Assembly: GCF_009429125.1 (NCBI RefSeq)
Contig: NZ_CP045529.1
Span: 682,001-746,000, forward strand
Source of the DNA: Luteimicrobium xylanilyticum
GTDB taxonomy: Bacteria; Actinomycetota; Actinomycetes; Actinomycetales; Cellulomonadaceae
Reading direction: 5' to 3'
DNA: 64,000 nt
The position numbers were made by a program, and so were the translations under genes. Under the pieces are notes generated by a model. That model saw nothing but the letters and a program-made list of their open reading frames with translations, was not told where the DNA came from and searched no databases. Of this stretch, positions 1 to 64,000 are shown piece after piece. How positions within the stretch are numbered: the first letter of the stretch is position 1; the number at the start of each line of letters is the position of its first letter.

Positions 1-174
1 GCGCTCGGCAACGGCACGGTGATCCCCGAGGACGAGGCCGCGGCAGCGACGTCCGAGCACCCGGCCGAGCCCGTCGGCGAGGTCCCCGAGGGGCAGCGCG
101 TGGGCGACACGGCGGGCTTCGTGCCTCCGGCCCCGCCCGCCGCCGGCGAGCCGTCGCACCCCGCGGAGGGCTGA
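1..174 (+). CDS. ftsH: FtsH protease, C-terminal tail (partial)
   Basis: The window opens inside a reading frame that runs from base 1 to a TGA at 172-174. The 57 visible residues are rich in Pro, Ala and Glu and look like the disordered C-terminal tail of the membrane-anchored AAA+ zinc protease FtsH. No catalytic part is visible, so the assignment rests on context: in actinobacteria ftsH commonly lies directly upstream of folE-folP-folB-folK, and folE starts 2 bases after this stop. It could be another protein with a similar tail. Confidence 0.6.
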
Positions 175-176
175 GC

Positions 177-752
177 GTGACGCACGACGGCGCGTTCGAC
201 GTCGCGCGCGCGGAGGCGGCCGTGCGCGAGCTGCTGCTCGCGGTCGGCGAGGACCCGGAGCGGGACGGGCTCCAGGACACCCCCGCACGCGTGGCCCGGG
301 CGTACCGCGAGATCTTCGCGGGCCTGCGCCAGGAGCCGGCCGACGTGCTCTCGACGACGTTCGACATCGGGCACGAGGAGATGGTCCTCGTGAAGGACAT
401 CGAGGTGTACTCGACCTGCGAGCACCACCTCGTGCCGTTCCACGGCGTGGCCCACGTGGGCTACATCCCGCGGGACGGCAAGGTCACGGGCCTCAGCAAG
501 CTCGCGCGCCTCGTCGACGTCTACGCGAAGCGGCCCCAGGTGCAGGAGCGGCTCACGTCGCAGGTCGCCGACGCGCTCGTCCAGCACCTCGAGCCGCTCG
601 GCGCGATCGTCGTGGTCGAGTGCGAGCACCTGTGCATGTCGATGCGCGGGGTGCGCAAGCCGGGCGCCCGGACGGTCACGTCAGCGGTGCGCGGCCAGAT
701 GCGCGACGGCGCGACCCGCGCCGAGGCGATGAGCCTCATCCTGGGGCGCTAG
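177..752 (+). CDS. folE: GTP cyclohydrolase I (FolE)
   Basis: Converts GTP to 7,8-dihydroneopterin triphosphate, the first step of tetrahydrofolate synthesis, in the cytosol. The 191-residue protein has the usual family length. It shows the zinc and active-site motif [12 protein letters not shown] near residues 80-91 and the second zinc-ligand block [11 protein letters not shown] followed by RKPGA near residues 150-165. The GTG start at 177 has a GGAGGG stretch just upstream and lies 2 bases after the ftsH stop, so translation is probably coupled. The stop TAG overlaps the folP start by one base. Confidence 0.97.
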
Positions 753-1702
753 TGCTCCACCCGACCTCCTCCCGTCTCCCGCTGCCGTCCTCGCTGACGG
801 CGCTGGAGCGCACGCTCGTGCTGGGGGTCGTCAACGTGACGCCGGACTCGTTCTCCGACGGGGGCGAGTGGTTCGAGCCGGACGCCGCGATCGCCCACGG
901 GTACGAGCTGCTCGCGGACGGCGCGGACCTGCTCGACGTGGGCGGCGAGTCCACCCGTCCGGGCGCCGTCCGGGTCGACGAGACCGAGGAGCTGCGCCGC
1001 GTCCTGCCGGTGATCGAGGCGCTCGCGGCCACGGGCGCGACGGTGAGCGTCGACACCACGCGGGCGCGCGTCGCCGAGCGTGCCCTCGAGGCCGGAGCCC
1101 GGGTCGTGAACGACGTGTCGGGCGGCCTCGCCGACCCGGCGATGGCGCAGGTCGTCGCCGACTCGGGTGCCGTGTTCGTCGCCATGCACTGGCGCGGGCA
1201 CGCGGACGTCATGGACGCGAACGCCCGCTACGACGACGTCGTCCTGGACGTCCGCGACGAGCTCGCCGCGCGTGTCGATGCCCTCGTCGGAGCGGGGGTC
1301 GACGTGCGTCAGCTCGTGCTCGACCCCGGTCTCGGCTTCGCGAAGCCCGGGGTGGACAACTGGCCGCTCCTCGCGAACCTCGACGTGCTCCAGTCGCTCG
1401 GCCTGCCGGTCCTCGTGGGGGCGAGCCGCAAGCGTTTCCTCGGCCACCTGCTCGCCCGGCCCGGCGTCGACCCGGTGCCGCCCACCGAGCGCGACGCCGC
1501 GACCGCGGCCCTCACCACGCTGTGCGCGGCCCAGGGCGCGTGGGCGGTGCGCGTGCACGACGTGCGCCCGTCCGCGGACGCGGTGCGGGTGGTCGCACGG
1601 TGGCAGGACGTGAGAGCATCCCGTGCGGCGTTCTCCGCACCAACGGGGGGAGCGTTGCCAGGGGCGCTGCCAGGGGCACAGCAGGAAGGACGACCATCGT
1701 GA
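752..1702 (+). CDS. folP: Dihydropteroate synthase (FolP)
   Basis: Condenses 6-hydroxymethyl-dihydropterin pyrophosphate with p-aminobenzoate to dihydropteroate; it is the sulfonamide target. The 316-residue TIM-barrel protein carries the pterin-site motif GVVNVTPDSFSDGG, then GGESTRPGA, VNDVSGG, DPGLGFAKP and GASRKRFLG in family order. I chose the GTG at 752 because it overlaps the folE stop (TAGTG) and leaves a short N-terminal lead before the conserved core. The last 30 residues are a low-complexity extension. The 3' end overlaps the next gene by 4 bases (GTGA). Confidence 0.96.
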   Translation: MLHPTSSRLPLPSSLTALERTLVLGVVNVTPDSFSDGGEWFEPDAAIAHGYELLADGADLLDVGGESTRPGAVRVDETEELRRVLPVIEALAATGATVSVDTTRARVAERALEAGARVVNDVSGGLADPAMAQVVADSGAVFVAMHWRGHADVMDANARYDDVVLDVRDELAARVDALVGAGVDVRQLVLDPGLGFAKPGVDNWPLLANLDVLQSLGLPVLVGASRKRFLGHLLARPGVDPVPPTERDAATAALTTLCAAQGAWAVRVHDVRPSADAVRVVARWQDVRASRAAFSAPTGGALPGALPGAQQEGRPS

Positions 1703-4260
1703 CGCTGCCAGGGACCGGACCCGTCCACGACGACGACGGCGAGGTGCTGGACCAGATCCGGCTCGTCGGACTGCGCGCCACCGGCCACCACGGGGTGTTC
1801 GAGCACGAGCGCGTGAACGGCCAGGAGTTCGTCGCCGACGTGGTCGTCCACCTCGACACGCGGCCCGCCGCCGCGGGGGACGCGCTCGCGCGCACCGTCC
1901 ACTACGGGGAGCTCGCGGAGCGCGTGACCGCGGTCCTGAGCTCGTCGCCCGCCGACCTCATCGAGACCGTCGCGGAGCGCATCGCGGCCGTCGCCCTGGC
2001 CGAGCCCGCCGTCGTCGCGGTGGACGTCGCGCTCCACAAGCCCGGGGCGCCGATCACCGTGCCGTTCGAGGACGTCGTCGTCGCGGTGCGCCGCTCGCGC
2101 ACGCGCCCGCCGGTTGTCGCGGTGCCGCAGGAGCCGGTCGCCGAGCCGGTGGCGGCCTATGCCGCCCCCGCCGCGCTGCCCCCGACGATCCCGCCGGGCG
2201 ACGCCCCGGCCCCCGACGCGGTGGCGGTGCCCGCCGACGTCGTCGCGCCTGCCGCGGCCGTCGCCTCCCTCGCACTCCCGCCGGTCACCCTGCCCGACGA
2301 CGTCGCGCCTGCCGCGCCCGCGCCGGCCGAGGAGGCCGGGACCGACGTGCCCGTCGCCGCGGAGGCCGCCCCCGCGGACGCGGACGAGGACGCGCTCCTC
2401 GCCGAGCCCGCCGACGAGGACGACGCCGCCTACGCCGCGCTGCGCGCCCAGGACAGGATGGACGAGATCCCCGCGTCCCCCGTGGACGTGGTGCTGTCGC
2501 TCGGCTCGAACGTCGGCGACCCGCAGCAGACCCTGCGCGACGCGATCAGCGCGCTCGACGCGATCGGTGGCATCGAGGTCCTCGACGTCTCGCCGCTCGC
2601 CCGCACCGCGCCCGTGGGCGGCGTCGACCAGGACGACTTCCTGAACGCCGTCGTCGTCGCACGGACCTCGATGTCGGCGCGGGAGCTGCTGCACGCCTGC
2701 CAGGACGTCGAGCACAGCTTCGGGCGCGTGCGCGAGGAGCGCTGGGGGCCGCGCACGCTCGACGTGGACGTCATCGTCTATGGCACGCTCACCGACGTCG
2801 CCGAAGACCTGGAGCTGCCGCACCCGCGGGCCCACGAGCGGGCGTTCGTGCTCGAGCCGTGGTCGCAGGTCCAGCCCGACGCCGTCCTCCCGGGCCTCGG
2901 CGGTGGTCCCGTCGCGCAGCTCGCGGCGACGGCGCCGGACCGGGCCGGGATCCGCTGGCTCGCGCTCGACTGGCTCGGCGACGACGAGCCGGCCCCCGAG
3001 GCCGGCGCCCCGCCGGCGGACGAGCTCCCGTCGGCAGCGCCGGGGGCGCAGGCGCCCTCCGCCGTCCCCGCCGCACCTGCTCCGCCCGCCCAGGCTGCGC
3101 CCGCCGCTTCCGCGCCCGCCGCTCCGGCTCCTGCTCCGCCCGCGATCCCGCCCGCCGTCGTGCCGGCGGACGGCGCCCCGCAGGCAGCGCCCGGAGACGC
3201 GGCTCCGAGCGCTCCGGCGGACCTCGCGGCGCCGGCGGCCGTGCAGGCGGTTCCCGCCGCGGAGGCGGTCGTCCCGGCGCAGCCCGTGCCCGCCGCGGAG
3301 CCCGTCCTCGCCGTCCGGCCGAACCCCTCCGCCGACCTGCTGCCGGAGCCGTCGTCGGCACCCACCCAGTCGACGCCGACGCACCTGCCCGAGCCGGGGA
3401 GCGACCCCCAGGACGCCGCCGGTCGCCAGCCTGCCGAACCGGAGCCGGTCCGGCAGGTCACGCCACCGTCCGTCCCCGATCTCGTCGCGCCCGCGCCGAC
3501 CCACGCACCCGCGCCGACCCACGCACCCGCGCCGGAGCAGGCCGCACCGCAGCAGACAGTGCAGCCCGCTGCTCCGGCCTCGGGCGGCGACGACCCGCAG
3601 CGACTGCAGCAGGGACCTGCCGACGCCGCCACGTTCCCGCCCGCGGGGCACGTGGGAGCGCCCGACCCGCTCGCGGTACCGGCTGCCGACCGGGTCGTCT
3701 TCCCGCCGATCCGCCACGCCGAGGTGCAGCCCGAGGCGCCACGCTTCGCGCCGACGTCCGGGGGTGTCGTCGGGCACGTCGTGGCCCCGACTGCGGTGCT
3801 CGTCGAGCCGCGCGAGCCCGCCGGCCCCGCCGGGCTCGGTGCGCCCACCGCATCGTGGCCGGACGAGCTCGTGCCGCCGTCGTTCGCCGCGCCGGCGCCC
3901 GGGGCACATCCCGGTTCGACGGCGCCGCAGCCGGTCGCCCCTGCCACTCCGGTTGCCGCGGCCGAGCCGGCGGGCGGGCTGCTCACCGGGGTCCCGCTGT
4001 CGTTCCCGCCCGTGAGCGGCGGGACGCGCGCCGTCGAACCGCCGCGGACGGAGCAGCCCAGGCTCGATCAGCCCCACCCCGAGCAGCCGCGCGACGGCGG
4101 CCCGGCGTTCTCCGCGGGCGACTCCGGCGCGCCGCGGTTCGCGGCCCCGGGCAGCCCTCCCGCCGCTGACCAGGTCCCCGGTCTCGGCACACCCGCCAAC
4201 CCGGCCCGTCCGGCGGCGCCCCTCTTCCCGCCGACGACCGAGGAGCCGCCGACGCGATGA
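1699..4260 (+). CDS. folBK: Fused dihydroneopterin aldolase / HPPK (FolB-FolK) with long Pro/Ala tail
   Basis: One 853-residue frame holds two folate enzymes. Residues about 14-133 are dihydroneopterin aldolase (LVGLRATGHHGVFEHER, with the HKPGAPI segment). An Ala/Pro/Asp linker follows to about residue 260. Residues about 262-430 are 6-hydroxymethyl-dihydropterin pyrophosphokinase (LSLGSNVGD; RWGPRTLDVDVI; LPHPRAHERAFVLEP). The remaining 420 or so residues are Pro/Ala/Gln-rich with no recognisable domain and include a perfect 18-bp tandem duplication encoding THAPAP. FolB-FolK fusions are known; a tail of this size is unusual. GTG at 1699 has AGGAAGGA upstream and overlaps folP by GTGA. The tail stays in frame to an ATGA overlap with the next gene, so it is probably translated. 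Confidence 0.92.
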   Translation: MTLPGTGPVHDDDGEVLDQIRLVGLRATGHHGVFEHERVNGQEFVADVVVHLDTRPAAAGDALARTVHYGELAERVTAVLSSSPADLIETVAERIAAVALAEPAVVAVDVALHKPGAPITVPFEDVVVAVRRSRTRPPVVAVPQEPVAEPVAAYAAPAALPPTIPPGDAPAPDAVAVPADVVAPAAAVASLALPPVTLPDDVAPAAPAPAEEAGTDVPVAAEAAPADADEDALLAEPADEDDAAYAALRAQDRMDEIPASPVDVVLSLGSNVGDPQQTLRDAISALDAIGGIEVLDVSPLARTAPVGGVDQDDFLNAVVVARTSMSARELLHACQDVEHSFGRVREERWGPRTLDVDVIVYGTLTDVAEDLELPHPRAHERAFVLEPWSQVQPDAVLPGLGGGPVAQLAATAPDRAGIRWLALDWLGDDEPAPEAGAPPADELPSAAPGAQAPSAVPAAPAPPAQAAPAASAPAAPAPAPPAIPPAVVPADGAPQAAPGDAAPSAPADLAAPAAVQAVPAAEAVVPAQPVPAAEPVLAVRPNPSADLLPEPSSAPTQSTPTHLPEPGSDPQDAAGRQPAEPEPVRQVTPPSVPDLVAPAPTHAPAPTHAPAPEQAAPQQTVQPAAPASGGDDPQRLQQGPADAATFPPAGHVGAPDPLAVPAADRVVFPPIRHAEVQPEAPRFAPTSGGVVGHVVAPTAVLVEPREPAGPAGLGAPTASWPDELVPPSFAAPAPGAHPGSTAPQPVAPATPVAAAEPAGGLLTGVPLSFPPVSGGTRAVEPPRTEQPRLDQPHPEQPRDGGPAFSAGDSGAPRFAAPGSPPAADQVPGLGTPANPARPAAPLFPPTTEEPPTR

Positions 4261-4760
4261 GGCGCACCCCGATCCGGTGGCTCGTCGAGCTCGCGGTGGC
4301 CGCGGCGCTCGTCGGGTGGCTCGTGCTGTGGCTCCTGGAGTCGCGCGGCACGTACCTCGCGGACGTGCCCTGGGTCGTCGACGTCTCGCTGCTCCTCCTG
4401 TCGGGCGCCGTCTTCTGGGCAGGGTGGACGGTGCGTGCCTATCAGCGCGGCCGCCGTCCGGACCTGGACGCCCTCCGCGCCGCGCGCACGTACGTGCTCG
4501 GCAAGGCCGCGGCCGTGACGGGCTCGCTCCTCGTCGGCTGGTACCTGGCGCAGGTGCTCGTCGTCCTGGGGGACCTCGACGTCGAGTCGCGGCGGGCGCA
4601 CGGGCTGGCCGCCCTGTGGGCGGTCGGTGCCGCGCTGGTGCTGTGCGTCGTCGGGGTCCTCGTCGAGCGGTTCTGCGAGCTCCCGCCGTCCGACGACGAG
4701 GGCAAGGAGCACGAGGGTCGTACGCCGCCCGGCTCGCCGGAGATGGACGCGCGCGCCTGA
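4257..4760 (+). CDS. DUF3180 membrane protein
   Basis: A 167-residue membrane protein with about four hydrophobic segments (near residues 9-28, 40-57, 82-103 and 118-138) and a charged cytosolic tail. It matches in size, layout and position the actinobacterial DUF3180 family, which is regularly found after folK; its function is unknown. The ATG at 4257 overlaps the folBK stop (ATGA), so it is translationally coupled to the folate operon. Confidence 0.85.
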   Translation: MRRTPIRWLVELAVAAALVGWLVLWLLESRGTYLADVPWVVDVSLLLLSGAVFWAGWTVRAYQRGRRPDLDALRAARTYVLGKAAAVTGSLLVGWYLAQVLVVLGDLDVESRRAHGLAALWAVGAALVLCVVGVLVERFCELPPSDDEGKEHEGRTPPGSPEMDARA

Positions 4761-4812
4761 GAGATCTCGCGCGGGACCTGGACGCGTCCGACCGGGATGG
4801 GAGGATGGGCGC

Positions 4813-5328
4813 GTGACCGACGACGCCCCTGCCGTTCGCGCCCCTGGCGACCCGTTCGACCCGCCGGGGCTCGAGTGGTCGCGCGTGTCCGGGAAGCTCG
4901 TGACCGCACGTCTCGTCCCGTCGCTGACCACGGTCGGGCTGCTGGCCGTCGTCGGCGCGGTGGTGGCGCTCGCCACGGGCGCGGCGTGGGTCTGGGTGTT
5001 CCCCACGTTCTTCGTGCTGCTGGCCCTCTGGCTGCTCTGGCTGGTGCCCCGCCAGGTGCACGCGATCGGCTACGCGGAGCGGGCCGACGACCTGCTCATC
5101 CGCAAGGGCATCATGTTCCGCACGCTCGTCGTCGTGCCCTACGGGCGCATGCAGTACCTGGACGTGCAGCGGGGCCCGCTGACCCGCGCGCTGGGCCTCG
5201 CGTCCCTGCAGCTCCACACCGCGTCCGCGGGCACGGACGCCAGCATCGACGGCCTGCCCGCCGAGGTCGCCGAGCGCCTGCGCGACCAGCTCGCCGCCCG
5301 CGGCGAGGCGCGGCTGGCCGGGCTGTGA
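4813..5328 (+). CDS. PH domain-containing membrane protein (YdbS-like, DUF304)
   Basis: 171 residues: a cytosolic N-terminus, two adjacent membrane segments (residues about 33-75) and a bacterial PH domain (bPH2) containing the typical sequence VVPYGRMQYLDVQRGPLTR and a further stretch ending in LQLHTASAG. Members of this family pair with larger DUF304 proteins in the membrane; their role is not established. The GTG at 4813 follows GGGAGGATG and begins 52 bases after the DUF3180 gene. Its 3' end overlaps the larger PH protein by GTGA, so the two are probably made together. Confidence 0.85.
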   Translation: MTDDAPAVRAPGDPFDPPGLEWSRVSGKLVTARLVPSLTTVGLLAVVGAVVALATGAAWVWVFPTFFVLLALWLLWLVPRQVHAIGYAERADDLLIRKGIMFRTLVVVPYGRMQYLDVQRGPLTRALGLASLQLHTASAGTDASIDGLPAEVAERLRDQLAARGEARLAGL

Positions 5329-6863
5329 GCGACGGCCTGCCCGTGCCTGCGCCGGGCGGCGCGACCGCGCCGTCGTCCCTCGCCTGGCAGCGGGTCCACC
5401 CCGTGACGCCGCTCGTGAAGGGCTGGCTCGTCCTCGTCGTCGTGGTCCTCGGGCTCCTGCGCTCGACGGCGGAGCAGGGCGACGGCGACGGTGCCCGGTT
5501 CGCCCTGCACCACCTCGCGTGGGTGCTCCTCGGGATCGCGGCGATCGTCGTGGTCGCGGGCACCTACTCGTGGCTCGCGTGGCGGGTGACGGCGTACGCG
5601 ATCGACCCGGACGCGGTGCACATGCGGTCGGGGATCCTGTTCAAGCAGCACCGCAAGGCCCGGCTCGACCGGATCCAGGCGATCGAGGTGCGCCAGCCAC
5701 TCGCCGCGCGGATCTTCGGGCTCGCGGAGGTCAAGGTCGAGGTCGCGGGCGGCGACGGGTCGGGCGTGTCGATCGGCTACCTCACGGAGCGCACCGCGCA
5801 GGAGCTGCGCGCGGACCTGCTGGCGCGCGCGGCGGGGCTGGGGGCGCCGTCGTCGGGCGGGAAGCAGGCCGTCGCCGCGCCTGCCGACGGCACCGACGCG
5901 AAGCACGCACCGGACGCGGTGACGTCCGCGGCCGGGCCCGGTCCCGCCCCGACGCTCCACGCCACCGAGGCCCCCGAGCAGCCGCTGTTCGAGGTGCCGT
6001 CGGGTCGGCTCGTCGCGTCGACGTTCCTGACCGTCGAGGCGTGGGTGCTGGTGCTCGTCGTCGCGGGCGCCGTCGTCGCGGCCGCGGCGGCCCGGACCCC
6101 GGCGGTCCTGTTCAGCTTCGTGCCGGTCCTGATCGGCCTCGGCTCCGCGTTGTTCGGCCGGTTCAACCGCTCGTTCGCGTTCCGCGCCGCGACGTCGCCC
6201 GACGGCATCCGGCTGCGCCACGGGCTCACCGAGACGCGTGCGCAGACGATCCCGCCGGGCCGGGTGCAGGCCGTCGAGCTGGTGCAGCCGTTCCTGTGGC
6301 GACGGTTCGGCTGGTGGCGCGTGCACGTCAACGTCGCCGGCTACGGTCGCGAGGCGAACGCGAAGGGCCCGACGACGGTGCTGCTCCCCGTGGGCTCGCG
6401 CGCCGAGGCGACGACGGCGCTGTGGCTGGTCCTGCCGGACCTCGGCACGGCGGACCCGCTCGCGCTGCTCGGCGAGGCGCTCGACGGGAGCGGGCCGAGC
6501 GACGCGTTCACGGCCGCCCCGCGGCGGTCGCGCTGGCTCGACCCGGTGGGGTGGCGCCGCAACGGGTACGCGGTGACCGCGCGGGCCGTCCTCGCCCGCA
6601 GCGGCCGGGTGCGGCGTCGGCTCGTCGTGGTGCCGCACGAGCGGACGCAGTCGCTCGGGCTCGAGCAGGGACCGCTGCAGCGCCGGCTCGGGCTGGCGTC
6701 GTTCGTCCTGCACTCGACGCCCGGGTCCGTGCACCCGGAGGTGCCGCACCTCGACGCCCGGGACGCCCGGGTGCTGCTCGACGAGCAGTCCGTCCGGGCA
6801 CGCGAGGCGCGGTCCCAGGACCTCAGCGAGCGGTGGCTCCAGCCGCCGGGGGCGCGCGCATGA
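5325..6863 (+). CDS. Large PH domain-containing membrane protein (YdbT-like)
   Basis: 512 residues with repeated units of paired membrane helices plus bacterial PH domains. The first unit has KARLDRIQAIEVRQPLAAR, the second RVQAVELVQPFLWRR, and the third, without a clear helix pair, VVPHERTQSLGLEQGPLQRR near the C-terminus. This triple-PH layout is that of the YdbT/DUF304 family, the partner of the smaller YdbS-like protein encoded just upstream. A 40-residue Ala/Asp-rich linker (about residues 175-220) separates units 1 and 2. Function is unknown; a membrane or envelope role is inference. It is coupled at both ends (GTGA upstream, ATGA downstream). Confidence 0.85.
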   Translation: MSDGLPVPAPGGATAPSSLAWQRVHPVTPLVKGWLVLVVVVLGLLRSTAEQGDGDGARFALHHLAWVLLGIAAIVVVAGTYSWLAWRVTAYAIDPDAVHMRSGILFKQHRKARLDRIQAIEVRQPLAARIFGLAEVKVEVAGGDGSGVSIGYLTERTAQELRADLLARAAGLGAPSSGGKQAVAAPADGTDAKHAPDAVTSAAGPGPAPTLHATEAPEQPLFEVPSGRLVASTFLTVEAWVLVLVVAGAVVAAAAARTPAVLFSFVPVLIGLGSALFGRFNRSFAFRAATSPDGIRLRHGLTETRAQTIPPGRVQAVELVQPFLWRRFGWWRVHVNVAGYGREANAKGPTTVLLPVGSRAEATTALWLVLPDLGTADPLALLGEALDGSGPSDAFTAAPRRSRWLDPVGWRRNGYAVTARAVLARSGRVRRRLVVVPHERTQSLGLEQGPLQRRLGLASFVLHSTPGSVHPEVPHLDARDARVLLDEQSVRAREARSQDLSERWLQPPGARA

Positions 6864-7891
6864 CGGCGGCCGGCGGGCCGGTGCGGCTGGGCGTGGGCGT
6901 CGTCGGGGCCGGCCGCGTGGGCGCGGTCCTCGGCAGCGCGCTGCGGTCGGTCGGGCACGCGGTCGTGGGCGCGAGCGGCGTCTCGGAGGCCAGCCGCGAG
7001 CGCATCGACGCGATGCTCCCCGGGGTCCCCCTGCTCGAGGTCCCCGAGGTCGTCCGGCGCGCCGAGCTGGTCCTCCTCACCGTGCCCGACGACGAGCTCG
7101 CGCCCCTGGTCCGCGGCCTCGCCGACGTGGGGGCGTGGCAGCCGGGCCAGCTCGTCGTGCACACGGCGGGCAGCCAGGGCGTGCGCGTCCTCGACCCCGC
7201 GCGGGCCGCCGGCGCGATCCCCCTCGCGATCCACCCGGCGATGACGTTCACCGGAACGTCGCTGGACCTGTCGCGGCTCGAGGGCACGACCTTCGCCGTC
7301 ACGGCCGCGGCGCCCGTCCTTCCCATCGCGCAGGCGCTCGTGGTCGAGCTCGGCGGGGAGCCCGCCGTCGTCGCCGAGGAGGCCCGCCCGCTGTACCACG
7401 CGGCCCTCGCGCACGGCTCCAACCACCTCGTGGTGCTCGTCGCGCAGGCCGCGCAGGCGCTCGCGGCCGCCGGGATCGAGCGGCCCGGCCGGGCGCTCGG
7501 CCCGCTGCTGGGCGCCGCGCTCGACGGCGCGCTGCGCTACGCGGACGTCGATCGCGTGACGGAGACCCGGGCCGACGGCGGGACGGACGCATCCGTCGCG
7601 GCCCCGCTCGGCCTCGGCGCACCCGGCGCCGCCGCGATCGGGGCCCTCACCGGCCCGGTGTCGCGCGGCGACGTCGGGACGGTGCGCGCGCACCTCGAGG
7701 TCCTCGGTGCCGAGGCGGCCGATGCCCCGGACCTGCCGCCCGCATACCGTGCGCTCGCCCGCGGCGCGACCGTCCGCGCCCTCGCCGCGGGCCGCATCGG
7801 TGAGCGGCAGGCGGCGGAGCTGCTCGACGCGCTCGCCGAGCCGGCCCCGCCCGGCGCACCACCCGCCCCCGGTCCGGAGAGTGACGCATGA
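6860..7891 (+). CDS. Rossmann-like / DUF2520 domain protein
   Basis: 343 residues. The N-terminus has a dinucleotide-binding fold with [16 protein letters not shown], and the C-terminal half matches the DUF2520 layout, as in the NADP-dependent reductase-like proteins encoded next to panC in actinobacteria. The segment [14 protein letters not shown] is characteristic of the family. The substrate is not known; proximity to panC suggests ketopantoate or related chemistry, but that is only inference. Start ATG at 6860 overlaps the previous stop, and the 3' end overlaps panC (ATGA). Confidence 0.88.
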
Positions 7892-8790
7892 CCAGTCCGC
7901 TCGTCGCCTCGACCGTCGCCGACCTCGACGACGCCCTCGCTCCCTTCGACGCCGCGCGAGGCTCCGGACAGGGCACCGACCGGCCCCGCCGCGCCGTCGT
8001 CATGACCATGGGCGCGCTCCACGAGGGGCACCTCACGCTCGTCCGGCGCGCCCGCGAGCTCGTCGGGCCGGACGGGCAGGTCGTCGTGACCGACTTCGTG
8101 AACCCGCTCCAGTTCGGCCCGGACGAGGACTTCGACCGCTACCCGCGCGACCTCGACGGCGACGTGAGGTTGCTCACCCCCGAGGGCGTCGACGTCGTCT
8201 TCGCGCCGCAGCTCGACGAGATGTACCCCGACGGCGACGCGCTCGTCCGGGTGAGCGCCGGGTCGCTCGGCACGATCCTCGAGGGCGCGGCCCGGCCGGG
8301 GCACTTCGACGGCATGCTGACCGTCGTCCTCAAGCTCATGCACCTCGTGCGCCCCGACGTCGCGCTGTTCGGCGAGAAGGACGCCCAGCAGCTCCTCCTC
8401 GTCCGCCGCATGGTGCGTGACCTGGACGTTCGCACCGACATCGTCGGGGTCCCGATCGTCCGCGAGCCCGACGGTCTCGCTCGGTCCTCGCGCAACGCCT
8501 ACCTCAGCGACGACGAGCGGATCCGCGCCCGCGCCCTGAGCGCCGCCCTCGGCGCGTCGTCCGCCGTCGCCGAGGCGGGTGGCAGCCCGACCGACGTCGT
8601 CGCGGCCGCCGCCGACGTCCTCAACGCCGCCGACGGCGTCGTCGTCGATTACCTCGCGCTCGTCGACCCGACTACCGTGGAGGACCTGACCCTCGCCGGA
8701 AGCGTCGCGTCGGGTCCGGCGTTGTTGCTGGTGGCGGCACGTGTCGGCTCGACCCGGCTGATCGACAACACCACGGTCCGGCTCGCGTAG
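7888..8790 (+). CDS. panC: Pantothenate synthetase (PanC)
   Basis: Joins pantoate and beta-alanine with ATP to give pantothenate. The 300-residue protein has the nucleotidyltransferase signature [18 protein letters not shown] (HIGH-like), the pantoate site [18 protein letters not shown] and RSSRNAYLS (KMSKS-like). It is coupled by ATGA to the DUF2520 gene. panD follows after 64 bases and supplies the beta-alanine. No panB is in the window. Confidence 0.97.
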
Positions 8791-8854
8791 GCTCGCCCGC
8801 CGCCACCGGGCGCCCGCCGGCCCCGGACCACCCCGCTACTCGGAGGCAACAGCC

Positions 8855-9385
8855 GTGACCCGACGCCCGCACGAGCGTGCGACCACGCTCCGGCGTCCGA
8901 TGATGATCGCCAAGATCCACCGGGCGACCGTGACCCAGGCGGACCTGCACTACGTCGGTTCGCTCACCGTCGACTCCGACCTGCTCGACGCCGCGGACCT
9001 GCTCCCCGGCCAGCAGGTCGACGTCGTCGACGTCGCCAACGGCCACCGGCTCACCACGTACGTCATCCCGGGCGAGCGGGGCAGCGGTGAGATGTGCATC
9101 AACGGCGCCGCCGCGCACCTCATCAAGCCCGGCGACCTCGTCATCGTCATCGCCTACGGCACGCTCGCCGACGACGAGGCCCGCACCTTCGTGCCCAACG
9201 TCGTCTTCGTGGACGAGCACAACACGATCGTCGAGATCAGCGACGACCCGGGCCAGGTGCCCGGAGGGTACGGGCTCGAGCCCAGCGGGGTCCCGTTCGA
9301 GCAGGTGCAGGGGAGCGAGGGCGTCCTCGGCACCCGTTCCCAGGATTCGCCCCTCGCCGGCGACGACGCACTGGCCGCCTGGTAG
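8855..9385 (+). CDS. panD: Aspartate 1-decarboxylase (PanD)
   Basis: Makes beta-alanine from aspartate for pantothenate. It is synthesised as a pro-enzyme that self-cleaves at a Gly-Ser bond to form the pyruvoyl cofactor; here this is G35-S36 in HYVGSLT. Other family segments are [20 protein letters not shown] and PNVVFVDE. The GTG at 8855 is supported by GGAGG at 8842-8846. With 176 residues it is longer than the usual 120-140: there is a 16-residue N-terminal lead before MMIAKIH, and about 35 extra C-terminal residues of low complexity. Confidence 0.96.
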
Positions 9386-11061
9386 TGGCCCGCCTCCACC
9401 GGCGGCTGCGCGCGCCGCAGCCGGGCTGGACGACGTCCGCCGACGTCGTCGTCGTGGGCAGCGGGATCGCGGGCCTGACGGCGGCGCTCGAGCTGAGGAC
9501 CCGCGTGCCGCGGGTCCTGCTGGTCACCAAGGGAGCGCTGTCGTCCGGGTCGACCGTCTGGGCGCAGGGCGGGATCGCGGCGGCGCTCGACCCGACCGAC
9601 TCGCCCGCGGCGCACCTCGCCGACACGCTCGCCGCGGGCGGTGGGCTCTGCGACCCGCGCGCCGTCGAGATCCTCGTCACCGAGGGCCCCGCCCGGGTGC
9701 GCGAGCTCGTCGCGCGCGGCGCGGTGTTCGACACCGACTCGGGCGGCGGCATCGCGCTCGGCCGCGAGGGCGGGCACCACGCCGACCGCATCGCCCACGC
9801 CGGCGGCGACGCGACCGGGGCGGAGATCTCGCGGGCCCTCGTCGCCCAGCTCGAGGCCGTCCGCACCGACCCCGGCATCGAGGTGATCGAGAACGCTCTC
9901 GTCCTCGACGTGCTGACCGGCGCCGTCGGGCCCGACGGGCGCGCGCCCGCCTGCGGCGTCACCCTGCACGTCCGCGGCGCCGGGTCGCGCGACGGGGTAG
10001 GAGCCGCGCTCGCGCCCGCCGTCGTCCTCGCGACCGGCGGTATCGGCCAGGTCTTCCGCTCGTCCACGAACCCGCCCGCCGCCACCGGCGACGGCATCGC
10101 GGCCGCCCTGCGCGCGGGCGCGAGCGTCGGGGACCTCGAGTTCGTCCAGTTCCACCCCACGGTCCTCTGGCTCGGGTCCGGGGCGAAGGGCCAGCTCCCG
10201 CTCATCTCCGAGGCCGTCCGCGGCGAAGGGGCCGTGCTCCTCGACGAGCTCGGCACCCGGTTCATGCCCGCCGTACACCCGATGGCCGAGCTCGCGCCCC
10301 GCGACGTCGTCGCGCACGCCATCGTCCGGCAGATGGCCGCCACCGGCTCGGACCACGTCCTGCTCGACGCGCGCGGGCTCGCCGCCGCACGCGGGCGGGA
10401 GTTTCTTGCGCGCCGCTTCCCGACCATCACCGCGCGCCTCCTCGACGCCGGCATCGACTGGACCGAGGAACCCGTCCCCGTCGCGCCCGCGCAGCACTAC
10501 CACTCCGGCGGCGTGGTGACCGACGTCGACGGGCGCTCCGACGTCCCCGGGCTCTACGCCGTCGGCGAGGTCGCCTGCACCGGCGTGCACGGCGCGAACC
10601 GTCTCGCCTCCAACTCGCTCCTCGAGGGGCTCGTGTTCGCGACCCGTGCCGCCCGCGACATCGCCGCACGCCTCGCCGACGGGCAGCTCTCCCAGCACGA
10701 GCCCGTCGAACGCCCTGGCGAACCCGGGCTGGTTCCCGCCGCCGCACGCTCGCGCATCCAGGCCATCGCCACTGCCGGGCCCGGTGTCATCCGCGACGAA
10801 CGCGGGCTCCTCGGCGCGCGCACCCATCTCGCCGCCGTCCTCGACGCAGCCGACGAGGGCGGCGTCGTCGCCGAGCCGCAGCTCGCCGAGTGGGAGACGA
10901 CCAACGTCCACCAGGTCGCGTCCGCGCTCACCGAGGCCGCGCTGCGCCGCACCGAGAGCCGGGGCGGGCACTTCCGGTCCGACTTCCCCGCGGTCGACCC
11001 GGCCTGGGAGCGGCGCGTCGTCGTCCGGCTCGGCGACGGCGGGGATCTCGTCGTCTCCTGA
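9385..11061 (+). CDS. nadB: L-aspartate oxidase (NadB)
   Basis: FAD enzyme oxidising aspartate to iminoaspartate, the first step of de novo NAD synthesis. The 558-residue protein has the FAD-binding VVVVGSGIAGLTAALE, the substrate-loop region SGSTVWAQGGIAAAL, LEFVQFHPT, the catalytic-region segment MAELAPRDVVAHAI, and the second FAD motif GLYAVGEVACTGVHGANRLASNSLLEGLVF. The GTG at 9385 overlaps the panD stop by one base (TAGTG). nadC follows after a repeat array. Quinolinate synthase (nadA), which would complete the pathway, is not in the window. Confidence 0.95.
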   Translation: MARLHRRLRAPQPGWTTSADVVVVGSGIAGLTAALELRTRVPRVLLVTKGALSSGSTVWAQGGIAAALDPTDSPAAHLADTLAAGGGLCDPRAVEILVTEGPARVRELVARGAVFDTDSGGGIALGREGGHHADRIAHAGGDATGAEISRALVAQLEAVRTDPGIEVIENALVLDVLTGAVGPDGRAPACGVTLHVRGAGSRDGVGAALAPAVVLATGGIGQVFRSSTNPPAATGDGIAAALRAGASVGDLEFVQFHPTVLWLGSGAKGQLPLISEAVRGEGAVLLDELGTRFMPAVHPMAELAPRDVVAHAIVRQMAATGSDHVLLDARGLAAARGREFLARRFPTITARLLDAGIDWTEEPVPVAPAQHYHSGGVVTDVDGRSDVPGLYAVGEVACTGVHGANRLASNSLLEGLVFATRAARDIAARLADGQLSQHEPVERPGEPGLVPAAARSRIQAIATAGPGVIRDERGLLGARTHLAAVLDAADEGGVVAEPQLAEWETTNVHQVASALTEAALRRTESRGGHFRSDFPAVDPAWERRVVVRLGDGGDLVVS

Positions 11062-11078
11062 TCGCCCACGGCGGCGCC

Positions 11079-11164
11079 GAGGTATACCGGCCGCCGTACT
11101 ACTTCGCGAGGTATGCCGGCCGCCGTACTACTTCGCGAGGTATACCGGCCGCCGTACTACTTCG
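11079..11164. repeat. 29-bp tandem repeat array, three copies (locus 1)
   Basis: Three back-to-back copies with an exact 29-bp period start at 11079, 11108 and 11137. Each begins GAGGTATACCGGCCGCC and ends GTACTACTTCGC; the middle copy has TATGCC in place of TATACC. There are no spacers, and 29 is not a multiple of three, so the array is neither a CRISPR nor coding. Each unit is an imperfect palindrome that could fold into a hairpin. It fills the nadB-nadC gap and ends 9 bases before the nadC -10 box. The same unit with an inverted core recurs at 18307-18393. Confidence 0.9.
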
Positions 11165-11173
11165 GGGAGCGGA

Positions 11174-11179
11174 TAGCGT
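11174..11179 (+). promoter_or_regulatory. -10 box for nadC, probable leaderless start
   Basis: TAGCGT lies exactly six bases before the nadC GTG at 11186, so transcription would begin at or next to the start codon. No Shine-Dalgarno sequence is present. The same six-base spacing recurs at seven other genes here. Confidence 0.45.
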
Positions 11180-11185
11180 GAGCCC

Positions 11186-12160
11186 GTGACCGAGATCTCG
11201 ACGCCTTCCGCCTCGACGCAGCCCCTCCTCAGCTCGCTGGCCTTCGACGACGGGCTCGACCCGGCGTGGGTGGCCGCCGTCGTGCGCACCGCCCTCGACG
11301 AGGACCTCGGCGCCGAGCCCGGGCGCGACGTGACCACCCAGGCGACGGTCGACGCCGGCGCCCGGGGTACGGCGGACCTCGTCGCGCGCGAAGCCGGCGT
11401 CGTCGCGGGCCTCGTCGTGGTGCCCGAGGTGCTCGTCCAGGTCGCCGGGCGGCTCGGGCTCGAGGCGCCGGCCGTGACGTTCGTCGCACGGGACGGCGAC
11501 CGGGTCGAGGCGGGGCAGGTGCTCGCGACGGCCGAGGGGCCGACGCAGGTGCTGCTCGTCGCCGAGCGGACGCTCCTCAACCTCGCGAGCCGGGCGAGCG
11601 GCGTCGCGACGCACACCCGCCGCTGGGCGGACGAGCTCGAGGGCACCGGCGCGGTCGTCCTCGACACGCGCAAGACGACGCCGGGGCTGCGCGCGCTCGA
11701 GAAGTACGCCGTCCGCGCGGGCGGGGGGACGAACAAGCGCATGGGCCTGTACGACGTCGCGATGGTCAAGGACAACCACGTCGTCGCCGCCGGGTCGGTC
11801 GCCGCGGCCGTCGCGGCGGTCCGCGAACGGTTCCCGGACGTTGCGGTCCAGGTCGAGGCGGACACGACCGACCAGGCGGTCGAGGCCGTCGACGCGGGCG
11901 CGGACTTCCTCCTGCTCGACAACATGCCGACGCCCGTCCTGGCCGCCACGGTCGCAGCCGTCCGGGCCCGGCAGGGGACCCCGGCGTCGGGCGTCCCGGG
12001 TGCGACGGTGCCCGCGCACGTCGAGCTCGAGGCGACCGGAAACCTCACACTCGACCGCGCGGCCGAGGTCGCGGGCACCGGCGTCGACTTCCTGTCCGTG
12101 GGGGCGCTGACCCACTCGTCGCCGATCCTCGACCTCGCCCTCGACCTGCGCGCCTCCTGA
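11186..12160 (+). CDS. nadC: Nicotinate-nucleotide pyrophosphorylase (NadC)
   Basis: Converts quinolinate and PRPP to nicotinate mononucleotide, CO2 and pyrophosphate. The 324-residue protein has the substrate-binding RTLLNLASRASGVATHTRRW, DTRKTTPGLRALEKYAVRAGG (quinolinate and PRPP contacts), VAMVKDNHV, LLLDNM and LEATGNLTLDRAAE. The GTG at 11186 is the only sensible start: an upstream GTG at 11178 runs straight into a stop. nadB lies upstream across a 29-bp repeat array, and lysS starts 71 bases downstream. A type III pantothenate kinase gene often found after nadC is absent here. Confidence 0.96.
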   Translation: MTEISTPSASTQPLLSSLAFDDGLDPAWVAAVVRTALDEDLGAEPGRDVTTQATVDAGARGTADLVAREAGVVAGLVVVPEVLVQVAGRLGLEAPAVTFVARDGDRVEAGQVLATAEGPTQVLLVAERTLLNLASRASGVATHTRRWADELEGTGAVVLDTRKTTPGLRALEKYAVRAGGGTNKRMGLYDVAMVKDNHVVAAGSVAAAVAAVRERFPDVAVQVEADTTDQAVEAVDAGADFLLLDNMPTPVLAATVAAVRARQGTPASGVPGATVPAHVELEATGNLTLDRAAEVAGTGVDFLSVGALTHSSPILDLALDLRAS

Positions 12161-12219
12161 GCCGGCGCCCGAATGGTCCGTCCTTCCGGTGCTCGCAGCC
12201 TCCCCCTGGAGTCCGCCCG

Positions 12220-12225
12220 TAGAAT
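12220..12225 (+). promoter_or_regulatory. -10 box for lysS, probable leaderless start
   Basis: TAGAAT, a near-consensus -10 hexamer, ends exactly six bases before the lysS GTG at 12232. No Shine-Dalgarno sequence lies between them. I see no good -35 sequence at the expected distance. Confidence 0.55.
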
Positions 12226-12231
12226 CGTCGG

Positions 12232-13785
12232 GTGACTTCCCCCGACCCCGCGCGTCCCGCCGTGCCCACGAGCTCGCCCGCCACGAACGCCCCCGAGGCC
12301 GCCGTGGACGACCTGCCCGAGCAGCTCCGGATCCGCCGCGCCAAGCGCGACCGGATCCTGGAGGAGGGAACGCAGGCCTACCCGGTCTCGGTCCCGCGGA
12401 CGCACACGATCGCCCAGGTCGTCGCGGGATACGGGCACCTCGAGGCCGGCCAGGAGACCGACGACGTCGTCGGGGTCGCGGGGCGCGTCGTGTTCCTGCG
12501 CAACACGGGCAAGCTGTGCTTCGTGACCCTGCAGGACGGCGAGGGCAACCGCCTCCAGGGCATGCTCAGCCAGGCCGTCGTCGGCGAGGAGTCGCTGGCG
12601 CGGTTCAAGGGCGACGTGGACCTGGGCGACCACCTCTTCCTCCACGGTCGCGTGATCAGCTCGCGGCGCGGCGAGCTGTCGGTGTTCGCGGACGAGTGGA
12701 CCATCGCAGCCAAGGCGCTCCGACCGCTCCCGGTGCTGCACAAGGACCTGTCGGAGGAATCGCGCGTCCGGCAGCGTTATGTCGACCTGATCGCACGTCC
12801 GGCGGCGCGGGACATGGTGCGTTTCCGTGCCGCGGTGGTGCGTTCTCTGCGCGACAACTTCCATCGGCGCGACTTTCTCGAGATCGAGACGCCGATGCTG
12901 CAGACGGTCGCCTCCGGTGCAACGGCCCGTCCGTTCGAGACGCACATGAACGCGTACGACATCGACCTGTTCCTCAGGATCGCCCCGGAGATCTTCCTCA
13001 AGAAGGCAGTCGTGGGGGGTGTGGAACGCGTCTTCGAGATCAACAGGAACTTCCGTAACGAGGGCGCCGACTCGTCGCACTCGCCGGAGTTCGCGATGCT
13101 CGAGGCGTACGAGGCCTACGGCGACTACGACACGATGGCGGCACTGACGCAGAACCTCGTGCAGACGGCCGCGCAGGACGCTCTTGGTACCACGACGATC
13201 ACGCTGCCGGGCGGTGAGGAATACGAGCTCGGGGGCGAGTGGACGACGCTCACGATGTACGGGTCGCTGTCCGAGGCGCTGGGTGAGGAGATCACGCCCG
13301 AGACGTCGGTCGAGCACCTGTCGAAGCTCGCGGAGCGCCTCGAGGTCGCGTACGACGCGAAGCGCGCGGGCCACGGCAAGCTCGTCGAGCTGATCTGGGA
13401 GCACCTGGTGGGTGACCACCTCGTCGCGCCGACGTTCGTGCGGGACTTCCCGGTCGAGACGTCGCCGCTCACGCGTGACCACCGCACGACCCGTGGGGTC
13501 GTGGAGAAGTGGGACCTGTACGTCCGGGGCTTCGAGCTCGCCACGGCCTACTCGGAGCTCGTGGATCCCGTGATCCAGCGCGAGCGTTTCGAGGCTCAGG
13601 CGCTTCTCGCGGCCGCGGGTGACGACGAGGCGATGCGCCTCGACGAGGACTTCCTGACGGCGATGGAGTACGCGATGCCGCCGTCGGGTGGCATGGGGAT
13701 GGGGATCGACCGGCTGCTCATGGCCCTGACGGGTCAGGGCATCCGCGAGACGATCCTCTTCCCGCTCGTGAAGCCGGCGCAATGA
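12232..13785 (+). CDS. lysS: Lysyl-tRNA synthetase, class II (LysS)
   Basis: Charges tRNA-Lys with lysine. The 517-residue protein has an N-terminal OB-fold anticodon-binding domain (about residues 75-190; [20 protein letters not shown]) and a class II catalytic domain: motif 1 around FLEIETPML, motif 2 [20 protein letters not shown], and motif 3 [15 protein letters not shown] close to the C-terminus. Length is typical. About 40 residues of low-complexity sequence precede the conserved [10 protein letters not shown] helix. The start is GTG 12232, placed six bases after a -10 box. Confidence 0.97.
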
Positions 13786-13830
13786 CGGCGGCACGATGAT
13801 GACGGACAACGGCCCCGGCCGGAAGGTGGC

Positions 13831-14046
13831 GTGACGATGGTCGGTGTTCTCGAGGCGGTCATCCCCTCGATCGCGGTGGGCCTGATCTTCTGGCTCGTGA
13901 TGCGCTTCGTGGTGCGCGCGGACCGCAACGAACGGAATGCGATGGCGGCGCTCTGGGCGCAGGAGGACCGTGAGACGGCCGAGAAGCGCACGGCACATTC
14001 CGGGCCCCCGTCGAACGAGGGCGCAGAGTCGCGCCAGAATGTCTAG
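13831..14046 (+). CDS. Small single-pass membrane protein, unknown function
   Basis: 71 residues: one hydrophobic segment near residues 7-27 (VLEAVIPSIAVGLIFWLVMR) followed by a charged cytosolic tail (RADRNERNAMAALWAQ). GGAAGG at 13821-13826 supports GTG 13831, or ATG 13837 with a more usual spacing. Small proteins of this type occur next to lysS in related actinobacteria, but I do not recognise a function. It lies between lysS and lsr2 on the same strand. Confidence 0.65.
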   Translation: MTMVGVLEAVIPSIAVGLIFWLVMRFVVRADRNERNAMAALWAQEDRETAEKRTAHSGPPSNEGAESRQNV

Positions 14047-14170
14047 CGCATTCTGTTCCAGAAATTCTTCGGCGCGCTCGCGCGCCTGCTTTGACGGTGC
14101 TTCCTTTCGGTGACATCCTCAGATTGTCCCGAGCAGTAGTCCCACAATGCAGGAATCGTGAGGTGCCCTT

Positions 14171-14500
14171 GTGGCTCAGAAGGTTCAGGTCCTCCTCGTC
14201 GACGACCTCGACGGCGGTGCGGCCGAGCAGACCGTGACGTTCGCGCTGGACGGTGTCTCGTACGAGATCGACCTCAACGACAAGCACGCCGCCGAGCTGC
14301 GCGAGGCCTTCGCGACGTGGATCGGCCACGCGCGCAAGGTGACGGGCCGCGCCGCAGCGCGCCCCGCCCGCCGGTCGGCCCGTGGCGGCGCCTCGGAGGC
14401 GACCCAGGTCCGGGAATGGGCTCGCGCGAACGGGTTCACCGTGTCCGACCGCGGCCGCATCCCGGCCGACGTCAAGGCCAAGTACGACGCCGCTCACTGA
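14171..14500 (+). CDS. lsr2: Lsr2, nucleoid-associated xenogeneic silencer
   Basis: 109-residue DNA-bridging protein, the actinobacterial counterpart of H-NS, which binds AT-rich DNA and silences acquired genes. The N-terminal dimerisation domain has VQVLLVDDLDGGAAEQTVTFALDG; the C-terminal DNA-binding domain has VREWARANGF and the AT-hook-like core RGRIP at residues about 95-99 within DRGRIPADVKAKY. GTG 14171 is the start. The 124-bp region upstream is less GC-rich than its surroundings and contains a possible TTGACG -35 near 14090, but no convincing -10. A strong terminator follows. Confidence 0.95.
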   Translation: MAQKVQVLLVDDLDGGAAEQTVTFALDGVSYEIDLNDKHAAELREAFATWIGHARKVTGRAAARPARRSARGGASEATQVREWARANGFTVSDRGRIPADVKAKYDAAH

Positions 14501-14531
14501 GGCTGCGTGCATCGAGCGACGTGACGTCGCC

Positions 14532-14564
14532 CGAGGGCTCGGCACCCGTGGTGCCGGGCCCTCG
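14532..14564 (+). terminator. Hairpin terminator after lsr2
   Basis: A 14-bp stem with a single G-T pair (arms at 14532-14545 and 14551-14564, 5-base loop) lies 31 bases after the lsr2 stop and just before the lactonase-like gene's -10 box. It has no T-tract, as is common in high-GC actinobacteria. Confidence 0.75.
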
Positions 14565-14575
14565 CCGCGTCTGGC

Positions 14576-14581
14576 TACGCT
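14576..14581 (+). promoter_or_regulatory. -10 box for lactonase-fold gene, probable leaderless start
   Basis: TACGCT ends six bases before the ATG at 14588, immediately after the lsr2 terminator. No ribosome-binding site is seen. Confidence 0.45.
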
Positions 14582-14587
14582 CTTCGC

Positions 14588-15718
14588 ATGACCTCCCCGA
14601 CCGTCCAGCCCCCGCACTCCGACGTCCGCCGGCTCTGGCTCGGGACGTACCCGGCCCCGGGGACGCCGTCGGGCGGTGGGGAGGGCGTCTGGCGTGTGGA
14701 CCTGGACGTCACGGCGGGCCGGTTCGACGGCGCCCGCCAGGTGGTGACGGCGCCGTCACCGTCGTTCGTGGCGCTGTCCCCGGACGAGCGGACCCTCTAC
14801 GCCGTGGGCGAGGAGAGCGAGGGGACGGTGTCGTCGTTCCGTGTGGACGGTGACGGGCTCGCACTCCTCGCGACCCTGCCGAGCGGCGGGGCGGACCCGT
14901 GCCACGTGGTCGCGCGGCCGGGTGCGGTGTGGGTGGCGAACTACTCGAGCGGCACGTTCACCACGGTCCCGGTCGACGGCGGGGGCGCCTTCGCGGGCGA
15001 GCCGGCGGTGCACGCCGGGGCGGGCACCGGACCGGTCACGGACCGGCAGGAGGGCCCCCACGCGCACTTCGTGGCCCCGACGCCGGACGGCTCGGCCGCG
15101 TGGGTCGTGGACCTGGGCGCGGACCGGGTCCGCCGGTACCGCGTGGTCGCCGACGGGGCGGGCGTCGAGCCGGCCGGCACGGCGGTGGCGCTGCCCCCGG
15201 GCACTGGCCCGCGCCACCTGGTCTTCGGCGTCCCGGGGACGTCGGGGGAGGGCTTTGCGTTCGTCGTCGGGGAGCTGGACGACCGGGTCCACGTGCTCGC
15301 GCTGCGCACCGACGACGACGGCCTCCTCGCCGCCGACGCCGTCACCTCGGTCCAGGCGTGCGCCACGCCCGGGCCGGAGGGTGTGGGGACGTTCCCGTCG
15401 CACGTCGCGCTGAGCACCGACGGGACGCGGCTCTACGTCGCGGTGCGCGGACCGGACGTCGTCGCGATCTTCGACGTCGTGCCCGACGGCGAGGGCGTTC
15501 GCCTGGCGCACCGGGGCGACGCCCCGCTCGCGGGGGTGTGGCCCCGGCACTTCGCGGTTCTCGACACCGCGGCCGGTGACGTGCTCGTGGTGGCGGGGCA
15601 GAGCTCGTCCACGCTCGAGGCACTGCGGGTCCGGCCCGACGGCGGCTCCGAGCCGTTGGCGTCACTGTCGCTGCCGAGCCCGGCGTGCGTCGTCGAGCGT
15701 CGGATACTGGAGGGGTGA
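14588..15718 (+). CDS. Lactonase family beta-propeller protein
   Basis: A 376-residue protein with the repeats of a seven-bladed beta-propeller of the 6-phosphogluconolactonase (Pgl/YbhE) type: [10 protein letters not shown] at the N-terminus, [60 protein letters not shown] and [17 protein letters not shown]. There is no signal peptide, so it is cytosolic. It may hydrolyse 6-phosphogluconolactone or another sugar lactone; specificity cannot be read from sequence. The 3' end overlaps mshA by 4 bases (GTGA). Confidence 0.85.
15703..15708 (+). promoter_or_regulatory. Possible -10 box for mshA
   Basis: GATACT lies exactly six bases before the mshA GTG at 15715. The six bases between are GGAGGG, which is too close to the start to act as a normal Shine-Dalgarno site. 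It sits inside the 3' end of the lactonase-fold gene, so mshA may have its own promoter as well as read-through. Confidence 0.35.
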
Positions 15719-17034
15719 CCGACCCCCGCCGACCGCTGCGCGTCGCGATGCTCAGTGTCCACACGTCGCCCCTCGACCAGCCCGGCACGGGCGACGCGGG
15801 CGGCATGAACGTGTACGTGACGGGGCTCGCGCGGGCTCTGGCCCGCGAGGGGGCGACGGTCGAGATCTTCACGCGGCGCACGTCGGGGGCGCAGCCGGAC
15901 GTGGTGCCGCTGGCCGACGGCGTGTGCGTGCGGCACGTGAGCGCCGGCCCGTTCGAGGGCCTCGACAAGAACGACCTGCCCGGCCAGCTCTGCGCCTTCA
16001 CGGCGGGAGTGCTCCGCACGGAGGCGTGGCGCGAGGCCGGTTGGTACGACGTCGTGCACGCGCACTACTGGCTCTCCGGGCAGGCGGGGTGGCTCGCGGC
16101 CGACCGGTGGGACGTCCCGCTCGTCGCGACGATGCACACGCTCGCGCGCGTGAAGAACGCCGCGCTCGCACCGGGGGACACGCCGGAGCCCGCGGGCAGG
16201 GCGATCGGCGAGGAGCAGGTGGTGGACGCCGCGGACGCGCTCGTCGCGAGCACCGCGCAGGAGGCGCGCGAGCTCACGAGCCTGTACGGCGCGGCCCCGG
16301 AGCGCGTGCACGTCGTGGAGCCGGGCGTCGACCTCGACGTGTTCCGGCCCGCGCTCGTCTCGACGGACGGTCTCGACCGTGCCGCCGCGGCGGCGCTCGT
16401 CGACGCGGACCGTCGGTCGCGCCGCGCCGCTCTCGGCCTCCCCCCGGACCGCCCGCTCGTCCTGTTCGCGGGCCGCGTCCAGCTCCTCAAGGCGCCCGAC
16501 GTGCTGGTCCGTGCTCTCGGGGTCCTGCGCGACCACGAGCGGCTCGTGCCCACGCTGCTCGTGCTCGGTGGGGCGAGCGGGCGCGCGACCGCGGTGCGCG
16601 AGCTCCAGGCCCTCGCCGCGCAGCTCGGTGTCGAGGACCGCGTGGTCGTCCGGGCGCCCGTCCCCGCGGACGAGCTCGCCGCGCACATGCGCGCCGCGGA
16701 CGTCGTGGCGGTCCCGTCGCACTCCGAGTCGTTCGGGCTCGTCGCGGCCGAGGCCCAGGCCGCGGGCACGCCCGTGGTCGCGGCCGCCGTCGGCGGGCTG
16801 CCCACCGTGCTCGACGACGGCGCGACGGGCGTCCTCGTGGCCGACCACTCGGCGTGGACCTGGGCCGAGGCGATCGGGGACCTGCTCGACGACCCGGAAC
16901 GCCGCGCGGCGCTGCGGGAGGCCGGGCTCGCGGCGAGCCCCCGGTTCGGGTGGGACCGCGCCGCGAAGGAGATGCTCGCCGTGTACGCGGACGCGCGATC
17001 GGTCAGGAGCGCTCGAGCACGAGCACGGGGATGA
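15715..17034 (+). CDS. mshA: D-inositol-3-phosphate glycosyltransferase (MshA)
   Basis: GT4-family transferase that adds N-acetylglucosamine to inositol-3-phosphate, the first step of mycothiol synthesis. In 439 residues it shows the UDP-sugar acceptor-site start [19 protein letters not shown], then [31 protein letters not shown], and the donor-site E-x7-E region [15 protein letters not shown]. These match MshA closely, and its position near gpmA and senX3-regX3 matches the mycobacterial order. The GTG at 15715 overlaps the preceding stop. The last 32 bases overlap the convergent oxidoreductase gene. Confidence 0.93.
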
Positions 17035-17437
17035 CGCGGTCGGTGCGCTTCTGGTAGTCCGCGTAGTCGGGGTAGGCGGCGACGGCGCGCTCCCACCACG
17101 CGTCGCGCTCGGCGCCCTGCGCCTCGTGGGCCACGTAGTCGTGCGGCTCGGGGCCGTCCTGCAGCTCGACCTCCGGGTGCGCGACGATGTTGTGGTACCA
17201 CTGCGGGTGCTCCGGCGCCCCGCCCATCGACGCGACGACGGCGTAGGCGCCGTCGTGCTCGACGCGCATGAGGGCGTTCTTGCGGACCTTGCCCGAGCGG
17301 GCGCCCTTCGTGGTCAGGATGATCACGGGCATCCCGCGCAGGGTGTTGCCCTCGGCACCGCCCGACGACTCGTACAGGGCGACCTGGTCGGCGGTGCGGG
17401 CGGACGGGCTGGGGACGTACTCTCCGGTCACTGGCAT
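17003..17437 (-). CDS. Nitroreductase/quinone reductase family protein (Ddn-like, F420-linked fold)
   Basis: 144 residues in the split beta-barrel family of deazaflavin (F420)-dependent nitroreductases such as Ddn. The segments [30 protein letters not shown] and [16 protein letters not shown] are typical of the family. It probably reduces quinones or similar compounds; the true substrate is unknown. ATG 17437 (complement) gives a family-length protein; a longer start at 17494 would add 19 basic residues and overlap gpmA. The 3' end runs 32 bases into mshA on the other strand. Confidence 0.85.
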
Positions 17438-17480
17438 GTCCACGGAACGCCTTCGCCGCACGCGCGCATTCCACGTGCGG

Positions 17481-17486
17481 CAAAAT
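17481..17486 (+). promoter_or_regulatory. -10 box for gpmA, probable leaderless start
   Basis: CAAAAT, an AT-rich hexamer in a GC-rich region, ends six bases before the gpmA ATG at 17493. The intervening GGAGGC leaves only one base between GGAGG and ATG, too close for a standard ribosome-binding site. Confidence 0.4.
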
Positions 17487-17492
17487 GGAGGC

Positions 17493-18230
17493 ATGACCTA
17501 CACCCTCGTGCTGCTCCGCCACGGCGAGAGCGAGTGGAACGCCAAGAACCTGTTCACCGGCTGGGTGGACGTCCCCCTGTCCGAGAAGGGCACCGCGGAG
17601 GCGAAGCGCGGTGGCGCGCTCCTGACCGACGCCGGCGTCCTGCCGGACGTCGTGCACACGTCGCTGCTGCGCCGCGCGATCACGACCGCGAACCTCGCGC
17701 TCGACGCCGCCGACCGGCACTGGATCCCCGTGAAGCGCAGCTGGCGGCTCAACGAGCGCCACTACGGCGCCCTCCAGGGCAAGGACAAGAAGCAGACGCT
17801 CGAGCAGTTCGGCGAGGAGCAGTTCATGCTCTGGCGCCGTTCCTACGACGTCCCGCCGCCCGCGATCGAGCCCGGCTCGGAGTTCTCCCAGGACGCCGAC
17901 CCGCGCTACGCCGACGCCCCGCAGGTGCTCACCGAGTGTCTCAAGGACGTCCTCGAGCGTGCGCTGCCCTACTGGGAGGGCGAGATCGTGCCGGACCTCA
18001 AGGCCGGCAAGACGGTGCTCGTCGCCGCGCACGGCAACTCGCTGCGCGCGCTCGTCAAGCACCTGGACGGGATCTCCGACGACGACATCGCCGGCCTCAA
18101 CATCCCGACCGGCATCCCGCTGCTCTACGAGCTCGACGAGGACCTCCAGCCCGTCACCAAGGGCGGCACGTACCTCGACCCCGAGGCCGCGAAGGACGCC
18201 ATCGCGGCCGTCGCGAACCAGGGCCGCTGA
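17493..18230 (+). CDS. gpmA: 2,3-bisphosphoglycerate-dependent phosphoglycerate mutase (GpmA)
   Basis: Interconverts 3- and 2-phosphoglycerate in glycolysis. The 245-residue protein has the phosphohistidine motif [10 protein letters not shown] (His near residue 8), [40 protein letters not shown] and the second catalytic block [17 protein letters not shown]. Length and motifs are those of cofactor-dependent GpmA. It diverges from the Ddn-like gene and ends at a very strong hairpin. The location between mshA and senX3-regX3 is conserved in actinobacteria. Confidence 0.97.
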
Positions 18231-18252
18231 GACCCCGGTCTCGCAGACCCGA

Positions 18253-18296
18253 CGCGAAGGCCCGGCACCCCCCCAGGAGGGTGCCGGGCCTTCGCG
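18253..18296 (+). terminator. Strong terminator after gpmA
   Basis: A perfect 18-bp stem (18253-18270 with 18279-18296) and an 8-base loop starts 22 bases after the gpmA stop. The right arm is followed by TTGT. The next gene (phoU) converges from the other side of the repeat array. Confidence 0.9.
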
Positions 18297-18306
18297 TTGT
18301 CTCCGC

Positions 18307-18393
18307 GAGGTATACCGGCGGCCGTACTACTTCGCGACGTATACCGGCGGCCGTACTACTTCGCGAGGTATACCGGCGGCCGTACTACTTCGC
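18307..18393. repeat. 29-bp tandem repeat array, three copies (locus 2)
   Basis: Three contiguous copies start at 18307, 18336 and 18365. Units begin GAGGTATACCGGCGGCC and end GTACTACTTCGC; the middle copy has GACG for GAGG. Compared with locus 1 (11079-11164) the flanks are the same but the central GGCCGCC is replaced by its reverse complement GGCGGCC. The array lies between the gpmA terminator and the phoU stop codon, so it would be transcribed as the 3' untranslated region of phoU. Confidence 0.9.
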
Positions 18394-18398
18394 GGTGG

Positions 18399-19049
18399 TC
18401 AGGCCAGCTCGGCCGGCTCGCCCGTGACCAGGTAGGCGATGCGGCGCGCCACCGACACCGCGTGGTCGCCGAAGCGCTCGTAGTAGCGCGACGCGAGCGT
18501 CACGTCGATGGTCTCCTGGACCGAGCCGATCCAGTCCGCGGACAGCAGCGCGCCGAACGTTTGCTCGTGGAGCACGTCGAGCAGGTCGTCGTCCCGCTCC
18601 ACGGTCGTGGCGAGCGCGAGGTCGCGCGTCTCGAGGAGCGCGGTGGTCCGCCGGGCGACTCGGGTGGCGGCGTCGTGCATCTGGGTGAACGTGTCGGTGA
18701 CGGTCGGGGGCAGCGCGTGCGCGGGGTAGCTGCGGCGCGCGAGCTGGGCGAGGTGGCGGGCGAGGTCGCCCATGCGCTCCAGGCTCGAGCTCATGCGGAG
18801 CGCGGTCACGACCACTCGAAGGTCGGTGGCGACGGGAGCCTGCTGGGCGAGCAGGCGGACGCACTGCTCGTCGAGATCGCGCTCGCGCGCGTCGATCTCG
18901 CGGTCGGACGCGATGACCTCCTGGGCCAGGGCGAGGTCGGCGGTCAGGACGGCCTGGCCCGCGTCCGTGATGGCGCGCTCGACCAGCCGGCTCATCGCCG
19001 TGAGGTCGTCACCCACCTGGCGCAGCTCGGCCTCGAAGATCTCTCTCAT
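18399..19049 (-). CDS. phoU: Phosphate signalling protein PhoU
   Basis: 216-residue all-helical protein with two repeated three-helix bundles. PhoU proteins dampen Pho signalling by linking the Pst transporter to the sensor kinase, here probably SenX3. Visible metal-site segments are VIASDREIDARERDLDEQC and the matching second-repeat region ERDDDLLDVLHEQ; the end is ASRYYERFGDHAVSVARRI, a family hallmark. It is divergent from senX3 with 143 bases between them. ATG 19049 (complement) was chosen because homology starts at MREIFEAELRQV. Confidence 0.95.
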   Translation of the reverse strand: MREIFEAELRQVGDDLTAMSRLVERAITDAGQAVLTADLALAQEVIASDREIDARERDLDEQCVRLLAQQAPVATDLRVVVTALRMSSSLERMGDLARHLAQLARRSYPAHALPPTVTDTFTQMHDAATRVARRTTALLETRDLALATTVERDDDLLDVLHEQTFGALLSADWIGSVQETIDVTLASRYYERFGDHAVSVARRIAYLVTGEPAELA

Positions 19050-19180
19050 GCGCGCCAGGCTCGCACGCGCGGGCGCACGTCGTCGGACCGTTCGGTGAAC
19101 GCCGGACCGACTGCCGGTGAACAGTTCGCGGCGGCTGCCCGCGTGGCGGTCTCTTCGCCCGGCCGGGCGCGCCGGGTCCG

Positions 19181-19186
19181 TAGGCT
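19181..19186 (+). promoter_or_regulatory. -10 box for senX3, probable leaderless start
   Basis: TAGGCT ends six bases before the senX3 GTG at 19193, with no Shine-Dalgarno sequence between them. It lies in the phoU-senX3 divergent region. Confidence 0.5.
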
Positions 19187-19192
19187 GATGGC

Positions 19193-20449
19193 GTGAACTT
19201 CCTCGACGGCGGCTGGACGGCGCTCGCGGCGGGCCTCGTCGGCCTGCTCGTCGGCGTCTCCGCCGTGCTCGCGTTCCGGGTGAGCGAGCGACAGCGTTCG
19301 CGACCGGCGGGCCGCGCGTCGGGCGGGACCGAGTCCGCCTCGTCGAGCCCGGGTCTCGACGAGGGCCTGGTCCGGGTGCTGGCCGTGCTCCGCTCGGCCG
19401 CGGTCGTGCTCGACGACGAGGACCGGGTCGTGCGGGCCAGCCCGCCCGCGTACGCCCTGGGCGTGGTCCGGTCGTCGGAGGTCGCGCACGCGGCGATCCG
19501 CGACCTCGTGGCGGCGGTCCGCCGGGACGGCGTGATCCGCGACGAGGAGCTCGAGCTGCCGCGCGGTCCCGTCGGCCGGGGGACCGTGGTGCTGCAGGTG
19601 CGGGTCGCCCAGGTGACGCCGCACCTCCTGCTCGTGCTCGCGGAGGACCGCACGGAGGCACGCCGGACCGAGGCGATCCGCCGCGACTTCGTCGTCAACG
19701 TGTCGCACGAGCTCAAGACCCCGGTCGGCGCGCTCGCGCTGCTCGCCGAGACGGTGCAGGACGCCGCCGACGACCCGGAGGCGGTGCGCAGGTTCGCGGG
19801 CCGCATCGTGACCGAGTCCGAACGGCTGTCCGCGCTCGTGCACGAGATCATCGAGCTCTCCCGCCTGCAGGCGGCGAGCGCGGCCCAGCAGGTCACGGTC
19901 GTGCCGGCCCGCGCCGTCGTCGACGAGGCCGCGGCGCGCGCCCGGACGACGGCGCAGGCCAAGGGGATCCGGATCGCCGTCGGCGGCGACCTCGACGCCC
20001 GCCTCTACGGCGACCACGCCCTGCTCGTGACGGCGGTGCGCAACCTCCTCGACAACGCGGTCGCCTACTCGGGCGAGCACGCCCAGGTGTCCGTCGGCGT
20101 CCGGCAGGAGGGCGACCTCGTCGAGATCGCCGTCGTCGACGAGGGCATCGGCATCGCCCCCGAGGACCAGCAGCGGGTGTTCGAGCGCTTCTTCCGTGTC
20201 GACCCCGCCCGCTCGCGGGCGACCGGCGGCACCGGGCTCGGCCTCAGCATCGTCAAGCACGTCGCGGCCGACCACGGCGGCGAGGTGACCGTCTGGTCCG
20301 AGCCGGGGCACGGCGCGACGTTCACGTTGCGCATCCCTGCCGCGCCCGACGACGTCCCGCGCGTCGCCGGTGACGACCCGGACGACGTCAGCACCGGTCT
20401 TGACGAGCCCGACCGACCGACCGACCGAACCAAGGAGGTGGATGCGTGA
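19193..20449 (+). CDS. senX3: Sensor histidine kinase SenX3
   Basis: 418-residue membrane kinase that responds to phosphate status and phosphorylates RegX3. It has one N-terminal membrane helix (residues about 8-28), a PAS-like sensing region, the dimerisation/H-box NVSHELKTPVGAL (phospho-acceptor His near residue 173), and a C-terminal ATPase with N-box LLDNAVAYS, G1 DEGIGIAPEDQ and G2 GGTGLGLSIVKH. The C-terminal 40 residues are acidic and variable. It overlaps regX3 by GTGA. The single-helix, PAS-containing form matches mycobacterial SenX3 rather than PhoR. Confidence 0.93.
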   Translation: MNFLDGGWTALAAGLVGLLVGVSAVLAFRVSERQRSRPAGRASGGTESASSSPGLDEGLVRVLAVLRSAAVVLDDEDRVVRASPPAYALGVVRSSEVAHAAIRDLVAAVRRDGVIRDEELELPRGPVGRGTVVLQVRVAQVTPHLLLVLAEDRTEARRTEAIRRDFVVNVSHELKTPVGALALLAETVQDAADDPEAVRRFAGRIVTESERLSALVHEIIELSRLQAASAAQQVTVVPARAVVDEAAARARTTAQAKGIRIAVGGDLDARLYGDHALLVTAVRNLLDNAVAYSGEHAQVSVGVRQEGDLVEIAVVDEGIGIAPEDQQRVFERFFRVDPARSRATGGTGLGLSIVKHVAADHGGEVTVWSEPGHGATFTLRIPAAPDDVPRVAGDDPDDVSTGLDEPDRPTDRTKEVDA

Positions 20450-21180
20450 CCCGCATCCTCGTGGTGGAGGACGAGGAGTCCTACCGCGACCCGCTCACCT
20501 ACCAGCTCGAGCGCGAGGGCTTCGACGTGGCGGCCGCCGCGACGGGGCCCGAGGCGCTCACGGCGTACGACGCGCTCGAGTCGCAGGGCGGCGTCGACCT
20601 CGTGCTCCTCGACCTCATGCTGCCCGGCCTCGACGGGACGGAGGTGTGCCGCGAGCTGCGGCGCCGTGGCGACGTGCCGGTCATCATGCTGACCGCCAAG
20701 GACACCGAGATCGACAAGGTCGTCGGCCTGGAGCTCGGCGCCGACGACTACGTCACCAAGCCCTACTCGTTCCGCGAGCTGCTGGCGCGCATGCGGGCCG
20801 TGCTGCGTCGTCGTGCCTCCTCCCAACCCGCCGCTGGTGGGGGTGCCGCGGACGCCGACGAGATCGACGACGACGTCCTCGAGGTCGGTCCGGTCCGCAT
20901 GGACGTCGACCGGCACACCGTCACGGTGGGCGGCGAGCCCGTGTCGTTCCCGCTCAAGGAGTTCGAGCTGCTCGAGCTGCTGCTGCGCAACGCGGGCCGC
21001 GTCCTGACCCGCGGGCAGCTCATCGACCGGGTGTGGGGCTCCGACTACGTCGGCGACACCAAGACCCTCGACGTCCACGTCAAGCGCGTGCGGGCCAAGA
21101 TCGAGCCGGACCCGGGCAACCCGCAGCACCTGCTGACGGTCCGCGGGCTCGGGTACCGGTTCGTCGACGACGAGGACTGA
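20446..21180 (+). CDS. regX3: Response regulator RegX3 (OmpR family)
   Basis: 244-residue regulator of phosphate-starvation genes. The receiver domain (residues 1-120) has the acidic pair VEDEE, the phospho-acceptor Asp in VLLDLMLPGLDG, MLTAKD and the conserved lysine in VTKPYSFRELLARM. An OmpR-type winged helix follows (FPLKEFELLELLLRNAGRV; DTKTLDVHVKRVRAKIE; VRGLGYRF). The domains are separated by a Gly/Ala/Asp linker. AAGGAGG lies 10 bases before the start, and the start overlaps senX3. Confidence 0.95.
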   Translation: MTRILVVEDEESYRDPLTYQLEREGFDVAAAATGPEALTAYDALESQGGVDLVLLDLMLPGLDGTEVCRELRRRGDVPVIMLTAKDTEIDKVVGLELGADDYVTKPYSFRELLARMRAVLRRRASSQPAAGGGAADADEIDDDVLEVGPVRMDVDRHTVTVGGEPVSFPLKEFELLELLLRNAGRVLTRGQLIDRVWGSDYVGDTKTLDVHVKRVRAKIEPDPGNPQHLLTVRGLGYRFVDDED

Positions 21181-21370
21181 GGGAGCGCGTCGCCGGCGTC
21201 GAAGAGCGGGAGGTCCTCGGTGTGGGGGCCCGGTCGTGTGACGGTGCACGAACTCTCGGGCCGAGCATGGGGTTGTGCGCATGTTCGGCGCTGAGAAGGG
21301 GGAGACACGCATGGTCGGCGCGGTGGCTGAGTCGTTGCCTGCGTCGGCGGGTCACAGTTTGGTCTCGTCC
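21181..21370. other. Intergenic stretch without a recognised gene
   Basis: The regX3-ytfQ gap (21181-21506) holds no gene I can support. The first 190 bases show no clear terminator for regX3 and no ribosome-binding site with a following open frame. The remainder is the ytfQ promoter and operator region described separately. Confidence 0.5.
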
Positions 21371-21430
21371 TTGACACTCGCTCGTGTGTGAGCGCTAACA
21401 TCGGTCCTCAAGCGCATGTGAGCGCTAACA
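21371..21430 (+). promoter_or_regulatory. ytfQ promoter with two LacI-type operators
   Basis: A consensus -35 TTGACA at 21371-21376 is followed, after 19 bases, by TAACAT at 21396-21401. Two identical 14-bp sites, TGTGAGCGCTAACA, lie at 21387-21400 (covering the -10) and 21417-21430, 30 bp apart. This is the LacI-family operator form (TGT, central CG, ACA). The LacI regulator at 34447 is one candidate to bind it. Repression by promoter occlusion is the likely mode. Confidence 0.75.
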
Positions 21431-21506
21431 ATGCCGCCTGGGGAGGCGGCGGGACTCGATGACGAGCGCCCGGCCAGAGTCGGCCGGGGCATCTCAAGGA
21501 GGAGAT

Positions 21507-22487
21507 ATGAACACCAAGCGCACCCGCCGCCTGACGCTCGGGGCCGTCGCGGCGATCGCAGCACTGGGGCTCGCAGCGTGCAGCAGCGGTGGCTCGTCCG
21601 GCTCGGACGACACCAAGGGCTCCGGCGGGGACACCATCAAGGTCGGCTTCTCGCAGCTCGGCGCCGAGTCGGGCTGGCGCACTGCGAACACGGACTCCGT
21701 CAAGGCCGCCTTCACGAAGGACAAGGGCTTCGACCTGACGTTCGTCGACGCGCAGCAGAAGCAGGAGAACCAGATCAAGGCGATCCGCGACTTCATCGAC
21801 CAGGGCGTCGACGCGATCGCGTTCTCGCCGGTCGTCGAGACCGGATGGGACCAGGTGCTCCAGGAGGCCAAGGACGCCGAGATCCCCGTCGTCCTCGTCG
21901 ACCGCACCGTCAAGACGAGCGTCTCCGACCCGTACGCCACGTACATCGGCAACGACTTCGAGAAGGAGGGCGAGACCGCCGTCGCCTGGATCAAGAAGAA
22001 CGCCGCCGACGCGAAGATCTTCGAGCTCCAGGGCACGCTCGGCTCCTCGGCTCAGGTCGACCGTGAGAAGCCCGTCGACTCCGAGCTCGGCAGCCAGATC
22101 GTCGGCAAGGCGTCCGGCAACTTCACGCGCGCCGAGGGCAAGGCGGCCACCGAGGCGGCGCTGCAGGCCTACCCGAACATGACGATGATCGTGTCGCACA
22201 ACGACGACATGGCACTCGGCGCCATCGAGGCCATCGAGGCCGCCGGCAAGAAGCCCGGCACCGACATCAAGATCGTGTCGTTCGACGGCGTCCGGGACGG
22301 GCTGCAGGCGCTCCACGACAAGAAGATCAACTACATCGTCGAGTGCAACCCGGTCTACGGCGACCAGATCGCCGACCTCGTGAAGAAGGTCGTGAACGGC
22401 GAGGACGTGGCGAAGTCCACCATCGTCCCGGACGAGGCGTTCGACCAGACGATCACGCAGGAGACCATCGACGCGCGCAAGTACTGA
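21507..22487 (+). CDS. ytfQ: Sugar ABC transporter substrate-binding lipoprotein (YtfQ-like, furanose)
   Basis: 326-residue periplasmic-binding-protein-fold lipoprotein. Signal sequence and lipobox are visible (LGLAAC, lipid-carrying Cys near residue 26), followed by a Ser/Gly linker. The mature part closely follows E. coli YtfQ, the galactofuranose-binding protein: GFSQLGAESGWRTANT, QQKQENQIKAIRDFI, APVV-like SPVVETGWD, VLVDR and VSFDGVRDGLQAL. Such proteins bind the furanose form of sugars such as galactofuranose; arabinofuranose is an alternative given the neighbours. ATG 21507 follows AAGGAGGAG. It leads the ytfQ-ytfR-ytfT-yjfF operon. Confidence 0.9.
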   Translation: MNTKRTRRLTLGAVAAIAALGLAACSSGGSSGSDDTKGSGGDTIKVGFSQLGAESGWRTANTDSVKAAFTKDKGFDLTFVDAQQKQENQIKAIRDFIDQGVDAIAFSPVVETGWDQVLQEAKDAEIPVVLVDRTVKTSVSDPYATYIGNDFEKEGETAVAWIKKNAADAKIFELQGTLGSSAQVDREKPVDSELGSQIVGKASGNFTRAEGKAATEAALQAYPNMTMIVSHNDDMALGAIEAIEAAGKKPGTDIKIVSFDGVRDGLQALHDKKINYIVECNPVYGDQIADLVKKVVNGEDVAKSTIVPDEAFDQTITQETIDARKY

Positions 22488-22497
22488 CGCGCCCCTC

Positions 22498-22559
22498 GTC
22501 CCGCGCCGAGAGGCGCGGGACGTCGTCGGCGGCGGGGCGAGCGCACCCGCCCCGCCGCC
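22498..22559 (+). terminator. Two tandem hairpins between ytfQ and ytfR
   Basis: Hairpin 1 has a perfect 10-bp stem (22498-22507 with 22512-22521) and a 4-base loop; hairpin 2 has a perfect 12-bp stem (22528-22539 with 22548-22559) and an 8-base loop. They probably stabilise the ytfQ part of the message or cause partial termination, so that the binding protein is made in excess of the other subunits. Confidence 0.65.
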
Positions 22560-22595
22560 CGCTCCACAGCCACCACCGCAGGACGGAAGACGCCG

Positions 22596-24143
22596 ATGTC
22601 CACCACGTCCACGACGGCCAGCGAGCCAGTCGTCCGGATGACCGGGATCACCATCGAGTTCCCGGGTGTCAAGGCCCTCGACGGGGTCGATCTCACGCTC
22701 CGCCCCGGCGAGGTCCACGCCCTCATGGGCGAGAACGGCGCCGGCAAGTCGACGCTCATCAAGGCGCTCACCGGCGTCTACCGCATCGACGCCGGCACGA
22801 TCGCCGTGGCCGGCACGGCGCGGCGCTTCGACGGGCCCGCCGACGCCCAGGAGGCCGGCGTCAGCACGGTCTACCAGGAGGTCAACCTCGCCCCCAACCT
22901 CTCCGTCGCGGAGAACATCATGCTGGGGCACGAGGTCCGGCTCGGGCCGTTCGTGAACTGGCCCGCGACCCGCCGTGCCGCTCGGACCCACCTGGCCCGC
23001 CTCGGCCTCGACCTCGACCCCATGTCGATGCTCGGCACCCACTCCATCGCGATCCAGCAGCTCTGCGCCATCGCGCGGGCCATGGTCGTCGACGCGAAGG
23101 TCCTCATCCTCGACGAGCCGACGTCGAGCCTCGACAAGGCCGAGGTCGCACAGCTCTTCGACGTGATGCGGCAGCTCCGGGCCGACGGCGTCGCGATCCT
23201 CTTCGTGTCGCACTTCCTCGACCAGGTCTACGAGATCACCGACCGGCTGACGGTCCTGCGCAACGGGCGCCTCGTCGGCGAGTACCTCACCGCGGAACTG
23301 CCGCGACTCGAGCTCGTGTCCAAGATGGTCGGCCGTGCGAGCGAGGACCTCGCCGACATCGAGAAGGCGGCGCGGCGGACCACGACCCACGACCTCACGG
23401 GTCGGGAGCCGGTGCTGCGGGCCCTCGGCCTGGGCCGTGACGGCACCGTCGAGCCGTTCGACCTCGACCTCTACGAGGGCGAGATCGTCGGGGTCGCGGG
23501 CCTGCTCGGATCGGGCCGCACCGAGGTCGCGCGCCTGCTCTACGGCGCGGACCGGGCCGACAGCGGCACGCTCACTGTGCGGGGCGCGGGCGTCAGGGCG
23601 GCGAGCCCGCTCGGCTCGCTGCAGCGCGGCGTCGCCCTCGCCTCGGAGGACCGCAAGAAGGAAGGGATCATCGGGGACCTCACGGTCCGCGAGAACATCG
23701 CGCTCGCGATGCAGGCCGAGCGGGGCGCGTGGCGCAAGGTCCCGGCCAAGGAGCTCGACGCGACCGTCGCCCGGTACATCGAGGCGCTCGCCATCCACCC
23801 CGCGAACCCCGACGCCCTCATCAAGAACCTGTCGGGCGGCAACCAGCAGAAGGTGCTGCTCGCGCGGTGGCTCGCCACCGCGCCCCAGCTGCTGCTGCTC
23901 GACGAGCCGACCCGCGGCATCGACGTCGGCGCCAAGGCCGAGATCCAGCGGCTCGTCGCCGAGCTCGCGAGCGAGGGCATGAGCGTCGTGTTCATCTCCT
24001 CCGAGCTCGAGGAGGTCCTGCGGCTGTCGCACCGCGTCGTCGTCATGCGTGACCGCCAGAAGATCGGCGAGCTCACCAACGGGCCGGACGTCACGGCCTC
24101 CACCGTCCTCGAGACCATCGCAGCCAGCGGGAGCGCCTCATGA
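22596..24143 (+). CDS. ytfR: Sugar ABC transporter ATP-binding protein, two ATPase domains (YtfR-like)
   Basis: 515-residue cytosolic ATPase with tandem nucleotide-binding domains, as in RbsA, AraG and YtfR. Domain 1 has Walker A GENGAGKSTL, a non-standard signature region HSIAIQQLCAIARAM and Walker B ILILDEPTSSLD. Domain 2 has a degenerate Walker A LLGSGRTEVARLL, the intact signature LSGGNQQKVLLARWL and LLLLDEPTRGIDVGAK. This asymmetry is normal for the family. It drives import through YtfT and YjfF. ATG 22596 lies after the two hairpins, and the 3' end overlaps ytfT by ATGA. Confidence 0.95.
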   Translation: MSTTSTTASEPVVRMTGITIEFPGVKALDGVDLTLRPGEVHALMGENGAGKSTLIKALTGVYRIDAGTIAVAGTARRFDGPADAQEAGVSTVYQEVNLAPNLSVAENIMLGHEVRLGPFVNWPATRRAARTHLARLGLDLDPMSMLGTHSIAIQQLCAIARAMVVDAKVLILDEPTSSLDKAEVAQLFDVMRQLRADGVAILFVSHFLDQVYEITDRLTVLRNGRLVGEYLTAELPRLELVSKMVGRASEDLADIEKAARRTTTHDLTGREPVLRALGLGRDGTVEPFDLDLYEGEIVGVAGLLGSGRTEVARLLYGADRADSGTLTVRGAGVRAASPLGSLQRGVALASEDRKKEGIIGDLTVRENIALAMQAERGAWRKVPAKELDATVARYIEALAIHPANPDALIKNLSGGNQQKVLLARWLATAPQLLLLDEPTRGIDVGAKAEIQRLVAELASEGMSVVFISSELEEVLRLSHRVVVMRDRQKIGELTNGPDVTASTVLETIAASGSAS

Positions 24144-25234
24144 CCGGCACCGTCGCCACCGACCCGACCCCTTCGCCCGCGGACCGCGCCCGGCGGACCT
24201 TCTCCCGGCTCGCCGGACACACGCTGTTCTGGCCCGTCGTCGCGCTCGTCGTGCTGCTCCTCGCGTGCGGCGTCGTGAGCCCCGGCTTCCTCGACGTGAC
24301 CGTCCAGGACGGCCACCTGTTCGGTCAGGTCGTCGACATCCTGCGCCAGAGCGCCACGCCTCTGCTCCTCGCGATCGGCATGTGCCTCGTGATCGCGACG
24401 GGCGGCATCGACCTCTCGGTGGGGGCCGTCATGGCGATCTCGCTCGCGGTGTCCCTCACGTACATCGCGGAGTCGGGCAGCGGCACGACCGTGGGGACGG
24501 CGCTGACCGGGCTGGCCCTGGGGCTCGTGGTCGCGCTCGTCATCGGCGCGTTCAACGGCTTCCTGGTGACCGTGCTCGGGATCCAGCCGTTCATCGCGAC
24601 CCTCATCCTCATGATCGCGGGCCGCGGCATCGCGATGCTCATCACCAAGGGCCAGATCACCACGGTGACGAGCCCGCCGTTCAAGGCGATCGGCTCCGGC
24701 TACGTCCTCGGGATCCCGATGCCGGTGGTCATCGCCGCGGGCGTGTTCGCGCTCGTGGTCCTGCTGGTCCGCGGGACGGCTCTGGGCATGCTCCTCGAGT
24801 CGATCGGCATCAACCGCGAGGCCAGCCGGCTGGCGGGTGTGAAGTCCCGCAACATCACGTGGTTCGTCTACGCGCTGTGCGGGCTGCTCGCGGGGCTCGC
24901 GGGCATCGTCTACGGGGCGCCGACCATGGCCGCGGACGCCAACAACGTCGGCCTCATGAAGGAGCTCGACGCGATCATGGTCGTCGTCCTGGGCGGCACG
25001 AAGCTCGAGGGCGGGAAGTTCTCGCTCGCCGGCTGCGTCGTCGGTGCGCTCATCCTGTCGACCCTGGAGCGGGCCGTCGTGATCTTCCACCTGCCCACCC
25101 AGGTCACGCCGCTGTTCAAGGCGCTCATCCTCATCATCGTCTGCATCGCCGGCTCCGACCGCCTGCGTTCCCGGGCGGGGGCTGCGCGTCGCGCCCGCCG
25201 CACGCCCGCCGTCCCCGTGGAGGTGGCCGCATGA
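24140..25234 (+). CDS. ytfT: Sugar ABC transporter permease (YtfT-like)
   Basis: 364-residue inner-membrane permease of the BPD_transp_2 (ribose/furanose) type with about eight to ten helices. It has the family segment TGGIDLSVGAVMAISLAV, IQPFIATLILMIAGRG and the EAA-like loop GINREASRLAGVKSRNITWF followed by GGTKLEGGKFSLAG. It forms a heterodimer with YjfF, encoded next with an ATGA overlap. The C-terminus is a short Arg/Ala-rich cytosolic tail. Confidence 0.93.
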   Translation: MTGTVATDPTPSPADRARRTFSRLAGHTLFWPVVALVVLLLACGVVSPGFLDVTVQDGHLFGQVVDILRQSATPLLLAIGMCLVIATGGIDLSVGAVMAISLAVSLTYIAESGSGTTVGTALTGLALGLVVALVIGAFNGFLVTVLGIQPFIATLILMIAGRGIAMLITKGQITTVTSPPFKAIGSGYVLGIPMPVVIAAGVFALVVLLVRGTALGMLLESIGINREASRLAGVKSRNITWFVYALCGLLAGLAGIVYGAPTMAADANNVGLMKELDAIMVVVLGGTKLEGGKFSLAGCVVGALILSTLERAVVIFHLPTQVTPLFKALILIIVCIAGSDRLRSRAGAARRARRTPAVPVEVAA

Positions 25235-26388
25235 CCAGCACCCAGACCCCGGCCCCGGCGACGACGTCGCGTCGTACGAAGGGCGGAGCGCCGCGGCCCG
25301 GCAGCACGGGCGGCATAGCCGACGTCGCGCGCCGGTGGGGCCACCGGCTCGCCGACCGGCGCTTCCTGCCGGTCGCCGGCACGCTGCTCACTCTCGTGCT
25401 GATCCTCGTGATCGGCCAGGCGCGCTACTCGACGGACACCCGCAGCTTCGTCAACATGCGGCTGTTCTCGAACCTGCTCGTCGACAACTCGTACCTGCTC
25501 GTCCTGGCCGTCGGCATGACGTTCGTGATCCTCACGGGCGGCATCGACCTGTCGGTGGGCGCCGTCGTGGCGCTCGTCGGGCTGGTCGTCGCGAAGCTCC
25601 TCATCCTGGGGGTCCCGCTGCCGCTCGTGCTGCTCGCTGGCGTGCTCGTCGGGACGGTGTTCGGGCTCCTGATCGGGGTGCTCGTGCAGTACTTCTCGAT
25701 CCAACCGTTCATCGCGTCGCTCGCCGCGATGTTCCTCGCGCGCGGCCTGTGCAACGTCGTGAGCGTCGAGTCCCTCGCGATCGAGGACAAGGGCTTCACC
25801 GACCTCGCGTCGTGGCGGCTCAAGTTCGGGCACGGCCCGAGCATCTGGTACATCAACCTGTCGATGATCGTGGCGCTCGTCGTCGTCCTCGTGGCCGTCT
25901 ACCTGCTCCACTACACCCGCTTCGGCCGCACGGTCTACGGGCTGGGCGCGGGCGACGGCGGCCAGGCCGTGGGGCTGATGGGCCTGCGGGCGGCGCGCAC
26001 CAAGGTGTGGGTCTACGTCATCTCGGGGACGTGCGCCGGGATCGCGGGCATCCTGTTCGCCTTCTACACCCGGTCCGGCTTCAACCTCACGGGCATCGGC
26101 ATGGAGCTCGACGCGATCGCGTCGGTCGTGATCGGCGGGGCGATGCTCACCGGCGGCAGCGGCTTCGTCCTCGGGTCCGTGGCGGGCGTGCTCGTCTACG
26201 GCCTCATCCAGGTGCTCATCGCCCGCGAGGGCCTCGACTCCTGGTGGACCAAGGTCTTCATCGGCGCGGTGCTGCTGCTGTTCGTCCTGCTGCAGCGCGC
26301 ACTGAGCACCGGCCAGAAGCGCCGGCGCAAGAAGAACAAGGAGGAGAGCCCGGCACCGCCTCCGGCGGCAGCACCGGCCGTCTCCTGA
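25231..26388 (+). CDS. yjfF: Sugar ABC transporter permease (YjfF-like)
   Basis: 385-residue partner permease. About 45 low-complexity cytosolic residues precede the first helix (LPVAGTLLTLVLILVIG). It has LTGGIDLSVGAVVALVGLVV, IQPFIASLAAMFLARGL and GGAMLTGGSGFVLGSVAGV. It resembles E. coli YjfF in length and order. ATG 25231 overlaps ytfT. The Lys/Arg-rich C-terminus (KRRRKKNKEES) is cytosolic. A terminator hairpin follows. Confidence 0.92.
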   Translation: MTSTQTPAPATTSRRTKGGAPRPGSTGGIADVARRWGHRLADRRFLPVAGTLLTLVLILVIGQARYSTDTRSFVNMRLFSNLLVDNSYLLVLAVGMTFVILTGGIDLSVGAVVALVGLVVAKLLILGVPLPLVLLAGVLVGTVFGLLIGVLVQYFSIQPFIASLAAMFLARGLCNVVSVESLAIEDKGFTDLASWRLKFGHGPSIWYINLSMIVALVVVLVAVYLLHYTRFGRTVYGLGAGDGGQAVGLMGLRAARTKVWVYVISGTCAGIAGILFAFYTRSGFNLTGIGMELDAIASVVIGGAMLTGGSGFVLGSVAGVLVYGLIQVLIAREGLDSWWTKVFIGAVLLLFVLLQRALSTGQKRRRKKNKEESPAPPPAAAPAVS

Positions 26389-26406
26389 ACCACGCGCGAT
26401 GCGGCC

Positions 26407-26437
26407 TCCGGGGTCGCGTCGGTGGAACGACCCCGGA
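26407..26437 (+). terminator. Terminator after yjfF
   Basis: A perfect 10-bp stem (26407-26416 with 26428-26437) and an 11-base loop lies 19 bases after the yjfF stop, before the GH43 gene's own control region. Confidence 0.65.
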
Positions 26438-26498
26438 CGACGAGGACCCCGCAGGTCGGCGGCCCTGCGTCGGCACGTCGGGCGCGTTCCGGGCGCTC

Positions 26499-26510
26499 GA
26501 TATCGATATC
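26499..26510. promoter_or_regulatory. 12-bp palindrome upstream of the GH43 gene
   Basis: A perfect AT-containing palindrome, GATATCGATATC, lies 24 bases before the GH43 start in otherwise very GC-rich DNA. It may be an operator or part of a -10 region. It differs from the LacI-type sites in this window, and I did not find it elsewhere here. Confidence 0.5.
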
Positions 26511-26534
26511 CGAACACCGAAGGGAAGCTCGACG

Positions 26535-29500
26535 ATGAGACGTACCCGACCGACGCGCCTGCTGGTCAGCACGCTGACCTGTGGCGCCCTGCTGTGCGCG
26601 GGAGCTCTGCCCGCCCATGCCACGGAGGTGAGCGCCGTGCCTGCGGCGACCGCGACATCCCCCTCGACCTTCACCAACCCGGTGATGTTCGCGGACGTGC
26701 CCGACCCGGACGTCACGTTCGACGGCACCTACTACTACATGGTCTCCACGACCATGTACTACGCCCCCAGCGTGCCGATCATGCGCTCCACGGACCTCGT
26801 GCACTGGTCGATCGTCGGCTACACGGCACCGATCCTCGCCGACACCGACGAGCTGGCGCTCCGGAACGGCAAGAACGCGTACGCCAAGGGCACCTGGGCG
26901 GCAAGCATCCGGTACCACGACGGCACCTACTACGTGTCCGTCGGCAGTCTCACCACGGGCAAGACGTACATCTACTCGACGAAGAGCATCGAGAAGGGCC
27001 CGTGGACGACGTCCGTCCTCGACGGCTACGCGCACGACCAGTCGCTGCTCTTCGACGGCGACGACGTCTACCTCGTCTACGGCGGCGGTGCCCTCGACCT
27101 GCGCAAGCTCAAGCGCAACGGCGACGGGACGTTCGCGTGGGACGGCGCTGCGACGCGCATCGTCGACGACGCCAACGTGGGCCAGACGGCCGGCCTCAAC
27201 GCCGAGGGGTCGCACGCCTACACGATCGGCGACTACTACTACGTCTTCATGATCGAGTGGCCGACGAGCGGCATCCGCCAGGAGGTCGTCTGGCGCTCGA
27301 AGTCGCTGACCCCCCAGTCCGACGGCGGCGCCTGGGAGGGCAAGATCGTCTTCAGCCAGAAGGCGACGGTCGAGGGACAGTCCGGCGACGGCGCCGCACA
27401 GGGCGGTGTGGTCCAGGCGGCGGACGGCCAGTGGTACGCGATGCTGTTCCAGGACGAGGGCCCCGTCGGGCGCTCGCCCCAGCTCGCCAAGGTGACCTGG
27501 TCCGACGACGGCTGGCCGCAGTACCAGCTCGACGCGACCTCGGACGTCCCCGCCGCGGCCGCGTCGGCCGACCCGTCCACCGACCCGGCGGACACGGTGT
27601 CCGGCATCGTCTCGTCCGACGAGTTCGACAGCACCGCCACGAAGCCGGGCTACTGGAACAGCGCGAACGACGCCGACCTCGTCGCGTCGGCGGAGAACGC
27701 GAACAACGGCTCCAACCTCAAGCTCCAGTGGCAGTGGAACCACAACCCCGACAACCGGTACTGGTCGCTCACCGACCGTCCCGGCTACCTGCGGCTGACG
27801 ACCGGGAGCCTCGTGACGAGCATCCTCGACGCGCGCAACACGCTCACCCAGCGCACGTACGGGCCGACGAGCTCGGGGGCGATCAAGCTCGACGTGTCCC
27901 ACATGAAGGACGGTGACGTCGCCGGCATCTCCGCGTACCAGCAGAAGTACGGCTACGTCGCGGTCGAGATGAAGGACGGCGCGAAGAGCCTCGTCATGCG
28001 ACGCGCCGACAGAGACGGCAAGGTCGTCTCGAGCAGCACCCCCGTGCCGCTGAGCGCCGACACGGTCTACCTGCGCGCCGACGCGGACTACACGGGCTTC
28101 GCGAACAAGGCGTCGTTCGCCTGGTCGCTCGACGGCACCTCGTGGTCGAAGATCGGCGACCAGGTCGGTATGGAGTACAACCTGGCGCAGTTCGTCGGCT
28201 ACCGGTTCGCGATCTTCGACTACGCGACCACGACGACGGGCGGCTACGTGGACGTGGACTGGTTCCACGCGAGCGACGAGATCGGCCAGGGTCTGGCGAC
28301 GACGTGCACCGGCTCGTCGGACCTCGTCTCCAACGGCGGGTTCGAGAGCGGCTCGGTGTCGCCGTGGACCGGCAACGGCGCGGCGAAGCTCGCACTGACA
28401 ACGGACGACAAGGCGTCGGGCACGACCAGCGTCTCGGTCACCGGTCGCGAGAAGACCGGTGACGGTCCGCGCCAGGACGTCGCGCTCGAGGCCGGGGTGA
28501 CCTACCAGGTCTCCGCGAAGGTCAAGTACACGACGGGCCCCGCGACCAAGCAGTTCAACGTCACGGTCCAGGACGCCAACTACAAGGCGTACATCATGGC
28601 GTCGAAGACGGTGACGAAGGGCGAGTGGACCACGATCACGGGGTCCTACACGGTGCCGTCGTCAGGCCTCGACCTCGCCTCGGCGCACGTCTTCGTCGAG
28701 ACCGTGTGGACCGGTAGCCCGGACGCCACGAACGACCTGATGGACTTCCTCGTCGACGACGTGTCGGTGACGGGACCGGGAGCGTTCGACGGCGGCGTCC
28801 TGGCCAACGGCGGGTTCGAGGCCGGCTCGGTCGAGCCGTGGACCGGCAACGGGACGGCTCAGCTCGCGGTGACCGCGGCGGCTGCGGCGTCAGGGAGCTG
28901 CGGCGTCGACGTGACGGGACGCACCAAGACCGGTGACGGCCCGCTGCAGAGCGTCGCCGACAAGGTCACGGCGGGCGCGACGTACGACGTCGCCGCGAAG
29001 GTCAGGTACACGAGCGGGCCGGCGACCAAGCAGTTCAACGTCACGATCGAGGACAAGTCGAAGGCGTACATCATGGCGTCCACGACGGTCACGAAGGGGA
29101 AGTGGGCGACGATCAGCGGCTCGTACACGATCCCCGCGACCGGCTTCGACGTCGGGTCGGCGAAGGTGTTCGTCGAGACCGTGTGGACCGGTACGCCCGA
29201 CGCCACGGACGACCTCATGGACTTCTCGGTGGACGACGTCGCGATGACGGCCCGCGCGACCACCCCGACGCACCCCGCCGGCGACGCCGCACCCGCGAAG
29301 ACGGTCGGCAACGCCAACCCGCTGATGGACTACCAGTACGGGGCGGACCCGTGGGCCATGGTCTACGACGGTCGCGTCTACGAGTACATGACCGGCGACG
29401 GCTCGTACATCGACGCGGACGGCAACGTCGTCCAGGCGTACGAGACCGACGGCGACGGGAACGTCAAGGACAACTCGTACGGCAAGATCCAGACGATCAA

Positions 29501-31679
29501 CGTGATCTCGTCGTCCGACCTGGTGAACTGGCGCAACGAGGGGGCGATCAAGGTCGCCGGCTCGCACGGTGCGGCGACGTGGGCGTCGAACTCGTGGGCG
29601 CCCGCCGCGACGCACAAGACGATCGACGGGAAGGAGAAGTTCTTCCTGTACTTCGCCAACAGCGGCGGTGGCATCGGTGTACTGACGTCCGACTCGCCGA
29701 CGGGACCGTGGAAGGACCCGATCGGCAAGCCGATCGTCAGCTCCTCGACCCCGGGCACGTCCGGCGTCGTGTGGATGTTCGACCCGGCGGTCCTGGTGGA
29801 CGACGACGGCTCCGCCTACCTGTACTTCGGTGGCGGCGTCCCGAGCACGAACGGGACGTCGTCGGCGGACCAGACGGACCACCCGAAGTCGACGCGCGTC
29901 ATCAAGCTCGGTGACGACATGGTCTCGACCGTGGGGTCGGCGGAGACGATCGACGCGCCGGGGGTCTTCGAGGACTCGGGGATCAACAAGATCGGAGACA
30001 CGTACTACTACTCGTACTGCACCAACTTCTCCCACTCGGCGACGATCGACGGACACGAGGTCCCGACCGGGACCATCGCGTACATGACGTCGAAGAACCC
30101 GATGGGGCCGTTCACCTACCAGGGCACGATCCTCGCGAACCCGGGGAGCTTCTTCGGGGCGGGCGGCAACAACCACCACGCGATGTTCGAGTTCAAGGAC
30201 CAGTGGTACATCACGTACCACGCCCAGACGGTCCAGACGGCGCTCGTGAAGGGCGGCTCGCTCGACAAGGAGCACGGCTATCGGTCGACGCAGATCGACA
30301 CGGTGACCGTGGCCGACGACGGCTCGATCGAGCACGCGACGGGCACCTACCGGGGGGTCGACCAGGTCGGCTCGCTCGACCCGTTCCAGGAGATCTCGGC
30401 GGCGACCATCGCCTGGGACTCCGGGATCCAGGACGCCTACGACGCCGACTCGGGGATCCGCGTAGCGCCGAAGGGGTCCGACAGCTCGGGCGACCAGGTG
30501 CTGACGAACGTCGACGACGGCGAGTGGACGGCGCTCTCGGGCGTCGACTTCGGGGACGACGGCGCAGCGCGGGTCAGCGCCGATGTCCGGTCCCGGTCGG
30601 GAGGCACCGTGCAGGTGCGCCTGGACGCCGTCGACGGCGACGTCGTCGGGACGCTCGATGTCCCGGCCGGCGGCGACGACGCGGACTGGACCACGGTCTC
30701 CGTCCCGTTGACGAAGACCGTCACCGGGACGCACGACGTGTTCTTCACGTTCGCGGGTGAGGGCGACGACCACCTCTTCGACGTCGCGTCGTGGCGCTTC
30801 GTCCCGGCGGCCACCGCGCCGCAGATCACCGGGATCTCCGTCGCGGACGGCGACACGGTGTCGGGGAAGGTGACGTTCACCGTGGATCTGGGTGGTGAGG
30901 CGAAGGACGTGAAGTACACGTACGTCGAGCTGAACAAGGGCTCGGGGCAGACGTGGGTCACGGACAACACGAAGGCGGCGGGATCCACGAACGCGGGGCT
31001 GCACCCGACGCTCGTCGTCGACACCACGGCCCTGGCGAACGGCGCGTACGGTCTCAAGATCGACGCGGTGGGGACGAACGGGAAGACGACCGAGAAGAAG
31101 GTCTCCTTCACGATCAACAACCCCCCGCGGCTGTCGTTCGTGACCCCGAAGGACGGGGCCACGGTGTCCGGGAAGATGCCGGTGACCGTGGACTTGGGTG
31201 GTCAGGGCCTCAAGGCCTACAACCTGCGGGTGGACTCGGCGGGGCTGTCGTACGCGTACGAGCCGAAGGCGGGCGAGCAGACGTTCACGTGGGACTCGAC
31301 CACGGTCGCCGACGGGGTGCACACGCTGCTGGCGACGGCCACGGACACGGCCGGGAACAAGACCACGATCACCGAGAAGGTGATGGTCGCCAACACGCCC
31401 GCGTGGGACGCGAAGGCGGTCTACACGACGGGGGACCGGGTGTCCTTCGACGGGTCGACGTGGCTCGCGTCGTGGTGGACGCAGAACCAGAAGCCCGGTG
31501 ATGTGACCGGCCCTTGGCAGGAGATCGCGACGACGTCGGACGGCACCGCGGTGTGGACGGCGTCGCGGATCTTCAGCTCCGGTGACGTGGCGGTCTATCA
31601 GGGCGTGACCTACCGGGCGCAGTGGTGGACGCGGAACCAGAAGCCGGGCGACCCGAACGGCCCCTGGGAGAAGGCCTGA
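26535..31679 (+). CDS. Secreted two-headed GH43 glycosidase with CBM4/9-like, CBM6-like, Ig-like and CBM5/12 modules
   Basis: A 1714-residue secreted enzyme. Order: signal peptide (cut after about residue 29); GH43 module 1 (about 46-330; catalytic base D57 in VPDPDV, acid E224 in NAEGSHAY) with a beta-sandwich (about 360-580); two similar CBM4/9-like repeats (about 595-750 and 754-910, both with NGGFE and WTGNG); GH43 module 2 (about 925-1285; base D938 in GADPWAM, acid Glu in FEDSGINKI); a CBM6-like region (about 1288-1426); two Ig-like modules (about 1430-1620); and two CBM5/12-like repeats (NQKPGD) at the end. Probable xylosidase and arabinofuranosidase acting on arabinoxylan or arabinan. 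ATG 26535 follows GAAGGGAAG. Specificities of the two heads are not readable from sequence. Confidence 0.9.
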   Translation: MRRTRPTRLLVSTLTCGALLCAGALPAHATEVSAVPAATATSPSTFTNPVMFADVPDPDVTFDGTYYYMVSTTMYYAPSVPIMRSTDLVHWSIVGYTAPILADTDELALRNGKNAYAKGTWAASIRYHDGTYYVSVGSLTTGKTYIYSTKSIEKGPWTTSVLDGYAHDQSLLFDGDDVYLVYGGGALDLRKLKRNGDGTFAWDGAATRIVDDANVGQTAGLNAEGSHAYTIGDYYYVFMIEWPTSGIRQEVVWRSKSLTPQSDGGAWEGKIVFSQKATVEGQSGDGAAQGGVVQAADGQWYAMLFQDEGPVGRSPQLAKVTWSDDGWPQYQLDATSDVPAAAASADPSTDPADTVSGIVSSDEFDSTATKPGYWNSANDADLVASAENANNGSNLKLQWQWNHNPDNRYWSLTDRPGYLRLTTGSLVTSILDARNTLTQRTYGPTSSGAIKLDVSHMKDGDVAGISAYQQKYGYVAVEMKDGAKSLVMRRADRDGKVVSSSTPVPLSADTVYLRADADYTGFANKASFAWSLDGTSWSKIGDQVGMEYNLAQFVGYRFAIFDYATTTTGGYVDVDWFHASDEIGQGLATTCTGSSDLVSNGGFESGSVSPWTGNGAAKLALTTDDKASGTTSVSVTGREKTGDGPRQDVALEAGVTYQVSAKVKYTTGPATKQFNVTVQDANYKAYIMASKTVTKGEWTTITGSYTVPSSGLDLASAHVFVETVWTGSPDATNDLMDFLVDDVSVTGPGAFDGGVLANGGFEAGSVEPWTGNGTAQLAVTAAAAASGSCGVDVTGRTKTGDGPLQSVADKVTAGATYDVAAKVRYTSGPATKQFNVTIEDKSKAYIMASTTVTKGKWATISGSYTIPATGFDVGSAKVFVETVWTGTPDATDDLMDFSVDDVAMTARATTPTHPAGDAAPAKTVGNANPLMDYQYGADPWAMVYDGRVYEYMTGDGSYIDADGNVVQAYETDGDGNVKDNSYGKIQTINVISSSDLVNWRNEGAIKVAGSHGAATWASNSWAPAATHKTIDGKEKFFLYFANSGGGIGVLTSDSPTGPWKDPIGKPIVSSSTPGTSGVVWMFDPAVLVDDDGSAYLYFGGGVPSTNGTSSADQTDHPKSTRVIKLGDDMVSTVGSAETIDAPGVFEDSGINKIGDTYYYSYCTNFSHSATIDGHEVPTGTIAYMTSKNPMGPFTYQGTILANPGSFFGAGGNNHHAMFEFKDQWYITYHAQTVQTALVKGGSLDKEHGYRSTQIDTVTVADDGSIEHATGTYRGVDQVGSLDPFQEISAATIAWDSGIQDAYDADSGIRVAPKGSDSSGDQVLTNVDDGEWTALSGVDFGDDGAARVSADVRSRSGGTVQVRLDAVDGDVVGTLDVPAGGDDADWTTVSVPLTKTVTGTHDVFFTFAGEGDDHLFDVASWRFVPAATAPQITGISVADGDTVSGKVTFTVDLGGEAKDVKYTYVELNKGSGQTWVTDNTKAAGSTNAGLHPTLVVDTTALANGAYGLKIDAVGTNGKTTEKKVSFTINNPPRLSFVTPKDGATVSGKMPVTVDLGGQGLKAYNLRVDSAGLSYAYEPKAGEQTFTWDSTTVADGVHTLLATATDTAGNKTTITEKVMVANTPAWDAKAVYTTGDRVSFDGSTWLASWWTQNQKPGDVTGPWQEIATTSDGTAVWTASRIFSSGDVAVYQGVTYRAQWWTRNQKPGDPNGPWEKA

Positions 31680-31697
31680 CGGACCGGTCGCACCACA

Positions 31698-31735
31698 GGC
31701 GGCGGCGTCACCCGGACTCGGGTGGCGCCGCCGCC
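31698..31735. terminator. Bidirectional terminator between GH43 and GH51 genes
   Basis: A 17-bp stem with one G-T pair (31698-31714 with 31719-31735) and a 4-base loop lies between the convergent stops at 31679 and 31770, so it can serve both genes. Confidence 0.8.
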
Positions 31736-31769
31736 GTGTCGGCGCGGGCGGGCGGCCCGGCGGCGTAGG

Positions 31770-33305
31770 TCAGGCGCGCGCGAGGCGTCCCTCGAACGCG
31801 GTCCAGGACTCGGGGGCGAGCCGGATCGTCGTCGAGCCGCCGCTCCCGGGCGTCACGGCGCGCGCGACGTCGACGGTGGACCAGCACTCGCGCTGGACCT
31901 TCGCGGCGTGCTCGGGTCCGGCGACGGCCGGCTCGCGGTCGGCGAGCATCTGTCGGCCCTGCTCGAGCGTGACGACGGCGCCGGCGTGGGCCACCTCGAC
32001 CTCGACGACCTCGTCGCCACGGTTGGTGAGGAAGACGGCGAGGGCTCCGTCGTCGTCGACGGTCGCGGCGGCCGTGACGAGCGGGACGTCCCCGTGCCGC
32101 GCGGTCGCGTACGACGGCGCCTCCACGCGGAGGTCGAGGGCCTCGCCGCGGGCGAGACGTGCCGTCGTCGCGAAGGGGTGGAAGGTGGGCTGGCGCCAGG
32201 CCTCGCCGCCGGGCTCGGTCATGATCGGCGCGATCACGTTGACGAGCTGGGCGAGGCAGGCGACGGGAACCCGGTCGGCGTGGTTGAGGAGCGTGACGAG
32301 CAGGTCGCCGACGACGACGGCGTCGAGCCCGGAGTAGACGTCCTCGATGATGCGGGGGGCGTCGCGCTGGATCGGGAGGTTCGACTCGCCGGGGAAGCGG
32401 GAGTCGAGGTACCAGACGTTCCACTCGTCGAAGGAGACGGTGATCTGCTTGTCGGAGCGGCGACGAGCCGCCACGGCGTCGGCGGACGCGACGACGCGCC
32501 GGATGAACCGGTCCATCCCGGTCCCGGACCCGAGGAAGCTGGCGCGGTCGCCGTCGTGCTCCTCGTAGTAGGCGTGCATGGAGATGTGGTCGACGAGGTC
32601 GTAGGTGTACGACAGGACGGTCTGCTCCCACTCGCCGAACGTCGGCATGTCCATGGCGGAGGAACCGCAGACCACGAGCGAGATCGCGGGGTCGACGAGC
32701 TTCATGGCCTTGCCGGCCTCGGCGGCGAGCTTGCCGTACTCGTGGGCGTCCTTGTGCCCGATCTGCCAGGGCCCGTCCATCTCGTTGCCGAGGCACCAGA
32801 GGCGGACGCCGTAGGGCTCGGTGCGGCCGTTCGCGATCCGCAGGTCGGCCCAGCGGGTGCCGGCCTCACCGTTGCAGTACTCGACGAGCGCGGCGGCGGC
32901 CTCGACGCCGCGGGTCCCGAGGTTGACGGCCATCATCGGCTCGACGCCCTCGCGCTCGGCCCACTGCAGGAACTCGTCGGTGCCGACGAGGTTGGGCTCG
33001 ACGGTCCGCCACGCGAGGTCGAGGAAGGGCTTGCGGTCCCGGGCGGGGCCGACGCCGTCCTCCCAGCGGTAGTTCGAGACGAAGTTGCCGCCCGGGTAGC
33101 GCAGTATCGTGACGCCGAGCTCGTGGGTGAGGTCGGCGACGTCGCGGCGGAAGCCGTGCTCGTCGGCGGTCGGGTGGCCGGGCTCGTAGATCCCGGTGTA
33201 GACCGCGCGGCCCAGGTGCTCGACGAACGAGCCGAACAGCCGCCGGTCGACGGTGCCGACACGGAAGTCGGGGTGCAGGGTCACACGGGCGTGGGGGTGC
33301 GTCAT
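31770..33305 (-). CDS. Alpha-L-arabinofuranosidase, GH51
   Basis: 511-residue intracellular enzyme (no signal peptide) that removes terminal arabinofuranose from imported arabino-oligosaccharides. It has the GH51 features FGSFVEHLGRAVYTGIYEPGH, LRYPGGNFVSNYRWEDGVGP, the acid/base E175 in CLGNEMDG and the nucleophile E294 in FDEWNVW, followed by the C-terminal beta-sandwich. ATG 33305 (complement) follows GAGGAC. A LacI-type operator lies at 33360-33373. It complements the secreted GH43 enzyme and the furanose importer. Confidence 0.95.
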   Translation of the reverse strand: MTHPHARVTLHPDFRVGTVDRRLFGSFVEHLGRAVYTGIYEPGHPTADEHGFRRDVADLTHELGVTILRYPGGNFVSNYRWEDGVGPARDRKPFLDLAWRTVEPNLVGTDEFLQWAEREGVEPMMAVNLGTRGVEAAAALVEYCNGEAGTRWADLRIANGRTEPYGVRLWCLGNEMDGPWQIGHKDAHEYGKLAAEAGKAMKLVDPAISLVVCGSSAMDMPTFGEWEQTVLSYTYDLVDHISMHAYYEEHDGDRASFLGSGTGMDRFIRRVVASADAVAARRRSDKQITVSFDEWNVWYLDSRFPGESNLPIQRDAPRIIEDVYSGLDAVVVGDLLVTLLNHADRVPVACLAQLVNVIAPIMTEPGGEAWRQPTFHPFATTARLARGEALDLRVEAPSYATARHGDVPLVTAAATVDDDGALAVFLTNRGDEVVEVEVAHAGAVVTLEQGRQMLADREPAVAGPEHAAKVQRECWSTVDVARAVTPGSGGSTTIRLAPESWTAFEGRLARA

Positions 33306-33359
33306 CGGTCCTCGTCTTCTGCTGCGGCCTCGATCGCGCGGGACGCGCGGGCGACGTGA

Positions 33360-33373
33360 TGTTAGCGCTCTCA
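33360..33373 (-). promoter_or_regulatory. LacI-type operator upstream of GH51
   Basis: TGTTAGCGCTCTCA (complement TGAGAGCGCTAACA) shares the AGCGCTAACA half with both operators of ytfQ at 21387-21430. It lies 55 bases before the GH51 start, suggesting one LacI regulator controls importer and arabinofuranosidase. Confidence 0.65.
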
Positions 33374-33436
33374 TCTGAATGTTCGTGAAGAGGACCGGCG
33401 CATCCCGACCCTCTCGCTGTCGCGGTCTCCCGGCGG

Positions 33437-34252
33437 TCAGCTCCCGGGTGCTAGTCGTGCGAAAGGCGCCCCGCGCATCGATGTCAGGCCGGACCCGTCG
33501 CGCGCGTCCGTGACGACCTGGCTTAGCCGTTCGGCGGGGACGGCGACGATGGTCGCGTCCCGACCGAGGGTGGGGGTCGGTGCGAGCGCGACGACCTGGC
33601 CCGCGGTCTCGGCCAGCGCCCGGGTGATCGACGCCAGCAGCGGGGTCCGGACCGACAGGCCGTGCGTGGCGGTGAGCCCGTCGGCGCCGACGAACGCATG
33701 GTCGACGCGGATCCCGCGCAGGCTGGCCTCCGCGACCGGGCCGACCAGTGCGAGCGTCCCGGGCTGGGTCGTGCCGCCGGTGAGGATGACCTCGGCGTCG
33801 CTCGCCGAGAGCTCGACCGCGACGACGAGCGCGTTGGTGACGACCGTCAGGCCGGGCACGTCCGCGAGCTCCCGGGCGACGGCGCGTGCGCAGGGTCCCG
33901 CGCTGAGGGCCACGGTGTCGCCGGGCCGGACCAGCGCGGCGGCGAGCGTGGCGATCGTACGCAGGCTCGGGGCGTCGTCGGCCTCGTCGTCCGTGGTGGC
34001 GGCGGCCGCGGGTGCGGCCGCAGCAGCGTGGGTGAGGGATGCGCCACCGCGGTGGCGGACGAGGAGACCTTCGGCGTCGAGCCGGCGCAGGTCGCGGCGG
34101 ATCGTCGCCTCGGACGCGCGGGTCAGCCTGGCGAGGTCGTGCAGGGAGGCGACGCGGTTGGCGCGGACGTGCTCGACGATCGCGCGTCGCCGTGCGAAGG
34201 GGTGCACGGCGTGCTCGTCCTCGTCGACGGCGGTCCGTTCGGCGACGAGCAT
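33437..34252 (-). CDS. DeoR family transcriptional regulator
   Basis: 271 residues: an N-terminal DeoR helix-turn-helix (RRRAIVEHVRANRVASLHDLARLT then SEATIRRDLRRLDAEGLLVRHRGGA), an Ala-rich linker with acidic stretch, and a DeoR C-terminal sugar-phosphate sensor domain with TVALSAGPCARAVARELAD, VILTGGTT, GPVAEASLRG and HAFVGADGL. Such regulators usually sense phosphorylated sugars. The target is unknown; it is divergent from a LacI gene and downstream, on the same strand, lies GH51. ATG 34252 follows GAGGGAG. Confidence 0.88.
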   Translation of the reverse strand: MLVAERTAVDEDEHAVHPFARRRAIVEHVRANRVASLHDLARLTRASEATIRRDLRRLDAEGLLVRHRGGASLTHAAAAAPAAAATTDDEADDAPSLRTIATLAAALVRPGDTVALSAGPCARAVARELADVPGLTVVTNALVVAVELSASDAEVILTGGTTQPGTLALVGPVAEASLRGIRVDHAFVGADGLTATHGLSVRTPLLASITRALAETAGQVVALAPTPTLGRDATIVAVPAERLSQVVTDARDGSGLTSMRGAPFARLAPGS

Positions 34253-34306
34253 GCGCGCTCACTCCCTCGTGGCTCTCGACGATGGGCTCGGGCGGCGAGC
34301 CGCCGT

Positions 34307-34336
34307 TGTTAACGTTATCAGCAGACAGCGTTGTCT
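34307..34336. promoter_or_regulatory. Two dyads in the DeoR-LacI divergent region
   Basis: TGTTAACGTTATCA at 34307-34320 fits the LacI-type form (TGT, central CG). Right after it, AGACA-GCGT-TGTCT at 34323-34336 is a separate inverted repeat. Either or both could control the divergent deoR and lacI genes. Confidence 0.5.
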
Positions 34337-34434
34337 TTCGAGGGAGACGCGGGGGACGACGCGCCGACGGACGGCTCGCGAACCAGGGCCTGACCGCCCT
34401 TGGCCTCCGCGAAAGGTGCGCGAGGCACCATCGC

Positions 34435-34440
34435 TATGAT
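34435..34440 (+). promoter_or_regulatory. -10 box for LacI regulator gene, probable leaderless start
   Basis: TATGAT, one base from the TATAAT consensus, ends six bases before the ATG at 34447, with a run of C between. No ribosome-binding site is present. Confidence 0.6.
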
Positions 34441-34446
34441 TCCCCC

Positions 34447-35502
34447 ATGACGACAGGTCCAGCCGTCGCGCCGGGGACGCGCGGTCGCGGAGGGCGTCCG
34501 AGGACGGGCCCCTCGATCGGCGACGTCGCCAGGCTCGCCGGGGTGTCCGCGCAGACCGTCTCCCGGGTCTCCACGGGGGCCGACAACGTGCGCGCCGACA
34601 CCCGGCAGCGCGTGCTCGACGCGATGGAGCAGCTCGGCTACTCCCCGAACCACGCCGCCCGGGCGCTGCGCAACGGGAGCTTCCGGACGATCGGCGTCAT
34701 CGCGCACCAGCTCGCCCGCACCGGGGAGTCGCGGACCGTCGAGGCCGTCGTCGAGGCCACGCGTGCCGCGGGCTACACCATCACCCTCGTCGACGTCGAG
34801 CACCCCGAGGCGTCCGACGTCTCGGAGGCCGTCCAGCGTCTGAGCCACCAGTCGATCGACGGGCTCGTCATCATCCGCGCCGAGCCGGCGTCGCCCACGA
34901 GCCTCGTCCTGCCGGACCGGCTGCCCGTCGCGGTCTCCGACTCGCGCTTCGCCGGCCACCACCCCACGGTGGCGGCCGACCAGGAGTCCGGCACCCGCCA
35001 AGCGGTCCAGCACCTCCTCGACGCCGGGCACCGCACGGTCCACCACGTGGCCGGCCCCGAGACGTCGATCCCCGCCACGATGCGCGTCGAGGCGTGGGAG
35101 GAGCTCCTGGCGGCGAGCGGCCGTCCCTCCGTCGCGCCGCTCCACGGCGACTGGTCCGCCCGGTCGGGCTACGAGCTCGGCCGGAGGCTCGCCGCCGACC
35201 CCGACGTGACCGCGGTCTTCGCGGCCAACGACGAGATGGCCGTCGGCGTCATGCGCGCGCTCCACGAGGAGGGGCTGCGCGTCCCCGAGGACGTCAGCGT
35301 CGTCGGCTTCGACGACCTGCCGCTGTCGGAGTACCTCTGGCCCCCGCTGACCACGGTCCGGCAGGACTTCCCCCGGATCGGGCGCGAGCTCGTGGACATG
35401 GTCCTGCGTCAGCTCCGCGGCGAGGTGCTCACGGACCTGCGCGTCGTCGTCGGGGTCGAGCTCGTGGAGCGGGGGAGCGTGGCGCCGCCTCGTCCGCGCT
35501 GA
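34447..35502 (+). CDS. LacI family transcriptional regulator
   Basis: 351 residues. After a 20-residue Arg/Gly-rich lead the DNA-binding domain reads SIGDVARLAGVSAQTVSRV with hinge helix region NHAARALRNG; the rest is the periplasmic-binding-like sugar sensor domain (FRTIGVIAHQLART, AVSDSRF, DAGHRTVHHVAGP, VFAANDEMAVGVMRALHEEG, VSVVGFDDLPLSEYLWPPLTTVRQDF). It probably represses the arabino-type genes on either side; candidate operators are at 21387, 21417, 33360 and 34307. It lacks a ribosome-binding site and is preceded by a -10 box at the leaderless distance. It converges with tatA. Confidence 0.92.
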   Translation: MTTGPAVAPGTRGRGGRPRTGPSIGDVARLAGVSAQTVSRVSTGADNVRADTRQRVLDAMEQLGYSPNHAARALRNGSFRTIGVIAHQLARTGESRTVEAVVEATRAAGYTITLVDVEHPEASDVSEAVQRLSHQSIDGLVIIRAEPASPTSLVLPDRLPVAVSDSRFAGHHPTVAADQESGTRQAVQHLLDAGHRTVHHVAGPETSIPATMRVEAWEELLAASGRPSVAPLHGDWSARSGYELGRRLAADPDVTAVFAANDEMAVGVMRALHEEGLRVPEDVSVVGFDDLPLSEYLWPPLTTVRQDFPRIGRELVDMVLRQLRGEVLTDLRVVVGVELVERGSVAPPRPR

Positions 35503-35505
35503 CTC

Positions 35506-35688
35506 CTACTGCTCGCGCTCGGGCGCGGTCGCGGGCGGCACCAGGGGGGCTGCCTCGGGCGCGTCCTGGACCTCGCTCCTGAACGCACGCAGCGACTGCC
35601 CGACGCTCCTCGCGAGCTCGGGCAGGCGGCGCGCGCCGAACAGGAGCAGTACGACGAGCAGCAGCACGACGTAGTGGATCGGCTTCAT
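35506..35688 (-). CDS. tatA: Twin-arginine translocase subunit TatA/TatE
   Basis: 60 residues with the TatA layout: short N-terminus, a single membrane helix (HYVVLLLVVLLLFG), the FGARRLPELARSVGQSLRAFRSE amphipathic helix with the conserved FG...LP motif, then an acidic/Pro tail. GGAGGT lies 6 bases before the ATG, and the ATG overlaps the stop of the upstream aldo-keto reductase gene (ATGA). It is therefore the last gene of the fucose operon, an unexpected place for a Tat subunit. No tatB or tatC is nearby, so it is probably a second copy. Confidence 0.88.
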   Translation of the reverse strand: MKPIHYVVLLLVVLLLFGARRLPELARSVGQSLRAFRSEVQDAPEAAPLVPPATAPEREQ

Positions 35689-36692
35689 CGGGGACCTCCG
35701 GTGGGGGTGGGGTTCAGGTCGGCTCGGTCGACGGCGGCCCACTGGGCGTCGCTCAGCGGCTCGCCGACCCAGCGCGCGCCCGACGCGGCGTGCGCCGCCG
35801 AGCCGAAGCCCGCGACGATGGCGGCCACGGCCGGGGACCGCAGCGGGAAGCGCATCGCGGCGTGGGGCAGGACGGTGCCCTGCGCGTCGCAGGCCGACGC
35901 GAGGCGGCGCGCCCGCCCGAGGACCTCGTCGGGGGCGGTGTCGTAGTCGAACCGGGCGTCGTCGGGCGGCCACGGCCGCGCGAGCAGGCCCGAGTTGAAC
36001 GGGGCGGCGGCGACCACGGACACGCCACGGCCGGCGCAGTCGTCGAGCAGCGGGGCCGCGGAGCGGTCGGCGAGGGTCCAGCGCCCCGCCACCATGACGA
36101 CGTCGAGGTCCGCCTCGGCGACGATCCGGCGGAGCGGGTCGACGAAGTTCATGCCCGCGCCGACCGCCCCGACGACGCCCTGCTCGCGCAGCTCGACCAG
36201 CGCGGGCAGGGCCTCGGCGATCGCCGGGCCCATGAAGTCCTCGGGGTCGTGGACGTAGACGACGTCGACCCGGTCGAGCCCCAGACGCTCGAGGCTCGCG
36301 TCGAGGCTGCGCAGGACGCCGTCGCGCGAGTAGTCCCGCGCCCGGGTCAGGTCGTCCGGGACCGCGAACCCGCCCGAGGCGAGGTCGGAGCCCGTGGGCG
36401 CGGGGTTGGGCACCAAGAGGCGCCCGACCTTGGTCGACACGACGTACTCGTCGCGGGGGCGGTCGCGGAGCGCGTCGCCGAGGCGACGCTCGGACAGCCC
36501 GAGGCCGTAGTGCGGCGCGGTGTCGAAGTAGCGCACCCCGCCCGCCCACGCGGCGTCGACCGCGTCGCGCGCCTGCGCGTCGTCGACGGCGCGGTAGAGG
36601 TTCCCGACGGGCGCGGCACCGAAGCCCAGCTCCGTCACCCGCACGGCGGTGCGCCCGAGCGCCCGGCGGGGCAGGCCACGGTCCCGGTTCAT
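35685..36692 (-). CDS. Aldo/keto reductase, probable L-fucose dehydrogenase
   Basis: 335-residue AKR barrel. It has the family's GRTAVRVTELGFGAAPVG start, GVRYFDTAPHYGLGLSERRLG (catalytic Asp and Tyr), VVSTKVGRLL (Lys), VYVHDPED, GVSVVAAAPFNSGLLA and a C-terminal cofactor segment. It belongs with the D-threo-aldose / L-fucose / pyridoxal 4-dehydrogenase group, which oxidises L-fucose to L-fucono-lactone with NAD(P)+. The operon context (lactonase, fuconate dehydratase, mutarotase) supports this. ATGA overlaps link it to the lactonase gene upstream and tatA downstream. Confidence 0.85.
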   Translation of the reverse strand: MNRDRGLPRRALGRTAVRVTELGFGAAPVGNLYRAVDDAQARDAVDAAWAGGVRYFDTAPHYGLGLSERRLGDALRDRPRDEYVVSTKVGRLLVPNPAPTGSDLASGGFAVPDDLTRARDYSRDGVLRSLDASLERLGLDRVDVVYVHDPEDFMGPAIAEALPALVELREQGVVGAVGAGMNFVDPLRRIVAEADLDVVMVAGRWTLADRSAAPLLDDCAGRGVSVVAAAPFNSGLLARPWPPDDARFDYDTAPDEVLGRARRLASACDAQGTVLPHAAMRFPLRSPAVAAIVAGFGSAAHAASGARWVGEPLSDAQWAAVDRADLNPTPTGGPR

Positions 36693-37540
36693 GACAGCTC
36701 CTTCGTCCTCAGGTGGTACCAGCGGGCGGCCGCGCCGCCCAGGACGAGGTCGCGCTCGTCGTCCGACGCGCCGGCGAGCAGCGCGTCCGTGGCAGCGGCG
36801 ACGTCGTCGTAGCCCGCCGCCAGCAGGCAGACCGGCCAGTCGGACCCGGCCATCGTCCGACCCGGGCCGTACGCCTCGAGCACCGTCGACGCGTACGGAC
36901 GCAGGTCCTCGACCGTCCAGGCCGCATGGTCGGCCTCCGTCACGAGACCCGACAGCTTGACGGCGACCCCCGGCTCGGCCGCGAGCCCCCGGACGTGCGT
37001 CGCCCACGGCTCGAGCGCGCCGCGCGCGATCGGCGGCTTCCCGGCGTGGTCGAGCACGAAGCGGACCTCGGGGAGCGCGCGCACCGTCTCGACGACCGTG
37101 TCGAGCTGCGCCGGGAGCACGACCAGGTCGTAGGCCAGACCCGCCTCGGCGACCGCGCGCAGCCCGCGGCGCACGTCCGGCCGGCACAGCCAGCGCGGGT
37201 CGGGCTCCTCCTGGACCTGGTGCCGGATCCCGACGAGCCGCTCGCCGCCCGGCGCCTCGAGCAGCCCCGCGAGCCGGTCGGCCACGTCGGGGGCGGTGAG
37301 GTCGACCCAGCCCACCACGCCGGCCACGTCGGGGTCCTTCGCGGACAGCGCGAGCAGCTCCGGGGTCTCCTCGGCCACGCACACGGTCTGGACCACGACG
37401 GTCGCGTCGACGCCGTTCCGGCGCAGGGCCGGACGCAGGTCGTCCATCGTGAACGACCGCCGCAGCGCGGGCAGCCCGGCGGTCCACGGCTGGTCGCGGA
37501 CCGCCAGGTCCCACACGTGGTGATGCGCGTCGATGCGCAC
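36689..37540 (-). CDS. Amidohydrolase family, probable L-fuconolactonase
   Basis: 283-residue TIM-barrel amidohydrolase of the amidohydro-2 group: N-terminal metal or substrate motif RIDAHHHVWD, VVVQTV, GIRHQVQEEPD, FVLDHAGKPPI, VKLSGLVTEAD and the late aspartate in MAGSDWPVC. This is the layout of L-fuconolactone and L-rhamnono-lactone hydrolases, which open the lactone formed by the fucose dehydrogenase. It lies between the mutarotase and dehydrogenase genes. ATG 37540 (complement) is preceded by GGAGGGAGC. Confidence 0.87.
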   Translation of the reverse strand: MRIDAHHHVWDLAVRDQPWTAGLPALRRSFTMDDLRPALRRNGVDATVVVQTVCVAEETPELLALSAKDPDVAGVVGWVDLTAPDVADRLAGLLEAPGGERLVGIRHQVQEEPDPRWLCRPDVRRGLRAVAEAGLAYDLVVLPAQLDTVVETVRALPEVRFVLDHAGKPPIARGALEPWATHVRGLAAEPGVAVKLSGLVTEADHAAWTVEDLRPYASTVLEAYGPGRTMAGSDWPVCLLAAGYDDVAAATDALLAGASDDERDLVLGGAAARWYHLRTKELS

Positions 37541-37573
37541 GGCGGCTCCCTCCAGGTGCTCGGTCCGGGTCGG

Positions 37574-37915
37574 TCAGTCGAGGTGGAACAGCTCGGTCGC
37601 GTCGGCCCACCAGGTCCCCGGACCGGCCGACGCGACGGGCTCCTGGCACGGGTCGGTCCGGCTCCACCACGCGCGGGTCGCCGGGTCCTGCGCGACGCGC
37701 GCGAGGTCGGCCTCGAGGTCGTCGCCCGTGTACTCGAGGTACGCGAGCAGCAGCCCGTCCCGCTCGAAGATGGAGTAGTTCCGCACGTGCGCGGCCCGCA
37801 GGGCGGCGAGGACGGGCTCGGGCACCTCGCGGTGCAGGACCCGGTACTCCTCCTCGTGCCCGGGGCGCAGGCGGACCACCTGCGCCACCCGGCGGACCCG
37901 CGGGCCGCCGGTCAC
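37574..37915 (-). CDS. L-rhamnose/L-fucose mutarotase family protein
   Basis: 113 residues of the RhaM-type mutarotase family: VAQVVRLRPGHEEEYRVLHREV, the catalytic-region His in HVRNYSIFERDGLLLAYLEY, and WWSRTDPCQEP near the C-terminus. It would interconvert sugar anomers to supply the dehydrogenase with the right form. In this operon the substrate is probably L-fucose. GTG 37915 (complement) overlaps the SDR stop (GTGA). Confidence 0.88.
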   Translation of the reverse strand: MTGGPRVRRVAQVVRLRPGHEEEYRVLHREVPEPVLAALRAAHVRNYSIFERDGLLLAYLEYTGDDLEADLARVAQDPATRAWWSRTDPCQEPVASAGPGTWWADATELFHLD

Positions 37916-38697
37916 GACGCGCCCACCGGGCGCAGGCGCAGCGCGTCCATGCCGCCGTCGACGGCGAGCGAGACCCCGGTCGTGGAGGACGAGGCCGGCG
38001 AGGCCAGGTACGCCACGGCGCCGGCGACCTCGTCCGCGCTCACGAGCCGGCCGTGCGGCTGACGGGCCTCGAGCGCGGCGCGCTCGGCGGCGGGGTCGGG
38101 GGCCGCGTCGAGCAGCCGGCCGATCCAGGGCGTGTCCGCGGTGCCGGGGCTGACGCAGTTGACGCGCACGCCCTCGCGGACGAGGTCGGCTGCCATGGCG
38201 CGCGTCAGGGACAGGACCGCTCCCTTGCTCGCCGAGTACAGGGCCCGGTCGGGCAGCCCCGCGGTCGCGGCGATCGAGCACGTGTTGACGATCGCGCCGC
38301 GGCCCGACGTGCGCAGGGCCGGCAGGGCCGCCCGCGTCACCCGCACCAGCCCGACCACGTTCACGTCGAGGACCCTGTGCCACTCGTCGTCGGGGTTGTC
38401 CTCCACGCGGCCCTGCGCCCCGATCCCGGCGTTGTTGACGAGCACGTCGAGCCCGCCCAGCTCCTCGACGGCGGCGGCGACTGCGCGGCCGACGGACGCG
38501 TCGTCGGTCACGTCGGCGACCACGGCCGCGAGGGAGGCCGAGTCGTCCGCGTCGGCGAGCGGGGTGCGGTCGAGCACCGCGACGCGAGCGCCGCGCGCGG
38601 CGAAGTGCCGCGCCGTGGCGAGCCCCAGGCCGGACGCGCCCCCGGTGACCAGGACCCGGAGGCCGGCGAGCGGGTCGGTGCCCGCGGGCGCCGTCAC
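37912..38697 (-). CDS. SDR oxidoreductase, probable 2-keto-3-deoxy-L-fuconate dehydrogenase
   Basis: 261-residue short-chain dehydrogenase: cofactor motif TGGASGLGLATAR, VADVTD, NNAGIG, catalytic Ser in NTCSIA and YSASKGA (Tyr and Lys), SPGTADTPW and the C-terminal VDGGMDA. In the non-phosphorylating L-fucose route it would oxidise 2-keto-3-deoxy-L-fuconate to the 2,4-diketo acid. It could alternatively act on L-fucose itself. Both ends overlap neighbours by GTGA. Confidence 0.85.
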   Translation of the reverse strand: MTAPAGTDPLAGLRVLVTGGASGLGLATARHFAARGARVAVLDRTPLADADDSASLAAVVADVTDDASVGRAVAAAVEELGGLDVLVNNAGIGAQGRVEDNPDDEWHRVLDVNVVGLVRVTRAALPALRTSGRGAIVNTCSIAATAGLPDRALYSASKGAVLSLTRAMAADLVREGVRVNCVSPGTADTPWIGRLLDAAPDPAAERAALEARQPHGRLVSADEVAGAVAYLASPASSSTTGVSLAVDGGMDALRLRPVGAS

Positions 38698-39533
38698 GCC
38701 GCCCCCATCGTCTGGCGCTGCCGGCCGAGGCCGTCGATCTCGAGCTCGACGACGTCGCCCGCACGCAGGTACGGGGTGTCGGGCCGGCCCAGGGCGACCC
38801 CGGCGGGGGTGCCCGTGTTCACGACGTCGCCCGGCTCGAGCACCATCACCTGGCTCAGGTACCAGACGAGGTGGTCGACGCCGAAGATCATCTGCGCCGT
38901 CGAGCCGTCCTGGCGCAGCTCGCCGTTGACCCACAGCCGGAGCCCCAGCGCCTGCGGGTCGGTGACCTCGTCGGCGGACAGCAGCCACGGGCCGAGCGGG
39001 TTGAACGTCTCGCAGTTCTTGCCCTTGTCCCACGTCCCGCCGCGCTCGAGCTGCAGCTCGCGCTCGGACACGTCGTTGCTGATCGCGTAGCCCGCGACGC
39101 ACGCCCGCGCCGCCTCGGGCGAGTCGAGGTAGCGCGCCTCGCGACCGATCACGACCGCCAGCTCCACCTCCCAGTCCGTCTTCGTGGACCCCCGGGGGAT
39201 GAGCACGGTGTCGTCCGGCCCGACGACGGTCTGCGCCGTCTTGAGGAACACGACCGGCTCCTCGGGCTCGTCGTGGCTCGTCTCGGCCGCGTGCGCGCGG
39301 TAGTTCACGCCGATGCAGACGACCTTGCCCGGCCGGGAGACGGGGGCGCCGACCCGTGCGGGCTCGGGCGCCGCCGGCAGCGCGGTCAGCTCGTCGGTCC
39401 CGAGCGCGAGGACGCGGGCCAGCGTCGCCGGGGTGACGTCGTCGACGACCGTGGACAGGTCGCGCCAGGTGCCGTCGGGACCGGCCGCCACGGGCCGTTC
39501 CTGCCCCGGGGCTCCGTGTCGTGCGATGCGCAT
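38694..39533 (-). CDS. Fumarylacetoacetate hydrolase family, probable 2,4-diketo-3-deoxy-L-fuconate hydrolase
   Basis: 279 residues with the FAH fold: GKVVCIGVNYRAHAAE, the metal-binding DWEVELAVVIG with the earlier EEPVVFLK, ISNDVSERELQ, KNCETFNPLGPWL and NTGTPAGVALG. The enzyme would cleave 2,4-diketo-3-deoxy-L-fuconate to pyruvate and L-lactate, closing the pathway. AAGGAG lies 6 bases before ATG 39533 (complement). The permease gene lies 77 bases upstream. Confidence 0.88.
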   Translation of the reverse strand: MRIARHGAPGQERPVAAGPDGTWRDLSTVVDDVTPATLARVLALGTDELTALPAAPEPARVGAPVSRPGKVVCIGVNYRAHAAETSHDEPEEPVVFLKTAQTVVGPDDTVLIPRGSTKTDWEVELAVVIGREARYLDSPEAARACVAGYAISNDVSERELQLERGGTWDKGKNCETFNPLGPWLLSADEVTDPQALGLRLWVNGELRQDGSTAQMIFGVDHLVWYLSQVMVLEPGDVVNTGTPAGVALGRPDTPYLRAGDVVELEIDGLGRQRQTMGAA

Positions 39534-39610
39534 CGTGCTCCTTACTGAGGTGCGGGGGTCGGGTGCGGGGTCCGTGCGGGCCCCGGGCTGGGTGCGGGCG
39601 GTCGCTCCGG

Positions 39611-40690
39611 TCAGTCCTTGGACCGGCCGGCGACGACGCGCGTGATGATGAGGACGACGAGGATCACGGCGCCGTTGAGGAAGTCGAACCACTCGCCGCT
39701 CACCCCGCCGAACGTGAGGACGTTCTGGACCAGGTAGAGCAGGAGGATGCCGGTGAACGCGCCGACGAGGCTGCCCCGGCCGCCGTTGAGGCTCACCCCG
39801 CCGATGACGGCGGCGGCGAAGACCGTGAAGATCGCCCCGTCGCCCTGGTTCGACGCCACCGACGCGAGGTGGCCGGACAGCATGATCCCGGCGAGCGCCG
39901 CGAGCACGCTCGCGAGGATCAGGACCCCCGCCACGGTGCGGTCGGTCCGGATCCCGGCGGCGCGGGCGGCGTCGACGTTGCCGCCGATCGCGTAGAGCGC
40001 GCGGCCCGCACGCAGGTAGCGCAGGGCGAGGACCGCGACGACGTACGCGAGCACGCAGACCCAGATCGCGACGGGCACGCCGAGCCAGCTGCCCGTGCCG
40101 AGGTACATCATCGAGCCCTGCATGCCGAAGAACGTCTGCCCGCCCGAGATCCCGGTGAGCAGCCCGCGCAGCGTGATGAGCATGCCCAGCGTCACGATGA
40201 ACGCGTTGAGCCCGAGCTTGACGATGAGCCCCGCGTTGATGAGGCCGATCACCAGGCCGACCGCGAGCGTGATGGGGATGGCCCAGCCGGGGGAGACCAG
40301 GTCGAGGCCGTGGTTGATGCCCTTGGGCAGTGTGAGCCACACGGCCACGCCGGGCGCGAGCCCGACGGTCGACTCGAGCGAGAGGTCCATCTTGCCCGTG
40401 AGCAGGACGAGGCCCTCCGCGAGGACCAGCAGGCCGATCCACGACATCGACACCAGGACGTCCTGCCAGTTGCGCCAGGTCAGGAAGTTCGGCGACACGA
40501 AGCACCCGACGACCACCACGAGGATGATCGGGGGCACGAGCGCGAGGTCGCGGAACCGTGCGAGCCGGACGTTCTTCAGCGACAGCGTGCCGATCGACCC
40601 CGACGGGCGACCTGCCGCGGGGGCGCCGGCCGAGGCCGCACCCTTCGTCGTCGACGGGTCGTCGACGCGTTCGGTCACCTCATCGATCAC
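39611..40690 (-). CDS. Sugar ABC transporter permease (fucose operon)
   Basis: 359-residue BPD_transp_2 permease. A 45-residue cytosolic lead precedes about nine helices; TGKMDLSLESTVGLAPGVAV replaces the usual GGIDLSVG motif, and GGVSLNGGRGSLVGAF is present near the end. I chose GTG 40690 (complement) because AAGGAG is placed 9 bases upstream; an ATG at 40726 would lengthen it by 12 residues and the overlap with the ATPase gene to 47 bases. A single permease suggests a homodimer. Confidence 0.9.
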   Translation of the reverse strand: MIDEVTERVDDPSTTKGAASAGAPAAGRPSGSIGTLSLKNVRLARFRDLALVPPIILVVVVGCFVSPNFLTWRNWQDVLVSMSWIGLLVLAEGLVLLTGKMDLSLESTVGLAPGVAVWLTLPKGINHGLDLVSPGWAIPITLAVGLVIGLINAGLIVKLGLNAFIVTLGMLITLRGLLTGISGGQTFFGMQGSMMYLGTGSWLGVPVAIWVCVLAYVVAVLALRYLRAGRALYAIGGNVDAARAAGIRTDRTVAGVLILASVLAALAGIMLSGHLASVASNQGDGAIFTVFAAAVIGGVSLNGGRGSLVGAFTGILLLYLVQNVLTFGGVSGEWFDFLNGAVILVVLIITRVVAGRSKD

Positions 40691-42221
40691 CGAGATCCAC
40701 TCCTTCCATGGCGGAGACGAGCTCACGGTCGTCCCACGTTCCGGTCAGCTCCGCGACGACGTCGCCGCGGAAGAGGACGAGCACCCGGTGGCAGTAGCGC
40801 AGGTCGTCGAGGTCGTCCGTCACGACGACGACCCCCGCCCGGCCGCGGGCCGTGTCGACCGCGGTGGCCATCAGGGACTCCTTGGACTTCACGTCGACCC
40901 CGGCGGTCGGCGCCATCATGACGAGCAGCCGCGGGTCGTCGGCGATCGCGCGGCCGGCGACCACCTTCTGCTGGTTGCCGCCCGACAGGTCGCCGACCTC
41001 CTGCTCGGGGCGGCGGGGGACGATGTCGAGCCGGTCGATCAGCGTCCACGCGAGCGCGGCACGCCGCTTGGGGCTCACGACGCCGAACCGGCCGAGCCGG
41101 TGCGGGACGGTCATCGTGAGGTTCTCCTCGATCGACAGGCCCGGGACGTAGCCCTCGGCGCGCCGGTCCTGCGGGACGAAGCCGATCCCCGCCGCGAGCG
41201 CACGCGGGACGCTGCCCAGGCGCTGCGCCACGCCGTCGAGCAGGACCTCCCCGGACTGCGGTCGGCGCAGCCCGACGAGCGCCTCGGCGAGCGCCGTCTT
41301 GCCGCTCCCGCCGGCACCGGCGAGCCCGACGATCTCGCCGGGCCTGACGTCGAAGCTCACGCCGCGGTACTCGTCGGCGGCGAGGTCGCGGACCTCGAGC
41401 ACGCGCTCGTCGGTCGTGGGCAGGGGCGGTCGCGGGTCCTCGCGGTCGCGCACCTTCTCGCCCGTCATGGCCTCGACGAGCTGGGTGCGGGAGAGCTCGT
41501 CGATGCGTGCCGTCACGATGTGCTGCGCGTCGCGGTACACCGTGACGGACTGGCACAGGTCGAAGATCTCCTGCAGGTGGTGGCTGATGTACAGGAACGT
41601 GACGCCCTGCTCCTGGAGCCGCCGGATCCGGGCGAACAGCCGCGCGATCCCCGCGGCGTCGAGGCGCGCCGTCGGCTCGTCGAGGATCACGAACCGGGCG
41701 CCGTAGGACAGGGCGCGCGCGATCTCGACGAGCTGGCGCTGCTCGACCGTGAGCTCGCGCGCGGGCTGCCGCGGGTCGACGTCGATCTCCCACTCGTCGA
41801 GCAGGGCCTTCGCCCGCGTCTCGAGCTCGCGCCACCGGATGGGGCGCCCGTTCTCGGCCTGCCGGTTGACGAACAGGTTCTCGGCGACCGTGAGGTCGTC
41901 GAGGATCATCAGGTGCTGGTACACGCACGCGACCCGGCTCCGCCAGGCGTCGCGGTCGGTGAGGGGCGGCGCCGGCTCGCCCCCGTACGTCACGGTGCCC
42001 GTGTCGGGCGCCTGCAGGCCGGTGAGGATCGACACGAGCGTCGACTTCCCGGCCCCGTTGCGTCCGACCAGCGCGTGGACCTCGCCGGGCGCGACGGTCA
42101 GCTGCACGTCCCGCAGGGCCTGGGTGGCCCCGAACCTCTTGCTCACCCCGGCGACCTGCACGACCGGTGGCTCACCACCGGGCGCGACAGGCACCGCCGT
42201 CTGGGTCGACTCCGTCGTCAT
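40680..42221 (-). CDS. Sugar ABC transporter ATP-binding protein (fucose operon)
   Basis: 513-residue tandem ATPase of the RbsA type. Domain 1: Walker A GRNGAGKSTLVSILTG, signature-like LTVEQRQLVEIARALS, Walker B RFVILDEPTARLD. Domain 2: Walker A GAGGSGKTALAEALVG, LSGGNQQKVVAGRAIADD and a weak Walker B LLVMMAPTAGVDVKSKES, where the usual LDEPT is replaced by MAPT. Loss of the catalytic Glu in one half is tolerated in this family. It powers the import system of the fucose operon. Confidence 0.93.
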   Translation of the reverse strand: MTTESTQTAVPVAPGGEPPVVQVAGVSKRFGATQALRDVQLTVAPGEVHALVGRNGAGKSTLVSILTGLQAPDTGTVTYGGEPAPPLTDRDAWRSRVACVYQHLMILDDLTVAENLFVNRQAENGRPIRWRELETRAKALLDEWEIDVDPRQPARELTVEQRQLVEIARALSYGARFVILDEPTARLDAAGIARLFARIRRLQEQGVTFLYISHHLQEIFDLCQSVTVYRDAQHIVTARIDELSRTQLVEAMTGEKVRDREDPRPPLPTTDERVLEVRDLAADEYRGVSFDVRPGEIVGLAGAGGSGKTALAEALVGLRRPQSGEVLLDGVAQRLGSVPRALAAGIGFVPQDRRAEGYVPGLSIEENLTMTVPHRLGRFGVVSPKRRAALAWTLIDRLDIVPRRPEQEVGDLSGGNQQKVVAGRAIADDPRLLVMMAPTAGVDVKSKESLMATAVDTARGRAGVVVVTDDLDDLRYCHRVLVLFRGDVVAELTGTWDDRELVSAMEGVDLGDR

Positions 42222-42248
42222 CCTCTGCTTCCTCGTCTCGCGTGTGCT

Positions 42249-42287
42249 GCGGCCGGCCCGGCCGGGCGTGCCGCCCGGGCCGGCCGC
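42249..42287 (-). terminator. Hairpin between binding-protein and ATPase genes (fucose operon)
   Basis: A perfect 13-bp stem (42249-42261 with 42275-42287) with a 13-base loop lies just after the binding-protein stop (42304, complement). It is placed like the ytfQ-ytfR hairpins and probably protects the upstream message or reduces read-through. Confidence 0.65.
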
Positions 42288-42303
42288 GCTCGTGGCGGCT
42301 GGG

Positions 42304-43365
42304 TCAGCCGACCTGGTTGCCCCACAGGCTCTGGTCGGTCACCGCGACGGAGCCGTCGAACTTGCCGTCGACGGTGACGAGGGGCGCCGGGATCTGGTCC
42401 TCGAGCATCTCGTCGCCGACCTTGACGATCTTTCCGCCGTGGCCGTCGTCGCCGGGCTGGTACGTCTTGCCGGCGATGGCGTCCTTGATGAACTGCAGGC
42501 CGTACTTGGCGTAGAGGTCGGCCGGCTGGGAGACCGTGGCGTCCATCGTGCCGTCCTTGATGGCCTGGAACTCGGCCGGGACGCCGTCGTTGGACACGAT
42601 GACGATGTGCCCGTCCTCGCCGCGCTTCTTCAGCAGGCCCTTCTGCTTGAGCGCCTGCAGCGTCGAGGGCAGGAAGATCGAGGCCTGCATGTAGATCGCG
42701 TCGACCTTGTTGCCGGCCAGCACGGTGTTGAGCTGGGACACGGCGGTCGGCGGGTCCCACTTGGTCGGCTCGCCGAACACCTTGATGCTCGGGAAGTTCT
42801 TCTTCATGCAGTCGTTGAAGCCCTGCGTGCGGTCGCGGCCGTTGATGGACGACAGGTCGCCCTCGAACATCACGACGTTGCCCTTCCCGCCGAGCTCCTT
42901 GCCGATGTACTGGCAGGCCTTCTCGCCGTAGGACACGTTGTCGGTGCGCACGACCATGTAGACCTTGCCCGAGTCGGGCCGCGTGTCGATCGAGACGACG
43001 GGGATCTTCTTGGCCGCGAGCTGCTGGAGCGTCGGGATGACGGCGGCGGTGTCCTGAGGGGCGATGACGACGCCCTTGACGCCCTGCGCGACGAGCGTCT
43101 GGACGTTGTCGGCGAGCTTGGAGATGTCGTTCTGCGAGCTCGTCGTCTTGAGCTGGACGCCGACGGTCTTCGCCATCTCGGGCACGTACTTGATGTAGGC
43201 GTTCCAGAAGTCGGAGTCGGAGCGCGGGTAGTCGACGCCGACGAGCGGCGAGGAGCTGCCGCCCCCTGACGTCGAGCTCGCGTCGCCTCCGCCGGAGCTG
43301 CAGGCCGCGAGGAGGAACACGGAGGTCGCCGCCGCGGTGGCCGCGAGGGTGGTCTTGAGTCGCAC
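42304..43365 (-). CDS. Sugar ABC transporter substrate-binding lipoprotein (fucose operon)
   Basis: 353-residue lipoprotein: signal peptide with lipobox LLAAC (Cys near residue 22), Ser/Gly linker, then a Peripla_BP_4 fold with VGVDYPRSDSDFWNAYIKYV, DNVQTLVAQGVKGVVIAPQD, IDTRPDSGKVYMVVRTDN, EGDLSSINGRDRTQGF and IVSNDGVPAEFQAI. By context it binds L-fucose or a close relative; sequence alone does not prove that. It is the second gene of the operon, 58 bases after the fuconate dehydratase gene. Confidence 0.9.
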   Translation of the reverse strand: MRLKTTLAATAAATSVFLLAACSSGGGDASSTSGGGSSSPLVGVDYPRSDSDFWNAYIKYVPEMAKTVGVQLKTTSSQNDISKLADNVQTLVAQGVKGVVIAPQDTAAVIPTLQQLAAKKIPVVSIDTRPDSGKVYMVVRTDNVSYGEKACQYIGKELGGKGNVVMFEGDLSSINGRDRTQGFNDCMKKNFPSIKVFGEPTKWDPPTAVSQLNTVLAGNKVDAIYMQASIFLPSTLQALKQKGLLKKRGEDGHIVIVSNDGVPAEFQAIKDGTMDATVSQPADLYAKYGLQFIKDAIAGKTYQPGDDGHGGKIVKVGDEMLEDQIPAPLVTVDGKFDGSVAVTDQSLWGNQVG

Positions 43366-43423
43366 GGTGCTTTCTCTCCTTCGAGAAACGGCCCGCGAAA
43401 GGGCCTGGGTGTGGGGACGCCGG

Positions 43424-44761
43424 TCAGCCGGCCGGCGTCAGCTCGGTGTGCGTGGGTTCGGCGACGGTGTCGGTCCAGGCCGGCCCGTCGGGGTAGCGGT
43501 AGCGCTCGACGCTGGCGTCGAGGAGCTGGGCGCCCGAGCCGGGGAGCCGGGGCGCGGTGTACCGGCCGCGCTCGATGCGCGCCGGCTCGACGAAGTGCTC
43601 GTGCAGGTGGTCGACGAACTCGATCCAGCGGCCTTCCTGGCTGCCGCTGACGGCGGCGTAGTCGAAGAAGGACAGGTGCTGGACGACCTCGCACAGCCCG
43701 ACGCCGCCGGCGTGCGGGCAGACGGGGACGCCGTGCTGGGCGGCGAGCAGGAGGATCGCGATGTTCTCGTTGACGCCCGCGACCCGGCACGCGTCGATCT
43801 GGCACACGCCGATCGCCCCGGTCGCCAGGAGCTGCTTGAAGACGATGCGGTTGGCGACGTGCTCGCCGGTCGCGACGAGCACCGGGGCGACGCCCTCGGC
43901 GACCGCCCGGAGCCCCAGGATGTCGTCGGGGCTCGTCGGCTCCTCGACCCAGGTGAGGTCGTAGGGGGCGAGGCGCGCGACGGTCGAGACGGCCTCGGGC
44001 ACCTCCCAGACCTGGTTCGCGTCGATCGACAGCCGCACGTCGGGGCCGACGAGCTCGCGGACCATGCCGACGCGGCGGGCGTCGTCGTCGGCGTCGGCGC
44101 CCACCTTGAGCTTGAGGTGGGTGAAGCCGTCGTCGAGAGCCTCGCGCACGAGCCGGCGCACCTTCTCGTCGGAGTACCCGAGCCAGCCCGCGGACGTGGT
44201 GTACGCGGGGTAGCCGTGCTCCTCGAGCTCGGCGATGCGCGCGGCCTTGCCCGGCTCGGCGGCGCGCAGGAGCTCGAGGGCACGGTCCTCGTCGAGCACG
44301 TCGGTGAGGTGGCGGAAGTCGACGAGCGCCACGGTCTCCTCGGGGCTGAGCTCGGCGAGCAGGCGCCACAGCGGCTTGCCCTCGCGCTTGGCCCGCAGGT
44401 CCCAGACGGCGTTCACGACGGCGCCGACGGCCATGTGGACGACGCCCTTCTCGGGTCCGAGCCAGCGCAGCTGGGAGTCGTGCACGAGGCGCTTCCAGAG
44501 GCCGCCGAGGTCGGCGAGCGTCGCGTCGACGTCGAGCCCGACGACGAGGTCCTCGACGGCGCGGATCGCGCTCACGGCGACCTCGTTGCCGCGGCCGATC
44601 GTGAACACGAACCCGACGCCGCTCTCGCCGGTCGAGGTGGGCACCTCGACGTACGCGGCGGAGTAGTCGGGGTCGGGGTTCATGGCGTCGGAGCCGTCGA
44701 GGTCGCGCGAGGTCGGGAACCGGACGTCGACCACCGTGAAGGGCTCGAAGACCCCGCTCAT
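43424..44761 (-). CDS. L-fuconate dehydratase (enolase superfamily)
   Basis: 445-residue mandelate-racemase-type enolase. The N-terminal capping domain ([20 protein letters not shown]) is characteristic of L-fuconate dehydratase. The barrel shows the KxK base in HLKLKVGAD, metal ligands in SIDANQVW (Asp), [10 protein letters not shown] (Glu) and ATGEHVANR (Glu), and HAGGVGLCE near the end. It dehydrates L-fuconate to 2-keto-3-deoxy-L-fuconate. It is the first gene of the minus-strand operon; its promoter region is shared with the divergent GntR-type gene. Confidence 0.93.
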
Positions 44762-45095
44762 GCGTGGCCCTCGGAGCGTCGGCCGGCCGGGTGCGTGCGG
44801 ACTGCGCGGCAGGGCCGTGCAGTGCGAGGGACGTCGGTGTCCACTGTGTCCACCTTCCGTGGAGGAGCGATCAGCAGTCGGATGTTTCCCCGGTGCAAAG
44901 CGTTGTTCGCCCGTGATAAGCGCATTTAGCCCCGAAGACATCCGATGTCTGACAGTTATAGTGGCGGACGGCGGGCATGTAAAGCCCCCGGGGTGCGGCG
45001 ACGGCGCCGACCCGGATTGTGGGCCGCTCGCTCGGTGGCCCAGACTCGGGCTCAGGAGCGCGCCCCGCAGGTCGCGACGAGCGGAGGGATCACGG
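44762..45095. other. Divergent control region between fuconate dehydratase and FadR-type regulator
   Basis: No gene fits in this 334-bp gap. Between about 44870 and 44970 the DNA is clearly AT-richer than its surroundings and holds the promoters in both directions. On the minus strand CTGTCA followed by CTAAAT or TAAATG is a possible promoter that encloses the palindrome at 44936. A half-site resembling that palindrome (CGGATGTTT) lies at 44879-44887. The rest shows nothing I can name. Confidence 0.5.
44936..44962 (+). promoter_or_regulatory. Operator palindrome and -10 box of the FadR-type regulator
   Basis: AGACATC-C-GATGTCT at 44936-44950 is a perfect 7+1+7 inverted repeat. TATAGT at 44957-44962 is a good -10 box for the regulator gene, with GAAGAC at the -35 position overlapping the palindrome. 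Autoregulation and control of the divergent fucose operon by the FadR-type protein are the simplest reading. Confidence 0.6.
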
Positions 45096-45767
45096 ATGGC
45101 AGTCACGGACCAGGCGATCGACAAGCTCCGGGGCATGATCGCCTCGGGCGAGCTCCAGCCCGGGCAGCGCCTGCCGCGCGAGGCGGACCTTGCCGCCGAC
45201 CTCGGGCTCTCCCGCAGCTCGCTGCGCGAGGCGGTCCGCGCGCTCTCGCTGCTGCGCATCCTCGACGTGCGCCAGGGTGACGGGACGTACGTCTCGAGCC
45301 TGTCGAGCGAGTCGCTCGTCGACACCCTGAGCTTCATCGCCGACTTCCACCAGGACTCGAGCGTGCTCGACCTGCTCGAGGTCCGGCGGATCCTGGAGCC
45401 CGCCGCGAGCGCGCGGGCAGCCCGGCGTGCCGGGCCGGACGACGTCGAGCGCCTGCGTGCGATCCTTGCCGGCGCCGACGCCGACTCCCCGGTCGAGGAG
45501 CTCGTCGCGGTGGACGTCGAGTTCCACCGGGCCGTGGCCGAGCTCGCGGGCAACCCCGTCCTCGCGTCGCTCGTCGAGAGCGTCTCGAGCCGGACGCACC
45601 GGGCGCGCACGTGGCGCGGAATCACCGAGGAGGGTGCGCTCGCGCGCACGCTCGCGGAGCACGCCGCGATCCTCGGTGCGATCGCGGTGGGGGACGCGGA
45701 CCTGGCCCGCGCGTGGGCCGAGGTGCACGTGGGCGGCGTGGAGGCGTGGCTCCGGCAGAGCCTCTGA
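45096..45767 (+). CDS. FadR/GntR family transcriptional regulator
   Basis: 223 residues: a winged helix ([60 protein letters not shown]) and an all-helical FCD effector domain with the metal-binding residues suggested by [26 protein letters not shown] and [15 protein letters not shown]. Relatives regulate sugar-acid genes, and fuconate or a related acid is a likely effector. GGAGG lies 8 bases before ATG 45096. It is divergent from the fucose operon. Confidence 0.9.
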
Positions 45768-45883
45768 GCCGGGTCCCCGGGCCGGTCGGTCCGGACCTCG
45801 CGAGGCGCCCGCCCGTGCGGTGGCCGTGGTGGCACGGTGCCTCCTCGTGGGTCGGGCGCAGCCTCGGCGCGGCGCCTCGTGAC

Positions 45884-45980
45884 GGGTCCCGGGGGACCGT
45901 GCGCTCGGCGCCGAGCGCTTGACACCCCGGGTGACGGGGACCACAGTAGCCGTGTTTACGTCACCATGGTGACGTGAACA
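45884..45980 (+). promoter_or_regulatory. Stacked palindromes with a TTGACA promoter and double LacI-type operator
   Basis: In order: a small hairpin GGTCCC/GGGACC (45886-45899); a perfect 18-bp palindrome GCGCTCGGCGCCGAGCGC (45901-45918); a consensus -35 TTGACA (45919-45924) with a weak -10 such as CACAGT (45942-45947); and a 28-bp near-perfect palindrome (45953-45980) made of two abutting 14-bp sites in opposite directions, TGTTTACGTCACCA and, on the complement, TGTTCACGTCACCA. The latter differs by one base from the operator at 49698. It points into an IS remnant, so the original target gene seems lost. Confidence 0.6.
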
Positions 45981-46038
45981 TCGCGGCCCGCGGGCCGCGG
46001 CAGCACTTGCCCCGCAACGACGCGAGCCTGTCCACAAC

Positions 46039-46533
46039 GAACCTGCAGGTCACGGGATCGGAAGATCTCGTGGTGGGCTGACGACCAAGGTCCACCACGC
46101 GGTGGACGGTCGGGGCCGGCCCTTGGCCGCGGTCGTGACCGCTGGGCAGTGTCACGACGGCCAGCAGCTCAAGGCCGTCCTGGCCGACGTCTGGGTACCC
46201 CGCGAGGTCGGTCGCCCACGCACGACGCCGGACGCGTTGCTCGCGGACAAGGCCTACTCGTCCGCAGCCACCCGCGCCGACCTGCGCGCCCGGCGCATCC
46301 AGGCCGTGATCCCCGAACGCGCCGACCAGAAGGCCAACCGCAAGCGCAAGGGCTCCGCCGGCGGTCGGCCACCGGTGACTGACTTCGAGAAGTACAAGAA
46401 GCGCAACGTCGTCGAACGGTCCTTCAACCTGCTCAAACAGTGGCGCGCCCTGGCCACCCGTTACGACAAGCACGCCACGATCTACCGCGGCGCGGTCGTC
46501 CTGGCCGCCATCATCGTCTGGCTACGCAGTTAG
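46039..46533 (+). pseudogene. IS5-family transposase, 5'-truncated remnant
   Basis: The frame reads from about GHGIGRSRGGLTTKVHHAVDG through VTAGQCHDGQQL, LLADKAYSS (second catalytic Asp), IPERADQ, and NVVERSFNLLKQWRALATRYDK (catalytic Glu) to TAG at 46531-46533. This is the C-terminal half of an IS5-type DDE transposase. The N-terminal part with the first catalytic Asp is missing, and there is no start codon with a ribosome-binding site, so it is not active. Upstream it abuts the double operator. Confidence 0.88.
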
Positions 46534-46546
46534 GAGACACGCCCTA
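46530..46546. mobile_element. Probable right terminal end of the IS remnant
   Basis: TTAGGAGACACGCCCTA directly after the transposase stop looks like an IS5-family terminal repeat (GGGCGTGTCTCCTAA when read inward). No matching left end was found upstream, so the element is one-ended. Confidence 0.5.
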
Positions 46547-46648
46547 GGTCGCCTGGGACGCGGTGAGCTGCGGCTGACCCGCGGGCGACGGCGGTCGTCG
46601 GGGCCTCACGGGGTCCCGGCGGCCGCCGTCCGTCGTCTGCGCCGGCCG

Positions 46649-46669
46649 GGTCCGGGCCGTGCCCGGACC
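46649..46669 (-). terminator. Terminator of the LacI regulator gene
   Basis: A perfect 9-bp stem (GGTCCGGGC with GCCCGGACC) and 3-base loop lies 5 bases beyond the stop codon of the minus-strand LacI gene. The region 46547-46648 shows nothing else I can name. Confidence 0.6.
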
Positions 46670-46674
46670 GGGGG

Positions 46675-47709
46675 TCACGCGGGCGGTGCGGTGCTGGCTC
46701 GCACGACGAGCTCGACGGGGACCAGGGCGTGATCCTGGCGCTCGCCGTTCTCGATCTCCTCGAGGAGCGCGGACACGCACTCGACACCGATCCGGTCGAA
46801 GTGCTGGTGGATCGTAGTGAGCGGCGGTTGGAAGCTGGCCGACTCGGGCATGTCGTCGAACCCCACGACGCTGACGTCGCCGGGGACGTCGCGGCCGGCG
46901 TCGTGCAACGCCCGCAGGACGCCGAGCGCCATCTGGTCGTTCGCCGCGAAGACTGCGGTCACCGCGGGATCCTCGGCGAGCCGGGAGCCGATGGCGTAGC
47001 CGGCCTCGGGGCTCCAGTCGCCTCGCTGGACCTCGGGCACGGGGGCGCCCGCGTCCCGGAGGGTCTTCTCCCAGGTGGTGCGGCGCACCTCGGCGGAGTG
47101 CGACGCCTGCGGCCCCGCGATGTGCCAGACGTTGCGGTGGCCGAGGCCGAGCAGGTGCTCCGTGGCGAGACGTGCCCCGCGCGCCTGGTCGTTGTCGATC
47201 GCCGGGTAGCGCGTGGGCGGCCCCGAGTCGACGACGACGACCGGCAGGTCGGTGGGCAGGACGATCTCCGCGGCGGTCATCCGCTGGACCTCGAGGAGGA
47301 TCGCGGCCCCGTCGACGGACTGCTCCGCGAGGGTCTCGAACGCCGCGCTGACGTCGGCGGGCTCGGGCGAGGCGAGCGGGATGAGCGTGACGGAGTAGCC
47401 GGCCTTCGCGGCCTCGAGCGCGATCCCGTTGACGGTCCGGGTGGAGCCGTAGGAGGTCAGCGTGTAGACGAGGACGCCGATGCTGCGCGAGCGGCCCGAG
47501 CGGAGGGCGCGGGCAGCACGGTTGGGCCGGTAGCCGAGGGTTCCCATGGCGGCCAGGACGCGCTCGCGGGTGGCCTGCTCCACGTTGGTCCGGCCGTTGG
47601 CGACCCGGGAGACGGTCTGCGCTGAGACGCCGGCCAGCGCTGCTACCTCGGCCATCGAGGGAGGACGGCGGCGCGCCTGCGCGTCGCCGGCGGACGTCAG
47701 TGCCACCAT
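46675..47709 (-). CDS. LacI family transcriptional regulator (beta-galactoside module)
   Basis: 344 residues. HTH: SMAEVAALAGVSAQTVSRVANGRTNV, hinge NRAARALRSG; sensor domain with SIGVLVYTLTSYG, VVVVDSG, GLGHRNVWHIAGP, VFAANDQMALGVLRALHDAG, VSVVGFDDMPESASFQPPLTTIHQHF. It is closely similar to the LacI protein at 34447. It is divergent from the permease-permease-SBP-GH42 operon, which it probably represses through the operators at 47725-47772. ATG 47709 (complement) has no ribosome-binding site but has TACGGT exactly six bases upstream. Confidence 0.92.
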   Translation of the reverse strand: MVALTSAGDAQARRRPPSMAEVAALAGVSAQTVSRVANGRTNVEQATRERVLAAMGTLGYRPNRAARALRSGRSRSIGVLVYTLTSYGSTRTVNGIALEAAKAGYSVTLIPLASPEPADVSAAFETLAEQSVDGAAILLEVQRMTAAEIVLPTDLPVVVVDSGPPTRYPAIDNDQARGARLATEHLLGLGHRNVWHIAGPQASHSAEVRRTTWEKTLRDAGAPVPEVQRGDWSPEAGYAIGSRLAEDPAVTAVFAANDQMALGVLRALHDAGRDVPGDVSVVGFDDMPESASFQPPLTTIHQHFDRIGVECVSALLEEIENGERQDHALVPVELVVRASTAPPA

Positions 47710-47715
47710 GACCAA

Positions 47716-47721
47716 ACCGTA
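47716..47721 (-). promoter_or_regulatory. -10 box for LacI regulator gene, probable leaderless start
   Basis: On the minus strand TACGGT ends six bases before ATG 47709. It is the eighth case in this window of the same box-to-start spacing. The first operator (47725-47738) lies directly upstream, so the repressor may control its own gene. Confidence 0.5.
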
Positions 47722-47724
47722 ACA

Positions 47725-47772
47725 TGTTTGCGTTGACATCTGTTCGAGGTTGTTTGTATGTTTGCGATAACA
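47725..47772. promoter_or_regulatory. Two LacI-type operators in the divergent region
   Basis: TGTTTGCGTTGACA at 47725-47738 and TGTTTGCGATAACA at 47759-47772 match the LacI operator form and are 34 bp apart, close to three helical turns, which would place dimers on the same face. They lie between the divergent lacI and permease genes. Confidence 0.75.
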
Positions 47773-47816
47773 CAGCGGCAGCGAGCGCCGCTGGCGGACC
47801 GACGAGGGCCTGGACG

Positions 47817-48767
47817 ATGACGACCACCACACCCGTGGACGTGGCAGCGGTGACGCCGCCACCCTCGAGAGCCTCGGGACGCCCGACGGCGAAGGCGAAG
47901 GCCCCGCGCAACTGGCGCGGCTGGATCTTCGTGGCGCCCTTCATGATCGTGTTCCTGCTGGTCTTCCTGGCGCCGGTGGCCTACTCGGTCTACCTGAGCC
48001 TCTTCCGCCACCAGCTCATCGGCGGCGACCACTTCGTCTGGTTCCAGAACTACACGCAGGCGTTCAGCGACCCGAAGCTGCGCGAGGGCGCGGTGCGCGT
48101 GCTCGTGTTCCTCGTGATCCAGGTGCCGATCATGCTGTGCCTGGCGCTCTTCGCCGCCCTGGCGATCGACTCGCGCCGCCTCCTCGGGAGCGCGTTCATG
48201 CGGCTCGGGATCTTCCTCCCGTACGCCGTGCCCGGCGTCGTGGCGGTGCTGATGTGGGGCTTCCTCTACTCCGACCGCATGGGCCTCGCGGGGAACGTCA
48301 ACGACTTCCTCGGCCACGACGTGCTCAAGCCGTTCAGCCAGACGTGGATCCTGCCGTCGATCGGCAACATCGTCACGTGGGAGTTCGTCGGCTACAACAT
48401 GCTGATCTTCTACTCCGCGCTGCGGACCATCCCCGGTGACCTCTACGAGGCGGCGGCGCTCGACGGCGCCGGCCAGTTCCGGATCGTCCGCAGCATCAAG
48501 CTCCCCGCCCTGCGCGGCGCGATCGTGATCGCCACGATCTTCTCGATCATCGGGAGCTTCCAGCTCTTCAACGAGCCGAACATCCTCAAGCCCCTCGCGC
48601 CGGGCCTGATCACCACCTACTACACGCCCAACATGTACGCGTACAACCTCAGCTTCTTCGGCCAGCAGGTGAACTACGCCGCGACCGTGGCGATCGTCAT
48701 GGGTGTGATCACGGCCGTGATCGCCTACGTCGTGCAGCTGCGCGGCAACCGACAGGAGCAGCGATGA
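47817..48767 (+). CDS. Sugar ABC transporter permease (MalF type)
   Basis: 316-residue CUT1 permease with a Pro/Thr-rich cytosolic lead and six membrane helices. The conserved cytosolic loop EAAALDGAGQFRIVRSIKLPALRG is the EAA motif that contacts the ATPase. No ATPase gene lies in this operon, so a shared MsmK/UgpC-type ATPase elsewhere must energise it. ATG 47817 begins after GAGGG. It probably imports beta-galactosides, given the GH42 gene downstream. Overlaps the next permease by ATGA. Confidence 0.9.
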   Translation: MTTTTPVDVAAVTPPPSRASGRPTAKAKAPRNWRGWIFVAPFMIVFLLVFLAPVAYSVYLSLFRHQLIGGDHFVWFQNYTQAFSDPKLREGAVRVLVFLVIQVPIMLCLALFAALAIDSRRLLGSAFMRLGIFLPYAVPGVVAVLMWGFLYSDRMGLAGNVNDFLGHDVLKPFSQTWILPSIGNIVTWEFVGYNMLIFYSALRTIPGDLYEAAALDGAGQFRIVRSIKLPALRGAIVIATIFSIIGSFQLFNEPNILKPLAPGLITTYYTPNMYAYNLSFFGQQVNYAATVAIVMGVITAVIAYVVQLRGNRQEQR

Positions 48768-49657
48768 CCGCCCCCGCCCTCGACCGGACCTCGCACCAGG
48801 CGAAGGGCCTGATGGCGCCCCGCAAGTCGCCGCTGCTGACGATCGTCATGGCGCTCATGGTGATCTACGCGCTCCTGCCGCTCGCGTGGCTCCTGATCAG
48901 CTCGACCAAGAGCCAGGACTCGCTGTTCGGGTCGTTCGGCCTCTGGTTCTCCGGGCCGTTCTCGTTCTTCAGCAACATCAAGGACACGCTGACCTACGAC
49001 GACAGCATCTTCCTGCGCTGGTTCGGGAACACGCTCCTGTACGTCGTCGCGGGCGCGGGCGGTGCGACGCTGCTCGCGACGCTCGCCGGCTACGGGCTCG
49101 CCAAGTACACGCTCCCGGGCAAGAGGGCGGTGTTCGCGACCGTGCTCGGGGCCATCGCCGTGCCCGGCACGGCCCTGGCGGTGCCGACGTTCCTGCTCTT
49201 CAGCAAGATGGGCCTGACGAACACGATCTGGGCGATCATCATCCCGTCGCTCATCTCGCCGTTCGGGCTCTACCTCGTCTGGGTCTACGCCGTGGACGCC
49301 GTCCCGACGGAGCTCCTCGAGGCTGCCAGGGTCGACGGCGCGGGCGAGCTGAGGACGTTCTTCACCATCTCGATCAAGCTGCTCACGCCCGGCATCGTCA
49401 CGGTCGCGCTGTTCTCGGTCGTGGCCGTGTGGAACAACTACTTCCTGCCGCTGATCATGCTCAACGATCCCAAGCTGTTCCCGTTGACCATCGGGCTCAC
49501 GCAGTGGAACCAGCAGGCGACGGGCGTCGGGTCGAACCCGATCTTCAACCTCGTCATCACCGGATCCCTCCTGACGATCATCCCGATCGTCGTCATCTTC
49601 CTGCTGCTGCAGCGGTTCTGGCAGTCCGGCCTCAGCGCCGGCAGCGTCAAGCAGTAG
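48764..49657 (+). CDS. Sugar ABC transporter permease (MalG type)
   Basis: 297-residue CUT1 permease, partner of the preceding gene. It has six helices and the EAA loop LLEAARVDGAGELRTFFTISIKL. The C-terminus QRFWQSGLSAGSVKQ is typical of MalG/LacG-like proteins. The SBP gene follows after 102 bases that contain an operator. Confidence 0.92.
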   Translation: MTAPALDRTSHQAKGLMAPRKSPLLTIVMALMVIYALLPLAWLLISSTKSQDSLFGSFGLWFSGPFSFFSNIKDTLTYDDSIFLRWFGNTLLYVVAGAGGATLLATLAGYGLAKYTLPGKRAVFATVLGAIAVPGTALAVPTFLLFSKMGLTNTIWAIIIPSLISPFGLYLVWVYAVDAVPTELLEAARVDGAGELRTFFTISIKLLTPGIVTVALFSVVAVWNNYFLPLIMLNDPKLFPLTIGLTQWNQQATGVGSNPIFNLVITGSLLTIIPIVVIFLLLQRFWQSGLSAGSVKQ

Positions 49658-49697
49658 CCGGCGTCCGCGGGATGCCGGGGGCGACCACGGCACTCCA

Positions 49698-49711
49698 TGT
49701 TCACGTCAACA
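49698..49711 (+). promoter_or_regulatory. LacI-type operator upstream of the binding-protein gene
   Basis: TGTTCACGTCAACA lies 49 bases before the binding-protein start. It differs by one base from one half of the palindrome at 45967-45980 and fits the sites at 47725-47772, suggesting a second, internal control point for the same LacI protein. Confidence 0.6.
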
Positions 49712-49759
49712 CCCAACCATCGGTTCTCCTGACTCCGAAGAAGTGGAAGGAAACTCCCC

Positions 49760-51115
49760 ATGAAGGCACACATGAAGCGGGCGACGGTCGCGAGCGCCGC
49801 GGTGCTCGCGATCGGTCTGGCGCTCTCGGCCTGCTCGAGCGGCAACGACAGCGGCTCGAAGAGCACCGACGACTCGACCCAGGCCGCGGCCTCGATCGAC
49901 GCGGCCCTCCAGAAGGGCGGGACGATCACCTACTGGACGTGGACGCCGTCCGCGAAGGACCAGGTCGCCGCGTTCGAGAAGGCGTACCCGAACGTCAAGG
50001 TCAACCTCGTGAACACGGGCAGCGCCAACGACAACAACCTCAAGCTGCAGAACGCGATCTCGGCGGGCTCCGGCGCCCCCGACGTCGTGCAGATCGAGTA
50101 CCAGTCGCTGCCGCAGTTCATCCTGTCCAAGGGCGTCGAGGACCTGACGAAGTACGGCTTCGGTGACCTCAAGGACCTCTACACCGCCTCGACGTGGGGC
50201 TCGGTCGCTCAGCAGGACGGCATCTGGGCGCTGCCTCAGGACTCCGGGCCGATGGCGCTCTTCTTCAACAAGAAGACGTTCGACAAGTTCGGGCTCACCG
50301 TCCCCAAGACGTGGGACCAGTACATCGCCGACGCGAAGAAGCTCCACGCGGCCGACCCGTCGTACTACATCACCAACGACTCGGGCACGGACGCCGGGTT
50401 CGGCACCTCGATGATCTGGCAGGCCGGCGGCCGCCCGTTCAAGGCGGACGGCTCGAACGTCACCGTCAACCTCCAGGACGACGGCACCAAGAAGTGGGCC
50501 GACACCTGGAACCAGCTCGTCCAGGGCGGGCTCATGAGCCAGATCTCGGGCTGGACCGACGAGTGGTACTCGGCGCTCGCCGACGGCAAGATCGCGTCGC
50601 TCCCCATCGGTGCCTGGATGCCGGGCGTCCTCGAGTCCGGTGCCAAGGGCGGCTCGGGTGACTGGCGCGTCGCCCCCATGCCCACGTACGACGGCGGCAC
50701 CGCGGTGACGTCCGAGAACGGCGGCAGCTCGGAGGCGGTGACCGCGCAGTCGAAGAACAAGGAGCTCGCGGCCGGCTTCCTCAAGTGGCTGAACTCGTCG
50801 GAGGACTCCATCAGCGTGTTCCTCAAGTCGGGTGGCTTCCCGTCGACCGTGAAGGACCTCAACGCGGACTCGTTCCTCGACTACAAGTCGGACTACTTCG
50901 GCGGCCAGCAGATCAACAAGGTGCTCGTCGACGCTGCGAACTCGGTGGGCACCGGCTGGCAGTACCTGCCCTGGCAGTCCTACGCCAACAGCATCTACGC
51001 GGACTACGTCGGCAAGGCCTACTCGGGCAAGAGCGACATCAACGCCGCGCTGCAGCAGTGGCAGGACGCCAACGTGAAGTACGGCAACGAGCAGGGCTTC
51101 ACGGTCAACAAGTAG
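49760..51115 (+). CDS. Sugar ABC transporter substrate-binding lipoprotein (GH42 module)
   Basis: 451-residue extracellular-binding-protein family 1 lipoprotein: signal peptide with lipobox LALSAC (Cys near residue 25), then TITYWTWTPSAKDQVAAFEKAYPNVKV, GAPDVVQIEY, LPQDSGPMALFFNKKTFDKFGL, WYSALADGKIASLPIGAW and ENGGSSEAVTAQSKNKELAAGFLKW. By context it binds galacto-oligosaccharides. ATG 49760 follows AAGGA. The gene comes after the permeases, the reverse of the usual order. Confidence 0.92.
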   Translation: MKAHMKRATVASAAVLAIGLALSACSSGNDSGSKSTDDSTQAAASIDAALQKGGTITYWTWTPSAKDQVAAFEKAYPNVKVNLVNTGSANDNNLKLQNAISAGSGAPDVVQIEYQSLPQFILSKGVEDLTKYGFGDLKDLYTASTWGSVAQQDGIWALPQDSGPMALFFNKKTFDKFGLTVPKTWDQYIADAKKLHAADPSYYITNDSGTDAGFGTSMIWQAGGRPFKADGSNVTVNLQDDGTKKWADTWNQLVQGGLMSQISGWTDEWYSALADGKIASLPIGAWMPGVLESGAKGGSGDWRVAPMPTYDGGTAVTSENGGSSEAVTAQSKNKELAAGFLKWLNSSEDSISVFLKSGGFPSTVKDLNADSFLDYKSDYFGGQQINKVLVDAANSVGTGWQYLPWQSYANSIYADYVGKAYSGKSDINAALQQWQDANVKYGNEQGFTVNK

Positions 51116-51137
51116 CCGGCTGCACGCAGCACCGGTC

Positions 51138-51169
51138 GGGCGTGCCGCGGTTCTCCCCGCGGCCCGCCC
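51138..51169 (+). terminator. Hairpin between binding-protein and GH42 genes
   Basis: A stem of 12 pairs with one mismatch (51138-51150 with 51157-51169) and a 6-base loop lies 22 bases after the binding-protein stop. As at other binding-protein genes here, it may stabilise the upstream message while limiting GH42 expression. Confidence 0.65.
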
Positions 51170-51200
51170 TCCATCACGCTCTACCTCGGAGGACAGACTC

Positions 51201-53273
51201 ATGACATCGCCCGTCCAGCACCGCTGGCTGCGCTGGCCGGCCACCGACGGGACGTCGTCCTCCGGCACCGGCGGAGGCCGCGCGCGGATCGCCTACGGCG
51301 CCGACTACAACCCGGAGCAGTGGCCCCGGGAGGTGTGGGCCGACGACGCGCGCCTTATGCGCGAGGCCGGCGTGAACATCGTGACGCTCGCCGTCTTCAG
51401 CTGGGCGAAGCTGCAGCCGACAGCCGACACGTGGGACTTCGCGTGGCTCGACGAGGTCATGGACCTCATGCACGCGAACGGCATCGCGGTGGACCTCGCG
51501 ACGGCGACGGCCTCGCCGCCGCCGTGGCTCACGACGGCGCACCCGGAGATCCTCCCGGTGAACGAGCGCGGCGAGACGCTCTGGCCGGGGGCGCGTCAGC
51601 ACTGGCGTCCCACCTCGCCCGTCTTCCGCGAGCACGCGCTACGCCTCGTCGAGGCCATGGCCGCCCGCTATGCGGACCACCCGGCGCTCGCGGCCTGGCA
51701 CGTGTCGAACGAGCTCGGGTGCCACAACGTCTACGACTACTCCGACGACGCCGCCGCGGCCTTCCGCGCCTGGCTGCGCGACCGCTACAAGACGTCCGAC
51801 GCGCTCAACGACGCATGGGGCACGAGCTTCTGGTCACAGTGGTACGGCTCGTTCGACGAGGTGCTGCCGCCGCGGCTCGCCGCCAGCTACCCCAACCCGA
51901 CCCAGCAGCTCGACTTCAAGCGGTTCTCGTCGGACGCGCTCCGGGACTATCTGCGTGCCGAGGCCGACGTGCTCCGGCGCATCACGCCCGACGTCCCCGT
52001 CACCACGAACTTCATGCTCATGGGTGACATGAGCGGCATGAACTATGCGGACTGGGCCGCGGAGCTCGACTTCGTCGCCAACGACCACTACCGCCAGGCC
52101 GTCCCTCGCTCTGACGACGAGCTGTCGCTGTCGGCGAACCTCACGTCCGGCGTCGCGGGCGGGCGTCCGTGGTACCTCATGGAGCACGCGACGAGCGCGG
52201 TCAACTGGCAGCGGATCAACGCCGTGAAGTCCACGGCGCTCCTGCGCCACGACGCGCTCACCCACCTCGCGCACGGGGCGGACGCCGTCTGCTTCTTCCA
52301 GTGGCGGCAGTCGGCGTCAGGCGCCGAGAAGTTCCACTCGGGGATGGTGCCGCACGCCGGACCGGACTCGGAGCTCTTCCGCGGCGTCGTCGGGCTGGGG
52401 CGCACGCTCCAGGACCTGGCCCCCGTCGCGGGCTCGGGCCGCCTGCAGTCTCCCGTCGCGGTCCTGGTCGACTGGGACTCCTGGTGGGCGAGCGAGCTCG
52501 ACTCCCACCCGTCCAACGTCCTGCGCTACCGCCAGGAGGCGCTCGACTGGTACGGCGCCCTGCTCGACGCCGGCGTCCGGGCCGATGCGGTCCCCGTGGG
52601 CTCCGACCTCAGCGGCTACCGGCTCGTCGTCGCGCCGGTCCTCTACCTCGTCCCCGAGGAGACACGCGTGCGTCTGCACGACTACGTCGAGGGCGGCGGC
52701 CACCTCGTGCTCACCTACTTCTCGGGGATCGCCGACGCGGACGACCGCGTCTACCTCGGCGGCTACCCGGGCGCGTTCCGCGACCTGCTCGGTGTCCGCG
52801 TCGAGGAGTTCGTCCCGCTCCTGGACGACGAGACCGTGACGCTCAGCACTGGTGCGACCGGCACGCTGTGGAGCGAGCCGGTCCGGCTCACCGACCCCGC
52901 GACCGAGGTGCTCGCGTCCTACCTCGACGGGTCGGTCGCCGGAGGCCCGGCGGTGACCCGGCGCGTGGTCGGCGAGGGCTCGGCGTCGTACGTCTCGACC
53001 CGGCTCGGCGTCGACGGCCTCGCCACGGTCCTGCCCGCGCTGCTCGCGGGGGCGGGCGTCACGAGCGAGCTGCCGGAGCCGGTGCGCGGCGCCGTCGAGC
53101 ACGTGGTCCGGACGAACGGCACGGACGACTTCGTGTTCTACGTGAACCGCACCGCCGGGCAGATCACGCTCCCGGACGTAACGGGCGAGCTCCTCCTCGG
53201 TGAGCGTGCCGACGACGGCACCGTCACCCTCGAGGCGCACGGGGTCGCGGTGCTCCGCACGCCCCACCCCTGA
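51201..53273 (+). CDS. Beta-galactosidase, GH42
   Basis: 690-residue cytosolic enzyme that splits terminal beta-galactosides from imported oligosaccharides. It has the GH42 start YGADYNPEQWPREVWADD, acid/base E171 in WHVSNELGCHN and nucleophile E328 in YLMEHATSAVNWQ, followed by the trimerisation domain (about 400-610; VLVDWDSWWASE, HLVLTYFSGIAD) and a small C-terminal beta domain. No signal peptide; about 28 low-complexity residues precede the barrel. GGAGGA lies before ATG 51201. Last gene of its operon. Confidence 0.95.
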   Translation: MTSPVQHRWLRWPATDGTSSSGTGGGRARIAYGADYNPEQWPREVWADDARLMREAGVNIVTLAVFSWAKLQPTADTWDFAWLDEVMDLMHANGIAVDLATATASPPPWLTTAHPEILPVNERGETLWPGARQHWRPTSPVFREHALRLVEAMAARYADHPALAAWHVSNELGCHNVYDYSDDAAAAFRAWLRDRYKTSDALNDAWGTSFWSQWYGSFDEVLPPRLAASYPNPTQQLDFKRFSSDALRDYLRAEADVLRRITPDVPVTTNFMLMGDMSGMNYADWAAELDFVANDHYRQAVPRSDDELSLSANLTSGVAGGRPWYLMEHATSAVNWQRINAVKSTALLRHDALTHLAHGADAVCFFQWRQSASGAEKFHSGMVPHAGPDSELFRGVVGLGRTLQDLAPVAGSGRLQSPVAVLVDWDSWWASELDSHPSNVLRYRQEALDWYGALLDAGVRADAVPVGSDLSGYRLVVAPVLYLVPEETRVRLHDYVEGGGHLVLTYFSGIADADDRVYLGGYPGAFRDLLGVRVEEFVPLLDDETVTLSTGATGTLWSEPVRLTDPATEVLASYLDGSVAGGPAVTRRVVGEGSASYVSTRLGVDGLATVLPALLAGAGVTSELPEPVRGAVEHVVRTNGTDDFVFYVNRTAGQITLPDVTGELLLGERADDGTVTLEAHGVAVLRTPHP

Positions 53274-53281
53274 CCGATCCC

Positions 53282-53325
53282 CGCCGACGGCGCCGCCACC
53301 TCGACCGAGGGCGGGGCCGTCGGCG
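53282..53325 (+). terminator. Terminator after the GH42 gene
   Basis: A 16-bp stem with one G-G mismatch (53282-53297 with 53310-53325) and a 12-base loop begins 8 bases after the GH42 stop. Confidence 0.75.
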
Positions 53326-53364
53326 TAGGGGCGGCCGCCGAGAACCTCACCCCCGGCGCGGTCT

Positions 53365-53421
53365 TGACAGCCCGCCCGCATCGAGCGCTACCATCAGGAC
53401 ACCGATGTGAGCGTTCACATC
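53365..53421 (+). promoter_or_regulatory. Promoter and operator of the third LacI module
   Basis: TTGACA at 53365-53370, a 19-base spacer and TACCAT at 53390-53395 give the same unusual architecture as the ytfQ promoter. The 18-bp palindrome GATGTGAGCGTTCACATC at 53404-53421 follows at the likely transcription start. Its exact reverse complement is found at 59595-59612, upstream of the secreted glycosidase. Confidence 0.75.
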
Positions 53422-53491
53422 GCACCCCGACCACAGCCGTTCGGATCACCCCAGGGCTTTCGAACCGGTTCGACGATGAAACGGAGCACCG

Positions 53492-54526
53492 ATGACGACG
53501 ATCGGCGACGTCGCCCGGCACGCGGGCGTCTCCCGCTCCACCGTGTCGTACGCGCTCTCGGGCAAGCGGACGATCTCGGCGGAGACGCGCGAGCGCATCG
53601 AGCGCGCGGTCGCCGAGCTCGGCTTCACCCCGAACGCCGGGGCGCGCGCCCTCAAGACGTCGCAGACCATGGTCCTCGGGCTCCTGCTGCAGTTCCACGC
53701 GGACGAGTTCGCCCCGGCGATGCTCCAGTACGTGCTCCCGGTCTCCCAGGCTGCCCGGGCCGAGGGCTACGACATCCTCATGGTCACCGACCCGGACGGG
53801 CCGCGCGCGATTCACCGGATCGGCGACTCCGACATGGTCGACGGCTTCGTCCTCCTGGACGTCACGGCCGACGACCCCCGCATCCCGTCGCTGCGGGAGG
53901 TGCGTCAGCCCGGAGTCCTCATCGGGCTCCCGCGCGACACCCGCGAGCTCGACGTCATCGACCTCGACTTCGGCGAAGCCGCCCGCATGCTCGTCGACCA
54001 CCTGCACGAGCGGGGCCACCGTGAGATCGTCCTGGTCTCGCCGCCGCACCACGTCGTCGAACGCGGGGGCTCGTACGTCTGGCGGTTCCGCGACGCTGCC
54101 GTCGAACGCGCCGCACGCTACGGCCTGCAGATCCACGCGTACTACGGCGAGTCCCGCTCGCCGGTCATCGGGCAGAGCGTCAACGCCCTCCTCGACGCAC
54201 ACCCGCGCGCGACCGCGCTCGTGGTCCACAACGACGCGACGATCGCCGCGCTCCCGGGGATCCTGCGGGACCGGGGTGTGCGGGTCCCCGACGACCTCAG
54301 CGTCGTCTCGCTCTACTCGCGCGACTTCGGCGAGGAGTTCTCGTTGCCCTTCACCGCGGTCGAGTCCGCGGCCGACGAGCTCGGCCGCAGCGGCGTCGCC
54401 CAGCTCGTGCGCCGCATCACCAGGTCACCGGACGCCGGCCCGCCGGTCGCTCGGTTCGTCGCACCGGTCCTCCGGGACCGCGGAAGCACCCGCCCGATCG
54501 ACGCGACACGTTCGACGGCGCACTGA
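53492..54526 (+). CDS. LacI family transcriptional regulator (third module)
   Basis: 344 residues. HTH: TIGDVARHAGVSRSTVSYALSGKRTIS, hinge PNAGARALKTS; sensor domain with MVLGLLLQFHADEFAPAMLQYVLPV, VDGFVLLDVTADDPRI, HERGHREIVLVSPP, ALVVHNDATIAALPGILRDRG and LSVVSLYSRDFGEEFSLPFTAVES. It differs clearly from the other two LacI proteins in recognition helix (SRSTVSYAL). It heads the SBP-permease-permease-glycosidase cluster and probably binds the palindromes at 53404 and 59595. A weak GGAG precedes ATG 53492. Confidence 0.92.
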   Translation: MTTIGDVARHAGVSRSTVSYALSGKRTISAETRERIERAVAELGFTPNAGARALKTSQTMVLGLLLQFHADEFAPAMLQYVLPVSQAARAEGYDILMVTDPDGPRAIHRIGDSDMVDGFVLLDVTADDPRIPSLREVRQPGVLIGLPRDTRELDVIDLDFGEAARMLVDHLHERGHREIVLVSPPHHVVERGGSYVWRFRDAAVERAARYGLQIHAYYGESRSPVIGQSVNALLDAHPRATALVVHNDATIAALPGILRDRGVRVPDDLSVVSLYSRDFGEEFSLPFTAVESAADELGRSGVAQLVRRITRSPDAGPPVARFVAPVLRDRGSTRPIDATRSTAH

Positions 54527-54630
54527 GCGCGCCATCGCCCGTCACCGTCGAATCGGTTCGCCAACACCCCGAACACCACCCAGCTCGTCATCGACTCATC
54601 GACACAGCACGATTCAGAGAGGAACCTCCT

Positions 54631-55899
54631 GTGATCACCACTCGCTCCAACCACCGACTCACGGTCTTCGCCGGCGTTGCGGCCGGTGCCGCGCTCGTTA
54701 CTTCGCTCGCTGCATGCAGCAGCGGCTCGGGGGGCGGTTCGTCCGACGACAAGACCGGCGCCAAGATCACGACGATCAACGTCTGGGACCCCTACCCGCA
54801 GTACGACGACAGCTCCGACTGGGCCAAGTACCTGCAGTCGTGCGCCCCCGAGGGCACGACCCTGAAGCGCACGACGGCGGCCACCGCCGACCTGCTCAAC
54901 AACCTCACGACCGCGGTCAAGGAGGACAATGCGCCCGACGTCGTGATGCTCGACAACCCCGCGGTCCCGGAGGCGGCGAGCGCCGGTCTCGTGGCGCCGG
55001 CGGAGGACGTGGGTATCGACACGAGCGGCTTCGACGCCAACCTCGCAGGTCCCGGCACGGTGTCGGGCACGACGTACGGCGTCCCGATCGGTGCCAACAC
55101 CCTCGGGCTCTACTACAACGCGGACATCCTCAAGAAGGCGGGGGTCGACCCGGCGTCGATCACGTCCTGGGATGCGCTGAACGCGGCGCTCGAGAAGGTC
55201 ACGAAGGCCGGCGACAAGGGCATCACGTTCGCGGGGATCTCGGGCGAGGAAGGCGTGTTCCAGTTCCTCCCATGGTTCTGGGGCGCCGGCGCGAACCTCA
55301 AGGAGCCCGGGTCGGCTCAGGCCACCGAAGCCGGTCAGCTCGTGTCCGACTGGATCGGGAAGGGCTACGCGCCCAAGTCCGCCATCAGCGACAACCAGTC
55401 GGCGTCGTGGGACCTCTTCCTCACCGGTAAGTACGCATTCGCGGAGAACGGTTCCTGGTTCGCGCAGGCCGCGAGCACCCAGAAGAAGTTCAAGGCCGTG
55501 ATGATGCCGATCCCCGGCAAGGACGGCGGGAGCGCTCCGGTTCCGACCGGCGGTGAGTTCGTGCTCGCGCCGACCCACAAGAGCAACGCCGCAGGCCACT
55601 ACGCGGCGGCCAAGCAGGTCATCGAGTGCCTCGTGGGCAAGGACAACCAGGTCAAGACCGCCGACAAGCTCGGTTACTTCGCGGCCAACAAGGACCAGCG
55701 TCAGAAGCAGATCGACTCCGACGCGATCTGGAAGCCGTGGGCCGCGGCCATCGAGAGCGCCCAGGGTCGGACGACGGACCTCGGTTCCGCGTACACGCCG
55801 ACCTCGGCGGCGCTCTCGACGGCGCTGCAGTCGTCGCTCAACGCCGCCGGTGACGCCGACGCCGTCAAGCAGGCCTTCTCGGCCATCAGCGCGGGCTAG
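54631..55899 (+). CDS. Sugar ABC transporter substrate-binding lipoprotein (third LacI module)
   Basis: 422-residue family 1 binding lipoprotein: lipobox SLAAC (Cys near residue 29), then ITTINVWDPYPQYDDSSDWAKYL, DVVMLDNPAVPEAASAGLV, GTTYGVPIGANTLGLYYNADILKKAGV, KYAFAENGSWF and TGGEFVLAPTHKSN. The sugar cannot be named from sequence. GTG 54631 has AGAGGA 9 bases upstream. It lies 104 bases after the lacI gene and is followed by a hairpin and two permeases. Confidence 0.92.
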   Translation: MITTRSNHRLTVFAGVAAGAALVTSLAACSSGSGGGSSDDKTGAKITTINVWDPYPQYDDSSDWAKYLQSCAPEGTTLKRTTAATADLLNNLTTAVKEDNAPDVVMLDNPAVPEAASAGLVAPAEDVGIDTSGFDANLAGPGTVSGTTYGVPIGANTLGLYYNADILKKAGVDPASITSWDALNAALEKVTKAGDKGITFAGISGEEGVFQFLPWFWGAGANLKEPGSAQATEAGQLVSDWIGKGYAPKSAISDNQSASWDLFLTGKYAFAENGSWFAQAASTQKKFKAVMMPIPGKDGGSAPVPTGGEFVLAPTHKSNAAGHYAAAKQVIECLVGKDNQVKTADKLGYFAANKDQRQKQIDSDAIWKPWAAAIESAQGRTTDLGSAYTPTSAALSTALQSSLNAAGDADAVKQAFSAISAG

Positions 55900-55917
55900 C
55901 CGAGCCCGACGCGCGCG

Positions 55918-55950
55918 GGCGGCGGGACATCCGGTCGACGTCCCGCCGCC
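55918..55950 (+). terminator. Hairpin between binding-protein and permease genes (third module)
   Basis: A perfect 11-bp stem (55918-55928 with 55940-55950) with an 11-base loop lies 18 bases after the binding-protein stop. This is the fourth binding-protein gene in the window followed by such a structure. Confidence 0.65.
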
Positions 55951-55995
55951 ACCGCCCCCCCAGCACGACACGACATTCGACGATTGGTGAGACCC

Positions 55996-56973
55996 GTGGG
56001 CATCCAGACTCCTGCCCCCGCCCCGTCTCTCGAGCCCGCGCTCGAGGAGCAGGACGCCGAGACCGGCCGGACGCACCGCCACCGGCGACGTCGGGTGCGC
56101 CCGACGACGTGGGCCGGCCTGGCGTTCGTCGCGCCTCTCGTGGCCTACCTGGCGGTGTTCTACGCATACCCGCTCTACGAGAACGTCTCGATGAGCCTGC
56201 ACCGGTACACCCGGGCGACCTTCGTGACGGGGCAGGCGCCTTTCGTAGGGTTCGACATCTACCGCGAGGTGCTCGCCTCGCCCCAGTTCTGGCCCACGGT
56301 GCGGCAGACCGCGACCTTCGTGATCGTCTCGCTGGTCTTCCAGTACGCGATCGGGCTCGGCCTCGCGGTCTTCTTCCACCGAGGCTTCCGTCTGTCGGGG
56401 CTGCTGCGCGCGCTCTTCCTCGTGCCGTGGCTCCTGCCCATCATCGTCTCGGCCACGACGTGGCAGTGGATGATGGACGCCGACAACGGGATCCTCAACC
56501 GGTTCCTCGGGGTCTTCGGTGTGGATCCGATCTGGTGGCTCAACAACGAGCACTCGCTGTGGGCCGTGACCATAGCGAACATCTGGCTCGGCATCCCGTT
56601 CAACCTGGTGATCCTCTACTCGGGGCTGCAGAACATCCCGACGGACCTGTACGAGGCGGCGTCGCTCGACGGAGCCGGGGCGTGGCGCCAGTTCCGCACG
56701 ATCACTTTCCCGCTGCTGCGGCCGGTCACCGCCATCACTCTGCTGCTCGGCTTCGTCTACACGCTCAAGGTCGTCGACATCGTCTGGATCATGACGATGG
56801 GAACGGGCACCTCTCAGACGCTCGCGACCTGGGCCTACTCGATGGCCTTCGGCAAGGGTGCCTCCGCGCTCATCCAGTACTCGCAGGCGTCCGTCGTCGG
56901 CACGATCCTGCTCCTCGTCGCCCTGCTCATGGGCTTCGTCTACCTCTTCGTCCAGCGCCGCCAGGAGGACTGA
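55996..56973 (+). CDS. Sugar ABC transporter permease (MalF type, third module)
   Basis: 325-residue CUT1 permease: a charged cytosolic lead with Arg/His-rich stretch, six helices, and the EAA loop LYEAASLDGAGAWRQFRTITFPLLRP. It ends in YLFVQRRQED. I prefer GTG 55996, preceded by GGTGAG; an in-frame TTG at 55984 would add four residues. The ATPase is again absent from the cluster. The next permease starts 2 bases after the stop. Confidence 0.88.
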   Translation: MGIQTPAPAPSLEPALEEQDAETGRTHRHRRRRVRPTTWAGLAFVAPLVAYLAVFYAYPLYENVSMSLHRYTRATFVTGQAPFVGFDIYREVLASPQFWPTVRQTATFVIVSLVFQYAIGLGLAVFFHRGFRLSGLLRALFLVPWLLPIIVSATTWQWMMDADNGILNRFLGVFGVDPIWWLNNEHSLWAVTIANIWLGIPFNLVILYSGLQNIPTDLYEAASLDGAGAWRQFRTITFPLLRPVTAITLLLGFVYTLKVVDIVWIMTMGTGTSQTLATWAYSMAFGKGASALIQYSQASVVGTILLLVALLMGFVYLFVQRRQED

Positions 56974-56974
56974 G

Positions 56975-57793
56975 ATGAACACCTTCCGTCGTACCTGGTG
57001 GAAGACCGCCGTAGGGCTCGTCCTGACCGCGCTGATGCTCTTCCCGCTCTACTGGATGATCAACGTCTCGCTCACGAAGCGTGAGGCGGTCCGCAGCGGA
57101 GACCTCTATCCCAAGGCGTTCACGCTCCAGAACTACCGCACGGTCCTGGGCGACCAGATCCCGTATCTGGGGACCAGCCTGCTCGTCGGCTTCGGCACGG
57201 TGGTCCTGACGATCCTGATCGCCGCGCCCGCGGCCTACGCGCTGTCCAAGCTGTTCGTACCCGGGCGGCGGCTGCTCAACTTCCTGTTGATCGTCGCCCA
57301 GATGATCCCCGCGGTCGTCATGGCGCTCGGTTTCTACACGATCTACACGAACATCGGGATCCTGGACACGGTCTGGGGCTTGATCCTCGCGGACTCGACG
57401 ATCGCCGTACCGTTCGGCGTGATGCTCTTCTCCGCGTTCATGGCGGGCATCCCCCGGGAGCTCCTGCAGGCTGCGCAGATCGACGGCGCGTCCTACTGGC
57501 GGACGTTCCGGTCGGTCGTCCTGCCGGTCTCGCGGAACTCGGCGGTGACGGTCGGGCTCTTCGCCTTCCTGTGGGCATGGTCGGACTTCCTCTTCGCGTC
57601 CACGCTGAACCGTGACGGCGGGAAGCTGCGGCCGATCACGATGGGCCTCTACGACTACATCGGCTCCCAGAACCAGGAGTGGGGCCCGCTCATGGCGACC
57701 GCCGTCGTGGCGTCGGTCCCCACCGCCGTCCTCCTCGTCGTCGCCCAGCGCTACGTCGCTGCGGGCGTGACCGCCGGGGCCGTCAAGGACTGA
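56975..57793 (+). CDS. Sugar ABC transporter permease (MalG type, third module)
   Basis: 272-residue CUT1 permease with six helices and the EAA loop LLQAAQIDGASYWRTFRSVVLPV; C-terminus QRYVAAGVTAGAVKD is typical. AGGAGG lies 6 bases before ATG 56975, which starts right after the preceding gene. It works with the previous permease and the SBP at 54631. Confidence 0.92.
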   Translation: MNTFRRTWWKTAVGLVLTALMLFPLYWMINVSLTKREAVRSGDLYPKAFTLQNYRTVLGDQIPYLGTSLLVGFGTVVLTILIAAPAAYALSKLFVPGRRLLNFLLIVAQMIPAVVMALGFYTIYTNIGILDTVWGLILADSTIAVPFGVMLFSAFMAGIPRELLQAAQIDGASYWRTFRSVVLPVSRNSAVTVGLFAFLWAWSDFLFASTLNRDGGKLRPITMGLYDYIGSQNQEWGPLMATAVVASVPTAVLLVVAQRYVAAGVTAGAVKD

Positions 57794-57833
57794 CCTGCCC
57801 CCGTCCTCTCCTCCCGAACCGCAAGGAATCCCC

Positions 57834-59555
57834 ATGACGCAGCATCCCGGCGCGCCCGCCTCCCTGACCTTCGACCTGCGCGAGATCCCCTTCTCGACGC
57901 GCGGCTCGTGGCTCGACCTGTCTCCCGTGACAGCCCTCCACACGACGACCGACGCCGTCCACCTGGTCTCGCACCGCAACGGCATGCACGGTGTCCTGCG
58001 CCTCGAGCCCGTCCGGGGCGGCGCGGTCGCGGACACCACGTGGCACGCGCAGCCGAGCGTCTTCACCTGGGGCGCGGGCGGCGTCGGGACCGTCGACGCC
58101 GTGTTCGACGGTCCCGAGACCCTCCGTCTGCGGGGAGCGGGCCTCGGGCTCCGGCTCGCCGACGCTGCAGCCGGGCTCACGCCGTTCACCGGTACCTACC
58201 TGTACGTCGACCCGGTCGACGACGCCGTCGTGTTCACCTCCTACGAGACCGGACGCCGGTACCGGGTGACGTCGGTGCGCGGCTCGGTGGACGTCGTCGG
58301 CGGGGAGGCCCTGGGGGTCGCGGAGCGTGCCGTCGTGCTCGGTGCGGACGGCGGTCCGTGGGAGGCGACGGTCGAGGAGACCACCTCGGGAGCACCCGCG
58401 TACGAGGCGGCGCGGTCGTTCGACGCGGCCGTGGCCGCGACGGCGAGCGCGTTCGGCGCGTACGTCGACGCGGTCGCACCGTGGCGCGACGAGCGGACGC
58501 CCGCCGCCGAGCTCGCCGCGTACGTGCTGTGGTCGGCGACCGTCGCGCCCGAGGGGTTCGCGACCCGGGAGTCCGTGCTCATGTCGAAGCACTGGATGGA
58601 CAAGCTCTGGAGCTGGGACCACTGCTTCAACGCGCTCGCGCTCGCCCCCGGCCTGCCCGACGCCGCACTCGACCAGTTCCTCGCCCCGTTCGACCACCAG
58701 GACGCGTGCGGCGCGCTGCCCGACTCGATCACGCACTCCGAGGTCCTCTACAACTACGTGAAGCCGCCCATCCACGGGTGGGCGCTGCGCCGGCTGCGGG
58801 CGACGGCGGGGCGCGAGCTCACGCACGACGAGCTCGCCGAGGTGCATGACCGCCTCGCCCGGTGGTCGCGGTTCTGGCTCGAGCGCCGTCGTCGGCCGGG
58901 CCACGCGCTGCCGTACTACCAGCACGGCAACGACAGCGGCTGGGACAACGCGACGACGTTCGACCGCGACCGGGTCATCGAGTCGCCGGATCTTGCCGGC
59001 TTCCTCGCGCTCCAGCTCGAGGTGCTCGCCGACCTGTCCGAGGAGCTGGGTCGCCCCGCCGAGACCTGGAAGGCCGGTCGGGACGCGCTGATCGAAGCGC
59101 TGCTCGACGAGCTCTGGACCGGTGAGGAGCTCGTCGCCGTGGGGGCGCTGTCGGGGGAGCGGAGCACAGCGACGAGCCTGCTCAACCTCCTGCCGCTCGT
59201 GCTCGGCGACCGGCTGCCGGCGAAGGTCCGGACGGCGCTCGCGGAGCGGCTCGTCGAGCACCTCACCGAGCACGGGCCGGCCACCGAGCCGGTGACGTCG
59301 CCCCACTACGAGGACGACGGGTACTGGCGCGGGCCGATCTGGGCGCCGTCGACGGCGCTGATCGAGGACGGCTTGCGGGTCTCGGGCTTCACCGAGCTCG
59401 CCGACGCGGTGAGCGAGCGGTTCCGCGCCCTGTGCGAGCGCTCGGGCTTCGCCGAGAACTTCGACGCCCGCACGGGCGCGGGCCTGCGGGACCGCGCCTA
59501 CACCTGGACGGCCGCGGTCTACCTGACGCTGGCCGCCGACCACGTGCGTCGCTGA
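57834..59555 (+). CDS. Cytosolic glycoside hydrolase, GH63/GH37-like (alpha/alpha)6 fold
   Basis: 573 residues without a signal peptide. The N-terminal 190 residues form a beta-rich domain; the rest is an (alpha/alpha)6 barrel with MSKHWMDKLWSWDHCFNALAL, GALPDSITHSEVLYNYVKPPIHGWAL, HGNDSGWDNATTF (residues 364-376, probable catalytic Asp region), STATSLLNLLPLVLG, and YWRGPIWAPSTALIEDGLR. These are features of clan GH-G enzymes such as trehalase and mannosylglycerate or alpha-glucoside hydrolases. It probably hydrolyses the sugar imported by the three preceding genes, but the substrate is unknown. AAGGA precedes ATG 57834. Confidence 0.8.
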   Translation: MTQHPGAPASLTFDLREIPFSTRGSWLDLSPVTALHTTTDAVHLVSHRNGMHGVLRLEPVRGGAVADTTWHAQPSVFTWGAGGVGTVDAVFDGPETLRLRGAGLGLRLADAAAGLTPFTGTYLYVDPVDDAVVFTSYETGRRYRVTSVRGSVDVVGGEALGVAERAVVLGADGGPWEATVEETTSGAPAYEAARSFDAAVAATASAFGAYVDAVAPWRDERTPAAELAAYVLWSATVAPEGFATRESVLMSKHWMDKLWSWDHCFNALALAPGLPDAALDQFLAPFDHQDACGALPDSITHSEVLYNYVKPPIHGWALRRLRATAGRELTHDELAEVHDRLARWSRFWLERRRRPGHALPYYQHGNDSGWDNATTFDRDRVIESPDLAGFLALQLEVLADLSEELGRPAETWKAGRDALIEALLDELWTGEELVAVGALSGERSTATSLLNLLPLVLGDRLPAKVRTALAERLVEHLTEHGPATEPVTSPHYEDDGYWRGPIWAPSTALIEDGLRVSGFTELADAVSERFRALCERSGFAENFDARTGAGLRDRAYTWTAAVYLTLAADHVRR

Positions 59556-59591
59556 CGCCTCTCGCGCGAGGAAGGAGGGGGCGCACGACCG

Positions 59592-59615
59592 CAGGATGTG
59601 AACGCTCACATCCTG
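59592..59615 (+). promoter_or_regulatory. LacI operator upstream of the secreted glycosidase
   Basis: The palindrome GATGTGAACGCTCACATC (59595-59612), extended by CAG and CTG to 24 bp, is the exact reverse complement of the operator at 53404-53421. It lies 48 bases before ATG 59663, placing this gene under the LacI protein at 53492. Confidence 0.78.
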
Positions 59616-59662
59616 TCTCGACACCCAGGACCGATGCACCAAGGATGCAAGGGAGCACCACG

Positions 59663-62600
59663 ATGAGCAGATCCGCACCGCACCACGCGCGAGGCGTCGC
59701 CGCGCCGACGGCAGCCCTGGCCGCGCTCGCGACCGCCGCGCTCGGGCTGGCAGGCACCGCGCCGGCCGCCCAGGCGTCCGCCGCCCAGGCGTCCGAGACG
59801 GTCGCCGACGCCCCGGCCTCGGGCGCGTTCGCCGCCGACCCCGCCGACACGCTCGTCGTCCACGCCGACCAGCCCTTCCGGGACGTGACCCACGTGGCCA
59901 GCGGCTCGCTCTACGGGCTCGCCGACGCGACCAAGCCCAGCCTCGACCTCGCCAAGGCCATCAAGCCCAGCGAGTTCGTCATGAAGCCGTCCGGAGGGAC
60001 CCAGCAGGCCACCGGCGACATCCTCGTGACGGCCGGGGTCTCGAAGGCGCTCGGCGCCAAGGTCGTCGACCGGCTCTCCGACTACTACCCGGGCTGGCCC
60101 TACCAGTTCAGCTGGGACACCTGGGACGACGTCGTCCGCAACGAGCTCGCGAAGGTCAACCCGACCACGGTGCCCAACCTCGCGGCGTACGCCCCCTGGA
60201 ACGAGTCGGACAACACCTGGAACGCGACGAAGAACGGCTCGTTCGAGGACTTCTGGACCCACACCTACCGGCTGATCCGATCCATCGACCCGACGACCCC
60301 GATCCAGGGACCGTCCTTCTCGGACAACATCTCCGACATGGACAACTTCCTCAAGAACGCGGTCGCGACGGACACCGTGCCCGACATCCTGGCCTGGCAC
60401 GAGCTGACCCGTTCCTCGAAGATCCAAGGCGACGTGGACACGGTCCTCGCGCTCGAGAAGAAGTACGGCATCGACCCGCTCCCGATCGACATCGAGGAGT
60501 ACGCGGCGCCGGCCGAGGTCGGGATCCCGGGGTCGCTCGTCGGCTACATCGCGAAGTTCGAGCGGCTCGGCATCCGCAACGCGGAGCTGCCGTTCTGGAA
60601 CCAGTCGGGCGCTCTCGGCGACCTGCTCACCGGGCAGGGCGGCTCGCCCAACGGCGCCTACTGGCTCTACACCTGGTACGCCGACATGAGCGGCCAGATG
60701 ATCACGACGACCCCGCCGGCGAACGGCGCCGCGCTCTTCGACGGCGCCGCGGCGGTCACGGACGACAAGAAGGAGGTCGACGTCGTCGCCGGCGGCAACT
60801 CCGGTCCGACCACGATCCAGGTCGCCGGGCTCGACAAGACGGCCGTCGGCAAGGACGTCGACGTCAAGCTCGAGTACACGCCCACCTACGGGCGCACGGT
60901 CGCGGTGTCGGGGCCGATCACGGTCTCCACGACCCGCTACACGGTGGGCGACGACGGGACGATCTCGGTGCCCGTCGTCATGAACCCCGCCTACGGCTAC
61001 CACGTGGTGGTCACGCCGGCCTCCGGCAAGGAGACCGACCTGTCAGGCACGTACCGCGTGACGAACGGCAACAGCGGGCTCGCGCTCGCAGCGTCGGGCG
61101 ACGTCACGGGCAGCGCCGTGACGCAGGCCGCGGCCAAGAGCGGCGCCGCCCAGCGGTGGACCTTCGTGGACGAGGGCCGTGGCCTGTACAAGGTGGTCGA
61201 CGGCGACGGGCTGGTGCTCGGCGTCAAGGGCTCGTCGACCACGAACGGTGCGGTGGCGGTCGTCGGCGCGGACGACGAGACGACCAACCAGCTCTGGCAG
61301 CCGTTCCCCGACGGCAAGGGCGGCTACCGCCTCGCGAACGCGACGACGGGCCTCGTGCTCGCCGTCGGCTCGATGAGCAAGGACGCGGGTGCCCCGGTCG
61401 TGCAGTGGGCCGACGGCTCCGTGACGTCCGGGTGCACGGCCGACGGGCCGCGCGTGACCGGCAAGGTCGGCAAGGCGCTCAGCTTCTGCAACACGGCCTC
61501 GTACGTCACGCTCCCGACCGGCGCGCTGAGCAGCCTGACCGGCGACTACACGGTCTCGGTCTGGGTCAACCCGGCGTCGAACGCGTCCTGGTCCCGCGTC
61601 TTCGACATCGGATCCAGCTCGTCCGCCAGCATGTTCCTCACGCTGAACAACGGGAGCACGCTCCGCTACGCCATCACCACGGGCAGTGGAGCGGGCGGCG
61701 AGCAGCGGATCGACGGCACGGGCCTCCTGCCGCTGAACCAGTGGTCCCTGCTGACCGTCACGCTGTCCGGGACGACCGGCACGCTGTACGTGAACGGCAA
61801 GGCCGTCGGCACGAACGCGAACATGACGAACCACCCGTCCGCGTTCGGCCAGAGCACGCGCAACTACCTCGGGAAGTCGCAGTACTCGAGCGACGCGCCG
61901 CTCAACGCGACCATCGACGACTTCAACGTCTACTCGCGTGCGCTGAGCGCCGACGAGGTCGCGGCGCTGGTCACCGGGACCACGGCGGGGCAGGGCGACG
62001 TCGTGCACTACGCGTTCGACGAGACGAGCGGCACCAAGGCGGTCGACTCGTCCGGCGCCGGGCGTGACGGCACGGTGGTGGCCGCCAACGCGTCGACCAC
62101 GACCACGGCGACGGACGCGGCGACCGCGGACCACTTCTGGACGCTCGCCCGCTACCCCGACGTCGACCACGTCTCGGTCGCGGACGGCGACACCGTCTCG
62201 GGGAAGACCACCTTCACGGTCGACCTCGGCGGCGACGCGGCGGACGTCTCCTACACGTACATCGAGCTCAACAAGGGCTCGTCGCACGCGTGGGTGACGG
62301 ACAACACGAAGGCGGACGGCAGCCACAACAGCGGCCTGCACCCGAACCTCGTCGTCGACACCACGACCCTGGCCAACGGGGTGTACGGCCTCAAGATCGA
62401 CGCCGTGGGCAAGAACGGCCTGACGACCGAGAAGACGGTCTCGTTCACGATCAACAACCCACCGGCCCTGTCGTTCGCGGCTCCAGCCTCGGGCGCCACG
62501 GTCTCGGGCACGGTGACCGTGACCGTCCACCTGTCCGGTCAGGGGCTGAAGGCGTACAACCTGCGCGTCGACTCGGCCGGTCTGTCGTATGCCTACGAGC

Positions 62601-62740
62601 CGAAGGCCGGTGACCAGACCTTCCAGCTCGACACCACGACGCTTACGGACGGGACCCACACCCTGCTCGCGACGGCGACGGACACAGCCGGGAACAAGAC
62701 CACGATCACCGAGAAGATCACGGTCCACAACGCCGGCTGA
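59663..62740 (+). CDS. Secreted multidomain glycosidase (clan GH-A-like) with ricin-type, LamG and Ig-like modules
   Basis: 1025 residues. Signal peptide (about 1-38); catalytic region (about 60-360) with YAPWNESDNTW (probable acid/base E181) and PIDIEEYAAP (probable nucleophile E279), spaced as in GH39-like and related clan A barrels; a beta region to about 460; a ricin-B-like lectin (about 462-575; TGLVLAVGS, NQLWQPFPDG); a LamG/concanavalin fold (about 595-775; SVWVNPAS, NQWSLLTVTLSGTTGTLYVNG); and two Ig-like modules (about 834-1024) nearly identical to those of the GH43 enzyme. Substrate is unknown. ATG 59663 follows GGGAGC. Confidence 0.8.
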   Translation: MSRSAPHHARGVAAPTAALAALATAALGLAGTAPAAQASAAQASETVADAPASGAFAADPADTLVVHADQPFRDVTHVASGSLYGLADATKPSLDLAKAIKPSEFVMKPSGGTQQATGDILVTAGVSKALGAKVVDRLSDYYPGWPYQFSWDTWDDVVRNELAKVNPTTVPNLAAYAPWNESDNTWNATKNGSFEDFWTHTYRLIRSIDPTTPIQGPSFSDNISDMDNFLKNAVATDTVPDILAWHELTRSSKIQGDVDTVLALEKKYGIDPLPIDIEEYAAPAEVGIPGSLVGYIAKFERLGIRNAELPFWNQSGALGDLLTGQGGSPNGAYWLYTWYADMSGQMITTTPPANGAALFDGAAAVTDDKKEVDVVAGGNSGPTTIQVAGLDKTAVGKDVDVKLEYTPTYGRTVAVSGPITVSTTRYTVGDDGTISVPVVMNPAYGYHVVVTPASGKETDLSGTYRVTNGNSGLALAASGDVTGSAVTQAAAKSGAAQRWTFVDEGRGLYKVVDGDGLVLGVKGSSTTNGAVAVVGADDETTNQLWQPFPDGKGGYRLANATTGLVLAVGSMSKDAGAPVVQWADGSVTSGCTADGPRVTGKVGKALSFCNTASYVTLPTGALSSLTGDYTVSVWVNPASNASWSRVFDIGSSSSASMFLTLNNGSTLRYAITTGSGAGGEQRIDGTGLLPLNQWSLLTVTLSGTTGTLYVNGKAVGTNANMTNHPSAFGQSTRNYLGKSQYSSDAPLNATIDDFNVYSRALSADEVAALVTGTTAGQGDVVHYAFDETSGTKAVDSSGAGRDGTVVAANASTTTTATDAATADHFWTLARYPDVDHVSVADGDTVSGKTTFTVDLGGDAADVSYTYIELNKGSSHAWVTDNTKADGSHNSGLHPNLVVDTTTLANGVYGLKIDAVGKNGLTTEKTVSFTINNPPALSFAAPASGATVSGTVTVTVHLSGQGLKAYNLRVDSAGLSYAYEPKAGDQTFQLDTTTLTDGTHTLLATATDTAGNKTTITEKITVHNAG

Positions 62741-62767
62741 CTGCCGGCTGACCCCATGGGGACAGGC

Positions 62768-62809
62768 GAAGCGCTCGCCCCGGGCCCTCGAGCCCGGGAC
62801 GAGCGCTTC
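62768..62809. terminator. Bidirectional terminator between convergent genes
   Basis: A stem of 10 + 7 bp with one mismatch (62768-62785 with 62792-62809) and a 6-base loop lies between the convergent stops at 62740 and 62830, one of the most stable-looking structures in the window. Confidence 0.85.
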
Positions 62810-62829
62810 ATCGTCTCTGGTGGAGCGGG

Positions 62830-64000
62830 TCAGGAGCCGTTGGAGATCGTGAAGGCGACCTGCTTCTCGGTCGTCTTCCCGTTCTTCCCGACGGCGTCGA
62901 TCTTCAGCCCGTAGGCACCGTTCGCCAGGGTCGTGGTGTCCACCACGAGGCTCGGGTGCAACCCGTTGTTGTGGCTGCCCGTGGCCTTCGTGTTGTCCGT
63001 GACCCACACGTGACCCGAGCCCTTGTTGAGCTCGATGTACGTGTACGACACGTCCTTCGCGTCGCCGGCCAGGTCGACCGTGAACGTCGTCTTGCCCGAG
63101 ACGGTGTCACCGTCCGCGACCGAGACGGCGGAGATCGCCGGACCGGTGTCCGTGCTGGCGCCCTTCACCGCCATCGCGAACACGTGCAGCGTCGGGGTGT
63201 TGGCGGCCGGGGCCGCGCTCACCGTCGGCAGGGTCACGTAGTCCACCTTCTTGCCCGCCGTGAGCGGGACGCTCACCGAGTTCACGTAGGCAGGGCTGTC
63301 GTACTGGGTGTTGCCCTGCCGGTTCGCGTAGCTCGGCTTGAGCGCGACCGTACCCGAGCCGTTCAGCCAGTCGGGACTGCCCAGGGTGAAGTCCTGGCTG
63401 GTCCCGTCCGCGTAGTGGACGGTGCCGGTCCCGCTCGCCGGTCCGTAGGTCGCGGTCACGAGGAAGCCCAGCGCGGACCCGCTCGCCCCTACGGCGACGC
63501 GTTGGCCGTTCGCCACCACGTTGTCCTTGCTCCCGCCGCCGACCGCCGACGCGGGCCACGTGTAGTCGAAACCGTCGGCCGACACGGTCTTGCCGGGCGA
63601 GGCGCCCGCCGCGGCCAACGCCTCGTACGACAGGCTCGCGGTCCCGCCGTCGATGTTGCCCGCGTCGGTGTCCGCGTCCTTGGTGATGCCCGAGTTGTCG
63701 AACAGGCTCGAGAGCTGCGCCGGTGCGGCCGGTGCGTCGAGACCGATCTGGACGGGGCCGAGGTGCTTCGCGGCCGTCGCGGCCGTGCCCGTGACCGGGG
63801 CGTAGTCCAGCGACGTGGTGGGGGAGTCCACCTGCTGGATCAGGTAGGAGTGCTTTGCCTTCGTCTCGAGGGTCAGCACGTCGGCCTTCGTCGAGGCGAC
63901 CGACACGGTGCCGGCCGTCACGTCGCGGACCTCGACCGACGTGCCCGGCCAGGGGTTCCGCACCGGCTGGGTCGACTTCTTCCCGGCCTCGAGGAGCACC
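62830..64000 (-). CDS. Secreted glycosidase C-terminal part, GH95 alpha-L-fucosidase-like (partial)
   Basis: The frame is open to the right edge, so only the last 389 residues are seen. The visible start VRNPWPGTSVEVRDV...LTLETKAKHSYLIQQ resembles the C-terminal domain that follows the (alpha/alpha)6 barrel in GH95 alpha-L-fucosidases. A second beta-rich domain follows (LSSLFDNSGITKDADTD, then YTWPASAVGGGSKDNVVANG), and the protein ends with one copy of the Ig-like module found in the two other secreted enzymes here (SVADGDTVSGKTTFTVDL). An alpha-L-fucosidase would supply L-fucose to the neighbouring catabolic operon. The catalytic part is outside the window, so the family call is tentative. 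Confidence 0.6.
   Translation of the reverse strand, partial: VLLEAGKKSTQPVRNPWPGTSVEVRDVTAGTVSVASTKADVLTLETKAKHSYLIQQVDSPTTSLDYAPVTGTAATAAKHLGPVQIGLDAPAAPAQLSSLFDNSGITKDADTDAGNIDGGTASLSYEALAAAGASPGKTVSADGFDYTWPASAVGGGSKDNVVANGQRVAVGASGSALGFLVTATYGPASGTGTVHYADGTSQDFTLGSPDWLNGSGTVALKPSYANRQGNTQYDSPAYVNSVSVPLTAGKKVDYVTLPTVSAAPAANTPTLHVFAMAVKGASTDTGPAISAVSVADGDTVSGKTTFTVDLAGDAKDVSYTYIELNKGSGHVWVTDNTKATGSHNNGLHPSLVVDTTTLANGAYGLKIDAVGKNGKTTEKQVAFTISNGS

Follow-up and report, generated by a model that had tools for sequence, protein, structure and literature searches.

The gene at 26535–31679 of the window, by which we mean the whole 64,000-nucleotide stretch of DNA analysed here, raises the question of what two GH43 catalytic heads do in a single secreted chain, and whether it matters that they are joined. 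We consider it very probable that the product is an arabinoxylan arabinofuranohydrolase that is secreted and anchored on xylan, and whose two heads, d-type then m-type, complement each other. In the mechanism that we propose, head 1 (GH43 and C2 sandwich, GH43_10-like, AXH-d type) would take one arabinose off a doubly substituted xylose, head 2 (GH43 and CBM6, GH43_16-like, AXH-m2,3 type) would strip the single arabinose that remains, the CBM4/9, CBM6 and CBM5/12 modules would keep the chain on the plant cell wall, and the freed arabinose would be imported via the ABC transporter encoded directly upstream. Both heads probably act in sequence on one xylose, and the targets proposed for the binding modules are likewise probable; cooperation on the same doubly arabinosylated xylose is predicted because it follows from the characterised relatives Axh43A and AxuA/AxuB. 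A sequence-only reading of this DNA had envisaged concerted removal of neighbouring arabinose and xylose decorations. The two different, intact GH43 heads and the idea of cooperative debranching are retained here, but both heads resemble arabinose-releasing arabinofuranohydrolases, and the xylose part of the proposal is not.

The frame is open for 1714 codons up to the stop at 31679. Read from stop to stop it extends 5′ of 26535, with a GTG at 25335, and that portion overlaps the permease gene. The ATG at 26535 is preceded by AAGGGA and begins a stretch that, judged by eye, is signal-peptide-like (MRRTRPTRLLVSTLTCGALLCAGALPAHA). A gene caller based on codon scores favoured 26637, but we retained 26535 because the later start would remove the signal peptide. 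Pfam places two GH43 modules (6e-62), GH43_C2 (2.8e-40), two CBM_4_9 (5.4e-47), CBM_6 (1.8e-23) and two CBM_5_12 (1.2e-12) above their curated cut-offs. The Ig-like matches, Big_13 at 22.1 bits (cut-off 27) and Big_7 at 21.0 bits (cut-off 24.1), both fall on the second unit and below cut-off; an 82% DNA repeat spaced by 306 nt (30845/31151) supports two units, such that Ig-like modules are suggested. The module list drawn up from the sequence alone was thus right in outline, although the accessory modules are of five kinds (C2, CBM4/9, CBM6, Ig-like and CBM5/12) rather than the four then counted.

Features of the two-headed enzyme gene and its neighbours (window positions).
Feature	Position	Strand	Evidence
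Sugar-binding protein of ABC importer (Peripla_BP_4)	21507–22487	+	Pfam
ABC ATPase, two ABC_tran stretches	22596–24143	+	Pfam
Two BPD_transp_2 permeases (24140–25234, 25231–26388)	24140–26388	+	Pfam
Whole gene, secreted two-headed GH43 enzyme, 1714 aa	26535–31679	+	Frame and Pfam
Putative signal peptide, residues 1–29, A-x-A end	26535–26621	+	By eye from sequence
Head 1, GH43 propeller, residues 46–328, GH43_10-like; D57, D168, E224, D307	26670–27518	+	Pfam, structure matches, alignment
GH43_C2 beta-sandwich (PF17851), residues 392–578	27708–28268	+	Pfam
CBM4/9 copy a, best solved match 4XUP	28317–28784	+	Pfam, structure-sequence match
CBM4/9 copy b, 69.1% identical to copy a	28788–29258	+	Pfam, pairwise comparison
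Head 2, GH43, residues 919–1278, BsAXH-m2,3-like, GH43_16-like; D938, D1083, E1146	29289–30368	+	Pfam, alignment
CBM6, residues 1302–1423; aligns jointly with head 2 to BsAXH-m2,3	30438–30803	+	Pfam
Suggested Ig-like unit 1, no Pfam match of its own, repeat of unit 2	30816–31121	+	DNA repeat
Suggested Ig-like unit 2, Big_7/Big_13 below cut-off	31125–31373	+	Pfam
CBM5/12 copy a	31401–31520	+	Pfam
CBM5/12 copy b, 46.5% identical to copy a	31530–31676	+	Pfam, pairwise comparison
Alpha-L-arabinofuranosidase C-terminal domain protein (PF06964)	31770–33305	-	Pfam

The best solved relatives of head 1 are 6MLY (437 bits, 38–41% identity) and HiAXHd3 (199 bits, 27–28%). Its AlphaFold model (pLDDT 85.0, pTM 0.87) matched 6MLY with a TM score of 0.84 and HiAXHd3 with 0.79/0.82 in Foldseek. 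Counting along the alignment puts D57, D168 and E224 on the catalytic triad of HiAXHd3, and D307 on its D291. Among 56 head-1 rows, D307 and D168 are Asp in all 56, D57 in 55 (one gap), and E224 is kept in 55 (one Asp). Position 226 (HiAXHd3 218), which is Ser in head 1, varies across the same rows (Ala 23, Cys 12, Ser 10, Thr 6, Asn 2 and three others once each). Head 1 therefore has both sequence features of the AXH-d3 type (GH43_10 / GH43_36a), the C2 sandwich and the side-pocket Asp. In the excerpted account of HiAXHd3, D291 is essential for acting on doubly substituted xylose, and one clade, of which the member assayed acts on single substitutions, has Trp in its place (PMC9693073). Head 1 is thus likely of AXH-d type and predicted to act on doubly arabinosylated xylose, its exact specificity being read from these relatives. 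We label it GH43_10-like because it is nearer to 6MLY than to HiAXHd3 (GH43_36) and because this subfamily is the one named for Axh43A and AxuB.

Head 2 and the CBM6 align end to end with BsAXH-m2,3 (3C7E, 511–514 bits). The model of this head (pLDDT 87.6, pTM 0.91) matched 3C7G/3C7E in Foldseek with TM scores of 0.87–0.88 by query and 0.92–0.93 by target, at 50% identity, and none of the 22 rows compared departs from the catalytic residues at columns 938, 1083 and 1146. Next come CtGH43 (5A8C, 194 bits), assigned to GH43_16 (PMC6556953), and CjAbf43A (3QEF, 58.7 bits), assigned to GH43_29 (PMC11264647). Head 2 is therefore likely GH43_16-like and of AXH-m2,3 type, again with its exact specificity predicted by homology. 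A GH43_29 label was considered and dropped on these scores; the excerpted reports also call AxuA and the second half of Axh43A GH43_16 (PMC11318964, PMC12718284). Head 2 could be narrower in action than assumed, since a GH43_16 enzyme of R. cellulolyticum is described, in the excerpted report, as very weak and inactive on the oligosaccharides tested there (PMC6556953). With conserved columns for the triad of the five-bladed GH43 propeller (Asp as base, Asp as pKa modulator, Glu as acid), Pfam scores above cut-off and GH43 structure matches in Foldseek for both heads, the earlier statement that each retains the expected catalytic Asp and a probable acid Glu is borne out.

Whether joining the heads has a meaning of its own was approached through their relatives, a set of 88 loci comprising the best 80 of 587 places in a contig scan and eight loci of the own genome. 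Both heads lie in one frame in five of these loci: L001 (the window's own), L002 (a second enzyme of the same genome), L009 (Nakamurella silvestris), L022 and L024. A sixth fused frame, L109, comes from genome G143 (family f1). At nine loci (L023, L026, L030, L031, L048, L108, L110, L111 and L114) the two heads are encoded by adjacent, separate genes, an arrangement found in both Actinomycetota and Bacillota; behind the L022 fusion lies one more head-1 gene. The Nakamurella protein has the order of the window enzyme through CBM6, then two SLH stretches. In L022:9935-13981, L024:9941-14011 and L109:1606-7155 the CBM4/9 sits between the head-1 propeller and the C2 sandwich, as it does in the split genes of L108 and L110; the separate L108 frames (1503-4481 and 4497-7049) each have a signal-peptide-like start. 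The full architecture of the window enzyme was found in its own genome alone among 200 family and 246 class genomes (the own genome being counted in both); no more than two candidates were scored in each genome, so that absences are lower bounds. The search for the same architecture that the sequence-only reading had proposed thus found that the two-headed core is not unique, being present in six fused loci, the own one included, and in Axh43A as described in PMC12718284.

The head-1 tree, built by a quick method and with several long branches, holds 56 of 97 full-coverage matches; it leaves out duplicates, two paralogues at 24–25%, most near-alike Bacteroidota rows and some others, and L031, whose frame runs into masked N, lies outside it. 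On this tree the fused state needs three changes, and three are also forced by the starred branches; these may be gains and losses. Placing the six fused rows in one group was rejected by 601 log-likelihood units (p-AU 4.3e-53), placing the window enzyme, L002 and L009 with L022 and L024 in one clade was rejected by 158 units (p-AU 7.8e-10), and uniting L022/L024 with the L108-L111/L114/L109 group cost 3.4 units (p-AU 0.414) and was not rejected, all for groups chosen after seeing the tree and with Axh43A outside the set. Common descent of the window-type fusion with L022/L024 was thus not borne out, and on these post hoc tests the Luteimicrobium fusion is separate from the Bacillota fusions tested. 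Because that joint clade was rejected, the two head kinds appear to have been fused in at least two separate lineages, possibly three. A count of three independent fusions was dropped, given that the three changes may include losses and that the last grouping was not rejected. In the head-2 tree (29 of 67 rows) the fused state needs six changes against a shuffled mean of 5.6, and is therefore not clustered.

These results bear on a stronger proposal, that the fusion is a selected hand-over machine in which head 2 takes over the singly substituted product of head 1 within the same bound chain, and that this coupling was strong enough to drive the at least two, possibly three, separate fusions: the Luteimicrobium/Nakamurella layout, and the layout with CBM4/9 inside head 1 (Paenibacillus, a Firmicutes MAG and genome G143). 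Repeated fusion makes a benefit of joining the activities testable, yet we regard the hand-over proposal as unlikely. Two results count against a two-step reading: the lack of clustering in the head-2 tree, and a same-genus head 2 without head 1 (described below). A quite plausible alternative, although not one that we favour, is that the specificities are as proposed and the fusion has no catalytic meaning, shuffling having placed both heads behind a common signal peptide and beside a common set of binding modules. It would account for the recurrence of the Ig-like C-terminal cassette on other proteins of the genome, and for the 41 of 56 head-1 rows labelled "alone", a label that, like "other", denotes no partner in the stretch fetched, some loci having only 1.5-kb flanks beyond which a partner may lie. 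In one fermentation test with C. saccharobutylicum, Axh43A without its GH43_16-CBM6 half equalled the full enzyme (17.8 versus 17.4% residual sugar; PMC12718284), so a second head may add little if the host supplies single-arabinose activity. Against this, the same kinds of head are joined in at least two lineages and stand side by side in Actinomycetota and Bacillota. This alternative is compatible with the two-head specificities and competes only with the coupling idea.

More doubtful is the view that head 2, or both heads, are beta-xylosidases or dual xylosidase/arabinofuranosidases, the chain removing arabinose and xylose alike. The GH43 family is polyspecific, release of xylose is described for two GH43_29 enzymes of R. 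cellulolyticum (PMC6556953), and many C2-bearing structural neighbours of head 1 are named beta-xylosidases. However, head 2 is half identical to BsAXH-m2,3 and far from the GH43_29 enzyme CjAbf43A (58.7 bits versus 511), the excerpted account of Axh43A gives it no pNP-xyloside activity (PMC6106730), and head 1 keeps the d3-marker Asp; we judge this view improbable. That both heads have overlapping AXH-m activity, which would make the chain redundant rather than two-step, is very improbable: position 226 is variable in the family, with Asn in two rows, and TpABF43_36b, a fungal relative, is active on single substitutions only, but the clade of that enzyme carries Trp at 291 and, for the most part, Asn at 218 (PMC9693073); at these positions head 1 shows Asp and Ser, like the d3 clade.

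We return to complementary d-type and m-type heads anchored on xylan. The best solved match of the CBM4/9 pair is 4XUP, an "Endo-1,4-beta-xylanase C" chain (aligned 594–907, 99.9 bits). We take the pair and the 4XUP modules to be CBM22, which would suggest xylan binding. The repeats had been called near-copies that showed recent internal duplication. At the protein level, the identity of copies a and b is 69.1% for CBM4/9, and that of the CBM5/12 copies is 46.5% over 43 residues, which does not fit near-copies. L002 and the Nakamurella protein have the tandem CBM4/9 pair as well, with copies that are 54.0% and 64.4% identical, respectively, and copy a of the window enzyme is as near to copy b of L002 (68.9%) as to its own copy b, with 66.2% to copy b of L009. 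Because the pair is common to relatives and identity across proteins is about that within them, a recent private duplication is not supported; by these comparisons the pair is older than the split of these proteins, or has been homogenised.

The second two-headed enzyme of this genome (G000:C1:752207-757078, minus strand; L002:1498-6411) is 74% identical to the window enzyme. Its gene, 38 kb further downstream and so outside the window, runs in the opposite orientation and is close to a different sugar ABC importer; the modules of the two enzymes agree through the Ig-like units, but the second lacks the CBM5/12 pair. The genome has seven GH43 stretches over cut-off, four of them in the two two-headed proteins. 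Within the genus, genome G035 and the L. album record give the same match, 82% over about 1427–1711. Genome G010 has the frame with head 2 and CBM6 but no head 1 (L113:4485-6566, minus strand), preceded by a truncated CBM4/9 (profile 3–71 of 136), and its head 2 is sister to that of the window enzyme in the head-2 tree (95*). Head 1 was likely lost from this chain, perhaps by a deletion that left the CBM4/9 remnant. The gene upstream of the G010 frame encodes another large chain, with two GH43 and two Laminin_G_3 stretches. Elsewhere in the window, a large protein (59663–62740) combines Laminin_G_3, ricin-lectin and Big_7 without a catalytic Pfam match; its C-terminal cassette and the end of the two-headed enzyme are 68% alike.

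The importer genes end 146 bp before the enzyme ATG and are preceded by a two-component system (19193–21180); the importer probably takes up the freed arabinose, the sugar being our inference. Downstream of the enzyme is the arabinofuranosidase-domain gene, whose product we take to be GH51-type, and past it a LacI-type regulator (34543). The importer and these two genes, like the recurring pairing of the heads, speak in favour of the proposed role. The leader of the enzyme gene holds a perfect 12-bp palindrome, GATATCGATATC, at 26499–26510, for which 0.02 occurrences are expected in the window (at most one mismatch). We considered it as an operator, but the genome has a single occurrence of its 14-base extension, CGATATCGATATCC (at most one mismatch), so that it defines no regulon. 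A search of 26300–26640 for sigma-70-like promoters and terminator-like sites found none, and 31600–31800 has one minus-strand terminator-like site, within the end of the enzyme gene.

Doubly arabinosylated xylose is described as a main obstacle in cereal arabinoxylan breakdown, with which few enzymes cope (PMC12718284, PMC9693073). Among enzymes of known structure, HiAXHd3 from Humicola insolens (PDB 3ZXJ) and BeGH43/FAE (6MLY) share with head 1 the GH43 and C2 fold, the triad and the side-pocket Asp, but have one GH43 head each where the Luteimicrobium chain has two, 6MLY carrying a ferulic acid esterase in place of the second. BeGH43/FAE releases arabinose from insoluble wheat arabinoxylan and, in the excerpted report, does not cleave arabino- or xylo-oligosaccharides (PMC7815789). 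BsAXH-m2,3 from Bacillus subtilis (PDB 3C7E, 3C7G) has the fold and catalytic residues of head 2 and its GH43 and CBM6 over the whole length, but its solved chains are single-headed. Other chains with two GH43 modules include CBM13-Doc-GH43-GH43 (PMC4081043), a tandem GH43_2 protein (PMC7761036), a table entry in PMC10992016, and BlArafD as cited in PMC11318964.

Complementary activities are also known from separate proteins. RcAbf43Ad2,3 of R. cellulolyticum (GH43_10-X19-CBM6-Doc) resembles head 1 as read here in being a GH43_10 enzyme, with an X19 module, that acts on double decorations, and has a synergy factor of 1.53 with a single-decoration enzyme; its partner is a separate dockerin-bearing GH62 enzyme rather than a fused GH43 head (PMC6556953). 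In Bifidobacterium longum, AxuB (GH43_10) is active, among the oligosaccharides tested, on A2,3XX and AxuA (GH43_16) on A2XX and A3X, and both are needed for growth on cereal arabinoxylan. This is the subfamily pair, and the double/single complementarity, proposed for the Luteimicrobium heads, but in two wall-anchored proteins from neighbouring genes instead of one chain (PMC11318964).

The closest counterpart is Axh43A from Thermoclostridium stercorarium (AGC67716.1; PMC6106730, PMC12718284), with which the window enzyme shares the signal peptide, GH43_10 with GH43_C2, and GH43_16 with CBM6, the module names given in PMC12718284. Axh43A has about 1221 residues and, in the excerpted descriptions by which we liken it, no CBM4/9, Ig-like or CBM5/12 modules. 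With two GH43 modules and a CBM6 it is typed AXHB-md 2,3, shows 41.5 U/mg on arabinoxylan and strips arabinose from oligosaccharides with single and with double substitutions (PMC6106730); its first half alone still cuts the doubly substituted ones (PMC12718284). From its host and size we would guess that it groups with the fusions of L022 and L024, not with that of the window. The two-headed principle is thus already described, and the Luteimicrobium enzyme, with its AXH-md2,3 layout of N-terminal d-type GH43 and C2 and C-terminal m-type GH43 and CBM6 in one chain, is a more heavily decorated example of the Axh43A kind from a soil-type actinobacterium. Mildly new are the 74% paralogue 38 kb away and the separate joining of these two head kinds in at least two lineages. 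With two natural d-type/m-type fusions that carry several binding modules, this genome offers a useful comparison to Axh43A, one that bears on whether joining two activities helps.
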